A DNA stretch of 64,000 nucleotides from Parvibaculaceae bacterium PLY_AMNH_Bact1 (GTDB taxonomy: Bacteria > Pseudomonadota > Alphaproteobacteria > Parvibaculales > Parvibaculaceae), in the NCBI GenBank assembly GCA_032881465.1, contig CP126168.1, positions 248,001-312,000 on the forward strand, written 5' to 3'. Position 1 is the stretch's first letter; each line of letters starts with the position of its first letter. The position numbers and the translations under genes were made by a program. The notes under the pieces are model-generated. The model worked only from the letters and a program-made list of their open reading frames with translations. It was not told the origin of the DNA and searched no databases. Shown in pieces: positions 1 to 64,000 of the stretch.

Positions 1-1803
1 ACGCTGTTCTGGCGCGACCAGAAGACCAATTCTGTCGAACAAGGTCCCAGGACGCCGCGCGAGCAGGCTTGAAAGCGGAGCAGCAAGAACAAGTCCCGTG
101 ACCACGGGAATGAGCCAAAGGGTAATCGCGCCCGCAGCAATCCCATAAAGAAGGCCCAAGCCCAAAATGGTTTCAACCGCGTGGATCCGGAACAGATCAC
201 CAAAATCGTCGCGTGTGGCAGACCGGCGCTGCGCATTCCAGCCCTGTTCCTGCCCCGCAAGAGTTCGAGCGACCGCAAGCGTCTGTTGGACCATCAGCAC
301 TGGTGCAACCGCTGCGGAAAGCATCACCTCGATGATGAATGATATCGTGATGCGAAGGCGCCCACCCCAGGCCTGACTGCTATCTCCACGCACAAGCTGG
401 CTCAAAAAGCCCAGAGCTTTCGGAAGGAAGAGGACGCCGATGGTCACCGCAAAGATCAACTGCATGGGCGTCATGTCGGAATTGATGGTCAGACTGCGGC
501 TCACACTCTGCCAATGATCCACCGCAAAGATCGACGCCATTGGATCAACAGTTGTGAACAAGCCCAGACAAATAAACATCAGCCACATCGGCGCAGCCAT
601 ATAGGCCATAATACCGTGAAGTAAGTGGAAACGACTTATTGGATGCAGGCTTGCAGCACCAACAACGCCAACATGTTGGAGATTTCCCTGGCACCACCGT
701 TGGTCTCGAACAACATGATCAATCAACGTCGGCGGTGTTTCTTCATAACTTCCACCGAGCTCGGTCAGGAGACGGACTTTCCATCCAGCACGCCGCAGTA
801 AAGCGGCCTCAACAAAGTCGTGGCTCATCACCACGCCCCCAAAAGGACCATTGCCCTTCAGGTCAGGAAGGCCTGCGGAGGCGGCGAAAGCGCGCGTCCT
901 AATGATTGCGTTGTGGCCCCAATAATTGCTTTCGCCCACAAACCAGGAGGCAAATCCTCTGGCAAGAGTTCGACCATAGGCGGCAGTCGCAAACTGTTGA
1001 AGGCGTCCAAATACGGTATTGGTTCTAATCAGACGTGGAACTGTTTGAATGAGACCAGCACTTGGGTCGGCGGCCATTTCGTCTGTCAGACGACAGATGG
1101 TTTCCCCCTCCATAACGCTATCGGCATCCAGCACGACCATAGTGTCATAGGCGCCGCCCCAGCGTCGGACCCATTCTTCAATGTTGCCGGCCTTACGACC
1201 GACATTATCTGCGCGCCGTCGATAGAAGAGGGCCGCGCTTGGCATAAGCTGTTTTGCTCTTTTTAGCATCGCAATTTCTTCAGCGGCTGCTGCCGTGTCG
1301 CGCGTATCGCTGAGAACAAAGAAGGAAAACTCATGCATGCTGTCAGTCTCATCGAGGCTTTTCAGCATGGCGGTGGCATTCGCAAAAACCCGCCCGGGGT
1401 CTTCATTGTAAGCGGGAACCAGGAGGGCGACCTTCATAGGTTCGGCCGGACTGGACGACGCAATGTGGTCGCGGTTGCGTCTCAGAAATCCGAGAAGCAC
1501 ATTCACGCCGGAAAGAGAAATCCAGAAGAAATTGGCTGCGAAGAGACAGGCAATGCCGATTTCCGACGGCGTGATCCCCCCCACAGAGAACGCCGCCAGC
1601 GTTTCGTAGAGTAGCCAGAGCGTTGTAAGAGAAGAAACCGAAAAGACACCTGCACGTCTCAACGAGAGAAGTGAGCCACTCCCAGCCTGTTGTTGCTGTG
1701 GCGCAATCGGATCTGTGAACGGCGTGTCAAAACGCTGCGCTGGCATTGCCAGCGGCGCTTCTGGTGGCATATGGGCTTCTGACGACACTATTGACGCGTC
1801 CAT
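1..1803 (-). CDS. opgH: Glucans biosynthesis glucosyltransferase H (partial, C-terminus beyond window)
   Basis: Inner-membrane glycosyltransferase that polymerises UDP-glucose into the backbone of osmoregulated periplasmic glucans. The frame is open from the ATG at 1803 to the window edge (about 600 codons), so the C-terminus is missing. Visible GT2-type motifs are the DADS metal-binding motif near residue 224, the SHDF acid near residue 329 and the QRWCQGN motif near residue 368. Hydrophobic membrane segments lie on both sides of the catalytic domain. The start codon lies inside the 3' end of opgG (16-nt overlap in a different frame), which implies translational coupling. Family assignment is strong; only the length cannot be judged. 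Confidence 0.93.
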   Translation of the reverse strand, partial: MDASIVSSEAHMPPEAPLAMPAQRFDTPFTDPIAPQQQQAGSGSLLSLRRAGVFSVSSLTTLWLLYETLAAFSVGGITPSEIGIACLFAANFFWISLSGVNVLLGFLRRNRDHIASSSPAEPMKVALLVPAYNEDPGRVFANATAMLKSLDETDSMHEFSFFVLSDTRDTAAAAEEIAMLKRAKQLMPSAALFYRRRADNVGRKAGNIEEWVRRWGGAYDTMVVLDADSVMEGETICRLTDEMAADPSAGLIQTVPRLIRTNTVFGRLQQFATAAYGRTLARGFASWFVGESNYWGHNAIIRTRAFAASAGLPDLKGNGPFGGVVMSHDFVEAALLRRAGWKVRLLTELGGSYEETPPTLIDHVVRDQRWCQGNLQHVGVVGAASLHPISRFHLLHGIMAYMAAPMWLMFICLGLFTTVDPMASIFAVDHWQSVSRSLTINSDMTPMQLIFAVTIGVLFLPKALGFLSQLVRGDSSQAWGGRLRITISFIIEVMLSAAVAPVLMVQQTLAVARTLAGQEQGWNAQRRSATRDDFGDLFRIHAVETILGLGLLYGIAAGAITLWLIPVVTGLVLAAPLSSLLARRPGTLFDRIGLLVAPEQR

Positions 1804-3359
1804 CGGTACAACCACTTCTCACTCACCTGTTTTCCATCTTGTCGAAGCACAATGCGAAACTCCGATGAGTTCTCTTCTTGCGGATCATATTGGAAGGTCA
1901 ATCGAAGCCCTCCTCTATGCGGGTTGGTTTCAAGAACTGGAAATTGAGCGACGCCTTTGCTGGTAAAAATTTCTGGGACAAGAGCATCTACATTCTGTGC
2001 CGCGGCAAGACCGCTCTGGTGATCTGGGCTCTCATAATCAATGACCACGATTTTACCGCCTTCATGGTGTGCGCCAATGCGGGTATTGATCACTTTCAGG
2101 AGACTGTTTGTGACCGGCACCACATCACGCCAGGAGAGCGTGTAAGAGAATTCGTAGCGCTCTCCTTTCAGAAAGGGTGCGGCTGGTCGCCAATAAGCAA
2201 CAATATTGTCAAAAGTTTCCGTTTCTGTGGGTAGCTCCACAAGGGTGACGGAACCTTTGCCCCAATCGCCATGCGGTGTCACCCAGGCGGACGGACGCTC
2301 GTGATAATCAAGCGACAGATCGCCGAAATTTTCGAAATCACGGGAGCGCTGGATGAGCCCAAAGCCATTGGGGTTCCGATCCACAAAGGCGCTTTCTTGA
2401 ACACCTAGAGGATTGGCCAGTGGCCGCCACAGCCATTCTCCAGCTCCATTGTTGATCGCCAGGCCATCTGAATCGTGGGCACCTGAGCGAAAGTCGTCGA
2501 AACGATGTCGGTTCGTTTCGTCGAACAGAAACATGCTGGTAAGTGGGGCCAATCCAAAATTGTTTAGATCGCGGCGGGGGAACAAAACTGCCGATACATC
2601 CATGTCGGTTGTAGTGCCGGGTACAACCTTGAAGGTATAGATGCCGGTTATGCCAGGTGAGTCCATGAGGGCGTGGACCGTGGTCGGCTGACTTGTGTCT
2701 GAATTTCGTTGTAGCCAGAAATCAGTGAAGATTGGAAACTCTTCGCCGCTCTCTTCTCCAATGTCGATAGCGAGCCCGCGCGCCGACAGGCCATATACAT
2801 GGCCTTTGGCGATCGCTCTGAAATAGGACGCGCCTTGAAAGACGAGAAACTCATCAAGGGTGTCAGGTGTATTCAGGGAGCTATGAAGGCGAAACCCGGA
2901 ATAGTCCCCACCTACCTCAGAGAGGTTTTCTGGTGCGGTTTCCCCTAGGGAGAAGAACGCTGGATCAAAGGGAACGGGCACGACCTTGTCGTCCTCGATC
3001 AGATTGATGCGCACAGGGTTGTTGAGAGCCCGCCCTGGCGGCAGCAGTTGGGCGGTCACGGAGTCATTGGGGGACAGAGGCAGGGAAAGGTCGGATTTGA
3101 ACCGGATTGCCCTGTGTTGATCAAAGCTCAGGGTCGCCCAGCGGTCACTTGTCGGCTTTGCTGGCTCGTATGCGCGTTCTGACAGATATTTTGCGTGTTG
3201 GACGAGGCTTTCGTACGTGAATGGCGCCATAGGTCGCGGCAATGGTGTGCCGACAATGTCAGCACTGTCAGCAAACCCTCTCTGGGCAAAGGGCACGCTG
3301 AGGGCGGTAGCCAATGCAACGGCGATGACAAACGCGATATTTCTTATTCTCTTAGACAT
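1788..3359 (-). CDS. opgG: Glucans biosynthesis protein G (periplasmic)
   Basis: Periplasmic protein of the OpgG/OpgD family, needed with OpgH to make osmoregulated periplasmic glucans; it is thought to act on branching or release of the nascent glucan. At 523 residues it matches the family's usual length. The N-terminus has a basic start followed by a hydrophobic stretch (residues about 7-25) ending in a plausible signal peptidase site before FADSAD. The body carries family-typical strings such as YRAIAKGHVYGLSARGLAID-like sequence, with the W-rich SAWVTPHGDWGKGSV region later. It is first in a two-gene operon with opgH. OpgD is the alternative name within the same family. Confidence 0.92.
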   Translation of the reverse strand: MSKRIRNIAFVIAVALATALSVPFAQRGFADSADIVGTPLPRPMAPFTYESLVQHAKYLSERAYEPAKPTSDRWATLSFDQHRAIRFKSDLSLPLSPNDSVTAQLLPPGRALNNPVRINLIEDDKVVPVPFDPAFFSLGETAPENLSEVGGDYSGFRLHSSLNTPDTLDEFLVFQGASYFRAIAKGHVYGLSARGLAIDIGEESGEEFPIFTDFWLQRNSDTSQPTTVHALMDSPGITGIYTFKVVPGTTTDMDVSAVLFPRRDLNNFGLAPLTSMFLFDETNRHRFDDFRSGAHDSDGLAINNGAGEWLWRPLANPLGVQESAFVDRNPNGFGLIQRSRDFENFGDLSLDYHERPSAWVTPHGDWGKGSVTLVELPTETETFDNIVAYWRPAAPFLKGERYEFSYTLSWRDVVPVTNSLLKVINTRIGAHHEGGKIVVIDYESPDHQSGLAAAQNVDALVPEIFTSKGVAQFPVLETNPHRGGLRLTFQYDPQEENSSEFRIVLRQDGKQVSEKWLYRWTRQ

Positions 3360-3414
3360 GAGCTGCCCGGTATCGCGATGATTTGTGGAGGAAGTAAGGC
3401 AGCCACTGACGCAA

Positions 3415-3765
3415 TCAAAGCCCTGGAGATTCTTCTAATGCTTGAGATAATTTCAGGAGAAGCGGTACTCGGCGTTCGCCAATCCGCGCGGCGATTGCAG
3501 AGATTTCGGATCGGTGTCGGGCCGTCTCCGTATTGTCCATAATGTCGGCTTGAAAGCCTTCTAGAAAGAAACTGGGCGGTACGTCGAGCACACCGGCCGC
3601 CTCCGCAACAAGCCGGAGGCTCAGACCTGCCTCTCCCGCTTCCATCTCTTCAATATGTGGTTTGGAGACCGACAGCAGCGAGGCCAGTTCAGAGGTTGAA
3701 TATCCCTTGGCAGCGCGCGCATGGGCAAGCCGGGAGCCAACATGTTTTTCAATTGTCGAAGCCAT
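3415..3765 (-). CDS. XRE-family helix-turn-helix regulator
   Basis: A 116-residue protein with a Cro/C1-type HTH domain across residues about 10-65: a basic RLAHARAAKGYS stretch, then ELASLLSVSKPHIEEMEAG as the recognition helices. The C-terminal 50 residues are short and charged and carry no recognisable sensor domain. It ends 55 bp upstream of opgG on the same strand, so it may share a transcript with opgGH, or it may control the divergent BVMO at 4089. Its target is unknown. Confidence is high for DNA binding and low for role. Confidence 0.8.
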   Translation of the reverse strand: MASTIEKHVGSRLAHARAAKGYSTSELASLLSVSKPHIEEMEAGEAGLSLRLVAEAAGVLDVPPSFFLEGFQADIMDNTETARHRSEISAIAARIGERRVPLLLKLSQALEESPGL

Positions 3766-4088
3766 AGGGTCTCCGAAGTGATCCAGGTACTTAATAGATG
3801 GGGGAGCGTCGACCGGTTTCTAGCATGTGAGGGGCCCACGGGCGTTCACGAGACCCTCGCTTTTGATGACAATTGCTTGTTCGAGCGCCAGGTGTCAGAT
3901 GGGAGGCACGTTATAGGGAAAAATACCCATTTAGGGTGATTTCTTCAGGCCAAAGGGCGGGGTTCCGGTCACAAAACCATCGAGTAAAGACGCAAGAAAG
4001 GGTCAGTTTTGACATACCTCATGTTTTCTGACGTTTTGTCAGTTTAGTATCGGCGCCAACACAAAAACCAAAAAGAGGAAGCACGAGA
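3766..4088. other. Divergent intergenic region between XRE regulator and BVMO
   Basis: About 320 bp without a gene. It must hold the promoters of both flanking genes. A TTGACA hexamer is at 4009-4014 and a TAGTAT hexamer at 4045-4050, but they are not at a standard 16-18 nt spacing from each other. The palindrome at 4028-4042 is the most distinct element. I see nothing coding in it. Confidence 0.5.
4028..4042 (+). promoter_or_regulatory. Palindromic candidate operator upstream of BVMO 1
   Basis: Perfect inverted repeat CTGAC-GTTTT-GTCAG, 47-61 bp before the BVMO start. A closely similar sequence lies upstream of the second BVMO (14526-14540, minus strand) and of the wax ester synthase (61622-61636). 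The size and spacing suit a dimeric repressor such as a TetR-type protein, which is inference. Confidence 0.5.
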
Positions 4089-5591
4089 ATGGCGGAAACA
4101 CAGACGCTGGCGAAACCGGCAGACCAGAAAACGGAGCATTTCGACGTCCTGATCGTGGGCGCAGGGATCTCGGGTGTTGGTGCGGCATATCATCTCAAGG
4201 AACAGTGTCCAGATAAGAGCTTTGTCGTGCTCGAAAGTCTTGAGAGTTTCGGGGGCACTTGGCACATGCATCGCTATCCTGGCATCCGCTCTGATAGCGA
4301 CCTCTATACATTTGGGTACAGGTTCAAGCCATGGACTGGTGCTCCGATCGCAAGTGCTGAGGAAATCTTGAGCTATATGGGTGAGGTGATTGAGGAAAAT
4401 AACCTCGATGACCACATCCGATATAGCCACAAGATCACGTCGGCAAACTGGTCATCAGAGGAGCAGCTTTATCGGCTGGAGGGAGTGCGTTCTGACACGG
4501 GCGAGAAGGTCCACTTCACGGCCAATTTCCTGTGGATGTGCCAGGGCTACTATCGCCACTCAGAAGGCTATACACCTGATTGGGAAGGAATGGATGATTT
4601 TGAAGGAAAGATCGTTCACCCTCAAACTTGGCCGGAAGACCTCGACTATAAGGGGAAGAATGTTCTGGTCATTGGCTCTGGCGCAACAGCTGCGACCCTT
4701 GTTCCAGCGATTGCAGGAGATTGCAATCACGTAACTCTGCTCCAGCGCTCACCCACTTATTTCATTCCAGGCCGTAACGAAAACGAGCTCGCGGACCAGT
4801 TGCGTGTTCTCGACATTGATGAAAGCTGGATCCATGAGATCACCCGGAGAGCGATTCTCTTTCAGCAGGCCGACTTCACAAGACGGGCTTTCGAAGAACC
4901 AGAAGTGGTGAAAGAAGAGCTGTTGGCCGGCGTGCGGGAATATGTTGGGCCTGACTTCGACATGGAAACCCATTTCACACCGAAATATCTGCCTTGGCGC
5001 CAGCGTATCGCCTTTGTCCCTGACGGCGACATTTTTGAGGGCGTGAAAGCCGGTAAGGCCTCAATCGTGACAGATGAGATTGACCGGTTCACAAAGAAGG
5101 GCATTCTGCTGAAATCTGGAAAAGAACTCGAAGCAGATATCATCGTGTCTGCAACCGGCTTCAATCTTTCCGTGTTGGGAGATATCGATTTCAGCATCGA
5201 CGAGAAGCCGCTCAATTTCGCAGACACTGTGACCTATCGCGGCATGATGTTCACCGGTGTTCCGAACCTGCTATGGGTTTTCGGCTACTTCCGGGCCAGC
5301 TGGACCCTGCGTGTGGACCTTTTGGGTGACTTTGTTACGCGTCTCCTCAACCACATGAAAGCAAAGGGAGTCAGAAGTGTCACCCCAGCTTTGCGCGAAG
5401 AGGATGAGGATATGGAGCTTCTGCCTTGGATGGATCCAGAAAACTTCAATCCAGGATATCTTATGAGATCAATGCATCTGTTGCCAAAACGGGGAAACAA
5501 GCCTGACTGGCAGCATACCCAGGACTATTGGGCGGAGAAGGATGAACTGCCCAAGATTGATCTGGACGATCCAATCTTCGTTTACAAATAA
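4089..5591 (+). CDS. Flavin-containing Baeyer-Villiger monooxygenase 1
   Basis: A 500-residue FAD- and NADPH-dependent monooxygenase expected to insert oxygen next to a ketone, making an ester or lactone. The FAD-binding GAGISG is at residues 24-29. The BVMO fingerprint FEGKIVHPQTWP fills residues 171-182 and matches FxGxxxHxxxW(P/D) fully. The second Rossmann motif GSGATA starts at residue 196. An AGAGGAAGC ribosome site precedes the ATG. It stands alone, with a hairpin terminator downstream. It is clearly paralogous to the protein at 13019-14506. The substrate cannot be read from sequence; steroid, cyclic ketone or long-chain ketone are all possible. Confidence 0.92.
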   Translation: MAETQTLAKPADQKTEHFDVLIVGAGISGVGAAYHLKEQCPDKSFVVLESLESFGGTWHMHRYPGIRSDSDLYTFGYRFKPWTGAPIASAEEILSYMGEVIEENNLDDHIRYSHKITSANWSSEEQLYRLEGVRSDTGEKVHFTANFLWMCQGYYRHSEGYTPDWEGMDDFEGKIVHPQTWPEDLDYKGKNVLVIGSGATAATLVPAIAGDCNHVTLLQRSPTYFIPGRNENELADQLRVLDIDESWIHEITRRAILFQQADFTRRAFEEPEVVKEELLAGVREYVGPDFDMETHFTPKYLPWRQRIAFVPDGDIFEGVKAGKASIVTDEIDRFTKKGILLKSGKELEADIIVSATGFNLSVLGDIDFSIDEKPLNFADTVTYRGMMFTGVPNLLWVFGYFRASWTLRVDLLGDFVTRLLNHMKAKGVRSVTPALREEDEDMELLPWMDPENFNPGYLMRSMHLLPKRGNKPDWQHTQDYWAEKDELPKIDLDDPIFVYK

Positions 5592-5644
5592 AACCGCATC
5601 GCCGTCTCACAAAGACCTATATGAGAATAGGGTCTATCCGGTTT

Positions 5645-5682
5645 ACCCTCCTCCGTGGATCGAATCGCGGGGGAGGGTTTTT
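5645..5682 (+). terminator. Intrinsic terminator overlapping the next gene's ribosome site
   Basis: An 11-bp stem (5645-5655 pairing with 5668-5678, including one G-U pair), a 12-nt loop, then a run of T to 5682. It lies about 50 bp after the BVMO stop. The 3' arm GGGAGGG is also the best Shine-Dalgarno for the GTG at 5684, so the same hairpin may terminate transcription or mask translation of the next gene. Confidence 0.7.
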
Positions 5683-5683
5683 C

Positions 5684-6046
5684 GTGGACGAGCAGAAAAA
5701 TGGGTCATCAGAGAAAGATGCCCGGGGCAAAATCTACCATCATGATGGAGGGAACCTCCCAACCCACGGACATCATGATGAAGAAACGCTCAAAGAAGAT
5801 GTCGTCCGGCTGTACTGGCGAGCGAACCTGAGGCTTTTGGGCGGGCTTTTGGTAATCTGGTTTGTGGTGTCTTTCGGCTTTTCCATCCTATTCGTTGATG
5901 CGCTGAATGAGATTCCTCTCTTCGGATTTAAGCTCGGCTTCTGGTGGGCTCAGCAGGGCGCCATCTATGTCTTTGTGGCGCTGATCTTTGTCTATGTCGT
6001 TCTGATGAAACGCATTGAGCGGCGCTTTGGCGTCGACGACGACTAG
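5684..6046 (+). CDS. DUF4212 sodium symporter small subunit
   Basis: Small membrane protein of the DUF4212 family, which normally precedes a VC_2705-type sodium:solute symporter and is regarded as its accessory subunit. The family core YWRANLRLLGGLLVIWFVVS begins near residue 35, followed by a second membrane helix and the conserved GFWWAQQGAIYVF, ending in a charged tail. I chose the GTG at 5684 because a GGGAGGG ribosome site sits 6 nt before it; the frame is open further up to an ATG at 5621, but that start lies inside the terminator region. It ends 9 bp before the symporter, so the two are co-transcribed. Confidence 0.85.
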   Translation: MDEQKNGSSEKDARGKIYHHDGGNLPTHGHHDEETLKEDVVRLYWRANLRLLGGLLVIWFVVSFGFSILFVDALNEIPLFGFKLGFWWAQQGAIYVFVALIFVYVVLMKRIERRFGVDDD

Positions 6047-6055
6047 GAGGCGATC

Positions 6056-7828
6056 ATGAGTACAGCAATGTTGACCTATCTTTTCGTTGGAGCGTCTTTT
6101 GCGCTCTATATCGGTATCGCCATTTGGTCACGGGCGGGATCAACCAAAGAGTTTTATGTTGCCGGCGGTGGGGTGCACCCAGTTGCGAATGGAATGGCAA
6201 CCGCTGCCGACTGGATGAGTGCGGCTTCTTTCATTTCCATGGCGGGGATTATTGCGTTTCTCGGATATGACGGTTCTGTCTATCTTCTGGGCTGGACCGG
6301 TGGTTATGTGCTGCTTGCGCTTTTGCTGGCACCCTACCTACGCAAGTTCGGACAATTCACCGTCCCGGACTTCATTGGAGAGCGTTACTATTCCAAAGCC
6401 GCGCGAATTGTAGCGGTCATCTGCCTGATCTTTATCTCATTCACCTATGTCGCCGGACAGATGCGTGGCGTTGGAATTGTGTTCTCACGCTTTCTCGAGG
6501 TTGATATCACGCTGGGCGTAATCGTGGGGATGGGGGTTGTCTTTGTTTATGCAGTGCTCGGCGGCATGAAGGGCATCACCTATACACAGGTCGCTCAATA
6601 TTGTGTGCTGATTTTCGCCTATATGGTGCCGGCGATCTTTATCTCAATCCTGATCACAGGAAATCCAGTGCCGCAATTGGGACTTGGTGCCACCGTGTCA
6701 GACGGATCAGGGCTCTCGGTCCTCGCTAAGTTGGACAAAACACTTCTGGATTTGGGATTCAGTCCCTATACGGAAGGTTCGAAGGCGACCATTGATGTCT
6801 TCGCCATCACCATGGCGCTTATGGTGGGGACGGCTGGCCTGCCCCACGTGATTGTGCGGTTCTTTACGGTACCCAAAGTATCAGATGCCCGCCTATCGGC
6901 TGGTTATGCACTCATTTTTATCGCGCTTCTCTATACCACTGCACCGGCGGTCGCGGCCTTCGCGCGCCTTAACTTTGTCGAGACCATCAACAATACAAGT
7001 TACGCAGAGGCACCTGGTTGGTTCAAAAACTGGGAAGAGATCGGCCTTATTGGGTGGATCGACAAAAACGAAGACGGAGTTATTCAATATGCGGCGGGTG
7101 CGGCTTTTGCCGGCAGCCCAACCTACAATGGCGAGAATGGTGTGAACGGTGAGCGCCGTTTGACCAACGCGCCGACAAACAGTGCCAATGAAGTCTACGC
7201 TGACAGGGATATTTTTGTGCTCGCCAACCCGGAGATCGCAAGTCTGCCTGGATGGGTGATTGCCCTCGTCGCCGCGGGCGGTCTTGCGGCAGCCTTGTCG
7301 ACAGCGGCTGGCCTATTGCTGGTGGTGTCGACGTCTATTTCTCATGATCTGCTGAAAAAGACGCTGATGCCAGAGATCACCGAACGCCAGGAACTGCTTT
7401 ATGCTCGCATTGCGGCCGCAGTGGCGATTGGTGTTGCGGGCTACCTTGGAATCAATCCTCCAGGATTTGTGGCGCAGGTGGTGGCGTTCGCATTTGGTCT
7501 GGCAGCTGCGTCCTTATTCCCCGCGATCCTGCTTGGCATCTTCGTGAAACGAATGAACAAAGAGGGGGTGATTGCGGGCATGCTGACGGGCCTCCTTTTC
7601 ACTTTCGCCTACATCGTCTTCTTCAAGTTCGTGTCGCCCGAGCTTAACAGCTCCGAAAATTGGCTGTTTGGCATTTCACCCGAGGGGATCGGAACGATCG
7701 GCATGGTCTTGAATTTCCTGGTTGCCTTCTCGGTCAGTCGCGTGACGAGCGCGCCGCCAGCCTATATTCAGGATCTTGTTGATGATATTCGGGTGCCGAC
7801 CGGCGCGGGGGTCGCTCATAAGCACTGA
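6056..7828 (+). CDS. Sodium:solute symporter (acetate/organic acid type)
   Basis: A 590-residue multi-pass SSS-family transporter, closest in feel to ActP-like and VC_2705 proteins that take up acetate or other short organic acids with sodium. It has the N-terminal FYVAGGGVHPVANGMA motif, typical of the family, then about 13 hydrophobic segments. An insertion near residues 320-390, rich in Gly, Asn and Asp (including DKNEDGVI), resembles a loop seen in the VC_2705 subgroup. An AGGAGG ribosome site lies 5 nt before the ATG. It pairs with the DUF4212 subunit just upstream. The actual solute is not determinable. Confidence 0.9.
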   Translation: MSTAMLTYLFVGASFALYIGIAIWSRAGSTKEFYVAGGGVHPVANGMATAADWMSAASFISMAGIIAFLGYDGSVYLLGWTGGYVLLALLLAPYLRKFGQFTVPDFIGERYYSKAARIVAVICLIFISFTYVAGQMRGVGIVFSRFLEVDITLGVIVGMGVVFVYAVLGGMKGITYTQVAQYCVLIFAYMVPAIFISILITGNPVPQLGLGATVSDGSGLSVLAKLDKTLLDLGFSPYTEGSKATIDVFAITMALMVGTAGLPHVIVRFFTVPKVSDARLSAGYALIFIALLYTTAPAVAAFARLNFVETINNTSYAEAPGWFKNWEEIGLIGWIDKNEDGVIQYAAGAAFAGSPTYNGENGVNGERRLTNAPTNSANEVYADRDIFVLANPEIASLPGWVIALVAAGGLAAALSTAAGLLLVVSTSISHDLLKKTLMPEITERQELLYARIAAAVAIGVAGYLGINPPGFVAQVVAFAFGLAAASLFPAILLGIFVKRMNKEGVIAGMLTGLLFTFAYIVFFKFVSPELNSSENWLFGISPEGIGTIGMVLNFLVAFSVSRVTSAPPAYIQDLVDDIRVPTGAGVAHKH

Positions 7829-7989
7829 CTTGCTGCTTTTGGGCTTTGGTTAACATGAGAGCAGGTGGGTGCCAGGGATACATCTGGTCGCTCGTCGCTC
7901 TTTTGCCGATATAGGCCTGTTGCGGCCATAATTTCCCTGCTATGAGAGGCCACTTGGCCGCTCAGGCGGCGCCGCACGAAGGAAGAAGA

Positions 7990-9024
7990 ATGGGCAAGTC
8001 GGCACTGATCACCGGCATTTCGGGACAGGATGGGGCATATCTTGCACGCCTGCTCGTGGACAAGGGGTACAAGGTCTATGGGGCGCAACGCCGAGGTGCG
8101 AGCCTCAATACAGCGCGTCTTGAAGAGCTCGGTGTTCTGGGCGACGTCGAAGTTGTCCCTTTTGAGTTGTTGGAATACGCAAATATTTCAAGTGTTCTAA
8201 ATCAGGTCGCGCCAGATGAGGTTTACAATCTGGCAGCGCAAAGCTTTGTGGGCACATCCTTTGACCAGCCTCTTTACACGGGGGATGTCGATGGAATGGG
8301 TGTCCTACGGATGCTGGAAGTTCTGCGGAGCATGGGAAGCAAGGCCCGCTTTTATCAAGCCTCGACATCTGAAATGTTCGGCAAGGTAAAAGAGACGCCG
8401 CAGAACGAGGAAACGCCTTTCCACCCAAGAAGCCCCTATGCTGTCGCTAAGCTCTATGCGCATTGGATAGTTGTGAACTATCGCGAGAGCTACGACATGT
8501 TCGCGACGTCAGGCATCCTGTTCAACCACGAGTCTCCGCTACGGGGCTCTGAGTTTGTGACCCGCAAAGTGACCCTTGCGCTCGCGCGCATCGTCCAAGG
8601 GCAACAGGATGTTCTGAGTGTCGGTAATGTCGAGGCGGAGCGCGACTGGGGGTTCGCCGGGGATTATGTAGAGGGCATGTGGCGCATGCTCCAGCAGGAC
8701 AAGCCGGATGATTACGTTCTGGCGACAGGGCGCACCACAAAGGTCCGAGATTTCATAACGGCCTCTGCGAAAGCCCTTGACCTTGATCTCGAATGGGATG
8801 GCGAGGGAGAGCAGACAACCGCGACGGACAAGAAGTCCGGCAAAGTGATCGTCCGGGTTGACCCGCAATTCTTCCGCCCAGCGGAGGTTGAGCTTCTCCT
8901 CGGGGACGCAGCCAAGGCGAAAGAGAAACTTGGCTGGGAACCTACCGTTCAGCTCGAAGAGCTGACAGAGATGATGGTCCGTGCAGACTTTGATCGCATC
9001 AAGTCCGGGTCGCTCAAGTTCTGA
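7990..9024 (+). CDS. gmd: GDP-mannose 4,6-dehydratase
   Basis: Converts GDP-mannose to GDP-4-keto-6-deoxymannose, the precursor of GDP-fucose, GDP-rhamnose or perosamine for surface polysaccharide. The 344 residues match the family. NADP-binding GISGQDG is at residues 9-15; catalytic Thr126, Glu128, Tyr150 and Lys154 sit in ASTSEMFG and SPYAVAK; NHESPLRGSEFVTRKVT is a family hallmark. The ATG at 7990 follows AAGGAAGAAG and fits the family N-terminus; the frame also opens at 7942. No fcl, rmd or per gene adjoins it, so the final sugar is unknown. Confidence 0.93.
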   Translation: MGKSALITGISGQDGAYLARLLVDKGYKVYGAQRRGASLNTARLEELGVLGDVEVVPFELLEYANISSVLNQVAPDEVYNLAAQSFVGTSFDQPLYTGDVDGMGVLRMLEVLRSMGSKARFYQASTSEMFGKVKETPQNEETPFHPRSPYAVAKLYAHWIVVNYRESYDMFATSGILFNHESPLRGSEFVTRKVTLALARIVQGQQDVLSVGNVEAERDWGFAGDYVEGMWRMLQQDKPDDYVLATGRTTKVRDFITASAKALDLDLEWDGEGEQTTATDKKSGKVIVRVDPQFFRPAEVELLLGDAAKAKEKLGWEPTVQLEELTEMMVRADFDRIKSGSLKF

Positions 9025-9045
9025 TGCGCAAGCCTTACTAGGCCG

Positions 9046-9894
9046 CTACTTCATCAACAGCGTGTGACCAATAGAAAAGGCGTTTTCCAGATAGTCGGAA
9101 AGCGCCTTTGCTGTTTTGGCAGTACTCAGTACTTCGTCGCCGGTTGCAATTGCACCAACAAACCCTTGCGTGTGCCAGTGTCCTGGCGCAGGCGCGTCAG
9201 GTAGAGCCGAGGCGTCCAAGTGAGGCCATGGATTGACGTAGAAATAGGGCTGCGCATAGCTCTCATCTCCAGGTGACATCCCGACGCCGATGCCCTTAGC
9301 CGTTTCCGCATCACCGGTCTCCAGGCTGACATAAGTGGCAATGTCGAAATGGTGAGGCCAACACCTTACAGGACTGGGGCCTGGGGTTAGTTCGGCTTGA
9401 TCTGCGGCCAATCTTTCGAGCGCACCACCTGCAAGGTCAAACCACCCAGCGAGAGACGCAAGGCCTTCCGGGAGCGCGTCAGGTACCCTTGCAATAGCCG
9501 CGACATCGCTGGGAAGGTCATAGGGGAGTGAAACGTCGGCGGCGCGCTTCAATGCAACGCTCTCAAGTGCATCATCGAGCCAGGCGGCTGCTTCCGCGAA
9601 AGTGTGACCGGTAAGTTGGTAGGAGGATGTGCCGGTGGCGACGTCGATGAGGGTGAGCTCAAATGGAGAGAGCGAGAGGCCAACATAAACCTCACCATTT
9701 GCGCCATGGAGTGGCTGGGACACAAACCTTTGTGTCTCACCGTCCCAACCAAGGTTGGAGTGACTGTCGTCAGGCGATGCCTCAAGGTTGGCCCGGGCTG
9801 CCTTTGTCAGGAGTTGCGCCGCCCCATGGGCGAGTGCACGTGCGGGCCCGAGTTCTGTCGGTGGTGTTTCCTTTATCTGCTGGTGCTGTGTCAT
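9046..9894 (-). CDS. Uncharacterised protein, resembles DUF5996
   Basis: A 282-residue soluble protein that I do not recognise with certainty. The middle has a CWPHHFDIATYVSL string, then a QPYFYVNPWPHLD motif and a GHWHTQGFVGAI motif; this arrangement recalls DUF5996 proteins. No signal peptide or membrane segment is visible. It starts 4 bp after the stop of the Rieske-glutamate synthase gene, and its GAGG ribosome site lies in that gene's end, so it is the last gene of a three-gene operon. Function is unknown; the conserved His and Trp residues suggest a ligand or metal site, which is inference only. Confidence 0.75.
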   Translation of the reverse strand: MTQHQQIKETPPTELGPARALAHGAAQLLTKAARANLEASPDDSHSNLGWDGETQRFVSQPLHGANGEVYVGLSLSPFELTLIDVATGTSSYQLTGHTFAEAAAWLDDALESVALKRAADVSLPYDLPSDVAAIARVPDALPEGLASLAGWFDLAGGALERLAADQAELTPGPSPVRCWPHHFDIATYVSLETGDAETAKGIGVGMSPGDESYAQPYFYVNPWPHLDASALPDAPAPGHWHTQGFVGAIATGDEVLSTAKTAKALSDYLENAFSIGHTLLMK

Positions 9895-9898
9895 GTGT

Positions 9899-11515
9899 TC
9901 ACCTCATTCCGCCATAGGCGATGCCAGAGAGGTCCGCCATTTCGTGCTTCCAGGTGGTTAGATCATCTTGCGAAAATTGGGACAAATGTGAGTGCCCGCA
10001 GGCGCGCGCCATAACCTTCATCAATTCTGTTGAAGCCTCAAAGAAATTTTTGAGTTGGTGGGCGGATTTCTCGATCACCAGGCGGTTCATCAGATGAGGC
10101 TTCTGTGTTGCGATGCCAACCGGACAATTGTTTGTATGGCAGGCGCGCATCGCAATGCATCCAATGGCTTGCATTGCGGCATTGGAAACGGCGATTGCAT
10201 CGGCGCCCAGCGCAAGGGCTTTCACGAAATCTGCCGGTTTACGCAGGCCACCGGTGATCACGAGGGTCACGTCCTTTCGACCAGCTTGGTCAAGGTGACG
10301 TCTGGCGCGTGCAAGGGCCGGGATGGTTGGCACTGAAATATTGTCCCGGAAGATGATGGGGGCAGCGCCGGTGCCGCCGCCGCGGCCATCAAGGATCACA
10401 TAGTCGACACCAACATCAAGCGCCGCATCGATGTCCTTTTCAATGTGTTGCGCGGAGAGCTTATAGCCGATCGGTATGCCACCCGCTCGTGACCGTACTT
10501 CATCGGCAAACTCTTTGATTTGCGAAACCTCCGTCCAATCTGGGAAGCGCGGCGGTGAAATGGCGGACTCGCCTTCATTGAGACCGCGAACCTCCGCGAT
10601 CTTACCCTTCACTTTGTTACCTGGCAGGTGGCCGCCTGTGCCGGTTTTGGCACCCTGTCCACCTTTGAAATGAAACGCCTGAACCTTGTTTAGTTTGTCC
10701 CAATCAAAGCCGAACCGGGCAGATGCCAGTTCATAGATGTATCGTGAATTGGCCTGCTGTTCTTCCGGCAGCATGCCGCCTTCGCCAGAGCAGATCCCCG
10801 TCCCGGCGAGATCTGCCCCGCGCGCAAGCGCCACTTTGGCAGGCTCCGAGAGCGCACCAAAACTCATGTCAGACACCATCAACGGGATATCGAGTGTCAG
10901 CGGTTTTTGCGCGTTGGGACCGATGACGACTTCAGTTCCAACATCATCTTCGTCCAACAGGGGCGGCCTATGAAGTTGCGCAGTTAGCAGTTGGATATCG
11001 TCCCAGTCGGGAAGTTCAATACGGGGCACGCCCATCGCATCGACGACACCATGATGACCGGTCTTTGACAGGCCATCTTTTGCATATTGTTGAATGAGCC
11101 CGTTATAGGGTTCCTCTTCTGTGCCATGGCTGGTGTCGGCATAGAGGCCGAGATAATCATCCCGGTTGAATGGCTGAGGGTTTTTCTCCGCCCAGGCGGT
11201 GATCTCATCCTCGTCCACATAGACTTTTCCAGCTTTTACCCAGGATGTGAATTTTTCCAGCGCTTCAGAATTGTTGTACTCAGACACACCCGTATCGAGC
11301 CGATAGTCCCAATTGTGAACGCCACAAATAAGGTTGTCATTGTCATCAACGAAACCATCGGACATGAGAGCGCCGCGATGGAGACACCGTCCGTAGAAGA
11401 CGGAGACTTCCTTGTCGAACCGAACGATCACAAGGTCAACTGTGCCGACGAGCGCGTAGCACGGCTCTCGGTCTTTCAGATCATTGAGTTTGGCGATCAC
11501 TACTTTTTTCATCAC
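9899..11515 (-). CDS. Rieske-fused FMN glutamate synthase-like protein
   Basis: A 538-residue fusion. The first 100 residues form a Rieske [2Fe-2S] ferredoxin domain with Cys44, His46, Cys64 and His67 (CLH and CGVH). The rest is the FMN-binding synthase barrel of glutamate synthases, with SDMSFGALSEPAKVALARGA, GGQGAKTGTGGHLPG, a YVILDGRGGGTGAAP phosphate/FMN region and the HTNNCPVGIATQ cluster motif. The glutaminase domain of GltB is absent. The Rieske part may pass electrons to the FMN, replacing GltD; that is inference. It lies 16 bp after the antiporter gene and 4 bp before the next gene, so all three are one operon. Confidence 0.88.
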   Translation of the reverse strand: MMKKVVIAKLNDLKDREPCYALVGTVDLVIVRFDKEVSVFYGRCLHRGALMSDGFVDDNDNLICGVHNWDYRLDTGVSEYNNSEALEKFTSWVKAGKVYVDEDEITAWAEKNPQPFNRDDYLGLYADTSHGTEEEPYNGLIQQYAKDGLSKTGHHGVVDAMGVPRIELPDWDDIQLLTAQLHRPPLLDEDDVGTEVVIGPNAQKPLTLDIPLMVSDMSFGALSEPAKVALARGADLAGTGICSGEGGMLPEEQQANSRYIYELASARFGFDWDKLNKVQAFHFKGGQGAKTGTGGHLPGNKVKGKIAEVRGLNEGESAISPPRFPDWTEVSQIKEFADEVRSRAGGIPIGYKLSAQHIEKDIDAALDVGVDYVILDGRGGGTGAAPIIFRDNISVPTIPALARARRHLDQAGRKDVTLVITGGLRKPADFVKALALGADAIAVSNAAMQAIGCIAMRACHTNNCPVGIATQKPHLMNRLVIEKSAHQLKNFFEASTELMKVMARACGHSHLSQFSQDDLTTWKHEMADLSGIAYGGMR

Positions 11516-11531
11516 GGGTCCTGTTGGTGAG

Positions 11532-12785
11532 TTAGGTGTCGTCAGTTATGAGCGGTTTTGCTGAATGAGTAATGGGTTCGGCCTCAGGGCATTTACCCTT
11601 TGCCCCAACGTGAGCGCCGTACCAGCGTGCAGCGGGCAAAGCGGAGAGGCCATGAAGAAACGCGCTGATCCATACCGCGTTGATCGCGATATGGAGAATG
11701 GGCTCAGCAATCTCCATGTCGATTTGTTGAACAATTAGGAGCGCAAACAATGCGGTGGCGAGACCTCGAGGGCCAAACCAGCCAAAAAAGATCCGCGTCG
11801 TGGGGGAGGCATCGGTTCCGATAAGCGATATCCAAATGGCAAGCGGGCGTACGACAAACAGACTGATGAGGATGAGGGAAAGCGTCGACCAGGTGAGATG
11901 CTGGATTGCCTCTGGCACGAGCGCGGCGCCGAGAAGGAAAAAGGCGGCCCATGTCAGGAGCTGACCTTCGCTCTCGGTGAATTCGTAGATGAACTTACAG
12001 CGACCCTTCACCACATTGCCGAAGCAGAGGCCAGCTACAAAGGCAGAGATGAAGCCATTGCCATCGACCAATGTTGCGGCGAGATAGGCAGCGCCAGCCA
12101 GTGCGATGGCACCAACACCTTCATAAGTGTCGGACGTGAAGTCGCGGGATTTTGCCCAGATCAGAACCCGCCCACCCAGAAACCCCATGGCGATGCCGAC
12201 AAGAGGCCCAAGGATCAGCTGTTTGGCACCAAACAAAGCCCAGTCGACACCGTTCTGGTCCATCGCTTCTGCTGTCAGGCTTGCAAAGAGGAGAATGGCC
12301 GGCAGGGCAATGCCGTCATTCAGTCCGCTCTCAACAGTGAGTGCGCGGCGGGGGCGTTCCGGCACATCTGGATTGGTGACCACCGCCTGACCTAGAGCTG
12401 CGTCGGTTGGTGCGAGAATGGCTGCGACGAGAACGAGAGCCACCAGCGGCCATCCTGGTAGAAACGGCACAGCGGCGATGGTACCCAATGCGATGGTAAG
12501 GGGCAGGCCGATCAGCAGCATGCGCTGTGGCCAGACATGCCGTTCTTTCAAAGCATCAAGATCAATTTGCGAGGCATCTAGAAAAAGCAGAACGACCAGC
12601 GCGATTTCCGCCACCAGATGAAGTGTTGTCTCCGCTTCGCCGTGCAGCATCATGCCTGACTGGGATAGAAGAAAGCCAAAGCTCAAAAAGACCATAGGCG
12701 CGGTAATGACGGTGGACGTCAACCGCTTGGCGATCATCGTATAGCCCATCGTAAAGACGGCAGCGATCAAGAGCACCGAACCCAT
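11532..12785 (-). CDS. NhaP-type cation:proton antiporter
   Basis: A 417-residue CPA1-family sodium or potassium/proton antiporter of the inner membrane, with about 12 hydrophobic segments. The LAPTDAALGQAVV stretch near residue 125 and the following SGLNDGIALP segment are the signature ion-site helices of this family. A GGFFG-like FFGWFGPRGLATALFALLIV segment lies near the end. No regulatory RCK domain follows. A GGGGGGAAC ribosome site precedes the ATG. It is first in an operon with the Rieske-glutamate synthase and the DUF5996-like protein, an unusual pairing that may link ion balance to nitrogen or redox metabolism. Confidence 0.88.
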   Translation of the reverse strand: MGSVLLIAAVFTMGYTMIAKRLTSTVITAPMVFLSFGFLLSQSGMMLHGEAETTLHLVAEIALVVLLFLDASQIDLDALKERHVWPQRMLLIGLPLTIALGTIAAVPFLPGWPLVALVLVAAILAPTDAALGQAVVTNPDVPERPRRALTVESGLNDGIALPAILLFASLTAEAMDQNGVDWALFGAKQLILGPLVGIAMGFLGGRVLIWAKSRDFTSDTYEGVGAIALAGAAYLAATLVDGNGFISAFVAGLCFGNVVKGRCKFIYEFTESEGQLLTWAAFFLLGAALVPEAIQHLTWSTLSLILISLFVVRPLAIWISLIGTDASPTTRIFFGWFGPRGLATALFALLIVQQIDMEIAEPILHIAINAVWISAFLHGLSALPAARWYGAHVGAKGKCPEAEPITHSAKPLITDDT

Positions 12786-12956
12786 GTTCCCCCCAGAAAG
12801 TCCGCAAGAGACCTGTCGCTCTCACCAAACTAGATCCAACAGGCTACACGGATAGGAGGGCGCGCGAAATCACGACCATGAGGGTGCTTGATCACATTTT
12901 CTCGCAATCCTGTGGCAAAGTGTGTTCGCAGGATTATCTGGGAGCAGAATGCGCAT

Positions 12957-12987
12957 AAAAAAGGCTGTTCCCAAGGAACAGCCTTTT
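12957..12987 (-). terminator. Intrinsic terminator of BVMO 2
   Basis: A near-perfect hairpin with arms AAAAGGCTGTTCC and GGAACAGCCTTTT around a 3-5 nt loop. Read on the minus strand it ends in a run of T and lies 32 bp after the BVMO stop codon. It also carries a TTTT run on the plus strand, but no plus-strand gene ends nearby. Confidence 0.9.
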
Positions 12988-13018
12988 GTCACATTGCCGG
13001 TTGATGGCAGGTTTCAGC

Positions 13019-14506
13019 TTAAGCAGCTTCTTTTGCTGCATCCTGTTTTGCAGCGGTACCTGTCGCACGGGAGAATGTCATCGTGCCGTCTTCCACCTTG
13101 CCGTAACCAAGCGTCACAATATCAAGCGCGTAATTTTGATGCTGTTTCCACGGCGCATTGGCACCCTGTTTAGGTAGAATATTCTGTGCACGCTGGATAT
13201 AGCCGGAAGAAAGGTTCAGCCATGGTTCTTCTTCCATGCTGTCATCTTCAAGGACGGGCATGCACTGCTGCGTGCCTGTCTTATCCATGTGATTGAGCAA
13301 CCGCGCAACATAGCCACAGGTTAGGTCACACTTCAGCGTCCAGGACGCATTTGTGTAGCCAAACGAAGAGGCGAGGTTTGGCACATTGGAATACATAATG
13401 CCTTTGTAGCTGATCGTGTCGGCGAAGTTCACGGGCTTCCCATCAACACTCACCGTCATGCCGCCGAGCACTTCGAGTTTGAGGCCGGTTGCGGAGACCA
13501 CAAGGTCGGCTTCCAACTCTTCGCCGGAAGAAAGCGTGATGCCAGTTTCCGTGAAGGTCTCGATTGTGTCTGTGACAACAGACGCTGTGCCGGCATTGAT
13601 GGCATCAAACATGTCGCCGTTTGGCACGAGGCAAAGACGTTGATCCCAAGGATTGTATTTTGGAGTGAAGTGTTTCTCCACATCATAGTCAGGCCCAAGC
13701 GCTTCGCGAACCTGATTGAGCAGCAACTGTTTGACCTTTCCCGGTGCTCTCTTGCAGAGATTGAAGAAATACATGCCGAGCAACACGTTCTTCCAACGGG
13801 TCAGACCATAGGCGAGCTTTGCCGGTAGGTTGCGACGAAGGAAGTTTGCAATCGCATCCTGGGATGGACGCGCGGCCATATAGGTTGGCGAGCGCTGAAG
13901 CATGGTGACATGTTTTGCTTCGCCAGCCATTTCCGGGATGAGTGTAACGGCAGTCGCCCCCGACCCGATCACCACCACGTTTTTGTCTTTGTAGACAATG
14001 TCGTCAGTCCACTTTTGCGGGTGAACAAAACGACCCTTAAAATTGTCAACACCAGGGAAGTCCGGCGTATAGCCTTCCTTGTAGCTGTAGTAGCCGCTGC
14101 ACATGAACAGGAAGTTGCAACTCATCTGGATCATCTCGCCATCGCGTTCGACATCCAGTGTCCATTGCCCGTCTGCGGTAGACCAGGCAGCGTTTTTCAC
14201 CATGTGGTTGTAACGGATCTTCTTGTCGATGCCGTTTTCAGCTGCCGTCTCGTGAAGGTATTTCAGAATGGACGGGCCATCTGCAATTGCCTCTGCGTCA
14301 CGCCAAGGTTTGAAGGAATAGCCCAGCGTATACATGTCTGAGTCTGAGCGGATGCCGGGATACTTAAACAGATCCCAGGTGCCACCCATCGTGTGGCGGC
14401 CTTCGAGAATGACATAATCTTTGTTCGGGCAATCCTTTTGCAGGTGATAGCCCGCGCCAATTCCGGAAATTCCAGCACCGACCACTACAACATCAATATG
14501 TTCCAT
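13019..14506 (-). CDS. Flavin-containing Baeyer-Villiger monooxygenase 2
   Basis: A 495-residue paralogue of the protein at 4089-5591. The FAD motif GAGISG is at residues 10-15, the GGTWDLFKYPGIRSDSDMYT region follows, and the second Rossmann motif GSGATA is at 181-186. The BVMO fingerprint reads FKGRFVHPQKWT (156-167), so the usual final Pro or Asp is Thr. It is a single-gene unit with its own terminator. A palindrome shared with BVMO 1 lies 20-34 bp upstream of the ATG. The substrate is unknown. An N- or S-oxidising flavin monooxygenase is a weaker alternative. Confidence 0.9.
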   Translation of the reverse strand: MEHIDVVVVGAGISGIGAGYHLQKDCPNKDYVILEGRHTMGGTWDLFKYPGIRSDSDMYTLGYSFKPWRDAEAIADGPSILKYLHETAAENGIDKKIRYNHMVKNAAWSTADGQWTLDVERDGEMIQMSCNFLFMCSGYYSYKEGYTPDFPGVDNFKGRFVHPQKWTDDIVYKDKNVVVIGSGATAVTLIPEMAGEAKHVTMLQRSPTYMAARPSQDAIANFLRRNLPAKLAYGLTRWKNVLLGMYFFNLCKRAPGKVKQLLLNQVREALGPDYDVEKHFTPKYNPWDQRLCLVPNGDMFDAINAGTASVVTDTIETFTETGITLSSGEELEADLVVSATGLKLEVLGGMTVSVDGKPVNFADTISYKGIMYSNVPNLASSFGYTNASWTLKCDLTCGYVARLLNHMDKTGTQQCMPVLEDDSMEEEPWLNLSSGYIQRAQNILPKQGANAPWKQHQNYALDIVTLGYGKVEDGTMTFSRATGTAAKQDAAKEAA

Positions 14507-14825
14507 TCGTGCGCATTCCTATAAAATGACAAATTATCAGTTTGGCGGACCATAGCACGAATCTTGGGGGAAGAAGCAAGGGGTCAAAAATGACCGAAAA
14601 GGGGGACTTTTTGGGACTGAGATACGCACTTAGATCCAAAACCACTCGATTCGAGCAGGTGATTGACGCTCTGGCGGGCAGTTTGCGGGCCGAACAAACA
14701 GACAGGTGAAACGATGCCGCTACGGAAGCTTGGGCCTTTGGGAGGGTGTTTGAATTGTCCAATCGCTTGTGATGAACTCCGCCCGCGTCGCGACGGGCGG
14801 CGGCAGCAAAGTCGGAGGCGGTAAC
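14507..14825. other. Divergent intergenic region between BVMO 2 and GST
   Basis: About 320 bp with no convincing gene. It holds the palindrome at 14526-14540 and, just before the GST ribosome site, a GCCCG...CGGGC repeat around a CGTCGCGACG palindrome (14781-14798). Open frames run through it on both strands but lack ribosome sites and recognisable domains. Confidence 0.45.
14526..14540 (-). promoter_or_regulatory. Palindromic candidate operator upstream of BVMO 2
   Basis: On the minus strand it reads CTGATAATTTGTCAT, an imperfect inverted repeat matching the CTGACGTTTTGTCAG site of BVMO 1 at 11 of 15 positions, including both half-site cores. Its place, 20-34 bp before the start codon, suits a repressor site that covers the transcription start. 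Confidence 0.45.
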
Positions 14826-15431
14826 ATGAAACTCTACCATTGTAAGGGCGCACGATCTGTCCGCCCGCTCTGGACAATGGAGGAAATGGGCCTCGACTAT
14901 GAGCTTGAGTCGATGAAGTTCCCGCCTCGGTTCCTGCGCGAGGGGTATACAGACCTCAACCCGATCGGAACCGTTCCCTATTTCGTGGATGGGGAGGTTG
15001 AGATGACAGAATCTGCGGGCATCTCCCAATACCTGGTGGATGTGCATGGACCGTCGGACCTCGGCTTAAAGCCCGGCGACCAAGACTACGGCACCTATCT
15101 CAATTGGCTCCACCGAAGCGATGCAACGCTCACCTTTCCGCAAACCATCGTACTGCGGTACACTCAGCTGGAACCCGAAGAACGCCGGATCAAACAGGCA
15201 GCAGACGATTATGCCCAATGGTTCTTTTCACGACTGAAGTCTGTAGAACTAGCGACGGCAGACCGGGAGTATCTGTGCGCTGGACGGTTCACCATCGCCG
15301 ACATATGCGTGGGCTATGCCCTTTATCTGGCTGACACGTTGGGCTTCCGCGATGGTTTCAAACCGAACACCGAAAAATATTATGCACGATTGACTGAGCG
15401 CCCAGCTTTCCAGCGCGCCATCGAACTATAG
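14826..15431 (+). CDS. Glutathione S-transferase
   Basis: A 201-residue soluble GST. The N-terminal thioredoxin fold has the GARSVRPLW helix in place of the usual Ser/Cys-Pro site and the glutathione-binding NPIGTVPYFVDG and MTESAGISQYL motifs at about residues 44-70. The C-terminal helical domain carries FTIADICVGYAL, the N-capping motif of GSTs. The ATG at 14826 is chosen for the GGAGG ribosome site 7 nt before it; the frame extends up to 14769 without one. It is followed after 17 bp by an acyl-CoA dehydrogenase, so it probably begins that operon. The substrate is unknown. Confidence 0.88.
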   Translation: MKLYHCKGARSVRPLWTMEEMGLDYELESMKFPPRFLREGYTDLNPIGTVPYFVDGEVEMTESAGISQYLVDVHGPSDLGLKPGDQDYGTYLNWLHRSDATLTFPQTIVLRYTQLEPEERRIKQAADDYAQWFFSRLKSVELATADREYLCAGRFTIADICVGYALYLADTLGFRDGFKPNTEKYYARLTERPAFQRAIEL

Positions 15432-15448
15432 AAAAGCAAGGACGCCCA

Positions 15449-16657
15449 ATGAGCACGATCAGCGAAAAAGAACTGAGCGATTATCGCAGCGACGCGGCGG
15501 CTTGGTTTGCAGAAAACACAAATGCCGATCCTGGTTTCATGCTCCCGCTTACCTTCATGGAAGTAGGGACAGATCAGCAGTTCAATTTCCTCCGCGAGTG
15601 GCAACACAAAGTCTATGAAGCGGGTTATCTAGGTGCGGCGTGGCCGAAAGAGTATGGCGGCGGCGGCCTGGACCAGAAGTTCCAGACCATTGCGACAGAA
15701 GAGATGGCAAAAGCCAACGGCCCGATCATGCTGAATGCGATTGGGCTCAATTGGGCCGGCCCACTCATTCTGGACATGGGCACGGATGAAGAGCGCAAGC
15801 GGTATATCAAAGGCATCTTGTCGGCAGAGGACATCTGGTGTCAGGGCTTTTCGGAGCCGGAGAACGGGTCTGACCTTGGTAACGCACAAACCAAAGCTGT
15901 CCGGGACGGCGACGATTGGGTGCTGAACGGTTCCAAAATCTGGACCACCCAGGGCAACTACGCCAAATACATGATCCTGCTGGCGCGAACCAATCCGGAC
16001 GCGCCAAACAAATATGCTGGCTTGAGTTTCTTCCTCTCGCCGATGCAGGTGGATGGCATTGAGACCGTGCCAATCCGTAAGCTCACGGGTGAGTATGGCT
16101 TCACACAAACCTTCTTCACCGAAGCGCGGATACCCGGCGACAGCCTAATGGGGAAAGAGGGCGAAGGGTGGCTCGTTGCCATGCGCACGCTGGAATATGA
16201 GCGCGGCGTGAAAGGCGGACAGCCTGGCGGCTATGTGATGCGTGCGTCGGACCCGTTTGAAATTGTTGAGCTTGCGCGCAAGGCAACACGCGGCGGCAAG
16301 CCTGCTCTGGAAGACCCGGTCATCAAGGATCAGCTCATCCAGCTGATGATTGAAGCGCGGTCCTTGCAGCTCAATTCTAAGCGAGGGCACATTCAGCCGC
16401 TTGTACAGGACAAACCTGCATCCCTTGCGCTCTCAAGCAAACTTATGGCGACTGAATTTATGCGCCGCCTAAATGAATTCGCCATCACGCTGCAGGGGCA
16501 GCGCGGCGCTTATTATGTGGGTGAACCGGATGCCTATGACGAAGGTCTTTGGCAGCGCGCCTATCTGAACTCGTTCTCGGCAACCATCGGCGGTGGCACG
16601 TCGCAGATCCAGCGCAACATTATCGGCGAGCATGTGCTCGGCTTGCCAAAAAGCTGA
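15449..16657 (+). CDS. Acyl-CoA dehydrogenase, probable catalytic subunit
   Basis: A 402-residue FAD-dependent acyl-CoA dehydrogenase. It has the full fold: the N-terminal helical domain with AAWPKEYGGGGL, the FSEPENGSDLG flavin-binding loop near residue 136, the WTTQGNYA segment, and GGGTSQIQRNIIGEHVLGLP at the end. The usual catalytic Glu of the EGT motif is Gly here; the LEYERG segment near residue 247 offers the base used in heteromeric mycobacterial enzymes of the ChsE type. The next gene is a second, shorter ACAD 20 bp on, so an alpha2beta2 complex is likely. The substrate could be a branched, steroid-side-chain or long acyl-CoA. Confidence 0.9.
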   Translation: MSTISEKELSDYRSDAAAWFAENTNADPGFMLPLTFMEVGTDQQFNFLREWQHKVYEAGYLGAAWPKEYGGGGLDQKFQTIATEEMAKANGPIMLNAIGLNWAGPLILDMGTDEERKRYIKGILSAEDIWCQGFSEPENGSDLGNAQTKAVRDGDDWVLNGSKIWTTQGNYAKYMILLARTNPDAPNKYAGLSFFLSPMQVDGIETVPIRKLTGEYGFTQTFFTEARIPGDSLMGKEGEGWLVAMRTLEYERGVKGGQPGGYVMRASDPFEIVELARKATRGGKPALEDPVIKDQLIQLMIEARSLQLNSKRGHIQPLVQDKPASLALSSKLMATEFMRRLNEFAITLQGQRGAYYVGEPDAYDEGLWQRAYLNSFSATIGGGTSQIQRNIIGEHVLGLPKS

Positions 16658-16677
16658 ACCGGTTTAAGGAACAAGAC

Positions 16678-17799
16678 ATGTCAAAAAAAGCAACCATCGG
16701 TTTTAGCGAAGAGCAGGCTCAGCTGCTTGAAGTGGCAACAACATTCTGTCGCGATAAATCACCTATCGAAAAAGTCCGCTCTCTGCTGGAAAACGAGCGT
16801 GGCTACGACGATGCGATCTGGACAGAGATGGCGGAACTCGGCTGGCTTGCCATTGCCGTGCCGGAAGAATTTGGCGGCATCGGTCTGGGCGTGGCTGAAG
16901 TTGTGCCCGTAGTTGAACAGATGGGCCGCACCATGATGGCGGGACCCTTTGTGAGCACGACCCTTGCGGCGCAAGCAATGCTTGTCGGCGGGACGGACGA
17001 ACAGAAACAGAAATATCTGCCCGACCTTTGTGCAGGCACCAAGGCCACTCTTGCGCTGAGCGAACCCCATGGAGACTGGGATCTCACACATGTGGAATGC
17101 ACGGCTGAGCGCCTAGGCGATACACTCAAGCTCTCTGGTCGTAAGACTTTCGTGGAAAACGCAGACACCGCTGATCTTTTGCTTGTCTCTGTGTCTCTTG
17201 AGGGCGCGCCAGCGCTCGTAGTGGTTGAGCGGTCTGTTCTGCCGGAAGGCACGCTGCGCCGTGAGGTGGTGATTGACGAAACACGCCGCTCCTATCAGGT
17301 AACGTTTGATGGCGTAGAGGTCCCCGCTTCGGCACTTCTGGATCCGTCAAAAACGACAGCCGCGCTTGTCCATGTGGATCTTTGCGCGTCGCTTTTATTG
17401 TCCGCTGAAATGTGCGGCGCGGCGGCGAGCTGTATCGACTATACGGTCGACTATCTTCAGACCCGGAAACAGTTCGGCAAAAAGATCGGGTCCTACCAGG
17501 CCTTGAAACACCCGATTGTGGATGCCCATGTGGGGTACGAGCAGGCACGGTCCCATCTCTATTGCGCGGCTTTCAACTTCACCCAGCAGGGCGAAGGGGA
17601 AGTCGCAACCCGGATCGCCAAAGCACAGGCTGGGGAGGCGCTCTCCTACGCTGCTGATCGGGCGATCCAGTTCCATGGTGGTTTTGGTTTCACATATGAT
17701 TGCGATGCGCAGCTCTATCGCCGTCGCTCGCTCTGGTGTGAAAACCAGTTTGGAGACTCTGCCTATCAACGGGCGAAGCTTGCAGAGCTGCTTCTTTAG
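16678..17799 (+). CDS. Acyl-CoA dehydrogenase, probable partner subunit
   Basis: A 373-residue ACAD-fold protein. Domain markers are the WLAIAVPEEFGGIGLGVAEVVP helix, the TLALSEPHGDWD segment where the FAD loop would be, and YLQTRKQFGKKIGSYQALKHPIVD. The C-terminal EGT(S)xIQ catalytic stretch is replaced by RRRSLWCENQFGDSAY, so it probably lacks its own base and works with the subunit encoded just upstream, as in FadE26-FadE27-like pairs. The ATG at 16678 follows TTTAAGGAACAAG; the longer frame from 16549 runs inside the previous gene and is rejected. Confidence 0.88.
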   Translation: MSKKATIGFSEEQAQLLEVATTFCRDKSPIEKVRSLLENERGYDDAIWTEMAELGWLAIAVPEEFGGIGLGVAEVVPVVEQMGRTMMAGPFVSTTLAAQAMLVGGTDEQKQKYLPDLCAGTKATLALSEPHGDWDLTHVECTAERLGDTLKLSGRKTFVENADTADLLLVSVSLEGAPALVVVERSVLPEGTLRREVVIDETRRSYQVTFDGVEVPASALLDPSKTTAALVHVDLCASLLLSAEMCGAAASCIDYTVDYLQTRKQFGKKIGSYQALKHPIVDAHVGYEQARSHLYCAAFNFTQQGEGEVATRIAKAQAGEALSYAADRAIQFHGGFGFTYDCDAQLYRRRSLWCENQFGDSAYQRAKLAELLL

Positions 17800-17916
17800 C
17801 GGGCAGACCCTGCATTGACGCAGCGTCCACGGACTTGTTCCTTAGCATGAAGTGCCTTGTTCAGGCGCGGGCAGGGTGCTGCACGAATTTGCACGTGAAT
17901 GATGGTTGCCCGATGA

Positions 17917-20016
<2,100 letters not shown>

Positions 20017-20097
20017 GGGTCGGGTATCTGACGCCGGGCTTGAATATGGTGAAGTCTCGTGTGACCTTCTCCGCCTAATCTTGGTCGGGGGAGACAC

Positions 20098-22266
20098 ATG
20101 CGCGCGACATTGACGACAATTGGAAGTCTGCTTGGGATCGTGCTGTTGATGGTTGTCGGGGTCGTGCTGCTCAGGGCAGAAGCTGAGGCGCCACCACCTG
20201 TTGATCCTGCACCTCTCATTGCCAGAGCGAACGACTACCATGTCACGATCCACCGAGATCACTTTGGCATTCCCCACATCTACGGCAAGACCGATCCGGA
20301 CGTGGCCTTCGGCCTGGCTTTTGCTCATGCGGAAGACGACTTTGCGACCATCCAAGAAGTGGCGATTGCCTCGAGAGGCCAACTCGCTGCGACCAAGGGG
20401 ATAGACGCCGCGGTGACCGACTATCTCGTGCACCTTCTGCGTGTGTGGGAAGCGGTAGATGCTAAATACTATACTCATGTATCGCCTGAAGCCCGTGCAT
20501 TGGCAGAAGCCTATGCAGACGGTGTGAATTATTACGCGGCCCTTAACCCAGGTGAGGTTGAGGCTGGCCTTCTGCCCATGACCGGTAAGGATGTGGTCGC
20601 GGGCTTCACATTCAAGGCCCCGTTTTTCTATGGCATGCAAAACCACATTCTCGAGCTCTTTGAGCCGGAGAGAAAACGTGAGATCTCCTTAGGGCCTGAG
20701 CGCGCGTTCCTGCTGACCGACGAAGCGTTCGCCCATGCTGGATCAAACGGATTTGCGGTGGCGCCCTCGCGTTCGGCAGACGGGAAGACGCGTCTCCTAA
20801 TCAATTCCCATCAGCCTTATAAGGGCCCCGTTGCCTGGTATGAAGCACGTCTGAAAAGTGAAGAGGGGTGGGATGCCGTTGGTGGTGTGTTCCCTGGGTC
20901 GCCGCTCATGCTACACGGTCACAACCGCCGGGTCGGGTGGGCCTCAACCGTCAACAAGCCAGACCTTGTCGATACTTATGTTCTCACCGTGAACCCGGAC
21001 CATCCGGATCAATACCTGTTGGATGGCGAGTGGCGGGAGTTTGAGAAAACGAGTGTGGACATCAAGGTGCGGCTCTGGGGACCCTTCTGGTGGACCGTTT
21101 CGCGCGATGTTGAATATTCCGAGCATGGACCTGTCATCCGTCAGGAGCATGGAACCTATGCAGTACGGTATGCAGGGATGGGCGAAGTCGGAAACATCGA
21201 TCAGCGTCTCGCCATGAATAAGGCGGACTCGCTGGATGAATGGCTGGCCGCTATGGCCATGCAGGCACTGCCCTCTATCAACTATGTCTATGGGGATGCC
21301 GATGGCAACATAGCTCTCCTCTACAATGGTCAGATGCCAAATCGGTTGGAGGGTCTTGATTGGCAACAATATTTGCCCGGTGATCGTTCCGATCTGATCT
21401 GGAAGGAGTACCTGCCCTTTGATCAGGTGCCTTTACTGCTCAATCCAAAGGCGGGCTTTGTTACAGAAGCAAACAGCACGCCCTTCAAAGCGACCGCTCC
21501 AGAAGACGACTTGAAGCTTGAAGACTTCTCCGCAACGCTTGGCATCGAAACACAGATGACGAACCGTGCGTTTCGCGCGCTGGAACTGCTTGGTTCCGAT
21601 GGGTCCATCAGCGCAGAAGAGTTCCGAGCCTACAAATATGACCATGCATACTCGACCGAGTCAGAACTCGCTTTGATGATCAAGGAAGTGCTCAAAGTGG
21701 ACGCGGGCAGCGATGAAGATCTGAAACAGGCTCAGGCGATCCTTCGAGAGTGGAATTTGGAGACCGACTATGAAAGTCGCGGTGCGGCGCTCGGCGTATT
21801 GATGGGGGAGCCGGTGGTGCGAGCCCGGCTCGGTGGAAAGGAACCTCCCGCTCCGCTCGATAGCCTGCAAGATGCCATTGCGCATTTGAAAGAGCACTTT
21901 GGCCGCCTTGACCCCAAATGGGGTGACGCAAATCGCATCATCCGGGGCAGTGTCGACATGCCGATCCAGGGCGGGCCGGACATTCTGCGCGCCGTGTATG
22001 GTCAGAAATCCGAGGAAGATGGCCGTCTCGGCGCCGAAGGCGGCGACACATACATTATGTTTGTTGAATGGGATGAAGACGGCAATGTCTCTTCGGAGAG
22101 CATTCATCAGTTTGGCTCCGCGACGATTGATGAAACGTCGCCCCACTTTGCAGATCAGGTCCCGCTGTTTGCCGAAGAAAAAACGACGCCTGTCTTGTTG
22201 GATTGGGAGGCGTTTGAGCCAACGATCGCGGAGAGTTATCGCCCTGGAATGCGGGCGGCGAGATGA
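20098..22266 (+). CDS. Penicillin acylase/AHL acylase family protein (membrane anchored)
   Basis: A 722-residue Ntn-hydrolase that hydrolyses amide bonds, as in penicillin, cephalosporin or acyl-homoserine-lactone acylases. An N-terminal hydrophobic helix (residues 7-26) anchors or exports it to the periplasm. The HRDHFGIPHIYGKTDPDVAFG motif lies in the alpha chain. The self-cleavage site is AHAGSNGFAVAPS, making Ser216 (in GSN) the predicted nucleophile of the beta chain; NYVYGDADGNIALLYNGQMP follows later. It is a single gene 81 bp after the dienoyl-CoA reductase-like gene. Quorum quenching, antibiotic breakdown or scavenging of acyl amides are all possible; the sequence does not decide. 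Confidence 0.9.
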   Translation: MRATLTTIGSLLGIVLLMVVGVVLLRAEAEAPPPVDPAPLIARANDYHVTIHRDHFGIPHIYGKTDPDVAFGLAFAHAEDDFATIQEVAIASRGQLAATKGIDAAVTDYLVHLLRVWEAVDAKYYTHVSPEARALAEAYADGVNYYAALNPGEVEAGLLPMTGKDVVAGFTFKAPFFYGMQNHILELFEPERKREISLGPERAFLLTDEAFAHAGSNGFAVAPSRSADGKTRLLINSHQPYKGPVAWYEARLKSEEGWDAVGGVFPGSPLMLHGHNRRVGWASTVNKPDLVDTYVLTVNPDHPDQYLLDGEWREFEKTSVDIKVRLWGPFWWTVSRDVEYSEHGPVIRQEHGTYAVRYAGMGEVGNIDQRLAMNKADSLDEWLAAMAMQALPSINYVYGDADGNIALLYNGQMPNRLEGLDWQQYLPGDRSDLIWKEYLPFDQVPLLLNPKAGFVTEANSTPFKATAPEDDLKLEDFSATLGIETQMTNRAFRALELLGSDGSISAEEFRAYKYDHAYSTESELALMIKEVLKVDAGSDEDLKQAQAILREWNLETDYESRGAALGVLMGEPVVRARLGGKEPPAPLDSLQDAIAHLKEHFGRLDPKWGDANRIIRGSVDMPIQGGPDILRAVYGQKSEEDGRLGAEGGDTYIMFVEWDEDGNVSSESIHQFGSATIDETSPHFADQVPLFAEEKTTPVLLDWEAFEPTIAESYRPGMRAAR

Positions 22267-22297
22267 GTTGCTGACAAAACAACGTCAATCTGATTGA

Positions 22298-22948
22298 GTG
22301 CGGCGCATGACAGATGCGTTTCATGCTACAGATGAATTTGCTTCGCAGTTCGATAGTCTGCTTGCCTGGCGGCGCGACGTGCGTCGGTTCAAAACAGATC
22401 CATTGGAACCTGGGCTCCTCGAAGAACTGATTGATCGTGCCTGTCTCGCCCCAAGTGTTGGAAATGCGCAACCCTGGCGGTTCGTCTCCGTGGAGAGTCC
22501 AGATCACCGGAATATGGTTGCAGAGAGCTTTGCGCACGAAAACGCTGAAGCAGCCAAGCTCTATAAAGACGAGAAAGCGCGTCTATATTCTGAACTAAAG
22601 CTTGCGGGCCTAAAGGAAGCACCGGTCCACCTTGCTGTCTTCTCAGACACTGAAACGGTGCTCGGGAGTGGTCTCGGGCGTCAAACCATGCCAGAGACGC
22701 TCATCTATTCGACCGTCTGCGCTATTCACACACTCTGGCTGGCTGCGAGAACCAGAGGCGTCGGCGTGGGTTGGGTCTCGATTCTCGACCCAAAAGTAAT
22801 CACGCGCACATTAAATGTGCCTCCAAATTGGCAGTTTGTTGGCTATCTCTGCCTCGGCTATCCCATTGAAAATCATGATGATCCGGAACTTGTGCGCCAC
22901 GGATGGCAGGGCCGGATAGGCCGATCGAAAGTCCTATTTCGGAAGTGA
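22298..22948 (+). CDS. bluB: 5,6-dimethylbenzimidazole synthase
   Basis: A 216-residue flavin-destructase of the nitroreductase fold that breaks FMNH2 down to 5,6-dimethylbenzimidazole, the lower ligand of vitamin B12. Motifs are WRRDVRRFKTDP near residue 24, APSVGNAQPWRFV near residue 51, and the PETLIYSTVCAIHTLWLAAR helix followed by GVGWVSILDP. It uses oxygen and so implies aerobic ligand synthesis. It stands just before the cobalamin riboswitch but is not under it; CobT, which uses its product, is coded at 33668-34729. A second ATG is only three codons in, so the exact start is open. Confidence 0.92.
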   Translation: MRRMTDAFHATDEFASQFDSLLAWRRDVRRFKTDPLEPGLLEELIDRACLAPSVGNAQPWRFVSVESPDHRNMVAESFAHENAEAAKLYKDEKARLYSELKLAGLKEAPVHLAVFSDTETVLGSGLGRQTMPETLIYSTVCAIHTLWLAARTRGVGVGWVSILDPKVITRTLNVPPNWQFVGYLCLGYPIENHDDPELVRHGWQGRIGRSKVLFRK

Positions 22949-23002
22949 CAGGCAGGCTCCTGCCTTGCCGTCAGCTGGTGTATGCGCTACACCCTCCCGC
23001 AA

Positions 23003-23166
23003 TGGTGCCCCGTTCTCGGGGGTAAAAGGGAATCCGGTGCAACCCCGGAACTGTACCCGCAACTGTAAGTGGGAAGTTTTCTGCCACCTCTAAATGTCAC
23101 TGAAGCGCGCTCGGCGCTTTGGGAAGACAGGCAGAAAACGTCGATCCACAAGTCAGGAAACCTGCC
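23003..23166 (+). ncRNA. Cobalamin (B12) riboswitch
   Basis: Conserved blocks appear in order: GGTGCCCCG at 23004, GGGAATCCGGTGCAA at 23028-23042, CCGGAACTGTACCCGCAAC at 23045, TGTAAGTGGG at 23064, and the B12 box AGTCAGGAAACCTGCC at 23151-23166. It lies in the 367-bp gap between bluB and btuB and should repress the btuB-to-cobQ transcript when adenosylcobalamin is plentiful. Its outer ends are approximate. Confidence 0.95.
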
Positions 23167-23236
23167 ATTGCGTCGTCCGTCCCCGGACCGGGTGTGTCCA
23201 TGGGAGCGGTTCTCGCAGTGACGACAATGTTTGGAT

Positions 23237-23309
23237 GAAGGACGGATGGTTCCGTGCTCCACACATTGTTGTGGGCCGCTGGGCCGATGTCCTTCCTTAA
23301 AAGGGGACA
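23237..23309 (+). promoter_or_regulatory. Riboswitch expression platform with Shine-Dalgarno sequestor
   Basis: A hairpin pairs 23288-23292 (TGTCC) with 23305-23309 (GGACA) and 23295-23298 (CCTT) with 23301-23304 (AAGG), burying the AAGGGGA ribosome site of btuB. Upstream, GAAGGAC at 23237-23243 can pair with GTCCTTC at 23289-23295 and would free the ribosome site. No U-run follows, so control looks translational. The pairing is seen in the sequence; the switching is inferred. Confidence 0.6.
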
Positions 23310-23315
23310 CTGATA

Positions 23316-25142
23316 ATGTCATTGCTAAAGAGAATTCTTCTAACAACAGTGCCCGTTTGGGCGGTGGCGCAACCTGTTCTTGCCGCTGAGCAAGCACCGG
23401 AAATCGTGGTGACCGCGACGCGGACTGAAATTGCTACGACGCAGGTGGGCAGCTCCATCTCAGTCTTAACGGCAGAGGAAATCGAAGAGCGTCAATATGC
23501 CTTCACGGTTGATGCAATTCGCTCATTGCCTGGCGTCATAATCAATCAGAATGGTCCTTTCGGTGGATCGGCATCAGTTCGAATTCGCGGCGCTTCTTCA
23601 GATCAAACTTTGGTTCTGGTTGACGGGGTAATCGTCAATGATCCAGCAAGCCCAGGCGCCGGGTTTAATTTCGCTAATCTTGACCCGAATGATATTGAGC
23701 GGATTGAGCTTTTGAGAGGCCCTCAGAGTACGCTCTACGGATCTCAGGCAATTGGCGGTGTCGTGAACATCATCACAAAACGGGCGGAAGAACCGTTTGC
23801 CTACAACGCATTTGTTGAAGCGGGTTCATTCAACACACTCCGTTCCGGCGGCAGCGTTTCAGGCGAAGTGGGTGATACCGACTATAGAATCTCGCTAAGC
23901 GGCATCCGCACAAACGGGATTTCCAAGGCTGATGAAAATGATGGCAACATTGAGGAAGATGGCTACAAGAATTACACATTCAGCGGCAATATTGGGTCAG
24001 ATCTGACCGAAGTTTTGCGTGCTGAAGGTGGCATTCGCTATTCAGACAGCCGAAACGAGTTTGATGCCGGCGGTGGTGTCGGTGGTGACGGAGATCGGGT
24101 TGGGCATACCCGTGAGCTGCAGGCAAATGCCTCACTTCACCTCAGCACATTTTCAGGTCAGCTTCAGAATAGCCTGACCGCCAGTCACTCTCTGACTGAC
24201 CGTGACAATGAATCAAATGGAGTGCGCTCTTTTAGTGCAACTGGTGAGCGCACATCTCTGGAATATCTGGGCGCCGTGACAATGTCGGATACCTGGAACG
24301 CGATCGTCGGGTTAAAAACTGAAGATACTGAAATAAAGGGTGGATCGTCGATCCAAACCGACAGCGTTTTCGGCCAGGTTCAGGTGCTTCCGCTGGAGGG
24401 TCTCTCGCTCATTGGTGGTGTTCGCCATGACGATCATGAAACTGCTGGCGGCGTTACCACTTTCCGTTTCACAAGTGCCTACGAGTTGACTGAAACCGGA
24501 ACTGTCTTCCGAGGGTCTTGGGGCGAAGGGTTCAAGTCACCGACGCCGTTCCAACTGACCTTCTTCTGCTGTGGGGCGACAGGCTCCAATGCCAATCTGA
24601 AGCCTGAGGAATCTCGAGGTTGGGATCTGGGTATTGAGCAGGAGTTTTTGGGCGGCAAAGCTGATGTTCAGGTGAATTACTTCCAACAAGATGTCGAAAA
24701 CCAAATTGATTTTTCTTTCCCGGCAGGCGGGTACTTGAATGTTGATCAGGTTGAAACAGAAGGGTGGGAATTCATTGCTTCAGCACGCCCGGCAGATTGG
24801 ATTGATCTGAGTGCGAACTTCACCCACCAGTCCGCGATTGATGTGTCTACCGGGAGTCAGCTTGTACGGACACCGGCAAACATTGCGACGCTCAATGTCA
24901 CGACCTACCCGACAGAAGCGTTGGCTGTTGGCGGCGCCGTCACCTGGAACGATGATGAGACCGACAACAATGGACCTGTCCAGGACTGGTTCCGAGTGGA
25001 TGTTCGCAGTTCCTATCAACTGAACGATGAAGTGGAACTCTTCGCGCGCGTAGAGAACCTGCTCGATGAACAATACCAGGATATTCTGGGTTTTGGGACG
25101 CCGGGCATTTCTGGTTTCTTCGGACTTCGGATCAAAGGATGA
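23316..25142 (+). CDS. btuB: TonB-dependent vitamin B12 receptor
   Basis: A 608-residue outer-membrane receptor. A signal peptide ends near residue 23 (VLAAEQ). The TonB box EIVVTATR begins at residue 28. The plug domain follows (SVRIRGASSDQTLVLVDGV, RIELLRGPQSTLYGSQAIGG), then a beta-barrel that ends in the typical aromatic/basic strand GFFGLRIKG. Identity as a B12 receptor rests on the riboswitch upstream and on the B12 genes that follow. It overlaps the next gene by 4 nt. Its base composition looks a little more AT-rich than its neighbours, which is common for outer-membrane proteins. Confidence 0.92.
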   Translation: MSLLKRILLTTVPVWAVAQPVLAAEQAPEIVVTATRTEIATTQVGSSISVLTAEEIEERQYAFTVDAIRSLPGVIINQNGPFGGSASVRIRGASSDQTLVLVDGVIVNDPASPGAGFNFANLDPNDIERIELLRGPQSTLYGSQAIGGVVNIITKRAEEPFAYNAFVEAGSFNTLRSGGSVSGEVGDTDYRISLSGIRTNGISKADENDGNIEEDGYKNYTFSGNIGSDLTEVLRAEGGIRYSDSRNEFDAGGGVGGDGDRVGHTRELQANASLHLSTFSGQLQNSLTASHSLTDRDNESNGVRSFSATGERTSLEYLGAVTMSDTWNAIVGLKTEDTEIKGGSSIQTDSVFGQVQVLPLEGLSLIGGVRHDDHETAGGVTTFRFTSAYELTETGTVFRGSWGEGFKSPTPFQLTFFCCGATGSNANLKPEESRGWDLGIEQEFLGGKADVQVNYFQQDVENQIDFSFPAGGYLNVDQVETEGWEFIASARPADWIDLSANFTHQSAIDVSTGSQLVRTPANIATLNVTTYPTEALAVGGAVTWNDDETDNNGPVQDWFRVDVRSSYQLNDEVELFARVENLLDEQYQDILGFGTPGISGFFGLRIKG

Positions 25143-25987
25143 TCAGAGCGACAATCGGATTAGGGTTCGGCCTTCTGGTCAGCGGTGTGTCCGCTGGCCA
25201 GGCGGCCGGCCCGTCGGTCGTCTCTCTTGATTTTTGCGCTGACCAATATGTCTTGGCACTGGCTGATGTCGACCAGATCATTGGTGTCTCACCCCACGCA
25301 GAGACGGAATTTTCATACCTCGCAGAAAAAGCAGTGGGTATACCGAAAATCCGACCAACTGCAGAAGAGATTCTAATCCTGCAGCCAGAAGCGGTCGTGC
25401 GCTTGTGGGGTGGTGGCTATGGTGCAGCAGATACGCTGGAACGCTATGGCATCCCCGTGGTGCAGGTCTCACTGGCTGTGACATTGGAGGAGACCAAATC
25501 AAACCTCCTGGCAGTCGGCAAGGCACTTGGGCATCTGGACCGGGCAGAGGCAATTGCAGCTGATCTGGAGGCGCGGATCTCATCAGTTCAGACCGATCCC
25601 CAGGGAGAACGCCCCGTCGCACTTTATGTGACCCCTTCGGGAACAACCACCGGCCGCGGTACCTTCATCCATGAGATGATGACAATCGCAGGCGTCGATA
25701 ACATGTCTGCTGAGCTGGGGACGTCACCTTGGCACCCGGTGAACTTGGAAGCTCTAGCGCTCAGTCCGCCCGACATGATTGTCGCTGGGTTCTATGACTT
25801 GAGGTCGGGGAAGCTGAGTAACTGGTCTCTCTCTCGCCACGAGTTCTTGCGAAGACAGGGCGACGTCAGACCTGTGGCGCGTATTCCCAGTCGTGAGATT
25901 GCCTGCGCAGCCTGGTTTGTTGTCGACGCGATTGAAGAAATCGCAGCCACGCGCAGGGCCTTGTCATTGGACGCGGTGGACCGGTGA
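25139..25987 (+). CDS. btuF: Vitamin B12 ABC transporter periplasmic binding protein
   Basis: A 282-residue type III (helical backbone) substrate-binding protein. It has a signal peptide (residues 1-22), then SVVSLDFCADQYVLAL, the entry strand of the N lobe, with the HAETEF and PTAEEILILQPEAVV segments that mark the BtuF/FepB class. It should carry cobalamin or a precursor from BtuB to the BtuCD permease encoded at 28570-30335. The ATG overlaps the btuB stop (ATGA), giving coupled translation. The substrate assignment rests on context. Confidence 0.85.
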   Translation: MIRATIGLGFGLLVSGVSAGQAAGPSVVSLDFCADQYVLALADVDQIIGVSPHAETEFSYLAEKAVGIPKIRPTAEEILILQPEAVVRLWGGGYGAADTLERYGIPVVQVSLAVTLEETKSNLLAVGKALGHLDRAEAIAADLEARISSVQTDPQGERPVALYVTPSGTTTGRGTFIHEMMTIAGVDNMSAELGTSPWHPVNLEALALSPPDMIVAGFYDLRSGKLSNWSLSRHEFLRRQGDVRPVARIPSREIACAAWFVVDAIEEIAATRRALSLDAVDR

Positions 25988-26965
25988 ATGTTGTTTGGCC
26001 TCCATACGTCTTGGATACTGCTGGGTGCCCTCGCGCTTGAGGGCGCAGTAGGATATCCGGCTTGGATATGGCGAAGCATTGGGCACCCTGTTTCCTGGAT
26101 GGGGCGGTTTCTGAGCTTCGGGGAAGCTTGGTTAAACTCCCATAGCCGTCATCCCCGGCGGGACTTCTTGAGCGGCATGGTTTGGCTGGCTGGTGGGATC
26201 ACGTTACTTGGCGCGATGACCTGGACCCTGAGCGCAACACTTGGCCATGTAGCCCATGGATGGATGGTGGAGCTTCTCATCATCGCAACGCTGGTCGCGA
26301 GCCGGTCGCTCCATACACATGTCCGTGACGTTCAGTCTGCGCTTTCCTGTAACAACATTGCGGACGCGCGCCAGAAAGTGTCTCTCATTGTAGGCAGGAA
26401 CACAGATGCGTTGGAGGCGCCTGCCATTGCCCGAGCAGCGGTTGAGAGCCTCGCGGAGAATGCCTCAGACGGCGTTATTGCGCCTCTCTTCTGGGGGCTT
26501 GTGGCGGGCCTACCGGGCATCGCGGTTTATAAACTGGTCAACACAGCAGACAGCATGTGGGGCCACAGAAGTGATCGATATGAATGGTTTGGCAAAGCTG
26601 CAGCGCGTCTGGATGATTTCCTAAATCTTGTCCCGGCGCGCCTAACCGGCATTCTTTTTTGCCTGAGCGCGGGAAGCCTGCGGCGGAGCAGGGCAGCCTT
26701 CCGAGTAATGAGCCGCGATGCATCGAAACACCTGTCACCCAATGCGGGTTGGCCGGAAGCGGCAGTGGCGGGGGCATTGGATTGTCGCTTGGGCGGGCCG
26801 CGGATGTACCAGGCGGGAATCACCCAGGGCGTATGGCTTGGCGATGGTTCTGAAGACCTGGAGGCAAGCGATCTTGATCGTTCGTTGAAACTCTATCTGA
26901 CAATGCTCGGAATGATTGCGGCGATGATTTTTGTTATTGCCCTTGTGGGAGGAGCGCCGATATGA
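25988..26965 (+). CDS. cbiB: Adenosylcobinamide-phosphate synthase
   Basis: A 325-residue multi-pass membrane protein that attaches aminopropanol (phosphate) to adenosylcobyric acid. Family strings are GYPAWIWRSIGHPVSWMGR near residue 22, GRNTDALEAPAIARAAVESLAENASDGVIAPLFW around 136-168, and KLVNTADSMWGHRSDRYEWFGKAAARLDD around 185. It begins directly after the btuF stop and overlaps the next gene by 4 nt. It is called CobD in the aerobic-pathway naming. The partner amine is made by the PLP enzyme coded next. Confidence 0.94.
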   Translation: MLFGLHTSWILLGALALEGAVGYPAWIWRSIGHPVSWMGRFLSFGEAWLNSHSRHPRRDFLSGMVWLAGGITLLGAMTWTLSATLGHVAHGWMVELLIIATLVASRSLHTHVRDVQSALSCNNIADARQKVSLIVGRNTDALEAPAIARAAVESLAENASDGVIAPLFWGLVAGLPGIAVYKLVNTADSMWGHRSDRYEWFGKAAARLDDFLNLVPARLTGILFCLSAGSLRRSRAAFRVMSRDASKHLSPNAGWPEAAVAGALDCRLGGPRMYQAGITQGVWLGDGSEDLEASDLDRSLKLYLTMLGMIAAMIFVIALVGGAPI

Positions 26966-27969
26966 ATCCTCTCCTCCACGGTGGTGATCTCGAAGCGTTC
27001 GGTCGTCAAAACCCAGAGGCCTTGAGGCCTTTGATAGATCTAAGCACGGGTATCAACCCACGTGCCTATGAAGTTTCAATCGATAAGGATTGGTTGGTCC
27101 GACTGCCAACTCGCTCGGATGACGAAGCGTGCTGTGCCGCATTCGCAAACTACTCAGGCGTTGATCAGGCGTTTGTGCATGTTATGCCAGGCACGCAGAC
27201 CATTATCTCTGGTCTGCCTTATCTCTTTTGTGAAAAACGCGTGGCCGTGTTGTCGCCCACCTATGGGGAGCATGAAGCTTGCTGGCGGGCCGCTGGGCAC
27301 ACTGTTTCAACATATCCAGCATCAGAGATTTTAACCGCGGATGCTGATGTCATTGTTGTGACCAATCCGAACAATCCTGATGGTCATGTATTTGAGGACG
27401 CCGCGCTGCATGCCTGTCGGGCACGCCAGCAAGCACGAGACGGGTGGCTGATTGTCGATGAAGCCTTTATTGATTGCATGCCTGAACTCAGTGTCGCGAA
27501 AGAGGTTAAGCGAGGAGGTCTGCTGGTCTTGAGATCCTTTGGGAAGTTCTTCGGTCTAGCAGGCCTGAGGTTGGGCTTCTTGCTCGCCCCAGAAAACATA
27601 GCGGCACCATTGGCGCAGCGCCTGGGTCCCTGGAGCGCGAGCACCCCAGCGCTCCGCATCGCGGCAAAAGCCTATGGAGATGTGGACTGGATCGCGGAGA
27701 CGCGATTGCAGCTCAACCAACAGATGGATCGTTTGCTCGAAAGGGTTGTCCCGCGCTGTGGTAGGGAAGTCGGACGCACACCTCTGTTCGCGCTAGTAAA
27801 GGTTGAGAACAGCGCGGGGTTAGCGCGCCACTTGGCTGATCATGGAATTTTCATCCGGACATTTCCGAATATGCCAAACTACCTTCGCTTCGGGTTACCG
27901 GGTGAACCGTGGGCGTGGGATCGTCTCGAAACAGCTTTGACAGAATGGGAGTGCAAACATGAGTGCTGA
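26962..27969 (+). CDS. cobC: L-threonine-O-3-phosphate decarboxylase (CobC/Salmonella CobD type)
   Basis: A 335-residue PLP-dependent fold-I enzyme that makes (R)-1-aminopropan-2-yl phosphate for the cobalamin side chain. The N-terminus LLHGGDLEAFGR and DLSTGINPRAY are typical. The PLP region shows VVTNPNNPDGHVF and IVDEAFIDCMPE; the Schiff-base Lys lies in VLRSFGKFFGLAGLRLGF near residue 195. It overlaps cbiB by 4 nt and cobO by 11 nt. The name conflicts between pathways: it is cobC in Pseudomonas denitrificans and cobD in Salmonella. Histidinol-phosphate aminotransferase is the related alternative, unlikely given the context. Confidence 0.9.
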   Translation: MNPLLHGGDLEAFGRQNPEALRPLIDLSTGINPRAYEVSIDKDWLVRLPTRSDDEACCAAFANYSGVDQAFVHVMPGTQTIISGLPYLFCEKRVAVLSPTYGEHEACWRAAGHTVSTYPASEILTADADVIVVTNPNNPDGHVFEDAALHACRARQQARDGWLIVDEAFIDCMPELSVAKEVKRGGLLVLRSFGKFFGLAGLRLGFLLAPENIAAPLAQRLGPWSASTPALRIAAKAYGDVDWIAETRLQLNQQMDRLLERVVPRCGREVGRTPLFALVKVENSAGLARHLADHGIFIRTFPNMPNYLRFGLPGEPWAWDRLETALTEWECKHEC

Positions 27970-28570
27970 AGACGAGAACGTGACACACACAGAAGAAATG
28001 AAAAAGGTCCAGTCTGCACATCGCGAGAAAATGTCTGAGAAGAAAGAAGCTGATCGTGGTCTGTTTTTGATCCTCACTGGGGATGGAAAAGGCAAGTCCA
28101 GCTCAGCTTTTGGGTCAATCATCCGCGCGCTTGGCTGGGGCCATAGCGTCGGCGTCGTGCAATATGTGAAGGGCAATTGGAAAACAGGGGAGCGACAATT
28201 CTTCGAGAAGTACCCGGACCTTGTCACCTGGCATACAATGGGACAGGGCTTCACCTGGGATACGCAAGATCGTGAGAAGGACATGGCGGCGGCACGGGCC
28301 GCCTGGGACGTATCAGCGAAAATGCTGGCATCCGGCGATCATGACTTAGTGGTGCTTGATGAGTTGAACATTGTGCTGCGCTACGACTATTTGCCGGTTG
28401 ATGAAGTGCTGAAAGGCCTCATGAAACGTCATCCGCGCACAAGCGTTATGGTGACTGGACGGGATGCGAAAGAGGAGCTTCGCGCAAAAGCCGATCTCAT
28501 CACTGAAATGACACCAATAAAGCACCCGTTCGAATCTGGGATTAAGGCAAAGCGAGGCATCGACTATTAA
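27959..28570 (+). CDS. cobO: Cob(I)yrinic acid a,c-diamide adenosyltransferase
   Basis: A 203-residue ATP:corrinoid adenosyltransferase of the CobA/CobO/BtuR family, which forms the Co-C bond to adenosine. The P-loop LTGDGKGKSSSAFG begins near residue 41; VGVVQYVKGNWKTGERQFF and DLVVLDELNIVLRYDYL, with the Walker-B-like acids, follow. A charged leader of about 35 residues before the P-loop is typical of CobO. It shares one nucleotide with the btuC start (TAATG). It serves both de novo synthesis and salvage. Confidence 0.94.
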   Translation: MSAEDENVTHTEEMKKVQSAHREKMSEKKEADRGLFLILTGDGKGKSSSAFGSIIRALGWGHSVGVVQYVKGNWKTGERQFFEKYPDLVTWHTMGQGFTWDTQDREKDMAAARAAWDVSAKMLASGDHDLVVLDELNIVLRYDYLPVDEVLKGLMKRHPRTSVMVTGRDAKEELRAKADLITEMTPIKHPFESGIKAKRGIDY

Positions 28571-29568
28571 TGGGCCTTCGCTCAACATACGCTGCCTCAA
28601 TACTTCTGGCGGTCCTGCTGCTGACAGCAATGACGGCGAGCCTGTTTCTGGGCTACGCCCCCCTGGGCGTGGCTGACGTCTTTCGGGGGCTTTTCGGTAC
28701 GGGAGACGAACGCTATGTCTTCATTGTGCAGGACATCAGAGCACCTCGCATTTTATTGGGCGCAATGGTAGGTGGTTCGCTGGGGCTTGCGGGTGCTGCC
28801 ATTCAGGGATTGCTCAGAAACCCGCTGGCTGACCCAAGTGTGATCGGGGTGTCCTCCAGTGCAGGGCTTGGTGCCGTGGTGGCCATCTATTATGGGTTTG
28901 CCGCTTCGTCTGCGATCATCGTTCCTGTGTTTGCGATCAGTTTTTCTATCGCCGCCATGTTGGTGCTTGTATGGCTTGCGGGAAAAGACGCCAGTATCCT
29001 GACCCTCATCCTCGCGGGCGTGGCAATTTCAAGTCTCGCAGCAGCCTTGACGTCTCTGGCAATGAACCTCTCGCCCAATCCGTTTTCTCTGAACGATATT
29101 GTGCTCTGGCTGTTGGGCTCCCTCGCAAATCGCAGCTTCACGGAGCTTTGGATCGCAGGGCCTTTCATGGTTGCAGGCTGGGTGTTGCTTCTCTCCACGG
29201 CGCGCGCTCTTCCCTCTCTTAGTTTGGGGGAGGATGCGGCAGCCTCGCTGGGTGTTGATCTGCGGCGGGTGCGCCTGCAAACTGTTTTTGGTGCAGCCTT
29301 CGCGGTTGGTGGTGGTGTTGCTGTGAGTGGAGCGATTGGTTTTGTCGGCCTTGTTGCGCCACACCTTGTCCGTCCTCTCGTGGGCCATGACCCGGGGCGC
29401 TTGCTGTTGCCGAGCGCACTGTCAGGCGCTCTCCTGCTGGTTCTGGCGGATATTGGCGTGCGGACAATCCCGGGGGATGCGGAACTGAAGCTGGGCGTGG
29501 TGACAGCCCTCCTCGGCGCACCGTTTTTCCTCTGGCTCATCATCTATACACGACGGACCATGCGATGA
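28570..29568 (+). CDS. btuC: ABC transporter permease, FecCD family (B12)
   Basis: A 332-residue permease with about ten hydrophobic helices. Family marks are the DIRAPRILLGAMVGGSLGLAGAAIQGLLRNPLADPSVIGVSSSAGLGA stretch near residue 56 (substrate-path helices) and the coupling segment SGAIGFVGLVAPHLVRPLVG near residue 251, which contacts the ATPase. It is placed between cobO and the ATPase gene, with a 4-nt overlap to the latter. It is most likely the inner-membrane channel for cobalamin or cobinamide; by sequence alone it could also be an iron-siderophore permease. Confidence 0.88.
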   Translation: MGLRSTYAASILLAVLLLTAMTASLFLGYAPLGVADVFRGLFGTGDERYVFIVQDIRAPRILLGAMVGGSLGLAGAAIQGLLRNPLADPSVIGVSSSAGLGAVVAIYYGFAASSAIIVPVFAISFSIAAMLVLVWLAGKDASILTLILAGVAISSLAAALTSLAMNLSPNPFSLNDIVLWLLGSLANRSFTELWIAGPFMVAGWVLLLSTARALPSLSLGEDAAASLGVDLRRVRLQTVFGAAFAVGGGVAVSGAIGFVGLVAPHLVRPLVGHDPGRLLLPSALSGALLLVLADIGVRTIPGDAELKLGVVTALLGAPFFLWLIIYTRRTMR

Positions 29569-30335
29569 TTGCCGCTCAGAACATATCTGTCTCGCTGGGG
29601 ACTCATGCCGCCGTTCGTGATGTTTCCATCGCCATCAAGGAAGGTGAGATGGTTGGGTTCGTTGGTCCCAATGGTGCGGGCAAGACGAGCCTCCTGCGAT
29701 CTCTCTTACGACTCGTGCCGGTAGACAGCGGCTCAGTGCTGTTGGATGGCGCAGACATTACAGCCGACGCCGCCCATAAGCATGCGCAAGCGATTGCTTA
29801 TCTGCCACAAGGCCAAAACGTTGCCTGGCCGTTGACGGCCCGGCGCCTGGTGGCGCTCGGACGTGTGCCGCATCGCTCAACCTGGGAAACCCTGAAGGTT
29901 GAGGACAAACACGCAATCGACGCGGCGTTGGCGGCAACAGACGCCGAAGCGTTTGCGGATCGCCCTGTGACCGAACTCTCCGGAGGGGAGCGCAGCCGGA
30001 TCCTTCTTGCTCGTGCCCTTGCGGTAAAGGCGAGGGTCCTGCTAGTGGACGAGCCAACAGCGTCGCTCGACCCTTATCATCAACTAACCACCATGGAGGC
30101 ATTGAAGTCGACCACAAGCGACGGAACAGCCGTTGGTGTCGTTCTGCACGATCTCAATCTGGCAGGCCGCTATTGTGATCGGCTCTATCTGATGCATGAA
30201 GGAACTGTCGTTGCAGACGGGACGCCAGATCAAGTGTTGAGTGACGAAAACCTTGCACGCGTTTATCGCATCAGTGTGCGTCGGGATGATCGCGGTGACG
30301 TGGTGGTTGATCGGCGTCTAAGCGACATCCCATGA
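29565..30335 (+). CDS. btuD: ABC transporter ATP-binding protein (B12)
   Basis: A 256-residue ATPase. Walker A is GPNGAGKTS near residue 34, the Q-loop LPQGQN follows at about 80, the signature [16 protein letters not shown] is near 138, and Walker [13 protein letters not shown] near 158, with the H-loop His in [10 protein letters not shown]. It matches the BtuD/FepC/HmuV type. It overlaps btuC and cobQ by 4 nt each, so the transporter is coupled to biosynthesis genes. Function in B12 uptake rests on this context. Confidence 0.88.
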
Positions 30336-31798
30336 CCAAGGCGTTGATGCTTCAAGGCACAGGCTCAGATGTCGGAAAGTCTGTGTTGGTTGCGGGGCTT
30401 GCCCGCGCGGCCGTTAATCGGGGGCTCGCCGTTCGACCGTTCAAGCCGCAAAACATGTCGAACAATGCAGCTGTGACCGTAGAAGGCGGGGAGATCGGTC
30501 GCGCCCAATGGTTGCAGGCGCGTGCCTGCAACGTGCCACCAAGCATTCACATGAATCCAGTCCTTCTCAAACCACAGAGCGATACTGGTGCGCAGGTTGT
30601 GGTGCAGGGGAGGGTCTGGGGCACCGCTGAAGCCCGGGATTATCAGACCCGTAAGAAGGACTTATTGGCGTCGGTTCTTGAAAGTTTCGAAACCCTGAAA
30701 CGCGATGCAGATCTCATTCTGGTGGAAGGGGCGGGCAGCCCTGCCGAAACCAACCTGCGCGCTGGCGACATTGCCAATATGGGCTTTGCAGCTGCAACAG
30801 GGACGCCGGTCGTCCTCATTGGTGACATAGACCGAGGCGGGGTGATCGCGAGTCTTGTTGGCACCCATGCCGTTTTGGATTCGATTGACCAAGGCATGAT
30901 CAAAGGATTTCTTATCAACAAGTTCAGAGGCGATGTTTCTCTTTTTGATGATGGGATGAAAGAGATTGCGCACCGCACCGGATGGCAAAGTCTCGGCGTG
31001 CTTCCCTGGGTTCGGGCAGTCGCTGATTTGCCAGCAGAAGATGCGGTTGTGCTGGAGCGCGGCCAGCAGAAGAAGGCGGGTCAGCTGAAGATAGCTGTGC
31101 CCATGCTCTCGCGTATTGCAAATTTCGACGACGTCGATCCGCTTGCTCAGGAGGAGAGTGTTGATCTTCAGTTCATTCCTCCAGGCGAGCCGTTACCAGG
31201 CGATGCCGCACTGGTGATCCTGCCAGGGACGAAGTCGACAATTGCTGATTTGGAGTTCTTCCGCGCGCAAGGGTGGGACGTTGACCTTCAGGCGCATATC
31301 CGTCGCGGTGGATGGGTGTTGGGCCTCTGTGGTGGATTTCAAATGCTGGGAAAGCACGTGAATGACCCAGAAGGACGTGAAGGTGCGGCAGCCATGACGC
31401 CGGGGCTAGGGCTTCTTGATGTGGCGACGGTAATGCGGCCGGAAAAGCTACTACGCACAGTAACTGGAAGAGCAGCAACCTCGGGCGCACCGTTTTCCGG
31501 TTACGAGATTCATATTGGCGAGACCAAAGGGCGAGATCTAGAACGCTCATTCCTGGAAGTCGAAGGTGCACCCCATGGCGCCATCAGTGAAGATGGTCGC
31601 ATCATGGGCGCTTATGTTCACGGGCTGTTTGAGAACGGTGCATTTCGCAAAGACTTCTTGGGAGGCTTGGGCGCGACAAGTGATGGTCAAGATCACGACG
31701 GGAAAGTCGATCGCGCCCTGGATCGTCTGGCAGGTGCGATGGAAGAGGCTCTCGACATCGATGGGTTGCTTAACCTTGCGGCGGTGCCTTCAGGATGA
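30332..31798 (+). CDS. cobQ: Cobyric acid synthase
   Basis: A 488-residue glutamine amidotransferase that amidates side chains b, d, e and g of adenosylcobyrinic a,c-diamide. The N-terminal ATPase has [19 protein letters not shown], then KPQNMSNNA. The C-terminal class-I GATase has the [11 protein letters not shown] region and the nucleophile Cys in [15 protein letters not shown] near residue 332; the YEIHIGET and [10 protein letters not shown] segments give the catalytic His. It is the last gene of the plus-strand cobalamin operon and overlaps the convergent cobU by 29 nt. Confidence 0.95.
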
Positions 31799-32324
31799 GC
31801 GGAAGTCCCGCCATGACGACGAGCACAGCATCAATCTCCGCAGCCAACGATTGATGAAGCCATCCGGCCTCGTCCCGGAACTGTCGAGCCAGGGCATTGT
31901 CTGGAACGATGCCTTGGCCCACTTCGTTTGAAATAAAAACCAGTCGCCCAGGGCAGGCTTTTATCGCCGCTAGAAGCTCAGCCGTGGCCGCCGCAATATC
32001 CGCTTCTGCCTCCATCAGATTGCCGAGCCAGAGCGTTAGGCAATCAATCAGCACGACATCTTTCTCACTCACCTGATTGCGCAACACGCCCGGTAGGTCG
32101 AGAGGTTCTTCTATTAGTCGCCAGACAGCTCCGCGTCGGTTTTGGTGGTGTGCAATGCGTTCCGCCATCTCATCATCGCGGGCTTCTGCCGTGGCCACAT
32201 AGACAAAATTGCCTTTGGTTTCCGTAACCAAGTTCTCCCCGTATCGGCTTTTGCCCGAACGCGCACCGCCGAGAATGAGAGTTGCGAAGGGGCTTGTGTG
32301 CGGCAGATGGAATGTGTTGGTCAC
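31770..32324 (-). CDS. cobU: Adenosylcobinamide kinase/guanylyltransferase
   Basis: A 184-residue bifunctional enzyme (CobU/CobP) that phosphorylates adenosylcobinamide and adds GMP to give AdoCbi-GDP. The P-loop is [15 protein letters not shown] near residue 16; the guanylyl-accepting His region is [22 protein letters not shown], followed by [14 protein letters not shown] and [25 protein letters not shown], both hallmarks. The start is GTG with a GAGG ribosome site. It ends the cobT-phosphatase-cobS-cobU operon and collides tail to tail with cobQ. Confidence 0.94.
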
Positions 32325-32334
32325 TGGGTCAACC

Positions 32335-33078
32335 TCAAACGAAAACTACACAAGCCAGAAGCAAGAGGCTTTCTGAGACTTCAATCCCTGCACCCAGACA
32401 ATCACCGGTTTGGCCCTTCAACCGTATCTGCAGGTAAGCCCCCCAAACCAAAAGAACGAAAGGAGCCGCCAGAAAAGCGGGCGCCCCCCAAGCGCTGATT
32501 AGGAGAAGGGCCGCCCACGCCCAGGGAGTGATGGGATTGATCTCCCAGGAGAACCGTTCCCCCATGCCATCGGTTTCTGCGGAAGCCGGGCGCAGGACAG
32601 GCAGGAAGTGTGCCCAGAAAAGAGGACCGAGTCGGGACCAGGCGCACAGCGGGATCAAAACCCAAAAGAGTTCTTGTTCGGCGATGAGCATGAGCAGGGT
32701 GAGCTTCATCGCCAATTGCACGATGAGGGCTACAGCACCAAAGGTCCCGATATGGGGATCTTTCAGGACCTCATGAAAGCGTGTTTCGTCTCCATGTGCA
32801 GCGCCAAGAGCATCGGCAAGGTCTGAGAGTCCATCAAGGTGAAGTGCTCCGGTGATGAATGCCCACGCGCCAAGCGTCAGCGCAGCACCAGCCCAAGGAT
32901 CAATCAGCGATCCGCTCCAAAGGACGAGCGACAGAAGCACACCCACGATGAGCCCAACTGCAGGGAAAAAGCCAGAGACACGGCTAAGGGCCGCCGGTTC
33001 GAAGCCGTTGATCTGCGGCGTGGGCAGGCGCGTGAGAAACTGCACCGCGAGTATGAAAGAGATGAGGGGCTTGTTCAC
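32335..33078 (-). CDS. cobS: Adenosylcobinamide-GDP ribazoletransferase
   Basis: A 247-residue integral membrane enzyme that joins AdoCbi-GDP and alpha-ribazole (phosphate) to complete cobalamin. It opens with AVQFLTRLPTPQI and has the acidic GALHLDGLSDLADALGAAHG motif near residue 75, the metal-binding core of the family, then several hydrophobic helices. The GTG at 33078 is chosen because it forms a GTGA overlap with the phosphatase stop and matches the family N-terminus; the open frame upstream to 33183 would lie in the phosphatase gene. The stop lies 10 bp before cobU. Confidence 0.93.
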   Translation of the reverse strand: MNKPLISFILAVQFLTRLPTPQINGFEPAALSRVSGFFPAVGLIVGVLLSLVLWSGSLIDPWAGAALTLGAWAFITGALHLDGLSDLADALGAAHGDETRFHEVLKDPHIGTFGAVALIVQLAMKLTLLMLIAEQELFWVLIPLCAWSRLGPLFWAHFLPVLRPASAETDGMGERFSWEINPITPWAWAALLLISAWGAPAFLAAPFVLLVWGAYLQIRLKGQTGDCLGAGIEVSESLLLLACVVFV

Positions 33079-33671
33079 GCGTCCCCCTTGAGTGCCGTTA
33101 GCTGGACATCGAATGTTGCGTGGTTTGGATCGTGATGCGCCGTCATCTCTAAAATTGCTGCTGTTGGCAGGGCGACTTTCCAAGCAGAGGCAAAGGGAAG
33201 ACCAAGCTGTGTCACCAGTAAAGATCGCATGACACCTGCATGGGTCAGAAGAAGTAGGCGCTCGCCTTGTGCCGCGCGCCCGATTTCCTCAAATGCCTCA
33301 GATGTGCGGGCACACATCACCGCCCAGGGCTCACCACCGGGCGCCGGGTTGGCGGTGGGGTCTTCCCAGAAGGCAGTGAGTGCTCTCCGATCGGCATTCC
33401 AGACTTCTTCCGTGGATTTACCTTCCCAATCGCCAAAGTCCATTTCTCTGAACCGTGCATCAATTGACAATGGAAGTTCCAGGCTTTCAGCGAAGGCATG
33501 ACAACGCTTGAGCGGTGAAGTGATAACCCTGTCCCAGTCCCCTTCTTTTGTGCGGCCAACGAGTGAAGCCCATCCGGCTTCTGTGAGCTCCGGATCGCTG
33601 CTGCCGCAGAAGAGGCCCGTAAGCGGCGTCTCACCATGGCGCAAGATTGTGATATGGGCGGGATTGCTCAT
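33075..33671 (-). CDS. cobC: Histidine phosphatase, probable alpha-ribazole phosphatase
   Basis: A 198-residue phosphoglycerate-mutase-like phosphatase. The catalytic LRHGET is near residue 10, the second-half [14 protein letters not shown] is typical of CobC-type members, and the second catalytic His is in [11 protein letters not shown]. In the Salmonella naming CobC removes the phosphate from alpha-ribazole phosphate or from cobalamin phosphate. It sits between cobT and cobS with 4-nt overlaps on both sides, which strongly supports that role. It shares the name cobC with the unrelated decarboxylase at 26962. Confidence 0.88.
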
Positions 33672-34729
33672 GTGATCGACGATACGCCCGCACTGTCAAA
33701 CGTTGCCATCTCATTGTGAAGAGAGCAGGCAAGCCGCAAGAGTGGCAGGGCAAGCGCCGCGCCGCTACCTTCGCCAAGTCGAAGACCAAGATCAAACAGC
33801 GGGTCCGCATCGAGCGCGGTAAGCACACGCGCATGACCGCTTTCCGCAGACCGATGAGAGAAAAGAAGCCAGGGACGAATAGACGGATTTGCGGTGACGG
33901 CAGCAAGCATGGCGGCTGAACAGATAAATCCGTCGACGAGCACAGGGACACGTGCCTGCGCAGCGGTAATCGCAGCACCGGCCAAAGCGGCGATCTCATG
34001 CCCGCCAACCTTTTGAAGCGACTGCGCCGCACTGGCGCTCCCGCTATCAAGCTTGTGGAACGCCAGGCTCTCTGCAATGACCCGCGTTTTGTGAGAGATG
34101 CCCTCCGCGTTAAGACCGGTTCCGGCGCCAGCGAGCGCCGCGACATTCCCATCTGTTAGCGCCGCAGCGACAGCGCTTGCAGCACTCGTGTTCCCAATGC
34201 CCATTTCTCCAAGCAGGAGAAGATCAGCACCTTCGCCAATAGCGCGGGCCGCCGCGTTCCGACCAGCGCCCAGCGCGTGGAACAGTTCATCTTCAGTCAT
34301 GGCGTCACCACGCCGAAAATTGTCAGTGCCATAGGCAACCTTATCGGCGTGGATGCCCCCCGGCGCCTCTGTCGCAAGGGTGCCCACATCAACAACCTGC
34401 AGTTTGGCTCCTTGTTCCCGCGCGAGGACGGAGATGGCAGCGCCGCCAGCCACGAAATTTGCCAGCATTTGACCGGTGACTTCAGACGGATAGGCGGAAA
34501 CGCCTTCAGCGGTAATGCCATGGTCCCCGGCAAAAATCAGAATATGAGGGGTGGCAACAGATGGCCGGTCCGTATTGGTCAGGCCCGCAAGCTGGATCGC
34601 AATATCCTCCAGCTGCCCCAGAGATCCCGCAGGTTTGGTGAGGCGCGCTTGGCGCGCCAGCGCCCGAGCTTCGGCTGCCCCGTCTGGCTTTGGCGGCGCA
34701 CTGGTCACCCAACTTGGAAATTCACTCAT
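33668..34729 (-). CDS. cobT: Nicotinate-nucleotide-dimethylbenzimidazole phosphoribosyltransferase
   Basis: A 353-residue enzyme that activates the BluB product dimethylbenzimidazole to alpha-ribazole-5'-phosphate. The sequence shows [20 protein letters not shown] near residue 30, then [36 protein letters not shown] and [11 protein letters not shown], all in family order. The catalytic Glu is expected near the C-terminus in the [16 protein letters not shown] segment. It is first in the four-gene minus-strand operon; no riboswitch is seen in the 73 bp upstream of it. Confidence 0.94.
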
Positions 34730-34802
34730 AACCCGCCTTCAAACTGGTTTTGCGGGCTCTTTGTAGCAGAAACGCGCGGTGTTTTGAGCGTCAGTCCGAG
34801 AT

Positions 34803-35837
34803 TTAGCGCCAGCCCGCTCGGTCATATATTCTAATCGCAAGCGATTGGTTTTCCCCAAGGGCAGAGGCGTTAATCTCGTCCTCTTTGAAGGTACCCAGCG
34901 TAGTCACGGGGCCTTCCACATTGACACTGGCTACAGCCGGGTATTCGTTATTGCCATCGGCAAGGACCTTCTGAGCCCAGTCACTGGTCAGAAACTCAAG
35001 AAAGCGAACAGCGTTGTCTTTGTTGGGGGCATGAGCGAGCAGCCCGGCACCGGAAATATTGACATGGCTCCCTCGGGTATCTTGTTCGGGGAAGATCACG
35101 CCGATTTTTTCAGCCACAGCGCGATCTGCCTCGTCTTCCGATCTCATCAGTCGCGCGACATAATAGGTGTTGGCAATGCCAACGCGGCATTCGCCAGCTG
35201 CAACCGCACGGATCTGCGCCGTGTCATTGCCCTGCGGGGCACGGGCAAAATTGGCGACAACGCCTTCAGCCCAGGCCTCAGCTGCCTCTGCGCCGTCGTG
35301 CGCAACGATCGAGGCAAGAAGGGAAATATTGTAAATATTGCTGGATGATCGAACACAGATTTGGCCCGCGAGGGAAGGGTCCGCTAGATCGGCGTAGGTT
35401 GTAAGGCCGTCAGGCACGCCCGCATCCTTGTTGTAAATCACCACACGTGCGCGCTTTGAAATGCCGAACCACATTCCGTCTGGGTGCCTGAGATGGGCTG
35501 GTATGCGCTCTTCAATAAGGGGCGACGTGATAGGGGCAAAAAGCCCTGCTTCTTCCGCCCGCCAGAGGCGTCCGGCATCAACGGTGAGAAGGACGTCGCC
35601 GGGGCTGAACTCACCCTCTTGGCGCAGACGCGCCAACAGCTCTTCACTCTTGCCTTCGATCAGGTTGAGTTTGATGCCCGTCTCTTCCGTAAACCGCTCA
35701 TAGAGCATCAGGTCCGTGTCGTAGTGACGGGCGGAATAGATGTTGAGTTCTTCAGATGCCCGACCATTGGAAACGGCGAAAATGACCAGAAATACACCGA
35801 TAATAGGGATCAGAGCTTTGCCGAATGTTTTGGACAC
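34803..35837 (-). CDS. fbpA: Fe(III) ABC transporter substrate-binding protein
   Basis: A 344-residue periplasmic binding protein of the FbpA/FutA/AfuA class. A signal peptide covers residues 1-28. The ELNIYSARHYDTDLMLYERFTEETGIKLNLIEG opening, with Tyr and His/Tyr iron ligands expected in this family, and the SSNIYNISLLASIVAHDG and GIANTYYVARLM stretches (metal-ligand tyrosine pair) support ferric binding. It is downstream of its ATPase on the minus strand, with a candidate iron-responsive palindrome just before its start. The symbol is by family resemblance. Confidence 0.86.
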   Translation of the reverse strand: MSKTFGKALIPIIGVFLVIFAVSNGRASEELNIYSARHYDTDLMLYERFTEETGIKLNLIEGKSEELLARLRQEGEFSPGDVLLTVDAGRLWRAEEAGLFAPITSPLIEERIPAHLRHPDGMWFGISKRARVVIYNKDAGVPDGLTTYADLADPSLAGQICVRSSSNIYNISLLASIVAHDGAEAAEAWAEGVVANFARAPQGNDTAQIRAVAAGECRVGIANTYYVARLMRSEDEADRAVAEKIGVIFPEQDTRGSHVNISGAGLLAHAPNKDNAVRFLEFLTSDWAQKVLADGNNEYPAVASVNVEGPVTTLGTFKEDEINASALGENQSLAIRIYDRAGWR

Positions 35838-35855
35838 GGGGCGGGCACCTTTTTA

Positions 35856-35873
35856 AGAATGACTATCAATTCT
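35856..35873 (-). promoter_or_regulatory. Candidate iron-responsive operator
   Basis: An imperfect 18-bp palindrome, AGAATTGATAGTCATTCT on the minus strand, 19 bp upstream of the ferric binding protein start. Its AT-rich GATA/TCATT core recalls Fur or Irr sites. Role inferred from position and likeness only. Confidence 0.4.
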
Positions 35874-35926
35874 GAGAAATGTAGGACCGCCGCAAGCGCA
35901 AAACAAGGGATATTGCGACCGATGGG

Positions 35927-36976
35927 TCAGTTGGCCGCGGGAAACAGGAAGACACCTGTTCCCTCAAAGGACGCCTGAACCGGTGTGCCTTCCTCAAATC
36001 CCGATGCATCAGCCATATGAACCCGCAGCGGCGTTTTGGTCGTGTCGTCGGTGCCGACAAGCACGAGCCAATGGCTTCCACGAAACCGGGTGTCGAGAAC
36101 ATGAAGACCTGTGCCATCTGGGTTTGGCGTCAAGGTCACGCTGCTGGGGCGCACCACCAAGTCTGCGAAGCATCCATCAGGTAGTCCGCTTGCCGACGGG
36201 GAAAGCGGGCACGTGCCATAGTCGAAATGGGCGTCGGCCCCAGAGACTTTCGCTCGGAACGTCTGGGCGTCGCCGAAAAGCGATGCGACAAGCGCTGTCG
36301 CAGGCGCGTTGTACAGCTCAATAGGCTGACCGCATTGCAGGATGCGACCGTCATCCATCACCGCAATCTTGTCGGCCATATCCAGCGCTTCGTCGGGATC
36401 ATGTGTCACCATAATAGTGATCGCGCCGGATTGTTTGAGCGCAAGACGCGCATGTTCGCGCAGTTGCCGCCGTCGCGTTACATCGATGCTTGCAAAGGGT
36501 TCATCCAGCAGGATTACAGAAGGCGCAGGTGCCAATGCGCGGGCGAGGGCGACACGCTGTTGTTGGCCGCCAGAGAGCGTGTGAGGGAAACGCCCACCCA
36601 GGCCTTCAAGTCCGACATCGGCGAGTGTGCGCTGAACAATCCCGTCGCGATCTGGATCGGTACGCGTCAGACCAAATGCCACATTTTCTGCGATGGTCAA
36701 ATGAGGGAACAGGGCATGGTCCTGAAAAACCATGCCGATCTTCCGTTCTTCCGCCCGGACATCTCGGCCTGGCTGCGATAGCACCTTGCCATTGAGCGTG
36801 ATTGTACCCGCTTGAAGGGCCTCAAGCCCCGCCGCCAGTCGCAAGAGGGTTGTTTTGCCGCTGCCGGACGCGCCCAGAAGGCAGAGTATCTCACCATCCG
36901 CCGCCGACAGGCTGATGTCAGACAGTACCTTTTCAGTGCCATAGGCGTGGGCGATAGTGCTGAAATCTAAGGGCAT
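35927..36976 (-). CDS. fbpC: Fe(III) ABC transporter ATP-binding protein
   Basis: A 349-residue ATPase of the FbpC/PotA class. Walker A GASGSGKTT lies near residue 33, the Q-loop VFQDHALFPHLT near 83, signature LSGGQQQRVALARALAPAP near 134 and Walker B VILLDEPFASID near 154. The C-terminal 110 residues form a TOBE-like domain, with VVRPSSVTLTP and FRGSHWLVLV. The ATG at 36976 matches the family start; the longer frame to 37024 has no ribosome site. It is read away from the permease gene, across a 90-bp shared promoter region. Confidence 0.88.
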   Translation of the reverse strand: MPLDFSTIAHAYGTEKVLSDISLSAADGEILCLLGASGSGKTTLLRLAAGLEALQAGTITLNGKVLSQPGRDVRAEERKIGMVFQDHALFPHLTIAENVAFGLTRTDPDRDGIVQRTLADVGLEGLGGRFPHTLSGGQQQRVALARALAPAPSVILLDEPFASIDVTRRRQLREHARLALKQSGAITIMVTHDPDEALDMADKIAVMDDGRILQCGQPIELYNAPATALVASLFGDAQTFRAKVSGADAHFDYGTCPLSPSASGLPDGCFADLVVRPSSVTLTPNPDGTGLHVLDTRFRGSHWLVLVGTDDTTKTPLRVHMADASGFEEGTPVQASFEGTGVFLFPAAN

Positions 36977-37018
36977 GCGCGACTTATTGGCTCTGCATAG
37001 GCTAGAATTGCGACTGAG

Positions 37019-37037
37019 GCGCAAAATTACTTTGCGC
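37019..37037. promoter_or_regulatory. Palindrome in the divergent iron-transporter promoter
   Basis: Perfect inverted repeat GCGCAAA-ATTAC-TTTGCGC in the 90-bp gap between the ATPase and permease genes, placed so that one bound regulator could control both. The regulator is unknown. Confidence 0.45.
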
Positions 37038-37066
37038 AGGCGAGCGCTATTTGTATCAAGTGTAGA

Positions 37067-38755
37067 ATGTCAGTCACCCAAAAAGATCATGGTCCCTCAG
37101 AATTGCCCGCCGTTGAGCGCCCGCGATTTGCCTCGACCATAGGCTGGCCCGTGGCAACAGCCTTGGTGGCGCTGTTTGTCGCGGCCCCCATTCTGGCGGT
37201 GCTGTGGAGCCTCACTCAGACAAGCGGGGACGCCTGGGTGCACTTGGGCAGTACCGTCTTGCCAGGCTACGTGGGCAACACGCTCTTGCTTATGGTGCTT
37301 GTGGGTGTGATGACCATCCTGTTGGGCGTTGGCAGCGCCTGGTTGATCGTCTCCTTCGAATTTCCTGGGCAACGCATCTTGAGTTGGGCGCTCGTCCTGC
37401 CGCTCGCCATGCCAGGCTACATCATCGCCTATGTCTATACCGACCTCCTGGAATTTGCCGGGCCGGTGCAATCTCTGCTCCGGGATGCAACCGGCTGGAG
37501 GGCAGGGGAGTACGCTTTTCCACCGATCCGCTCCCTCGGCGGTGCTGCTCTGATGCTGAGTCTGGTTCTCTACCCGTATGTTTACCTCCTCACCCGTACA
37601 GCCTTTCAGCGGCAGTCTGTCGCTCTGGTTGAAGCGACCCGAGTGCTCGGCGTTTCGCCCACCCAAGCGTTTTTACGCGTGGCCCTTCCTTGCGCCCGTC
37701 CGGCTATTGCGGGAGGTGTTGCGCTCGCCCTAATGGAAACGATCGCTGATTATGGCGTGGCCGACTATTTCGGTGTCTCGACTCTGACAGCGGGGATCTT
37801 TCGCACCTGGCTTGGCATGGGAGAGCCTGTCGCAGCCGCGCAGATCGCGGCAGTCCTCTTTCTCTTTGCAGGTGCCCTTGTGTTGTTGGAGCGTTTGAAC
37901 CGCCAGGGCACTGTGGCGAACCCGCTCGGGCGCGACGTGGCCGCCGCGCGCATCATACTGCCTCCTCTGAAAAGCCTCGCTGCCTTTCTGGCTTGTGCAG
38001 TACCCGTGACGTTTGGTTTCCTCGTCCCTGCATTCGTCCTGGTTCGGTACGCGATCAATGTGGGGGACCCGCTTCTGGGATCCCAGTTCCTCGCTTTCGC
38101 TGGGAATTCGCTGACCGTTGCTGCAGGCGCAGCACTCATTGCCACCGGTATCGCATTGTTCCTCTCCTATGCAGAGCGCAGAGATGCCTCGATGGCAAAC
38201 CAGCTGCTCATTCGGTTGGCAACGCTTGGCTATGCCTTGCCAGGTGCCATGATTGCCATTGGGATCCTGGCACTTGCTGGCACGCTTGATACAAAGCTCG
38301 CGATCTTCATGCGAGATGTGTTGGGCATGGAACCTCGATTGCTGCTGACGGGAACGATTGCCGGGCTTCTGTTCGCCTATGTGGCTCGTTTTCTGACAGC
38401 GGCATTCAACAGCACGCAGGCGGGGCTCGAAAAAATTCACGGCACCCTGGATGATGCGGCCCGCATGCTGGGAGCGGGGCCAGGCCGTGTCTTGTCCGCG
38501 GTCCATCTGCCATTGTTGCGCGGACCACTTCTGGCTGGCTTCCTCCTTGTGTTCATCGATGTGATGAAGGAACTGCCTGCAACGCTCCTGCTGCGCCCCT
38601 TTAATTTTGAGACCCTGGCGACGCGGACTTACAGGTTGGCATCTGATGAAAGGCTGGCGGAGGCATCCACCGCCGCCCTGCTCATTGTGGCGCTCGGACT
38701 TATCCCCACCATCATGTTGAGCGTGTCGATTGCACGCTCAACATTCAGGCGGTGA
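37067..38755 (+). CDS. fbpB: Fe(III) ABC transporter permease (double length)
   Basis: A 562-residue permease made of two fused membrane domains of about six helices each. Each half carries a BPD_transp_1 coupling loop: EATRVLGVSPTQAFLRVALPCARPAI near residue 188 and DDAARMLGAGPGRVLSAVHLPLLRGPL near residue 465. This FbpB/SfuB form works with one binding protein and one ATPase, both coded divergently next door. It is monocistronic here; its stop lies 12 bp from the convergent MFS gene. Confidence 0.9.
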   Translation: MSVTQKDHGPSELPAVERPRFASTIGWPVATALVALFVAAPILAVLWSLTQTSGDAWVHLGSTVLPGYVGNTLLLMVLVGVMTILLGVGSAWLIVSFEFPGQRILSWALVLPLAMPGYIIAYVYTDLLEFAGPVQSLLRDATGWRAGEYAFPPIRSLGGAALMLSLVLYPYVYLLTRTAFQRQSVALVEATRVLGVSPTQAFLRVALPCARPAIAGGVALALMETIADYGVADYFGVSTLTAGIFRTWLGMGEPVAAAQIAAVLFLFAGALVLLERLNRQGTVANPLGRDVAAARIILPPLKSLAAFLACAVPVTFGFLVPAFVLVRYAINVGDPLLGSQFLAFAGNSLTVAAGAALIATGIALFLSYAERRDASMANQLLIRLATLGYALPGAMIAIGILALAGTLDTKLAIFMRDVLGMEPRLLLTGTIAGLLFAYVARFLTAAFNSTQAGLEKIHGTLDDAARMLGAGPGRVLSAVHLPLLRGPLLAGFLLVFIDVMKELPATLLLRPFNFETLATRTYRLASDERLAEASTAALLIVALGLIPTIMLSVSIARSTFRR

Positions 38756-38767
38756 CAGGTACGTCAG

Positions 38768-40048
38768 CTAGCTGCCGGAGAGAACCAGATCTTTCTTCAG
38801 GTGTTTCCCGGCAACGTAGTAGTGGAACGCCGCCCAGATATTCACAAACGTGAAGATCACCAGGCTGTAGCGGAGCGCTTCCTGTCCATAAGTGGGTTCA
38901 AGAAGGTCTGTCACCACCCCTACGAGCGTTGGCCCCAGTCCAAGACCAATGATGTTGATGATGAACAACAAGATACCCGCAGCGACGGAGCGCATCTTCA
39001 GTTCAACCAATCCTTGAGTCTGACTAAACGTCGTTGCCTGATAAAAGTTGCCTAGGAAGATCGGAATTATCATTGCGATAAAGGCAATGGTCGCTGTCCC
39101 AGCCAGGTAGGCATAGACGCTAAAGGGAATGGAAATCACAAGGGCGACGGCAGTTGTCCAGAGATACCAGCGTGTGTCCCTTGCGCCAAACTTGTCAGCA
39201 AAATAGCCACCGAGTGCAATGCCGAGGCCACCTGGAATGCCCAAGATGAGCCCAAACCAAGTGCCGATCTCACCTGTTCCCAATCCGAAGGACCGGATAA
39301 GAAAGGTCGGCACCCACGTTACAACGCCGTACCCGACAAAAGCCGTGAGGGCCGCAGCAAAAGCCAGATGCCGGAAAGACGGTTTTTTCCAAAGATAGGA
39401 GAGGGTTTCTGAAATGGAGGGCTGTTCGCTTGATGCGACGCGGCCTTCAGCCATGCCGCGCTCAGGTTCTTTGATCGCAAACCGCACTAAAAATGCGAGC
39501 AGAATGCCAGGAATACCGACGACAAAAAATGCCATCCGCCACCCGAAAAACTCATTAATCCAGCCGCCCGCAAAAAGCCCGAACATGATGCCAACAGGGA
39601 TGCCGAGCGAATAGATGCCAAGGGCGGTTGCACGGCTTTCCGCAGGGAAGTAGTCAGCAATCATTGAGTGGGCGGGAGGGCTGCAGCCTGCCTCACCGAC
39701 GCCGACGCCAATGCGTGCGATGAGCAAATGCCAGAAATTGAGCGCAAGACCAGAGATTGCCGTCATGAAACTCCAGACGCCGAGCGCGAGCGCGATCAGG
39801 TTCCGGCGGTTGCCGCGGTCAGCGTAACGGGCAATGGGGATGCCGAGTGTTGCGTAAAAAAGAGCAAACGCGAACCCGGTTAAAAGCCCCATCTGCGTAT
39901 CACTGAGTCCGAGTTCCAGTTTGATGGGCTCAATCAGGATCGAAAGAATTTGCCTATCAATGAAGTTGAACGTGTAAACAACAACGAGCAGACCAAGCGC
40001 CAGATGGCGTCCAGCATGGCTCCGTCCCTGAACGGTAGCGTCGACCAT
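38768..40048 (-). CDS. MFS transporter, spinster-like
   Basis: A 426-residue major-facilitator protein with 12 predicted helices. The N-terminal VVYTFNFIDRQILSILIEPIKLELGLSDTQMGLLTG is typical of the spinster-like group found in hydrocarbon-degrading alphaproteobacteria. The cytoplasmic motif A appears as ARYADRGNRRNLIALAL, and RIGVGVGEAGCSPPAHSMIADYFP is the helix-4/5 mark. A GGGGGGAGAATT ribosome site precedes the ATG. It is monocistronic. The substrate is unknown; aromatic or lipid-like compounds are common guesses for this group. Confidence 0.88.
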   Translation of the reverse strand: MVDATVQGRSHAGRHLALGLLVVVYTFNFIDRQILSILIEPIKLELGLSDTQMGLLTGFAFALFYATLGIPIARYADRGNRRNLIALALGVWSFMTAISGLALNFWHLLIARIGVGVGEAGCSPPAHSMIADYFPAESRATALGIYSLGIPVGIMFGLFAGGWINEFFGWRMAFFVVGIPGILLAFLVRFAIKEPERGMAEGRVASSEQPSISETLSYLWKKPSFRHLAFAAALTAFVGYGVVTWVPTFLIRSFGLGTGEIGTWFGLILGIPGGLGIALGGYFADKFGARDTRWYLWTTAVALVISIPFSVYAYLAGTATIAFIAMIIPIFLGNFYQATTFSQTQGLVELKMRSVAAGILLFIINIIGLGLGPTLVGVVTDLLEPTYGQEALRYSLVIFTFVNIWAAFHYYVAGKHLKKDLVLSGS

Positions 40049-40161
40049 AATTCTCCCCCCGAGAAATTTCGTGCATTCACTCTAACGAATTTCGAACAGG
40101 AAGGAAGGGCTGCGACCGCTGATGTTAGGTCGGCCACCATCGGTGTGCTTGTAGGCAACAA

Positions 40162-40176
40162 TGTATACTGGATACA
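40162..40176 (-). promoter_or_regulatory. Inverted repeat upstream of the MFS gene
   Basis: TGTAT-ACTGG-ATACA (plus-strand reading) with 5-bp arms, 114 bp or more upstream of the MFS start and directly after the stop of the small ORF. The TGTATAC-like core resembles GntR-family operators. Weak evidence. Confidence 0.3.
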
Positions 40177-40179
40177 GGC

Positions 40180-40392
40180 TTACATACGGCCAATGACGAT
40201 GTATTTGCTTTCCCGGTCATCAAGGCAGTGAATGTCTTCAGGCGCAAGAAATTTCTTTGCGTTGTATGCAAGGTCACCAACTTTTTCAGTTGTGATTTGT
40301 TCGTTGGTAAACTGGATGCTCTTCAAATAGGTATTGGCTCTAAGTGCGGAAGCCTTGTCCTTGCATACAAATATTCTCATCTGATTTGTCAT
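40180..40392 (-). CDS. Small uncharacterised protein in the lipoprotein operon
   Basis: A 70-residue soluble protein (MTNQMRIFVCKDKASALRAN...) with mixed charge and no visible motif, signal or membrane segment. I take the ATG at 40392 because a GGGGAGCTGAAG ribosome site overlaps the end of the upstream lipoprotein gene, whose stop begins at 40397. This tight join and the lack of a rival ORF support a real gene. The local base composition is AT-richer than the flanks, like the two genes before it. Function unknown. Confidence 0.6.
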   Translation of the reverse strand: MTNQMRIFVCKDKASALRANTYLKSIQFTNEQITTEKVGDLAYNAKKFLAPEDIHCLDDRESKYIVIGRM

Positions 40393-40394
40393 CT

Positions 40395-41333
40395 TCAGCT
40401 CCCCTGTTTCCATGTAGGAATAGCATTGTGGAGTATCTCAATATGGCTGGGTCGTCCCCGGAGGTAGGTTCGCAAAGCATCCGATGTTGTCTTTGCGCTG
40501 ATCTGGTTGATTTGGTTCGGGTTGAGTCCTTCACTGGCTGCCACCAAACCCGACAGATCTTTTGCAAAATCCTCTCGGGAGCCGAGGACCCCAATCAGCT
40601 CGTTGAGTTTTTGCTGGTCTGTTTGGGCGTCGGCCTCACCCTGCTTTATGGCCTCCTCAATTTGTTCATTGGTTAATCCATCTCTCAGAGCAATCAGTGA
40701 AGTCGCTGTGAATACATCTCTGATTGCGTCTTTTTGGGCGAGATTTTCAGCTGCGAAACCAGTTGCGAAGAACTGCTGGTTATCCAGTCCGACGCTTTCT
40801 CCTGCATGGGTTACGTTGTCTATGGAAGCGAGAACAGATGGATATTTGTCTTCTTCTGTAACGGGATCATGCCCAAGGGGCAGGATTGAAGCTTCTTTGC
40901 GCCGGAAACCGAAATTCATACTAATGGGCGCTCCGCCTGCTGCTGATGTCACATTGAGTCCCAATGTTGTTGATGTGCCAAAGAACGCGTTCCCATCCCG
41001 GCGTCGCAGAAGCGGTTTTCTGGGCTCTGGCGAGGGAGTTTTTGCAGTGGCCAATTCGGCGGCATGGCCGGTTGCATACACCTGACGGATCTCCGGCGTA
41101 AAGATATCTCCACCCACTTCTATTGATCCAACGACAGGTGGGAGCGCCCCATTCTCATAGGTTGGAGCAAAGTATCCTTCAATACGGTCATAGGCGATAC
41201 TCGCGGAGTTTGTTGTTGCGTCGACGTTGAGACCGAGATTGGTACTGGTGACAAAAACTACTCGCTCTTTCCCGGCGCACCCAAATGTCAGTGTGGCGAG
41301 CACGCACGCTATCAAAAGAGATTTCATGCTCAT
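40395..41333 (-). CDS. Putative lipoprotein with repeated LGLNV motifs
   Basis: A 312-residue exported lipoprotein; the lipobox LTFGC places the lipidated Cys at residue 19. Two related blocks follow: STNLGLNVDATTNSASIAYD ... VYATGHAAE at about 30-95, and TSTTLGLNVTSAAGGAPISM ... QQFFATGFAAE at about 118-195. Each has a T-x-LGLNV start, a Tyr/Phe-Gly strand, and an ATG-x-AAE end, so the protein looks like an internal duplication. The last 110 residues are helical. It overlaps the preceding gene by 4 nt. I know no function for it; it may be an outer-membrane or periplasmic structural protein. Confidence 0.75.
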   Translation of the reverse strand: MSMKSLLIACVLATLTFGCAGKERVVFVTSTNLGLNVDATTNSASIAYDRIEGYFAPTYENGALPPVVGSIEVGGDIFTPEIRQVYATGHAAELATAKTPSPEPRKPLLRRRDGNAFFGTSTTLGLNVTSAAGGAPISMNFGFRRKEASILPLGHDPVTEEDKYPSVLASIDNVTHAGESVGLDNQQFFATGFAAENLAQKDAIRDVFTATSLIALRDGLTNEQIEEAIKQGEADAQTDQQKLNELIGVLGSREDFAKDLSGLVAASEGLNPNQINQISAKTTSDALRTYLRGRPSHIEILHNAIPTWKQGS

Positions 41334-41683
41334 GGGGTCAGGCTCCTTGTTTCGACAGCGGGGATGGGTGTGGAAGAAAAATCAGCACAGGGACCCATCG
41401 CGGCAAGGTCCACACAGGTATTGTTTGGGACGGTCATGAATGTGGCATCGCCATAGCCAAGGATGACCCCGCTGGAGTCCGGATTTGAAAACGCATTCAC
41501 CCCGAGGGTTCGGATGCGTATGGCAGTTGCTCGCGGCCTGGTGCCCGCCTCATCCGGGGGCAATGCAATTTCCACCAAGCCGATAATGTGTCGAACATTG
41601 TCATCGTCTGTATAGGAGATGGCCATGCAATTGCTGAGTGACAGACAAGCCAACAGTGCCATCAGAATCCGGGTGCGGATCAT
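41330..41683 (-). CDS. Small putative lipoprotein
   Basis: A 117-residue exported protein with a lipobox-like SLSNC (Cys at residue 19). The mature part contains IRTLGVNAFSNPDSSGVILGYGDATFMTVP, which looks like a single copy of the LGLNV block seen twice in the next protein: the TLG(V/L)N start, then a GYG strand. An NTCVDLAAMGPCADF segment could form a disulfide. It is first in the three-gene operon and overlaps the second gene by 4 nt. Function unknown; the shared motif suggests that the two proteins act together. Confidence 0.68.
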   Translation of the reverse strand: MIRTRILMALLACLSLSNCMAISYTDDDNVRHIIGLVEIALPPDEAGTRPRATAIRIRTLGVNAFSNPDSSGVILGYGDATFMTVPNNTCVDLAAMGPCADFSSTPIPAVETRSLTP

Positions 41684-41722
41684 CCTTGAGACTCAGCGGT
41701 TGAGGGTTGGTGTGCTTACGCA

Positions 41723-41768
41723 TGATGATCATTGCCCTATTGATCATCAAAACTGATAGATTCAGTTT
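41723..41768 (-). promoter_or_regulatory. Two adjacent inverted repeats before the lipoprotein operon
   Basis: Repeat one is TGATGATCA (41723-41731) with TGATCATCA (41741-41749), 9-bp perfect arms and a 9-nt spacer. Repeat two is AAACTGA (41750-41756) with TCAGTTT (41762-41768), 5-nt spacer. They lie 40-85 bp upstream of the first lipoprotein gene and 58 bp after the RND gene. The first looks like an operator; the second, followed on the minus strand by TTTT, could be a weak terminator for the RND gene. Confidence 0.45.
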
Positions 41769-41826
41769 ATGAAGTGGACGAGAACGAGTCGAGTCTAAAT
41801 CGGTGTGTGGGCGAAGCCGTTAAAGT

Positions 41827-44172
41827 TCAAGCAGTCCGGAGATGTTTTGGAGGTGCAATCCGTTCAAGGAGTGCAGCAAGGGCAGGCAGTCCTACAATCG
41901 CGCAGATCATGTTGGCAATGAACATGAAGGATAGAAGGGCTCCCATATCTGCTTGGAATTGCAGCGGTGAGAAGATCCATGTTCCGACGCCACCTGCAAG
42001 CATGATGGAGGCGTAAACAACGGCCATGCCTGTACTCAACAGTGCGCCATGATAGGCATCCGCAATCGGAAACCCTTCGCGTTGGAAGATGCGGATCTGA
42101 CTGTAGAGATAAAACGCATAGTCAACGCCGATACCCGTAGCCAGCACAAGAACGGGTAGGGTGGTGACCTTAAGGCCAATGCCGAACACGACCATAAAAA
42201 CATAACCAAGAGACGTCGCAAGCAGGAGCGGCACGCAGCAACAAATGATGGCGCGCCAGTCTACATAGGCGATGAGCACAAGGATGATGATGGTCAGGAA
42301 CACATAAATCAGGAGCGGAGCTTCCGACGCTTCCACCACCTGGTTTGTGGCAGCGATGACGCTGACCCCGCCAAGACCTATCCGCGCATTTACACCGTCT
42401 AGTGGGTGTTCTTCTGCATAAGCCGTGATCTCTTCAATAAGTCGATCAATTGTCTCTGCCTTATGGTCGACAGTGTAGATAAAGAGAGGCAGGATCGTGC
42501 AGGCGTCGTTGAGCAATCCGAGGGCCGGATCAACTTGTGCCGTGGCAGAAATGAGCTGTCGCTCAGTCGAAGGCAGATTGCGCCATTTCAAATTACCAAG
42601 TGCGGAGACAGACGAGGCAAAGCGCGCGGTGGAGGCCAGCGAGTCGACCTTCAAGACGCCATCGATTGACGAGAGGTCTCTCGTCATCGCGTCGAGATAT
42701 TTCATGTAACCCGGATTGATGCAGGCATCCGGTGGTGTCTCCAGCACGAGCACCAATACATCCGTCCCGATGTCGAAATGTTGTGTGATGAAGGCGGTGT
42801 CCTGATTGTATTTGGCATCTGGGCGAAGTTCAGACGCCGCCGGGGTCAGGTCGCCCACATGGCGGTATTGCGCTCCAATTGCAGATCCAACGAGCACAAC
42901 AACCAAGCCGCCGGCAATCAGCGGCGCAACGCTAGGCTTTGCGACGCCTGCGATCCAGGTCATGACCCGCTCGCGGAAAACCCGTGCCTTGATGAAAAGG
43001 CGTACCTGTTTTTCGTCCCGGCGAAAGTAAGAAGCCAGCAGCGGCAACATGATGAGGTTGGAAATGATTTTAAGCCCAACGCCGATGGTCGCGATGATGG
43101 CAATGTCGCGCACAACACCCACAGGAATGAGATAGAGCGTGATAAACCCGACCAGGTCTGTAATGAGCGCCATGGAGCCAGGGACAAGAAGGCGGCGGAA
43201 GGTTTGTCTGGCGGCGTTAAGGCCATCGGAGCCTTTCGCAATCTGGGTCGCAATCAGATTGACCTGCTGCATGCCGTGGCTCACCCCAATCGCGTAAACC
43301 AGAAAGGGAACGAGGATGGCAAGGGGATCAAGCCCCATCCCAATCAGATTAAGGACACCCAATTGCCAGACGACTGAGACCAGCGAACAGCCGATCGCCA
43401 GGGCTGTCAGGATAAACGACCGCACATAGGCAAAGACGGCAACACCTGTAATGACAAAAGCAAGCAGGAAAAAGCTTGTTGCCACGATCGCGCCCTCGGC
43501 AATGTCGCCGATAAACTTTGGGAACCCGATAATGGCAACGTCGCTCACCTCATCACTGAAAGGCGCTCTGATCTTGGATTCCAACAGGCTTGCGACATCG
43601 AGAGCGGTCGATTGTGCACTTTCAATGTCACCTGAAGCACCGCCGGGCGCCTTAATCTCAAAGACAACCAGAGCAGCTGTTTCGTCTTCCGAAACAATGC
43701 CACCGATCCAGCTGCTCGCAATCGTACGCTCGCGGATGTCTGCAATATCTTCATCTGTCAGGCGCTCAGGCGTAAGGGTTCCGGGGATCAGGTCTTCCAT
43801 CTGGAAGCCGAATTCATCGATCGTCAGCGCGCGGGTCGTTGGATACCAGAGCGAATAAAGGCGTGAGCGGTCGACGCCCGGAAGGAAGGAAACCTCCTCA
43901 GTGATCTTGTGCAGCCGCTGCAGGATTTCCCTGTTCCATATGGTGCCCTCTTTCGCCTTGAGAGCCACGAGTACCAAGTTAGCGCCCGGCATGTCCTGCT
44001 GGTACTCGAAATAGGTTTGCAGATAGGGATGCTCGGTAGGAACCTGTTTCAGGAACCCTGCCTCCAGTTTCAGGCCTGTCGCGAAATATCCGGTAGCAAT
44101 GGTGAAGATCGCCATGATGACGAGGATTGCGAACCGAAACCGGAATATGAACTCTTCGAACGCCTTGACCAT
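41827..44172 (-). CDS. RND/MMPL-family exporter with sterol-sensing-like domains
   Basis: A 781-residue inner-membrane protein of the RND superfamily (MMPL/HpnN-like), with one helix, a periplasmic domain, five helices, and then the same pattern again. The first helix block holds VPFLVYAIGVSHGMQQVNLIA and the second VLVLATGIGVDYAFYLYSQIRIF, the proton-relay GxGxDY type motif. Such proteins export lipids or hydrophobic compounds. The ATG at 44172 follows GGGGGAG; a GTG at 44184 is a possible earlier start. It is a single gene with no adaptor or outer-membrane partner nearby. Confidence 0.87.
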   Translation of the reverse strand: MVKAFEEFIFRFRFAILVIMAIFTIATGYFATGLKLEAGFLKQVPTEHPYLQTYFEYQQDMPGANLVLVALKAKEGTIWNREILQRLHKITEEVSFLPGVDRSRLYSLWYPTTRALTIDEFGFQMEDLIPGTLTPERLTDEDIADIRERTIASSWIGGIVSEDETAALVVFEIKAPGGASGDIESAQSTALDVASLLESKIRAPFSDEVSDVAIIGFPKFIGDIAEGAIVATSFFLLAFVITGVAVFAYVRSFILTALAIGCSLVSVVWQLGVLNLIGMGLDPLAILVPFLVYAIGVSHGMQQVNLIATQIAKGSDGLNAARQTFRRLLVPGSMALITDLVGFITLYLIPVGVVRDIAIIATIGVGLKIISNLIMLPLLASYFRRDEKQVRLFIKARVFRERVMTWIAGVAKPSVAPLIAGGLVVVLVGSAIGAQYRHVGDLTPAASELRPDAKYNQDTAFITQHFDIGTDVLVLVLETPPDACINPGYMKYLDAMTRDLSSIDGVLKVDSLASTARFASSVSALGNLKWRNLPSTERQLISATAQVDPALGLLNDACTILPLFIYTVDHKAETIDRLIEEITAYAEEHPLDGVNARIGLGGVSVIAATNQVVEASEAPLLIYVFLTIIILVLIAYVDWRAIICCCVPLLLATSLGYVFMVVFGIGLKVTTLPVLVLATGIGVDYAFYLYSQIRIFQREGFPIADAYHGALLSTGMAVVYASIMLAGGVGTWIFSPLQFQADMGALLSFMFIANMICAIVGLPALAALLERIAPPKHLRTA

Positions 44173-44410
44173 CAACTCCCCCACTCGTCAGCTTCCCCAA
44201 AAGCCGGTCACCCCCAACGCTCATCGTGGCGGATCAGTTTGGGCAGGATGACAGCAACCAGAGCGCCCAGCAAGAGGGAGAAGGGCGGATCACGGGCAGA
44301 TTTAAATTGATCATTGGCAATTGCGTTTGGGCGGTCATGTGTGAACAATCGGCCCCTAAAGGGCCGCAGGATGTCAGAGGTGCAGGCCAGCGGGTAAGGG
44401 GGGGCTGAAC

Positions 44411-44881
44411 ATGCTCAAAGGTTTTAGAAAAGCTGCACTGAAGGCAATTGGTGCTGGGAAAAAAGAGCAGTCAGCTCACCAGGGATTTGACCGCACTGTC
44501 GTCGCGGCGGCGACGTTGATGGTAGAACTTGCCCATCTCGACACGGATTTCGATGAGAGTGAACGCAAACACATCATCGACATCATCCGCCACCGTCTGG
44601 AGTTACAGCCCGACCAGATCGAGGAACTGCTTTCAGTAGCGGAGGAGCGGCATGAAGAAGCCTACGCCAATTGGATCTTCACGAAGACCATCAAAGAGAA
44701 CTTTGACCTCGCCGAACGCGGTGAACTCATGACCTATCTGTGGGAAGTCGCGTTGGCAGACGGAGAGCTGCATGATCTTGAAGCCGATTTGCTTTTGCGT
44801 ATTGGTCAGGCCATTGATCTGCCCGAGAACGAGCGCATCAAGTCCCTGCTGCGGGTCACAGCGCGCTTGAATGCGTCCTAG
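44411..44881 (+). CDS. TerB-like (tellurite resistance family) protein
   Basis: A 156-residue soluble, helical protein. The pattern LMVELAHLDTDFDESERKHIIDII near residue 36 and LWEVALADGELHDLEADLLLRIGQAIDL near residue 115 gives the two acidic ADG/D-x-E repeats typical of the TerB fold, which may bind divalent metal. An N-terminal basic helix of about 20 residues precedes it. Members of this group occur singly in many alphaproteobacteria, with unknown function; a role in tellurite resistance should not be assumed. Confidence 0.8.
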   Translation: MLKGFRKAALKAIGAGKKEQSAHQGFDRTVVAAATLMVELAHLDTDFDESERKHIIDIIRHRLELQPDQIEELLSVAEERHEEAYANWIFTKTIKENFDLAERGELMTYLWEVALADGELHDLEADLLLRIGQAIDLPENERIKSLLRVTARLNAS

Positions 44882-44895
44882 ACTGACCCAATTCA

Positions 44896-45147
44896 TTGGA
44901 CCCAGGCCTAAGAGTCGATAATGCCTGGCAGCAGGGTGCATATAACCCGGTCCGCTTCGGCCAGGCGCTGCAATTGACTTTTGGCCTGATTTTTCTCGGT
45001 GGCCTGATGCGGGTTGCCTCAAGCAACCCGGAAATCGTTTTGAGTGCGGATATTATTGGGTCATGGACAGCCGAATTGGTCGGCATGCCAATCTTATATA
45101 TGTGGCATCGCCGCTTGGTACGCGGCGACACCTCAAATGCTGACTGA
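44896..45147 (+). CDS. Possible small membrane protein
   Basis: A frame of 83 codons from a TTG, 15 bp after the TerB-like gene, ending one base before the convergent gene's stop. It has two hydrophobic segments (ALQLTFGLIFLGGL and ADIIGSWTAELVGMPILYMW) and a basic tail, a sensible layout for a small inner-membrane protein. No ATG or clear ribosome site supports the N-terminus. It fills a gap that has no other plausible gene. Function unknown and existence uncertain. Confidence 0.35.
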   Translation: MDPGLRVDNAWQQGAYNPVRFGQALQLTFGLIFLGGLMRVASSNPEIVLSADIIGSWTAELVGMPILYMWHRRLVRGDTSNAD

Positions 45148-46290
45148 CTATGGGGCGACGATCAGCGTCTCTACAGTGCCCAGCTTGTCTGCCCGCAGCA
45201 CAACCTGATTGCCAGGTGTAAGGAAGGTACCGCTCGTTTTGGCATCCTCAATAATTGTTTCAACCACCCATTGTGGAATGGAGCGATCCCATCCGCCAAA
45301 CAGCCAGTTGAAGAAGGCGCGAACGTAGACAGAGAACCCTATGCCACCCTGGAAGATAGTGCCACTTGGCGTGCCACCAAGCAGGGCAGTACGAAGGGGA
45401 ATGGTGCCATTCTCAAGCGGCAGCATGACGGGCTCGCCCCGATAGTCCCAGACCACATCGCGACGCTGATCAATTTGGACAAGCATCTCGTCAAAGTCCC
45501 AAACCGCCTGACGGTGAAAGGCGCGCTGGCGTTCGGTCCCGTCAACAAAAAGCGTGAGCTCAATGTCGGGAACAAACCTCTTCCGATCACGAGGAATCAC
45601 AAAAAGGTCCCCAATGGGCATGAAGCCAGGCGCGCTCTTGCCAGTTGTGAAGCCTTTGCCTGAGGCCGGGTCGAACGGATCAAGATGACGGAGAAGTGCC
45701 GCACGGTCCGTGAAGTCATTGCAGAGAAAGAGTCCCACATGTTCCGGCGGGCTGCTGAGATCAATCGGCTCAAAACCGACAAAACAGAGCTCCACCTCAT
45801 AATCCAGTAGCCATTCATCAGAGTGGGTGAGTTCTCCGCGCCGCGTTGGTTGGACCGCTTTGGTGAAGAGAAAGGGGCCGTCTTCTACTGTTGCTTCCTC
45901 GGCATGTTCGGGAAAATTTGTGCCTGCCGCGATATGTCGATCCGTGAGCGCGACAGGTATCAATAGGTCAGTGGCTTCTATCTCGATCCGCGCGCCTGCC
46001 CGTTCGATCAATGCGTCAAGCCCCTCAAATCCCAGCTCCTGAAAGGCGGCAATCGGATCATCCGGTGCGCCGGTCAGAACCACACCGGATACTTTGCCAT
46101 CTGTGTAGCTGCTGACGGAGATGAGCTGTGGTGTACCGTCCACATTCACCCGTGCAAGTGTCAGAGCTTCGGCAGATGCCGCCACTTCGACAGTTGAAGG
46201 TGACGCAGAGGCTACCCCTGAGGCGAAAATTTGCACACTGAGAAAAGCCGTGGCGAAACCAAACAGGATGGGTGAGAAAAAATGTCTCAT
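45148..46290 (-). CDS. Exported fumarylacetoacetate hydrolase-family protein
   Basis: A 380-residue protein whose body matches the FAH fold: AAGTNFPEHAEEA (family GxNYxxHAxE), YEVELCFV and CNDFTDR carrying the metal-binding Glu, Glu and Asp, and GKGFTTGKSAPGFMPIGDLF. Unlike normal cytosolic FAH enzymes, it starts with a clear signal peptide (FSPILFGFATAFLSVQIFASGVASA, cleavage near residue 28), so it should act in the periplasm. The ATG at 46290 is preferred because it opens the signal peptide; the frame extends to 46323. It is last in the operon with the hydroxylase and SDR. Likely a C-C or ester hydrolase or hydratase on an acylpyruvate-like substrate. Confidence 0.82.
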   Translation of the reverse strand: MRHFFSPILFGFATAFLSVQIFASGVASASPSTVEVAASAEALTLARVNVDGTPQLISVSSYTDGKVSGVVLTGAPDDPIAAFQELGFEGLDALIERAGARIEIEATDLLIPVALTDRHIAAGTNFPEHAEEATVEDGPFLFTKAVQPTRRGELTHSDEWLLDYEVELCFVGFEPIDLSSPPEHVGLFLCNDFTDRAALLRHLDPFDPASGKGFTTGKSAPGFMPIGDLFVIPRDRKRFVPDIELTLFVDGTERQRAFHRQAVWDFDEMLVQIDQRRDVVWDYRGEPVMLPLENGTIPLRTALLGGTPSGTIFQGGIGFSVYVRAFFNWLFGGWDRSIPQWVVETIIEDAKTSGTFLTPGNQVVLRADKLGTVETLIVAP

Positions 46291-46325
46291 CTGGATCGAA
46301 CTTTCGTAGTTGGAGTTTATCAAGA

Positions 46326-46763
46326 TCAGGCGATGAGCAGGTAGACGCCCAAGCTATTGATCGTAAACAGGATCGTACCGCCGCCGAGATTTGTGTCCAC
46401 AAGATATGTCTTCCCCAAAATCTTCCAGCGCCAGGGTTTGATCCCGTTCACATCTTTCAGCGATCCCTCGAACAGGCTCATCGACCCAAGTGTCGCATAG
46501 AAGGCGATAAACCAAACATAGAGAAGGCAGACCGCAATCCAGGTGTGGGCTATCTGGTCCGCTGCCGGAAGCCAGAGTAGCGTCAAGATAACCATCGACA
46601 CACCTGCTTGAGTGAGTACCTGCCAGACAACATGGAAGCGCGCATGAGGGGTCCAAAGAGGATTGGTCGCATGAGTCTTGTTAAAGTCGGCAATCATCGG
46701 TCCAACGCTGATGGCAATGGCAATCAAGGAGAAAATGATGCGGGCAACAAAGGTCGGTTCCAT
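46326..46763 (-). CDS. Small membrane protein, resembles DUF6640
   Basis: A 145-residue inner-membrane protein with four hydrophobic helices. The loop ADFNKTHATNPLWTPHARFHVVWQ near residue 25 is rich in His, Asn and Trp and looks like a conserved family core. The ATG at 46763 has a GAGG ribosome site and starts directly before the first helix; the longer frame to 46862 overlaps the SDR gene and is rejected. It lies between the SDR and the exported FAH-like gene. It may be a transporter component or a membrane enzyme; I do not know its function. Confidence 0.75.
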   Translation of the reverse strand: MEPTFVARIIFSLIAIAISVGPMIADFNKTHATNPLWTPHARFHVVWQVLTQAGVSMVILTLLWLPAADQIAHTWIAVCLLYVWFIAFYATLGSMSLFEGSLKDVNGIKPWRWKILGKTYLVDTNLGGGTILFTINSLGVYLLIA

Positions 46764-46774
46764 AGTGTGATCCT

Positions 46775-47554
46775 CTAGATAAGACCGGCGTATGAGCCGC
46801 CGTCGAGTTGAAGGTTTTGACCGGAGATAAAGCCGGCCTGGGCACTGCAAAGAAATGCACAAGCATCTCCAAACTCCTCTGGATCCCCGAGGCGTTTTGC
46901 AGCAATGGTCTCTGCCATTTCCGCGCGGGCTTCGTCGCGCGTAATGCCTTTGAACTGAATGGCAAGCTGGGCCATCTGTTCCTGCCGGTCCGTGTCAAAC
47001 CGCTCCGGCAGCATGTTGTTGAGCGTCACGTTGAAGGGTGCGACATCCTTAGAGAGCCCTTTTGAGAGGGCAGTCAGACCGGCGCGAGCTGTTGTCGACA
47101 GCCCCATGGCACCAATGGGTGTCTTCACCATGGCAGAGGTAATGTTGACGATGCGTCCAAAGCGGCGCTCTTTCATGCCGCCAATGAGAGCCTTGATCAT
47201 AAAGATGGGGGTTAGAAGATTGGCTTCTAATGCCGCTTGCCAGTCATCACGCTCCCATTGTTCGAAAGCGCCGGGGGGGGGACCACCATTATTGTTGACG
47301 AGAATGTCCGCATTGGGCGCCGCGGCAAGGAGCTTGGCACGGCCATCCTCTGTGTTGAGATCCGCAAGAACGGGAGTAACCGTTCCTGCTGCAACAGCCT
47401 CAATGTCAGCCTTTGCTTTTTCTAGCGTTTCCTGCGTCTGGCCGTTAATCACCACATTGGCGCCTTCGCCCGCGAGCGAGGCTGCACAGGCTTTGCCGAG
47501 ACCGCGAGATGACGCGCAGACGATGGCTGTCTTTCCTTTAAGCCCGAGATCCAT
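46775..47554 (-). CDS. Short-chain dehydrogenase/reductase
   Basis: A 259-residue SDR. The NAD(P) motif is CASSRGLGKA near residue 13, in place of the classic TGxxxGxG; NNNGGPPPG follows near residue 87. The catalytic Tyr-Lys site is altered: after ITSAMVKTPIGAMGLSTTARAGL the YxxxK position reads STTARAG, so this is a divergent SDR (the 3-oxoacyl-ACP reductase-like group with a substituted Tyr), and its activity is uncertain. It ends in GQNLQLDGGSYAGLI. It overlaps the hydroxylase gene by 17 nt and is second in the operon. Confidence 0.85.
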   Translation of the reverse strand: MDLGLKGKTAIVCASSRGLGKACAASLAGEGANVVINGQTQETLEKAKADIEAVAAGTVTPVLADLNTEDGRAKLLAAAPNADILVNNNGGPPPGAFEQWERDDWQAALEANLLTPIFMIKALIGGMKERRFGRIVNITSAMVKTPIGAMGLSTTARAGLTALSKGLSKDVAPFNVTLNNMLPERFDTDRQEQMAQLAIQFKGITRDEARAEMAETIAAKRLGDPEEFGDACAFLCSAQAGFISGQNLQLDGGSYAGLI

Positions 47555-49235
47555 GAAGGAGCTCCTTTTCTTTGTGTGAGAGAAGTGAGGTCAGGTCGTT
47601 TGAGAGCTGCTCTGCCGAACAGACTGAGGCATACCGTTGCGCAATATGCCGATCAGGCCGTATGAGAAGGGCTCCCTGATCCGGCAGGTCGGTGAACCCG
47701 TGCCACCCGGGGTTAATCTCGAAGTCCAGCCCTTCGACCAGCAATGCGATGGGTGTTGTGAATGCTTTAACCCGCTCTGCCCACTCACCACCATCTGGAC
47801 CCGCCAAGAGAGTGAAACGGTCCATAGGAATCAAAGACAGTAGCGACTCGGTTTCACCGTCCTTCTGCACCCATTGGTGAGGAAGAATGGCGCCAGCCTG
47901 TGTGGATGGGACGTAACGGCTGATGTCTATGGGGGCACTTCTGTCGACAGGTGCTGCGCCAATGACCGCATCTGACACATAGCGGTAGCCAAGCTGGAGA
48001 TTGAGACTGTCAAAATGGGGTCGCTGAAGCTCAATGGCCGGGGCGAGCTCCGGGAAAACTGCCGGGTCCTTGCACATGGCGTCAAACCGCTCCCGCGTTT
48101 TCTCTGGGTCAGCACCATAAAGCGCGGCGAAGAGGTCGAACATCTTCCCAGCATTCTCCAGACTCTGTTCGGTATTGATTTGCGCAACCGGACGTCGTTC
48201 GGTCTCATAGCTGTCCAATAGGGTCTCACCCGCCCAACCGCTTTCTACAGCAGCGATTTTCCAAGCAAGGTTCTGCGCGTCGCCAATGCCGGTATTGAGC
48301 CCAAGGCCGCCGGTGGGTGGAAACCGGTGGGCAGCATCGCCAGCAAGGAAGATGCGGCCCGCGCGATAGCGCTCTGCAACCTGCGCGCACATAGTCCAGG
48401 GGCCAACATTCTTGATCTGAACATCAGGAAGGTCTGCGCCTACCGCTTTCTTAATCAGGGAAATGCATGTCGCATCGTCGAACGTGTCTGGCGAAGTGGT
48501 CGCTGGATCAAACCCATGCATCAACACCCACGTCTTGCCCTGATCATAGGCAATCAATGCGCCCTGAGCATCCGGCTCGAAGAGGAAATAGAGGATGCCG
48601 GGCCTGTCTGCCACAAGAGGGCGTAAATCCGCTTCGAAATGGATCATCACATTGTGCTGGAGGCCCTCAGGACCTTCCAGCCCAATGCCAAGCGCAGAAC
48701 GAATAGGTGAGTTGGCACCATCGGCGGCTATCGCATAGCGGCAAGAGACCTTCTCCGGCCCCGCTTCTGTAGGCGCCAGAGAGGCAATGACACCATCAGC
48801 GGTTTCCGTAACGCTTGTGCATTCCGTTCCCCGCAGAAGGGTGACCTGTGGACAGGAAGCCAGTTCCGTCTCCAACAGCTCTTCAAAATCAGGCTGAGCG
48901 ATATTGGAGAGCGGGAAGGGCGTCAGGTCTTTGACATCGTCTTGCTGGCGTTCATAGGGCAGATGTCCAAACTGTGCCCCAGTTAGCGTCGAGACAAAAC
49001 GGACCCATCCGGCTTCATCCGGCGGTGCACCGGTCGTGCGTACTTTTTCAGCTGAAATGCCTGCCGTCTCGCAGATCTCTAGTGTTCGCGAGTTCACTGC
49101 ATGCGCTTTGGGCGCGGTCAGGCGAGTTTGGCGACGATCTACAATGATGGACTGAACGCCCTGGCGAGCCAGTAGAAGTGCGGCCATTTGTCCGACGGGT
49201 CCAGCACCTACAATAAGCACTTGCGTTTCAAGCAT
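47538..49235 (-). CDS. FAD-dependent aromatic hydroxylase (PHBH fold)
   Basis: A 565-residue flavoprotein monooxygenase of the FAD_binding_3 group (MhpA, PgaE, TetX relatives). The FAD motif VGAGPVGQMAALLLARQG is near residue 7, the middle DG motif is YAIADGANSPIRSALGI near residue 170, and GDAAHRFPPTGGLGLNTGIGDAQNLAWKIA near residue 295 closes the FAD site. The C-terminal 170 residues form the thioredoxin-like tail seen in phenol hydroxylases. It is the first gene of a four-gene operon and is read away from a TetR gene across a 121-bp region with clear repeats. Substrate: an aromatic or polyketide compound. Confidence 0.9.
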   Translation of the reverse strand: MLETQVLIVGAGPVGQMAALLLARQGVQSIIVDRRQTRLTAPKAHAVNSRTLEICETAGISAEKVRTTGAPPDEAGWVRFVSTLTGAQFGHLPYERQQDDVKDLTPFPLSNIAQPDFEELLETELASCPQVTLLRGTECTSVTETADGVIASLAPTEAGPEKVSCRYAIAADGANSPIRSALGIGLEGPEGLQHNVMIHFEADLRPLVADRPGILYFLFEPDAQGALIAYDQGKTWVLMHGFDPATTSPDTFDDATCISLIKKAVGADLPDVQIKNVGPWTMCAQVAERYRAGRIFLAGDAAHRFPPTGGLGLNTGIGDAQNLAWKIAAVESGWAGETLLDSYETERRPVAQINTEQSLENAGKMFDLFAALYGADPEKTRERFDAMCKDPAVFPELAPAIELQRPHFDSLNLQLGYRYVSDAVIGAAPVDRSAPIDISRYVPSTQAGAILPHQWVQKDGETESLLSLIPMDRFTLLAGPDGGEWAERVKAFTTPIALLVEGLDFEINPGWHGFTDLPDQGALLIRPDRHIAQRYASVCSAEQLSNDLTSLLSHKEKELLHGSRA

Positions 49236-49249
49236 GATATCTCCATAAA

Positions 49250-49282
49250 TGAGAGAACTCTCAAAAATGAGAGATATGTCAT
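49250..49282. promoter_or_regulatory. Probable TetR operator pair
   Basis: A perfect palindrome TGAGAG-AA-CTCTCA at 49250-49263, then at 49267-49282 ATGAGAGATATGTCAT, which repeats the TGAGAG half-site. Located 15 bp upstream of the hydroxylase start and 75 bp upstream of the TetR start, it would let TetR repress both genes. Sequence is clear, binding is inferred. Confidence 0.65.
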
Positions 49283-49356
49283 AAATGGAAATGAGTCAAA
49301 TCACGAGCATTTCTGGGGTTTAATAGGGTCCAATTGACCGGAAAGGAGATTCCTAC

Positions 49357-49986
49357 GTGTCATCACAGGTACTTTTTCGAGATCAGGGCAAAGGATTGCC
49401 CAAGCGCGACCGCACGCGCCTGGCGCTGATCGACAGTACGGTGGAGGTGATCGCGCTGAAGGGGATGGACCTCGCAAAGATCAGCGACATCACGGAACAT
49501 GCAGGGCTCGCCAATGGCACCTTCTACAACCACTTTGCGGACAAGGATGAAATCCTGACCGAAGCAGCTCAGCGTGTCGCCGTTGAGATAGCGCGTGAGA
49601 TCGACAATGAGATGAGGTCCGTGGAAAGCGCTGTTGCTCGGATGGTTACTGCGACGACGCGTGCGATCCGTATGGCAGTTGGTGAGTCTGCTTGGGGTGC
49701 CGTGATCATCGGCGCGCTTCAGCACCTGCCGCCTGTGCGCGGTGACATTTTGCAGTTTCTAAGAGCTGATCTTCAGCGCGGTGTCGATCAAAAGACATTC
49801 GATATTGAACTTGATGAGTTTTTCCTGGATCAGATCGCAAGCCTGATCATTGTCAGCATCCGCACCCAAATTGAAACAGGTGTCGATCCTGTTAAAACCG
49901 CCAGGACCTGCGAAAGCATTCTGCGTCTTTGTGGGTTTAGTCGGGCCAAAGCCCAGAAAGCCGTAAAAACACACACACCGGTTTGA
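49357..49986 (+). CDS. TetR-family transcriptional regulator
   Basis: A 209-residue repressor. The HTH is at residues about 23-70: RTRLALIDSTVEVIALKGMDLAKISDITEHAGLANGTFYNHFADKDEIL, a textbook TetR domain. The remaining residues are helical and form the ligand-binding domain. The GTG start is supported by an AAGGAG ribosome site 9 nt before it. It is divergent from the hydroxylase operon with a palindrome between them, so it most likely senses that pathway's substrate. Confidence 0.9.
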   Translation: MSSQVLFRDQGKGLPKRDRTRLALIDSTVEVIALKGMDLAKISDITEHAGLANGTFYNHFADKDEILTEAAQRVAVEIAREIDNEMRSVESAVARMVTATTRAIRMAVGESAWGAVIIGALQHLPPVRGDILQFLRADLQRGVDQKTFDIELDEFFLDQIASLIIVSIRTQIETGVDPVKTARTCESILRLCGFSRAKAQKAVKTHTPV

Positions 49987-50059
49987 TCTGGTTTATGCTG
50001 TTTGTTTCTGCTCCTCTGACTGCCTACCATGTGGTCAACATTGATGGGGGGGTGGGTAA

Positions 50060-51001
50060 ATGAAACAGCAAGTCAAACAGTCAAACGCTGGTGTTGTGGT
50101 GGCTCTGATCGCCGCACTTACAATAGTGGCGCCCTTCGGTCCCATGTCTGCGCGGGCAGAGGGTCTGAAATACATCGATGCCAATGGCATTAGCTTTGCC
50201 TACCTCGAAGAGGGCGAGGGACCACTTGTGCTTCTGTTTCATGGATACCCGGAAACGGCCCGCAGTTGGGCGCAAGTACAGCTGCGTATTGCGGCGGCGG
50301 GCTATCGTGTCGTGGCACCCTTCACGCGAGGGTACCCACCAACATCAGCTAGTGAGACGGGAGACTACAGTGTTCGCGCGCTGGGGCAGGATGCATTAGC
50401 GCTGATCGGAGCCTTAGGAGAAGAGCGTGCAATTCTGATTGGTCATGATTGGGGTGCATCGACCGTCTATGAAGCAGCCACAGCAGACCCATCCAAAGTT
50501 GAGAAATTGATTGCTCTGTCAGTTCCTCATGCGCGGGCGGTGGCAGATGATCCGTCAATTTTTTTTGAGGCCCCACACTTTCTCTACTACCAGCTGCCCT
50601 TCATCCGAGAATGGGTGGCAATGAACGACTTCTCGCACATTGATGGCATATACCAGTCTTGGGCACCAAGCTTTGATGTGCCAGCGGCCGAGCTTGCCGA
50701 TATCAAAGCGACCATGGGCGAGCCGGACGCGATAGATGGAGTGCTCGGATATTATTGGTCACTCTTTGACGCAGAGCTGAACGAGGGACGTGCGTCATCT
50801 GCCGAAACTGAGATTACCGTTCCTGCGTTGGTGATCGCCGGCGATGCTGATGGGGCGGTTTCGATTGACCGCTATGCCCTTGCAGAACCCGCCTTCACAG
50901 GCGGATATCGGTTCGAAGCCCTAAACGACATCGGCCACTTTCCCCAACTTGAAGCGCCGGAAAAAGTGGCCGATCTGATAATCGATTTTCTGACAGACTA
51001 G
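50060..51001 (+). CDS. Exported alpha/beta hydrolase, epoxide hydrolase-like
   Basis: A 313-residue alpha/beta-fold protein with a signal peptide (residues 1-33, ending SARA-EG). The oxyanion motif HGYPE is at residues 61-65 and the nucleophile elbow is GHDWGA with Asp130, the pattern of soluble epoxide hydrolases and haloalkane dehalogenases rather than Ser esterases. The acid GDADGAVS and the catalytic His in NDIGHFPQLEAP lie near the end. It is a single gene after tetR and overlaps the convergent acyl-CoA synthetase by 4 nt. Epoxide hydrolysis in the periplasm is the best guess. Confidence 0.85.
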   Translation: MKQQVKQSNAGVVVALIAALTIVAPFGPMSARAEGLKYIDANGISFAYLEEGEGPLVLLFHGYPETARSWAQVQLRIAAAGYRVVAPFTRGYPPTSASETGDYSVRALGQDALALIGALGEERAILIGHDWGASTVYEAATADPSKVEKLIALSVPHARAVADDPSIFFEAPHFLYYQLPFIREWVAMNDFSHIDGIYQSWAPSFDVPAAELADIKATMGEPDAIDGVLGYYWSLFDAELNEGRASSAETEITVPALVIAGDADGAVSIDRYALAEPAFTGGYRFEALNDIGHFPQLEAPEKVADLIIDFLTD

Positions 51002-52713
51002 CTTGCCAGCTTCACGTCCATTGTGTTCCGCAGCTCCTTCTTGAGGAACTTGCCGCTTGCATTGCGCGGCAGGTTTTCCGCTTGCGTCCAGATGTAGCGC
51101 GGGATTTTGTAGGCAGCGAGTTTTGCTTTGCAGAATGCCCGAAGTTCTTCTGCTGATACCGACTTGCCTTTCGCAGGAACAATCACCGCACCGACTTCTT
51201 CGCCAAGGCGATCATCTGGTACGCCAAAGACAACACATTCAGCAACTGCTTCATGCTCAAAAATGGCACTCTCTACCTCGGAGCAGAACACGTTTTCGCC
51301 GCCACGTAGCACCATGTCTTTGGCGCGATCAACGATGAAGATGAACCCGTCTTCGTCGATTTTCACAATGTCGCCGGTGCGCAACCATCCATCCTGGATG
51401 GCTTCTGCTGTGGCTTCTTCCCGGTTGAGATAGCCTTTGATGACCGGTGCGCCTCGCACACACAGCTCGCCAGCTTCCCCAGGCTTCACTTCGTCGCCAT
51501 TAGCATCAATGCACTTGGTTTCGAAGACGGGCATCGCACGGCCCGCACTTGCTGGTTTGTCGACGAAATAGTCAGCGCCAACAGATGTGATAATGCCGCA
51601 GGTTTCGGTCATGCCATAGCCGGTTGATGGCCGCGCATTTTCCATTGTGGTGTCGAGCTTGCCGACCAGGTCAGGTTGCAGCTGTGCCCCGCCACCGCCG
51701 ATGGAGACCATGGTTGATGTGTCTGTCGTTGCAAAGTCGGGATGTGCGATGATTTCTCGAGACATGACAGGTACACCGCTCAGGTGGGTGATTTTTTCAG
51801 CTTCAATCAGACGAAGCGCTTCACCTGCATCCCAGCGATACATGTGTACAAGTTTGCCGCCGCTGACTGTAGCCGCGTGCGCCACGCAATTATTGGCTGT
51901 CACGTGGAAAAGCGGTGTTGCCACCAGGGCTGTCATGGCTGCCGGTTCCGCACTTTGCAGTTCTTTGACAGCGGACTCACCTTCAACCATTGCTAGGGCA
52001 AGGCCCTGGCATTGAGCGGAGAAGGCGATGTTCATAATGTTGTTTACGCATCCGCGATGGGTGAGCTGGGCACCCTTCGGGCGACCTGTCGTACCCGATG
52101 TGTAGAAGATGCAAGCATCATCATCAGGTGCGATGGTGACGTCGGGCATATTTGGCGTCGTCGCCTTGACCTCAGACCAAGGCGTCACGCCTTCGGTACC
52201 CTGTAGCTTCTCAGGAAGACGCACGCCGGCAACCTTCATGTCTGGGAAGGCATCCCGAACTTCAAGGAACCGCTCCAGACGTTCGGCGTCGGCTAGCAGA
52301 ACCTTGGAGTCGGAGTCTTCAAGCCCATACTTCATTTCATCGGCAACCCACCAGGCGTTCATGCCGACGGCAACAGCGCCAATGGAAATAATCGCCCAAT
52401 AAGCGAGCATCCATTCTGGGTAGTTTCGCATTGCAATGGCGACGCGGTCATGCTGTCCAATTCCCTCGGCCGTCAGCCATGCAGCAATGGCGGCCACTTC
52501 GTTGTGGGCATCCGTGTAGGTCCACCGTTCGTCTTGGTAGACAAGATGGTCTTTGTCGCCATGAGCGGCTGTGAGCAGCCAGATATCCCGCAGGCTGGCT
52601 GGTGCATGTTTGAACGTTTTGATCGTCCGGCCGAGCGCGTCAACGGTATCGACTTCGAACATTTGTCCTGGCTGCGTCAATTCAGTCCACGCAGCATCCA
52701 ATTCTTTATACAT
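50998..52713 (-). CDS. Fatty acyl-CoA/AMP-binding synthetase
   Basis: A 571-residue ANL-superfamily enzyme that activates a carboxylic acid with ATP and CoA. Motifs: A3 FYTSGTTGRPKGAQLTHRG near residue 204, A5 STGYGMTETCGI near residue 365, A7 GWLRTGDIVKIDEDGF near residue 460, and A10 NLPRNASGKFLKKELR with the catalytic Lys near the end. The ATG at 52713 is chosen for its GGGGAGG ribosome site; the frame upstream to 52821 lacks one. It is monocistronic. Chain length and substrate are not determinable, but the genes nearby suggest fatty or alicyclic acids. Confidence 0.92.
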   Translation of the reverse strand: MYKELDAAWTELTQPGQMFEVDTVDALGRTIKTFKHAPASLRDIWLLTAAHGDKDHLVYQDERWTYTDAHNEVAAIAAWLTAEGIGQHDRVAIAMRNYPEWMLAYWAIISIGAVAVGMNAWWVADEMKYGLEDSDSKVLLADAERLERFLEVRDAFPDMKVAGVRLPEKLQGTEGVTPWSEVKATTPNMPDVTIAPDDDACIFYTSGTTGRPKGAQLTHRGCVNNIMNIAFSAQCQGLALAMVEGESAVKELQSAEPAAMTALVATPLFHVTANNCVAHAATVSGGKLVHMYRWDAGEALRLIEAEKITHLSGVPVMSREIIAHPDFATTDTSTMVSIGGGGAQLQPDLVGKLDTTMENARPSTGYGMTETCGIITSVGADYFVDKPASAGRAMPVFETKCIDANGDEVKPGEAGELCVRGAPVIKGYLNREEATAEAIQDGWLRTGDIVKIDEDGFIFIVDRAKDMVLRGGENVFCSEVESAIFEHEAVAECVVFGVPDDRLGEEVGAVIVPAKGKSVSAEELRAFCKAKLAAYKIPRYIWTQAENLPRNASGKFLKKELRNTMDVKLAS

Positions 52714-52858
52714 AGGCTGGAAACCTCCCCAGGTTTTCGTTTTCCCATCGATACCCGGAATTGCGAGCAAAAACAACGAGATCACGCAAATGAGCGGGTC
52801 ACAATGTGGATATTTCGCCACTCTGCGCCCCGCCGCTCACTTTGTCAGAGCATTGATC

Positions 52859-53392
52859 CTAAGAAGCTAGGGCGAACTCCTGGAAAAGCACCCCGTCGTC
52901 ATAGAGCTTGGATAAGGTTAACAGGAAGGGCATCCGATGGAGATGCGACCCAAACAGCCTGACCCCGGATCCATAGAAAACCGGGGCACGCTTCAGTCTC
53001 AGCAGATCTATGCGCCCGTGCGATAGGAGCCAGCCAGCAAAATCGCCACCTCCGCACAGATAAATGGGCCCAAGGCTTGTTCGTCTCAGATCGTCAATCC
53101 GCTCAAGCGGGGATCGGTCGACAATCTCAACTTCAGCATCTGTTGGAAGAAGTATGCTCTTGGAAAAAACCAGAGAGCGCATAGTCGGATAGGGATTAGC
53201 GCCCGGTGGAAGCCCATGGGCATAGCCAAACTCATAGGTTCGGCGCCCCATAAGGGCGTGAGAATAAGATGCCATCCGCTCCAGATAGTCGTCAACCACG
53301 GGGCCGGAATGGGGAAAGAGGGACACGTCGTCAGACGCACCGCAGATAAAGCCGTCCGCCGAAACGGCGACGTCATAAATTATCGGTTGCAT
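52859..53392 (-). CDS. Dihydrofolate reductase/RibD C-terminal family protein
   Basis: A 177-residue soluble protein with the DHFR-like fold of the RibD C-terminal domain: IYDVAVSADGFICG near the start, ALMGRRTYEFGY near residue 50, and IYLCGGGDFAGWLL near residue 113, the NADPH-binding loop. Stand-alone members of this family are common and mostly uncharacterised; they are NADPH reductases rather than true folate enzymes. The ATG at 53392 matches the family start; the frame extends six codons further. No clear operon partners. Confidence 0.82.
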   Translation of the reverse strand: MQPIIYDVAVSADGFICGASDDVSLFPHSGPVVDDYLERMASYSHALMGRRTYEFGYAHGLPPGANPYPTMRSLVFSKSILLPTDAEVEIVDRSPLERIDDLRRTSLGPIYLCGGGDFAGWLLSHGRIDLLRLKRAPVFYGSGVRLFGSHLHRMPFLLTLSKLYDDGVLFQEFALAS

Positions 53393-53547
53393 GAAAGCTC
53401 CAAAGATCAAATAGCCAGAAAGGGCGGGCGGCCTAGATGTGGGGCCCGTCTTTGAGAATTTTCTGGTGGTTACTTGATCACTGTCAGAGCACTCCTAAGA
53501 GAAGATGCGATTGTATCACAGTTTCTCTTTTTGGAAAGGCGATCGCT

Positions 53548-55596
53548 CTAGGCTTCGCGAACAGCTTCTTCGGTCCAATAGCGAATTTTGTCCAGCAGTT
53601 GATCAATGGCGACAGGTTTTGCGAGATAGTCATTCATGCCAGCGTCAATGCACCGCTCGCGATCACCTGCCATGGCGCTTGCCGTGATTGCAATGATGGG
53701 CACACTGGCAATCTCTCCGCCGAGCTTGCGAATGCGTTTGGTGGCTTCGATGCCATCCATGTGGATCATCTGTACGTCCATGAGAACCAGATCATAAGGC
53801 AGTGACCTGGCCGCGCTCACAGCTTCCCGGCCATCACCAACCGTGTCGACGGTTACCGGATGTTTTTCAAGTGCACTCTGAATAAATTTCAGATTGGTTG
53901 GATTGTCATCAGCAAGAAGAATACGACACCCCGCGCCGTCACCGGATGGCCTCTTCGGCCTGGGCGCTTTCTTTTTGACCTTCTTGGGTGCAGTCGCCTC
54001 CGCTTTTGCCTTTGTAGGCATGCTTTCGAAGAAACGGTTGAGCGTGTTGATAAGGCGTCGCTGGCTTATAGGTTTGGGCGCGATGGCATCAAAACCCCAT
54101 TCCTCTGCCTGACTTGCCGTGGCAATGCCAGACGAGGAAAGAATGAGTTTCACAGGCTTAACGTCATCGTCTTCCTGAAGCTGTGCGGCCAGCTGGACAC
54201 CATCCATACCCGGCATCATATGGTCGATGATAATCGTCTCGAAGGGTTTGCCCTTTTCCTGTGCGGCAAGAATGGCATCACGGGCACCCATGGGATTGTC
54301 GATCGTCTCTACACGGCAACCATATGCCGCCAGCATAAGGCCGATAACCCGGAGGTTGACCTGATTGTCATCTACAACCAGCAATCTGCGTCCGCGCAGC
54401 GTCTGTGCATCTTCAGAGTCGAGGTAGCGCTCATCTCCGTCGTCTGCTTCCAGGACGATGCGGGCTCTAAATGTGCTGCCTTTGCCAACCTCGCTTTGAA
54501 CCTCAAGCGTTCCTTCCATCAGTTCGACAAGGTCGTGGCAGATGGAAAGGCCGAGGCCCGTGCCGCCAAACTCGCGTGTGGTCGAAACATCCGCCTGCGT
54601 AAAGCGCTCAAAAAGTTGAGCCTGTTGCTCAGCTGATATGCCCATGCCGGTATCGCTGACACTGAAAAGAATTGCGACCTTGTCGCCTGGAAGGCGATCT
54701 TCGAGGCGTACCTCAAGCGAGATACCGCCCTCCTCTGTAAACTTGATCGCATTGCCGATAAGGTTGACCAGGATCTGGCGGATGCGCCCCTGGTCCCCGA
54801 CCAGGGAGACGGGGATGTTCGGGTCGACATAGGAAGCAATCTCAAGGTCTTTCGACTGGGCGCGCACGGACATCAAGGCCATGACGCTGCGAATGAGCCT
54901 CTCAATATTAACTTCGGTTTCGTCGAGGTCGAGCGCGCCCGCTTCAATTTTCGAGACGTCCAGGACATCGTTCAGGATCGCAAGAAGAGACTCGCCGCTT
55001 TCAACAATGGTCTCGACATAATCCGACTGACGCTCATTAAGCTCCGTATCTTTGATGAGGCTGGCAAACCCCAGTACGGCGTTGAGAGGTGTGCGGATCT
55101 CATGGCTCATATTTGCAAGAAATTGAGACTTGGCGCGGGAGGCAGCCTCTGCCTCTTTCTTCATCTCTTTGAGCTCTTGCTGGCGCACCAACTCGTCCGT
55201 CATGTCGATGGACGTTCCCACCCAGCGCTCACCAGTCATTGGGCGATGAGTAATGAGGAGGGTGCGCCCGTCAGGCATAGCTGTTTTTAGAGGCTCGCCC
55301 TCCAGCAGCATATTGACCGCGGCTTCCGCAAGCTCCTCCAGGCCATCGTCTTCGGAGTATTTTGTGATGCTCACCAGAGATGCCAGCATTGCGTCCTTGA
55401 ATGTTCCGCCTGCTTCGATAACCCCGTACCAGTCTTTGAAGTCTGTTCGGGCTTGTGCATTGGCGTAGAGCACCCGGAATTCGCTGTCATAGATGGCAAA
55501 ACCATCATCCAGTGCCTCAATGGCCTCCGAAAACAGCGCCTCAATATCGCTGGCGCTCGCATCATTGGCGCTAGGCTTTCCTACAGCGTCGACCAT
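53548..55596 (-). CDS. Cytosolic hybrid sensor histidine kinase with two receiver domains
   Basis: A 682-residue signalling protein with no membrane helix. A PAS domain spans residues about 20-135, then a helical linker, a DHp domain with phospho-acceptor His165 in [12 protein letters not shown], and a HATPase domain with N-box NLIGNAIKF and G-boxes DTGMGIS and GGTGLGLSI. Two receivers follow: Asp458 in [12 protein letters not shown] and Asp607 in [13 protein letters not shown], with a Lys/Pro-rich linker between them (about 530-550). The ATG at 55596 follows GGGGAGTGAG. No cognate regulator gene or HPt is nearby. The PAS ligand and targets are unknown. Confidence 0.92.
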
Positions 55597-55742
55597 CTCA
55601 CTCCCCAAAAAAACACGGGTGTATTTAGTCAGTACAAGGTTAAAAAAGGTAAAACCAGATCTCTATTTGGCCTTCCAAAGTGGCTAAAAGCCCAGAGAAA
55701 CCGAATATTTCTCAGCATTCACGGTTTTCGCATGCTCCGCAG

Positions 55743-57731
55743 TCAGAGCAAATCTGAGTCGGAGATGATTTCGACCAAAGCGGGGCCATCGTGAGCCAGG
55801 GCCTCCTTGATGGCCTGAGCGAGCTCCGCCTTGTCTGTCACCTTTATGCCGTGTCCTCCACAAAGGCGCGCATAGGCAGCGAAGCTTGGATTGTGAAGCG
55901 TGGTCTGCCAGACGGGCCATTCGCCTGCTTTCTGCTCCTTTGAGATCTTTCCGAGCTCTGAATTGTTGAGCAGAATGTGGGTGATGTTCATGCCGTATTT
56001 CACCGCTGTGGTGAATTCCGCCATGTACTGCCCAAACCCGCCGTCGCCGGAAACCGAGACGACAGGGCGGTCCGCATATTCCGGGAAATCCTGAACAGCC
56101 GCCCAGGCCCCCATGGCAGCAGGGAACGAGAAGCCGATAGAACCTAGATATCCCGACATCAAGACGTCCTGTTCAGTGCATTCAAAGTAGCGCCCGAAAG
56201 AATAGGTATTGTTCCCAACATCAACGGCGATGACCGCATTTTGAGGTACCAAGTCTGTGAGGGAGGCAAAGATGCTGGCTGAGTTGAGGCCGTCACCCCT
56301 GTCATCCTGAGCACGGCTCTTCTTTTCATCGCGCCAGATCTTCCAACGTTCGGCGACCTCTCCCGTTTGGTCTTCTGCAGCAAGTGTTTTTGGCAGACCG
56401 GATTCAAACGCGGCGAGTGCGCGCCCGATGTCGCCAAGCATCGGACAATCAACAGGGTGTGTCTTCCCAAGATGCATCGGATCGAAGTCGACCTGCACAA
56501 TAGGCTTCGATTTTTCGATACCTGTATGGTCGGAGAATGAGCTTCCCAGCGCGATGAGCAGATCAGCCTCATTCATGAACCAGCTGGCAATCGGCGTGCC
56601 TGAGCGACCAAGTACTCCCGCACCACAAGGATGTTTGTCGGAGATCAGCCCTTTGGCCTTGAAGGTAGTAAGAACTGGCGCCTTGAGCCGATCGGCAAAG
56701 GCAATGACCGCATCCGACGCATCGCGTGCACCATAGCCAGCAATGATGACCGGGCGCTTGGCCTTTGAGATGAGGTCAATTGCTTGTGCAATGGAGGCGT
56801 CAGACGGCGTCACCGCCATGTCGCCGAGCCGTCCGTCAGGGCTTCCTGCTTCGACAGCATCATCAGCAGGGATGGTCTGAACATCATCAGGGAAGATGAG
56901 ATGGGACACATCTCGATTAACAAGCGCGCTGCGACAGGCAAGCGTCATCAGCTCAGCATGCTTGGAAGAGTGCAAAACTGTTTGGGAGAAATGGGCGACG
57001 CTTTCGAATGCCGACGCCAGATCGATCTCCTGGAAAGAGCCAGGTCCGAGCACCTGAACATTGACCTGTCCCGTCAGCGCAAGCGCTGGGGCCCGGTCGA
57101 CTTTGGCATCCCACAAACCCGTAAGAAGATTGGTGGCACCTGGACCTGCAATTGCAAGGCAGGCGGCAGGCTTGCCGGAGAGTTTTGCATATCCGGAGCA
57201 GGCGAAGGCGGCAGCACCTTCGTGGCGAATGCCAATATAGCCAAGCTCACCGTCACGCTCTTTCATGCGCAACGCTTCGGCCACGCCAAGATTGGAATGG
57301 CCCACCATGCCGAAAACCCGTTTGATGCCCCAATTGACCATCGTGTCGGCCATGACATGCGAGATCGTACGTGGGCTTTCGGGTTCGGCGGGCACTTCTA
57401 CATAAACCCCGTCGTCCCGCACATCGACTGGATACATTTGCTGGCCGGTATCTTCATGCCCACCAGGGGGCTTGCCGGTTAGTGGGTCGAAATCCCAGCC
57501 GTGCCAGGGACAGCGCAGCCAGCATTGCCCGTCAATGCCATCTTCAATGGAGCCTTCACCCAAAGGTCCACCTTGGTGGGGACAGCGATTGTCCATGGCA
57601 GCGTATTGACCGGAAAAATGGGTCATCGCGAGGGAGAGTGTGCCAGCCGTGACCGTCATAACGCGACCTTCGGCAAGGTCGTCGACTTCAGCCACTTTCA
57701 CCCAGCTTGTTTCGGAATTCTCAGCAGTCAT
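55743..57731 (-). CDS. Rieske-thiamine diphosphate-dependent enzyme fusion
   Basis: A 662-residue fusion. Residues 8-115 are a Rieske ferredoxin domain with Cys50, His52, Cys74 and His77 (CPHQGG, CPWHGWDF). Residues 122-662 are a full acetolactate synthase/pyruvate oxidase-like ThDP enzyme: catalytic Glu171 in GIRHEGAAAFACSGYA, a central domain, and the ThDP motif starting at GDG (562-564) and ending at NN (589-590). The sequence is continuous without frameshift. A [2Fe-2S] centre could carry electrons from the ThDP intermediate to an acceptor, as in a decarboxylase/oxidase; that is inference. It is a single gene divergent from the hydrolase at 57843. Confidence 0.88.
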   Translation of the reverse strand: MTAENSETSWVKVAEVDDLAEGRVMTVTAGTLSLAMTHFSGQYAAMDNRCPHQGGPLGEGSIEDGIDGQCWLRCPWHGWDFDPLTGKPPGGHEDTGQQMYPVDVRDDGVYVEVPAEPESPRTISHVMADTMVNWGIKRVFGMVGHSNLGVAEALRMKERDGELGYIGIRHEGAAAFACSGYAKLSGKPAACLAIAGPGATNLLTGLWDAKVDRAPALALTGQVNVQVLGPGSFQEIDLASAFESVAHFSQTVLHSSKHAELMTLACRSALVNRDVSHLIFPDDVQTIPADDAVEAGSPDGRLGDMAVTPSDASIAQAIDLISKAKRPVIIAGYGARDASDAVIAFADRLKAPVLTTFKAKGLISDKHPCGAGVLGRSGTPIASWFMNEADLLIALGSSFSDHTGIEKSKPIVQVDFDPMHLGKTHPVDCPMLGDIGRALAAFESGLPKTLAAEDQTGEVAERWKIWRDEKKSRAQDDRGDGLNSASIFASLTDLVPQNAVIAVDVGNNTYSFGRYFECTEQDVLMSGYLGSIGFSFPAAMGAWAAVQDFPEYADRPVVSVSGDGGFGQYMAEFTTAVKYGMNITHILLNNSELGKISKEQKAGEWPVWQTTLHNPSFAAYARLCGGHGIKVTDKAELAQAIKEALAHDGPALVEIISDSDLL

Positions 57732-57759
57732 GAATGCCTCCCAGCAACCTTATGTCCCC

Positions 57760-57777
57760 AGACACAATCTGGTGTCT
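57760..57777. promoter_or_regulatory. Inverted repeat in the divergent promoter
   Basis: AGACAC-AATCTG-GTGTCT with perfect 6-bp arms, 29 bp upstream of the Rieske-ThDP start and in the 111-bp gap shared with the hydrolase gene. Candidate operator only. Confidence 0.35.
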
Positions 57778-57842
57778 TGTCGGATCATTGGAGGGGATGT
57801 CAGTATGACCGTCAAATCACACTTACTCGGGAACGCGTTACT

Positions 57843-58721
57843 TTGACTTACGATCATTTCACATTACCGACATCGCCAAATGATCAGTGTCCGGTCGTTC
57901 ACCGCTGGCAGGGCGAAGAAAAGCCACGCGCCATTCTCATTGTCGCTCACGGTATGGGCGAGCACGCCCTGCGCTACGCACGACTTGCCGCTGCGATGAA
58001 CGCAGCTGGCTTCATTGTCTATGCCAACGACCACAGGGGGCATGGTGCAACCGTGCCCGATGCCTCAAAATTAGGCGAATATGGCGAAGCGGGCTGGCGC
58101 GGTCTTGTGGATGATGAAAAGGAGGTGATTGCACGTGCAAAAAAAGACTTCCCCGGATTGCCTGTTGTTTTGATGGGGCATTCAATGGGCTCTATGGTGG
58201 TGCAGCATCTGCTGACAGAAGCCAGTGACCTGGTCGATGCGGCCGCTTTGAGCGGAACGACAGCTGTGGACGTCATGGCCGCCGCTGTTGCTGATCCCGA
58301 AGCGAATGTTTTTGAAACTTTGAACGCGGCATTTGCGCCAACACGGACAGAGTCTGATTGGCTCAGCCGTGACGAGGCAGAGGTCGACAAATATGTCGCC
58401 GACCCCCTCTGTGGATTCACCGTATCAGATGCCGCCTCTGCCTCTTTGGGAGAGGCAGGCATCGCCTATTCAATGCCGGAAGCAATCAGCAAAGTGCGCA
58501 AAGACCTGCCTCTTTACATCTTCTCCGGAGATCTCGATCCGGTGGGCTTAAACGGTGAATTGGTTCGCCTTGTTGCAGAGCGATATCGCGATGCGGGGAT
58601 TCGAAATATAGATCTAAAGCTCTATAAAGACGCCCGCCACGAGCTGTTTAATGAGACGAATCGACAAGAAGTGACCACCGATTTTGTGGACTGGGCCAAA
58701 AAATCTGTCGGGTTAGGCTAA
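57843..58721 (+). CDS. Alpha/beta hydrolase, monoacylglycerol lipase-like
   Basis: A 292-residue serine hydrolase of the Hydrolase_4 group, which releases fatty acid from monoacylglycerol or lysophospholipid. The oxyanion region is VAHGMGEHALRY near residue 35, the nucleophile Ser114 is in MGHSMGSMV, the acid Asp is in IFSGDLDPVG and the His in DARHELFNE. The best start is TTG at 57843; the frame is open far upstream, but that part is antisense to the Rieske-ThDP gene and has no family likeness, and no in-frame ATG exists close by. It begins the neutral-lipid cluster. Confidence 0.87.
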   Translation: MTYDHFTLPTSPNDQCPVVHRWQGEEKPRAILIVAHGMGEHALRYARLAAAMNAAGFIVYANDHRGHGATVPDASKLGEYGEAGWRGLVDDEKEVIARAKKDFPGLPVVLMGHSMGSMVVQHLLTEASDLVDAAALSGTTAVDVMAAAVADPEANVFETLNAAFAPTRTESDWLSRDEAEVDKYVADPLCGFTVSDAASASLGEAGIAYSMPEAISKVRKDLPLYIFSGDLDPVGLNGELVRLVAERYRDAGIRNIDLKLYKDARHELFNETNRQEVTTDFVDWAKKSVGLG

Positions 58722-58939
58722 GAATTCTAATTTCCAGGCCCAGGGCCGGTAAACCGCAGAAATCCCCCCATTTTTGATAGGTATTTATTCCCGCAAGCAT
58801 GTGGTTTGGCGATGAACTGGGCGGTTTGATTAACATATTTGACGCGTAATTTACACGAAGCGTGCCAAATGGGGCTAGCATGCGCTCTATTCGCACTGCA
58901 CAATTGTTGCTGATGTAAACAGTCGGAGGCCCATTCCAG

Positions 58940-60403
58940 ATGAAGAACGCGCAAAAAAGGATGGACGACGCCACCAGTTATGCTGAGTGGAAAGAAGCGG
59001 CGCACGAGCACGACGTGCTTTCAGGTGCAGAAGACTGGAAGCGCCAGGAGCATTCTAGTCGCTATGACTATGCAACCATCCGCGAGCGTCTTCGGGAAAT
59101 CCGTAAAGCTCGCGACACAGGTGATGATCGCGCTCTGCTGTTTGCCCTAAATGAAGGCATTCACGGCAATCTGGGCGGCATGGGCAAGCCCTCGCTCTAT
59201 ACACAGTCCAAGATTGGCACCAAACGCCTCATCACTGACTATGTTGAAGAGGTGACACGCTCTCTTATTCACATTTCAAAAGTACGTTCCAACGTCATTA
59301 CCAAAGCTGAGAAGCTCGACTTTTTCCATAGAGCAAGCCATTGCTTCGGACGGTCGGCTCTGATGTTGAGCGGCGCTGGCGCGTTAGGGCCCTTCCATAT
59401 CGGTGTGATCAAAACGCTGGCGCAAGAAGGTTTGCTGCCGCGTGTGATTTCTGGATCAAGTGCCGGCGCTCTGACAGCAGCGGTGATCGGGACCCATTCT
59501 GACGAAGAGCTTGTTCCTTTCTTTGAAGCGGACATAGAGATTGAAGCGGCAATTGAAGAGGCGCATGTGACCTCGGTGCTGGGGTGGCGTGACCGCATCC
59601 AGACAGAGGATCTGCGCGAGATGGTTGAGGCCTGGATCCCAGACCTCACATTTGCCGAGGCGTTCCAGCTCACAGGTCGCCACATCAATGTCTCAGTCGC
59701 ACCCACCAAGAAGCTGCAGGCCTCACGTCTGCTGAACGCGATTACCTCGCCGAATGTGCTGGTGCGCGAAGCCGTGATGGCATCTTGCGCTGTGCCTGGC
59801 GTCTTTCCACCGGTCATGCTGATGGCGCGGGATGCTGATGGGGAAAAACAGCCTTATCTCTCAGACATGCGCTGGATTGATGGATCGGTCACCGATGACA
59901 TGCCGGCAAAACGCCTGGCGCGCCTCTATGGTGTGAACCACTTCATTGCAAGCCAGACCAATCCGATCATCCTGTGGACCATTCAAAACCCGAATGGTGA
60001 AAGTGGCCTGTTTGGCCATCTTTGGAATTTGGGCAGCAGGGCCACGAAGGAATGGTTCCGGGCTACCCGCAACTTCTCTGACCAGATGACCCGCAGTCTT
60101 CCGAGCGTGAACTCAGCGCTCAACATGTTCCACTCTGTGGCATTGCAGGAATATACGGCAGACATCAACATCATCCCGCGTCGTCGCTTCTGGGACCCGC
60201 GCAAACTCCTGGCCCCACTCGATCGCGAAGAGATGGAATACCTCATTGAAGAGGGGGAGGCCGCGACCTGGCCACAGGTGGAGATGATCCGCAATTGCAG
60301 CATGATCAGCCACACGCTGGACAATCTGTTGGAAGAAATCGAAGGCGACGTGGTTGGCCTCTATCGGCCGACGGCAACGCCAGTCGGGACGAAAGCCGCA
60401 TAA
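58940..60403 (+). CDS. Patatin-like phospholipase/triacylglycerol lipase with DUF3336
   Basis: A 487-residue lipid acyl hydrolase. The N-terminal 130 residues resemble the DUF3336 domain found in yeast Tgl3/Tgl4-type triacylglycerol lipases and their bacterial relatives. The patatin domain has the oxyanion stretch LSGAGALGPFHIGV near residue 143, the nucleophile Ser174 in SGSSAGAL, and the Asp314-Gly315 dyad in RWIDGSV. No signal peptide, so it acts in the cytosol or on storage granules. It is followed tail to tail by gpsA after 2 bp. Near a wax ester/TAG synthase, a role in mobilising storage lipid is likely. Confidence 0.9.
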   Translation: MKNAQKRMDDATSYAEWKEAAHEHDVLSGAEDWKRQEHSSRYDYATIRERLREIRKARDTGDDRALLFALNEGIHGNLGGMGKPSLYTQSKIGTKRLITDYVEEVTRSLIHISKVRSNVITKAEKLDFFHRASHCFGRSALMLSGAGALGPFHIGVIKTLAQEGLLPRVISGSSAGALTAAVIGTHSDEELVPFFEADIEIEAAIEEAHVTSVLGWRDRIQTEDLREMVEAWIPDLTFAEAFQLTGRHINVSVAPTKKLQASRLLNAITSPNVLVREAVMASCAVPGVFPPVMLMARDADGEKQPYLSDMRWIDGSVTDDMPAKRLARLYGVNHFIASQTNPIILWTIQNPNGESGLFGHLWNLGSRATKEWFRATRNFSDQMTRSLPSVNSALNMFHSVALQEYTADINIIPRRRFWDPRKLLAPLDREEMEYLIEEGEAATWPQVEMIRNCSMISHTLDNLLEEIEGDVVGLYRPTATPVGTKAA

Positions 60404-60405
60404 AG

Positions 60406-61449
60406 CTAACCCGGATCAGCTTCTGACCCGGCGGCCATTCTGAGCAAGCCGCGGAACGCCCGCTGCGGTGTTGAACCGTTCTGCACTACGTTGAAGACTT
60501 CTGCGGCAATCGGCATGGTGACGCCTGCCTCTTCGGCAATCTTCATAACCACCGGTGCACTCTTCACACCTTCGGCCACCATGTGCATCTCGTCGATGAT
60601 CTGCTCAAGCGACTGGCCTTTGCCGAGTTTTTCGCCCACATGACGGTTTCGACTTTGTGGACTGGTGCAGGTCGCGACCAGATCGCCCATCCCGGCCAGA
60701 CCTGCAAAAGTTTCCGCCCGGCCGCCGAGCGCTTCACCGAGCCGGGTGAGTTCGGCAAGGCCGCGGGTGATAACAGCCGCACGGGTATTGTCCCCGGCAC
60801 CTAATCCATCACCCATGCCGACCGCAATCGCGATGATGTTTTTTAAGGCGCCGCCCAGTTCGCAGCCAATCAGGTCGTTGTTCGTGTAGACCCTGAAAAG
60901 TCCTGACTGAAAGACTGACCGAAGTGAGTTGCAGACGGTCTCGTCTTCCATGGCAAGCACACTGGCGGCCGCTGACCCCGCCATTATCTCGCGTGCCAAG
61001 TTGGGACCGGTGAGGACGCCCGGCGGATGACCGGGCAGTACTTCAGAAATGATTTCGGTCATTCTTAATGATGTACCCTGCTCCAACCCTTTAGACAGGC
61101 TGATCACCGGAACCCATGGGCGGATGAAGGGTTTTGCATCTTCGAGCACTTTTCTGAATTGCTGGGAGGGTATCCCCATCACAATGACGTCTGCCTGGGC
61201 AACCGCTTCCTCAAGGGATGTTGTCGCGGTCAGGGTTTCCGGCAGTTTGGCATCTGGCAAGTACTTCTTGTTCGTATTGAGAACGTTAACTTCCGTGGCT
61301 GCATCAGGGTTCCGCAGCCAGAGCTTTGTCTCGGCATTGCGGACAACAAGTGCGGCAACGGTGGTGCCCCAGGACCCGCCCCCTAGCACGCTGACTTTGA
61401 GATGCATCGGGTTATTGCGCTCTTGGCGATTGCGGATCTGGTCGTTCAT
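60406..61449 (-). CDS. gpsA: Glycerol-3-phosphate dehydrogenase [NAD(P)+]
   Basis: Makes sn-glycerol-3-phosphate from dihydroxyacetone phosphate for phospholipid and triacylglycerol synthesis. The nucleotide motif VLGGGSWGTTVAAL is near residue 20, then VPVISLSKGLEQGT with the conserved Lys, LTGPNLAREI, and GGALKNIIAIAVGMGDGLGAGDNTRAAVITRGL with the catalytic Lys. I give the ATG at 61449, which follows GGGGAG at a long spacing; the ATG at 61407 is nearer the family N-terminus but lacks a ribosome site. It faces the patatin gene and is divergent from the wax ester synthase. Confidence 0.93.
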   Translation of the reverse strand: MNDQIRNRQERNNPMHLKVSVLGGGSWGTTVAALVVRNAETKLWLRNPDAATEVNVLNTNKKYLPDAKLPETLTATTSLEEAVAQADVIVMGIPSQQFRKVLEDAKPFIRPWVPVISLSKGLEQGTSLRMTEIISEVLPGHPPGVLTGPNLAREIMAGSAAASVLAMEDETVCNSLRSVFQSGLFRVYTNNDLIGCELGGALKNIIAIAVGMGDGLGAGDNTRAAVITRGLAELTRLGEALGGRAETFAGLAGMGDLVATCTSPQSRNRHVGEKLGKGQSLEQIIDEMHMVAEGVKSAPVVMKIAEEAGVTMPIAAEVFNVVQNGSTPQRAFRGLLRMAAGSEADPG

Positions 61450-61787
61450 ATGGATGGCGTCTCCCCTTACCAACTTGTTTTTAAGGATGTTAAGCGTAAG
61501 TCACGGGTTCTGCCAACCGAGGGAAGGCGGTCGGTGGCGGAAAAATGTCGTAAAAGCAGGAAGTTGGACTGACATAAGGTAAGTCTCTCTGTGTACGATC
61601 AAAGGCAAGACGGGCAAGCGATTGACGAATTGTCAGTTGTGGGGAGCTGATCTTGCCGGAGCATTTCCAGCTGAACGATTCAGCGCCAGGAAATGCGACG
61701 AAATAGAGATCTAGAGCGGTTGTCGTGTTTTCAATCATGCGAGAAGCGATCTAGCGAAGACAAGAACACGCCTGAAGGAAGGGCTCC
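61450..61787. other. Divergent intergenic region between gpsA and the wax ester synthase
   Basis: About 340 bp with no supported gene. It holds the palindrome at 61622-61636, and an AAGGAAGGGCTCC ribosome region before the wax ester synthase. Short open frames on the minus strand show no family likeness. Confidence 0.45.
61622..61636 (+). promoter_or_regulatory. Palindromic candidate operator before the wax ester synthase
   Basis: TTGACGAATTGTCAG matches the BVMO 1 site CTGACGTTTTGTCAG at 12 of 15 positions, with both TGAC and GTCA half-sites intact. It lies 152-166 bp upstream of the start codon, so it would be a distal site or mark a long leader. Confidence 0.4.
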
Positions 61788-63242
61788 ATGCGGCGCATAT
61801 CAAATACTGACGCTTCGTTTTTCTACGCAGACACGCAACGCACACCCAGCGTGGTGGGTGGGTTGATGATCTACGATCAATCAACCGCAGGTCGCGGAAA
61901 GGTTCGCTTTAAAGAGGTCCTTTCCTGGATAGAGGACCGTCTCCATCTCTGGGCACCTTTCACACAGCGCCTGGTGCGCGTGCCTTTTGATCTTGACCTG
62001 CCTTATTTGGCAGAAGATCCAAATTTCGATGTGGAGTTTCATGTCCGTCACCTGTCATTGCCGAAACCAGGCGATTGGCGTCAGCTTTGTATCCTCGCAT
62101 CGCGTCTTTATTCTCGCCCGCTGGACATGAACCGCCCGCTTTGGGAAGTGAATGTTATTGAAGGATTGGACAAGGTCGAGGGACTGCCAAAGGGAAGTTT
62201 CGCGGTTCTGGTAAAGCTTCATCACATGGTGGTCGACGGGATGGGGACCGTCTCGCTTTTGCAGGCGCTCCACTCAGAGAGCCAGACTGCAACGCGGCCG
62301 CGTGCACCCGTAAAAGAAGCTTCCAGCGCCAAGCCATTGCCAAGTGATATGGCGATGATCACAAAATCGCTGCCGTCGCTGGCCAGGCAGCCACTGACGA
62401 CAGCACAGTCGGCGCTCTCGCTGGTGAAGGGCGAATTAAAAGCCCGGCGGCTCAAGTCCGAAAACAACGTAGCAAGCGCGCCGTCGGCGCCCATGACGAG
62501 GTTTAACAAAGAAGTCTCGCCTTACCGCGTCTTTGAAGCGGTGGACTTCAAATTGGATGATTTCAGGCACATCAAAAAACTCGTGGAACGGGCCTCAGTA
62601 AATGATGTGGCCATTGCTGTTTGCGGGGGTGCAATGCGCCGCTATCTCGCCGCAACAAACGAGCTGCCAGAAGAGTCACTGGTCGCGATGTGTCCAATTT
62701 CTGTGCGGACGGCACCAGCAGGCATGGAAGCTGGCAACCAGATCACGGATATGACCGTTGCCATGGGGACAGACATTGCCGATCCCCTGCAACGGCTTCA
62801 GGCGGTGAAAATGCGTACCGATGATGCCAAGCAGTTGGCTCAGACCCGTGGCTCCGAAATGCTGGAAAGTGTGATGGGACTTGTCAGCCCCGCTACGGCA
62901 TCTTGGTTCTTCCGGTCAGCAGAAGGTATGAAGTGGATTTCCCGCATCAAGCCGGTCTGCAATACGTTTGTCTCGAACGTGCCCGGCATTCCCCATGACA
63001 TGTATTTCTCCGGCGCGAAGCTTGTCAGGTCTTATGGCCTGGCACCGCTGGGCGACGGCATGGGGATTTTCCACGCAATCACAGGATACCAAGATCAATT
63101 GTCGGTCTGTGTCACGGCCGACAGAGAAATGCTGCCTGATCCGTCCTTCTATGCGGAGTGCGTGCAGGCATCGTTTGACGAGTACAAAGCACTGGTTGAA
63201 GACGACGATGGGGAAGATCAAACAGTCGTCTATCTTGAATAG
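61788..63242 (+). CDS. Wax ester synthase/diacylglycerol acyltransferase
   Basis: A 484-residue WS/DGAT enzyme that joins acyl-CoA to a fatty alcohol or diacylglycerol, making storage wax ester or triacylglycerol. The catalytic HHMVVDG is at residues 145-151; the PLW motif (residues 117-119) precedes it, and later segments such as ISVRTAPAGMEAGNQI and VSNVPGIPHDMYFSGAKL match the family C-terminal domain. Length is normal. A GAAGGAAGGG ribosome site precedes the ATG. It is followed after 39 bp by a PlsB-type acyltransferase on the same strand, so the two form an operon. Confidence 0.93.
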   Translation: MRRISNTDASFFYADTQRTPSVVGGLMIYDQSTAGRGKVRFKEVLSWIEDRLHLWAPFTQRLVRVPFDLDLPYLAEDPNFDVEFHVRHLSLPKPGDWRQLCILASRLYSRPLDMNRPLWEVNVIEGLDKVEGLPKGSFAVLVKLHHMVVDGMGTVSLLQALHSESQTATRPRAPVKEASSAKPLPSDMAMITKSLPSLARQPLTTAQSALSLVKGELKARRLKSENNVASAPSAPMTRFNKEVSPYRVFEAVDFKLDDFRHIKKLVERASVNDVAIAVCGGAMRRYLAATNELPEESLVAMCPISVRTAPAGMEAGNQITDMTVAMGTDIADPLQRLQAVKMRTDDAKQLAQTRGSEMLESVMGLVSPATASWFFRSAEGMKWISRIKPVCNTFVSNVPGIPHDMYFSGAKLVRSYGLAPLGDGMGIFHAITGYQDQLSVCVTADREMLPDPSFYAECVQASFDEYKALVEDDDGEDQTVVYLE

Positions 63243-63281
63243 GGAGAGAGGTTTCCTGAAAGGAGACCTGGAGGAGAAAGC

Positions 63282-64000
63282 GTGTCGGAAAACGTAGTAG
63301 TGCAGATGCCGGAAAGGGAAACGGAAACCGTATTCCTTGTGGAGGCCGGCAGCTCGTTTGAGCTTAATTGCATTCGTAAGTGGATCGAAGAGCATCCGCG
63401 CCATTCAGAGAGTGACGCGAAGCTCGTCGTGATTGGCGATGCGCGCGATGGTGGACACAAAGAACTGAAGACGCTGATGGATGGCGGGGACATTTCAGGC
63501 GACCCCTGGTTGCAGCCACTTCGGGTCATCTGGAAGCCCAGCGAAGATGTGCGCCACGGCAAGTCATTTGTGAATACGTGGTTGGCGACTGTTTTTGAAA
63601 AGCCTGGCCGCATCAGACAAAAGCTGATGGGCGGTTCCGCGCCAGACCGATTGCGGGTGGCGGAAGGACAAGGCGCTTTCTTAAGTACAGTTCGTGAACG
63701 CTTTGACGAGACCTGGGGGTCAGAGGGTGTCCGCACCACTCGCTTGCCAGAGTTCGTTGTACGTCAGGCTGTGATTGCTCTTGACCGCGCGGAACGAAGT
63801 ATTCGTGGGGCACGCTACAAAGTTGCGCGGCTTCTGATGGGAGATGTTGTCTCCAGCCCGTCCTTCCAGCGGGATCTGGGTGCACTTGCAGGAACATTGG
63901 GCCGGTCTTTGTCAGAAGTCGAGACAGAGACAAAAACCTATCTGGACGAAATGAGCGCGCGCCAGACGCCGGTTTCTCTCGACATTGCCATGGGGCTCTA
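63282..64000 (+). CDS. plsB: Glycerol-3-phosphate 1-O-acyltransferase, PlsB type (partial)
   Basis: The first 239 codons of a longer gene that runs off the window. The N-terminal part matches the long PlsB family as found beside WS/DGAT genes in mycobacteria: PLRVIWKPSEDVRHG, then APDRLRVAEGQGAFLSTVRERF, and ALDRAERSIRGARYKVARLLMGDVVSSPSFQRDLGALA. The HxxxxD acyltransferase motif would lie beyond the end, so activity cannot be checked. The start is GTG with a GGAGGAGAAAG ribosome site. It would make lysophosphatidate, the entry to TAG synthesis, from the GpsA product. Confidence 0.85.
   Translation, partial: MSENVVVQMPERETETVFLVEAGSSFELNCIRKWIEEHPRHSESDAKLVVIGDARDGGHKELKTLMDGGDISGDPWLQPLRVIWKPSEDVRHGKSFVNTWLATVFEKPGRIRQKLMGGSAPDRLRVAEGQGAFLSTVRERFDETWGSEGVRTTRLPEFVVRQAVIALDRAERSIRGARYKVARLLMGDVVSSPSFQRDLGALAGTLGRSLSEVETETKTYLDEMSARQTPVSLDIAMGL

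Follow-up and report, generated by a model that had tools for sequence, protein, structure and literature searches.

A Rieske ferredoxin domain fused to a pyruvate oxidase-like thiamine diphosphate enzyme, and its association with two further Rieske-fused redox proteins

The window analyzed here is a stretch of 64,000 nucleotides from Parvibaculaceae bacterium PLY_AMNH_Bact1 (contig CP126168.1, positions 248,001 to 312,000), and it contains a gene in which a Rieske [2Fe-2S] domain is joined in frame to a thiamine diphosphate (ThDP) enzyme, hereafter Rieske-ThDP. The gene and its parts are listed below in window coordinates.

55743..57731, minus strand: Rieske-ThDP fusion protein, 662 aa, with an ATG start and no internal stop
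57737..57742, minus strand: likely ribosome-binding site GGGAGG, five bases upstream of the Rieske-ThDP ATG (direct sequence reading)
57468..57707, minus strand: Rieske [2Fe-2S] domain, residues 9-88 (Pfam PF00355, E 2.9e-16)
57576..57584, minus strand: Rieske ligands Cys50-x-His52, invariant in 97/97 homologues
57501..57512, minus strand: Rieske ligands Cys74-x-x-His77, invariant in 97/97 homologues
57015..57368, minus strand: TPP_enzyme_N (pyrimidine) domain, residues 122-239 (Pfam E 1e-29)
56409..56792, minus strand: TPP_enzyme_M central domain, residues 314-441 (Pfam E 1.9e-39)
55767..56222, minus strand: TPP_enzyme_C (diphosphate-binding) domain, residues 504-655 (Pfam E 2.8e-35)

All four domain matches exceed the Pfam gathering score, in agreement with an earlier note, made from the sequence alone, which had described an intact Rieske centre and a complete ThDP enzyme in a single chain and had correctly numbered C50, H52, C74, H77, E171, and the GDG...NN motif. 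The TPP_enzyme_N domain holds E171 and an invariant VGHSNLG at residues 143-149, the TPP_enzyme_C domain carries GDG (562-564) and NN (589-590) followed by the invariant LGKI (593-596) and KEQ (598-600), and TPP_enzyme_M is the nucleotide/flavin (FAD)-binding domain in relatives. An AlphaFold2 model, for which the input alignment comprised 48 family members with the plasmid rows left out, has a mean pLDDT of 88.6 and a pTM of 0.84, with the Rieske part at ∼75-90 by ten-residue block; the last strand on the Rieske side runs to residue 114 and the ThDP part opens with a helix at residue 123, so the two parts are modeled without a long linker. The nearest solved relatives of the Rieske domain in a PDB sequence search are the soluble Rieske proteins 3d89, 2qpz, and 1vck, and the domain has the ligand set C-x-H ... 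C-x-x-H without extra disulphide cysteines and is therefore of the dioxygenase-ferredoxin kind. A Rieske non-haem oxygenase is excluded, since Pfam finds only ThDP domains after the Rieske domain and no mononuclear-iron catalytic domain, and the same result makes the “unusual oxygenase” offered as an alternative in the earlier note unlikely.

Other genes in the window include a group of neutral-lipid genes adjoining the fusion gene at 58940-63242 (DUF3336/patatin lipase, glycerol-3-phosphate dehydrogenase GpsA, and wax ester synthase/DGAT) and, at 47538-52821, a cluster of an aromatic-ring FAD monooxygenase, a TetR regulator, an alpha/beta hydrolase, and an acyl-CoA ligase, which is likely catabolic.

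A scan of GTDB species genomes gave at least 582 pattern matches, from which at least 574 relatives were confirmed by tblastn; the fusion architecture was followed in the best 80 of these, retained as loci, which align along almost the entire protein (64-97% identity) and derive from Alpha- and Gammaproteobacteria, Nitrospirales, and one Thermoleophilia MAG. Full-length copies occur within the same genus (96-97% identical), on plasmids of four haloarchaea (Haloferax, Halorubrum, Halorarius, and Salinirubellus; 58-60% identity), and on a plasmid of Mycobacteroides abscessus (54% identity), and in RefSeq the relatives are named only as “thiamine pyrophosphate-binding protein.” Within a Pseudomonadota sample, 9/397 genomes carry the fused protein. 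Chance fusion, frameshift, and assembly error are ruled out as the origin of the reading frame by the near-full-length homologues at 54-97% identity; the one split copy, which is broken in the middle of the ThDP part on a short MAG contig (L094), itself looks like an assembly or frameshift error.

Residues C50, H52, C74, H77, and E171 are unchanged in 97/97 aligned homologues across the same range of identity, which disposes of the possibility, raised in the earlier note, that homologues might never keep the four Rieske ligands. Conservation is strong in the cluster and in the loops on either side of it, and invariant positions in a 55-row alignment comprise A45, N48, G55-L57, E59, G60, E63, R73, P75, W76, G78, D80, G86, P89, G90, and D94. 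A tree built from 25 fused and 23 unfused sequences places the fused proteins in a single clade (SH-aLRT 100), which contains no unfused member and has the pyruvate-oxidase rows as its sister group. The single clade therefore probably reflects a single fusion event, and on the sequence relationships the fusion was probably carried later between bacteria and archaea. It is practically certain that Rieske-ThDP is a real, functional, and conserved fusion. One may still ask whether the Rieske domain is a passenger that binds its cluster and takes no part in catalysis, on an otherwise ordinary FAD pyruvate oxidase with another acceptor, FAD-containing ThDP oxidases that use O2 or quinone as acceptor being well established; the invariance of the ligands from Alpha- and Gammaproteobacteria to haloarchaea and Mycobacteroides, and the absence of unfused members from the clade, make such a passenger quite improbable.

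The closest relatives of the ThDP part are pyruvate oxidases (PoxB and the Bacillus type). In NCBIfam, the top-ranking match is pyruvate oxidase PRK08611 (398.8 bits, the NF006377 cut-off of 742 bits not being reached), with lower scores for NF006591 (306.2 bits, under its 792-bit cut-off) and acetolactate synthase TIGR00118 (295.5 bits, under its 538-bit cut-off). PoxB is the best PDB sequence match, and PoxB 3eya also ranks first by structure (Z 40.5, rmsd 2.6 Å over 515 residues at 27% identity, covering residues 120-661), with HKA synthases and the C. glutamicum PQO ranking within 1-2 Z units of it. Acetolactate synthase as nearest kin is ruled out by the NCBIfam scores and the tree, and the description of the enzyme in the earlier note as acetolactate synthase-like gives way on these grounds, and on the structural ranking, to the pyruvate oxidases.

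Kinship with pyruvate oxidases is accompanied by consistent departures from them. In a comparison that covered five fused members, the flavin-domain motifs GxxFPY and GLxGTKP of pyruvate oxidases are represented by GxSFSxHTGI and GRSGTP, and the central domain keeps some conserved glycines, yet with the pyruvate-oxidase motifs altered; because these motifs are replaced, there is doubt over the flavin and even over oxidative chemistry. The GD[SAG]xN of pyruvate oxidases (GD-x-x-N in most) becomes GHSNLG, and an invariant Lys595 stands where pyruvate oxidases have Phe, Met, or Gln. The loop equivalent to that of Glu483 in Lactobacillus POX (LpPOX) is conserved as LGKISKEQ, with E599. The unusual lysine and histidine, both conserved, may point to a substrate that is not pyruvate and that perhaps bears a second acidic group. 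The main rival to an oxidative reading draws on the altered flavin-domain motifs and on the fact that non-oxidative enzymes (acetolactate synthase, benzaldehyde lyase, and HACL) match almost as well; it supposes non-oxidative ThDP chemistry (carboligation, decarboxylation, or lysis of a 2-oxo or 2-hydroxy acid) under the control of the Rieske domain, which would act as a redox or oxygen/NO sensor or as a structural regulator switching the enzyme on and off. The placement of pyruvate oxidases as nearest kin in the tree speaks against it.

The C-terminus differs as well. A tail is absent beyond residue 662 in five fused members, which stop where the ThDP fold stops, and is present as 23-42 residues in nine unfused relatives. 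The tail of PoxB is said, from the work behind 3ey9/3eya, to dock that enzyme on the membrane. Its absence here is a further point against a passenger Rieske domain on an ordinary oxidase.

Two further Rieske fusions, which the earlier note does not mention, and several other genes recur near Rieske-ThDP, and their copies in the window and in the adjacent part of the same genome, together with one copy of the 255-aa protein from another locus (L098), are listed below (G000, the window's genome; L190 = G000:C1:234000-248500).

9899..11515, minus strand: Rieske domain plus glutamate-synthase FMN/[3Fe-4S] domain (Rieske-GltS), 538 aa (PF00355 + PF01645)
11532..12785, minus strand: Na+(K+)/H+ exchanger family membrane protein, 417 aa (PF00999)
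9046..9894, minus strand: DUF5996-like protein, 282 aa (PF19459 below gathering score)
About G000:C1:238880-240705, minus strand, 8 kb left of the window: pair of genes for the haem-Rieske and 255-aa proteins
L190:5651-6706, minus strand: haem-Rieske protein, YedZ-like with a C-terminal Rieske domain
L190:4881-5651 and L098:4972-5739: 255-aa anchored protein

Rieske-GltS keeps the FMN and synthase-site motifs and the C-x5-C-x4-C [3Fe-4S] motif of glutamate synthase, and no glutaminase domain was found in it with Pfam. Its nearest Rieske-less relatives carry twin CDGSH [2Fe-2S] domains on a catalytic domain that is 66-70% identical, a combination of twin CDGSH and glutamate-synthase FMN domain that has been described as “type 5 CISD” (PMC3174974). 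Rieske-GltS and the twin-CDGSH-GltS proteins (L152-L167) thus have different N-terminal [2Fe-2S] modules, and because CDGSH replaces Rieske on so similar a domain, the N-terminal module can be regarded as an exchangeable 2Fe-2S unit. Judged from the sequences, the swap makes most sense for a module whose role is to carry or sense electrons. In the neighborhoods of CDGSH-GltS, no recurrent partner common with the Rieske module was found except one distant antiporter match. The best NCBIfam relative of the exchanger is the potassium/proton antiporter PRK05326, below cut-off.

The haem-Rieske protein has a 6-TM domain with Arg then His in TM3 and two His in TM5 in 48/48 copies, the haem-ligand pattern against which it was compared being that of YedZ/STEAP (PMC3591440), and by the positive-inside rule its Rieske domain would be cytosolic. 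Just 5′ of the gene (L190 ∼6707-6966), a small TM gene appears, by eye, to be interrupted by an in-frame TAG, and a small TM gene precedes the haem-Rieske gene in other genomes. The 255-aa protein has an N-terminal TM helix and beta domains with invariant Cys166, His179, Cys182, and Cys186, which are a possible metal or cluster site; it matched no known family, and its fold is weakly OB-like, the best PDB match (E 5.8e-3) falling short of confidence.

Neighbor genes were clustered over 79 loci, and partners were counted in the 61 loci of at least 10 kb. Rieske-GltS lies near Rieske-ThDP in 39/61 loci, the Na+/H+ exchanger in 28, and the Ferric_reduct 6-TM protein with C-terminal Rieske domain (haem-Rieske) and the 255-aa anchored protein in 23 each, with DUF5996-type homologues adjoining Rieske-ThDP in about 11 loci. 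In many bacteria, the Rieske-fused partners share an operon with Rieske-ThDP. In four loci from Rhodobacteraceae-like and other genomes (L178, L180, L181, and L182), the set is tightly packed on a single strand in the order exchanger, Rieske-GltS, small TM, haem-Rieske, 255-aa, small TM, and Rieske-ThDP, with some members absent in some of them. In the window's genome these parts are split into three pieces spread over about 67 kb, each of them on the minus strand (haem-Rieske with the 255-aa gene; DUF5996-like, Rieske-GltS, and exchanger at 9046-12785; and Rieske-ThDP), and a search of this genome for a promoter motif common to the three separated transcription units gave only chance-like matches. 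Within the bacterium's family, all three Rieske fusions occur together in 5 genomes and are absent from the other 32. Among the 397 Pseudomonadota genomes, Rieske-GltS is present in 8/9 carriers of Rieske-ThDP (0.29 expected, p 8e-13) and the haem-Rieske protein in 7/9 (p 1.5e-11), p-values that overstate independence, as 6/9 carriers belong to one family. None of the four checked partner genes lies nearby in 15/61 loci, and three genomes (G037, G039, and G450) have Rieske-ThDP without Rieske-GltS; the partners therefore cannot be obligatory, and the loci without them are the other point in favor of a passenger Rieske domain.

Some surroundings suggest stress. An ECF-type sigma factor occurs in 9/79 loci and an anti-sigma-like gene in 7/79, and on haloarchaeal plasmids (L129-L133) the neighbors of Rieske-ThDP include genes for merA/dihydrolipoyl dehydrogenase, DsrE, arsenic resistance, and TauE, a setting that resembles a mobile stress island. 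Genes that are presumably glutathionyl-hydroquinone-reductase-like occur near both Rieske-ThDP and CDGSH-GltS (L091, L071, L115, L201, and L202), and pirin genes lie near CDGSH-GltS and one haloarchaeal copy, neighbors that hint at quinone or electrophile stress. The sigma, anti-sigma-like, and haloarchaeal neighbors suit a non-oxidative enzyme under redox-sensing control, but the partners are redox enzymes too and have a domain of the same type, and with the evidence on both sides this rival is considered rather unlikely. Rieske-ThDP and the two further Rieske-fused redox proteins together suggest an unstudied electron-transfer system.

The direction of electron flow within such a system can be argued both ways. 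Soluble Rieske ferredoxins of the nearest solved type normally feed oxygenases, and the synthase domain present in the sister fusion Rieske-GltS normally consumes electrons (PMC8097209), both of which would fit electrons passing inward from a reductase or membrane cytochrome, with the substrate, an intermediate, or O2 being reduced at the ThDP site in a reductive or oxygenase-like reaction. Pfam detects no mononuclear-iron oxygenase domain, however, and no ferredoxin reductase was recognized among the recurrent neighbors of the 79 loci. To our knowledge, the ThDP redox enzymes described so far are all oxidases or dehydrogenases, and inward flow is on balance improbable.

The preferred reading, in which the Rieske domain would be the electron exit of an oxidative reaction, is given about an even chance. 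Rieske-ThDP would then be a pyruvate-oxidase-type 2-oxo-acid oxidase with an N-terminal Rieske [2Fe-2S] ferredoxin domain: a 2-oxo acid would add to ThDP with loss of CO2, and the enamine intermediate would be oxidized via bound FAD if this is retained and otherwise directly, as the earlier note had supposed, in two one-electron steps, after which the electrons would leave singly by way of the Rieske cluster for a partner protein. Rieske-GltS and the YedZ-like membrane cytochrome with its cytosolic Rieske domain would be the likeliest acceptors, so that a tethered cluster would serve a ThDP oxidase without the tail of its relatives and feed cytosolic partners. The oxidative chemistry, the electron direction, and the docking of partners are all what we infer from the pyruvate-oxidase kinship, the missing tail, the conservation of the cluster, and the association with partners.

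A more extended and doubtful proposal is a Rieske-to-Rieske circuit with two branches. Electrons from a 2-oxo acid might pass from the ThDP fusion to Rieske-GltS for reductive amination to glutamate or a relative, or might cross the membrane by way of the YedZ-like haem-Rieske protein and reach the anchored 255-aa protein, with the whole linked by some form of coupling to the K+/Na+-H+ antiporter and serving as a response to ion or redox stress. Wiring of this kind is not known to us.

The individual parts are of known kinds, and neither their combination nor the set of three Rieske fusions is described in the searchable open-licence literature. No characterized Rieske-ThDP protein was found in PDB sequences, NCBIfam, or open-licence full texts, and within these sources the statement of the earlier note that no characterized enzyme has this layout holds. 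The known acceptors of ThDP oxidations are FAD, quinone, lipoate, and [4Fe-4S] clusters. A built-in Rieske centre, if it is indeed an acceptor, would be a new acceptor type, and Rieske-ThDP would offer a simple setting for following the one-electron chemistry of the ThDP intermediate by EPR. Marine and saline bacteria and haloarchaea carry the family widely, in part on plasmids; the three co-occurring fusions provide a concrete hypothesis for an entire electron-transfer module, and the exchange of Rieske for CDGSH on the glutamate-synthase partner is a ready-made control pair.

Among known systems, the pyruvate oxidases and PQO (E. coli PoxB 3eya, C. glutamicum PQO 9ev6, and the Bacillus PRK08611 type) have the three-domain ThDP fold in common with Rieske-ThDP, which also keeps their catalytic Glu171 and GDG...NN motif, but they lack an N-terminal Rieske domain. 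Acetohydroxyacid (acetolactate) synthase belongs to the same superfamily and fold, and its FQ motif is kept, but it likewise has no N-terminal Rieske domain. The oxidation of a ThDP intermediate with an iron-sulfur cluster as acceptor is established for PFOR/OFOR (PMC5020499), and the likeness to Rieske-ThDP lies in this idea; these enzymes have [4Fe-4S] clusters and other domains, none of which Pfam found in Rieske-ThDP, and a PFOR identity is excluded by the domain content, with neither POR domains nor [4Fe-4S] ligands. Type 5 CISD resembles Rieske-GltS in having an N-terminal 2Fe-2S module on a glutamate-synthase domain and differs in that its module consists of twin CDGSH motifs, which Rieske-GltS does not have, carrying a Rieske domain instead; as a fusion, it differs from Rieske-ThDP. 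The haem-Rieske partner resembles an architecture of FRD superfamily proteins with Rieske that has been listed without a function (PMC3591440). It also has the YedZ haem-ligand pattern in common with MsrQ/YedZ, although its match to MsrQ (E 3.9e-8, 33.1 bits) lies under the 130-bit MsrQ cut-off and no MsrP was recognized among the recurrent neighbors of Rieske-ThDP loci, and it is set apart from MsrQ/YedZ by its Rieske domain and by the neighboring 255-aa anchored protein.
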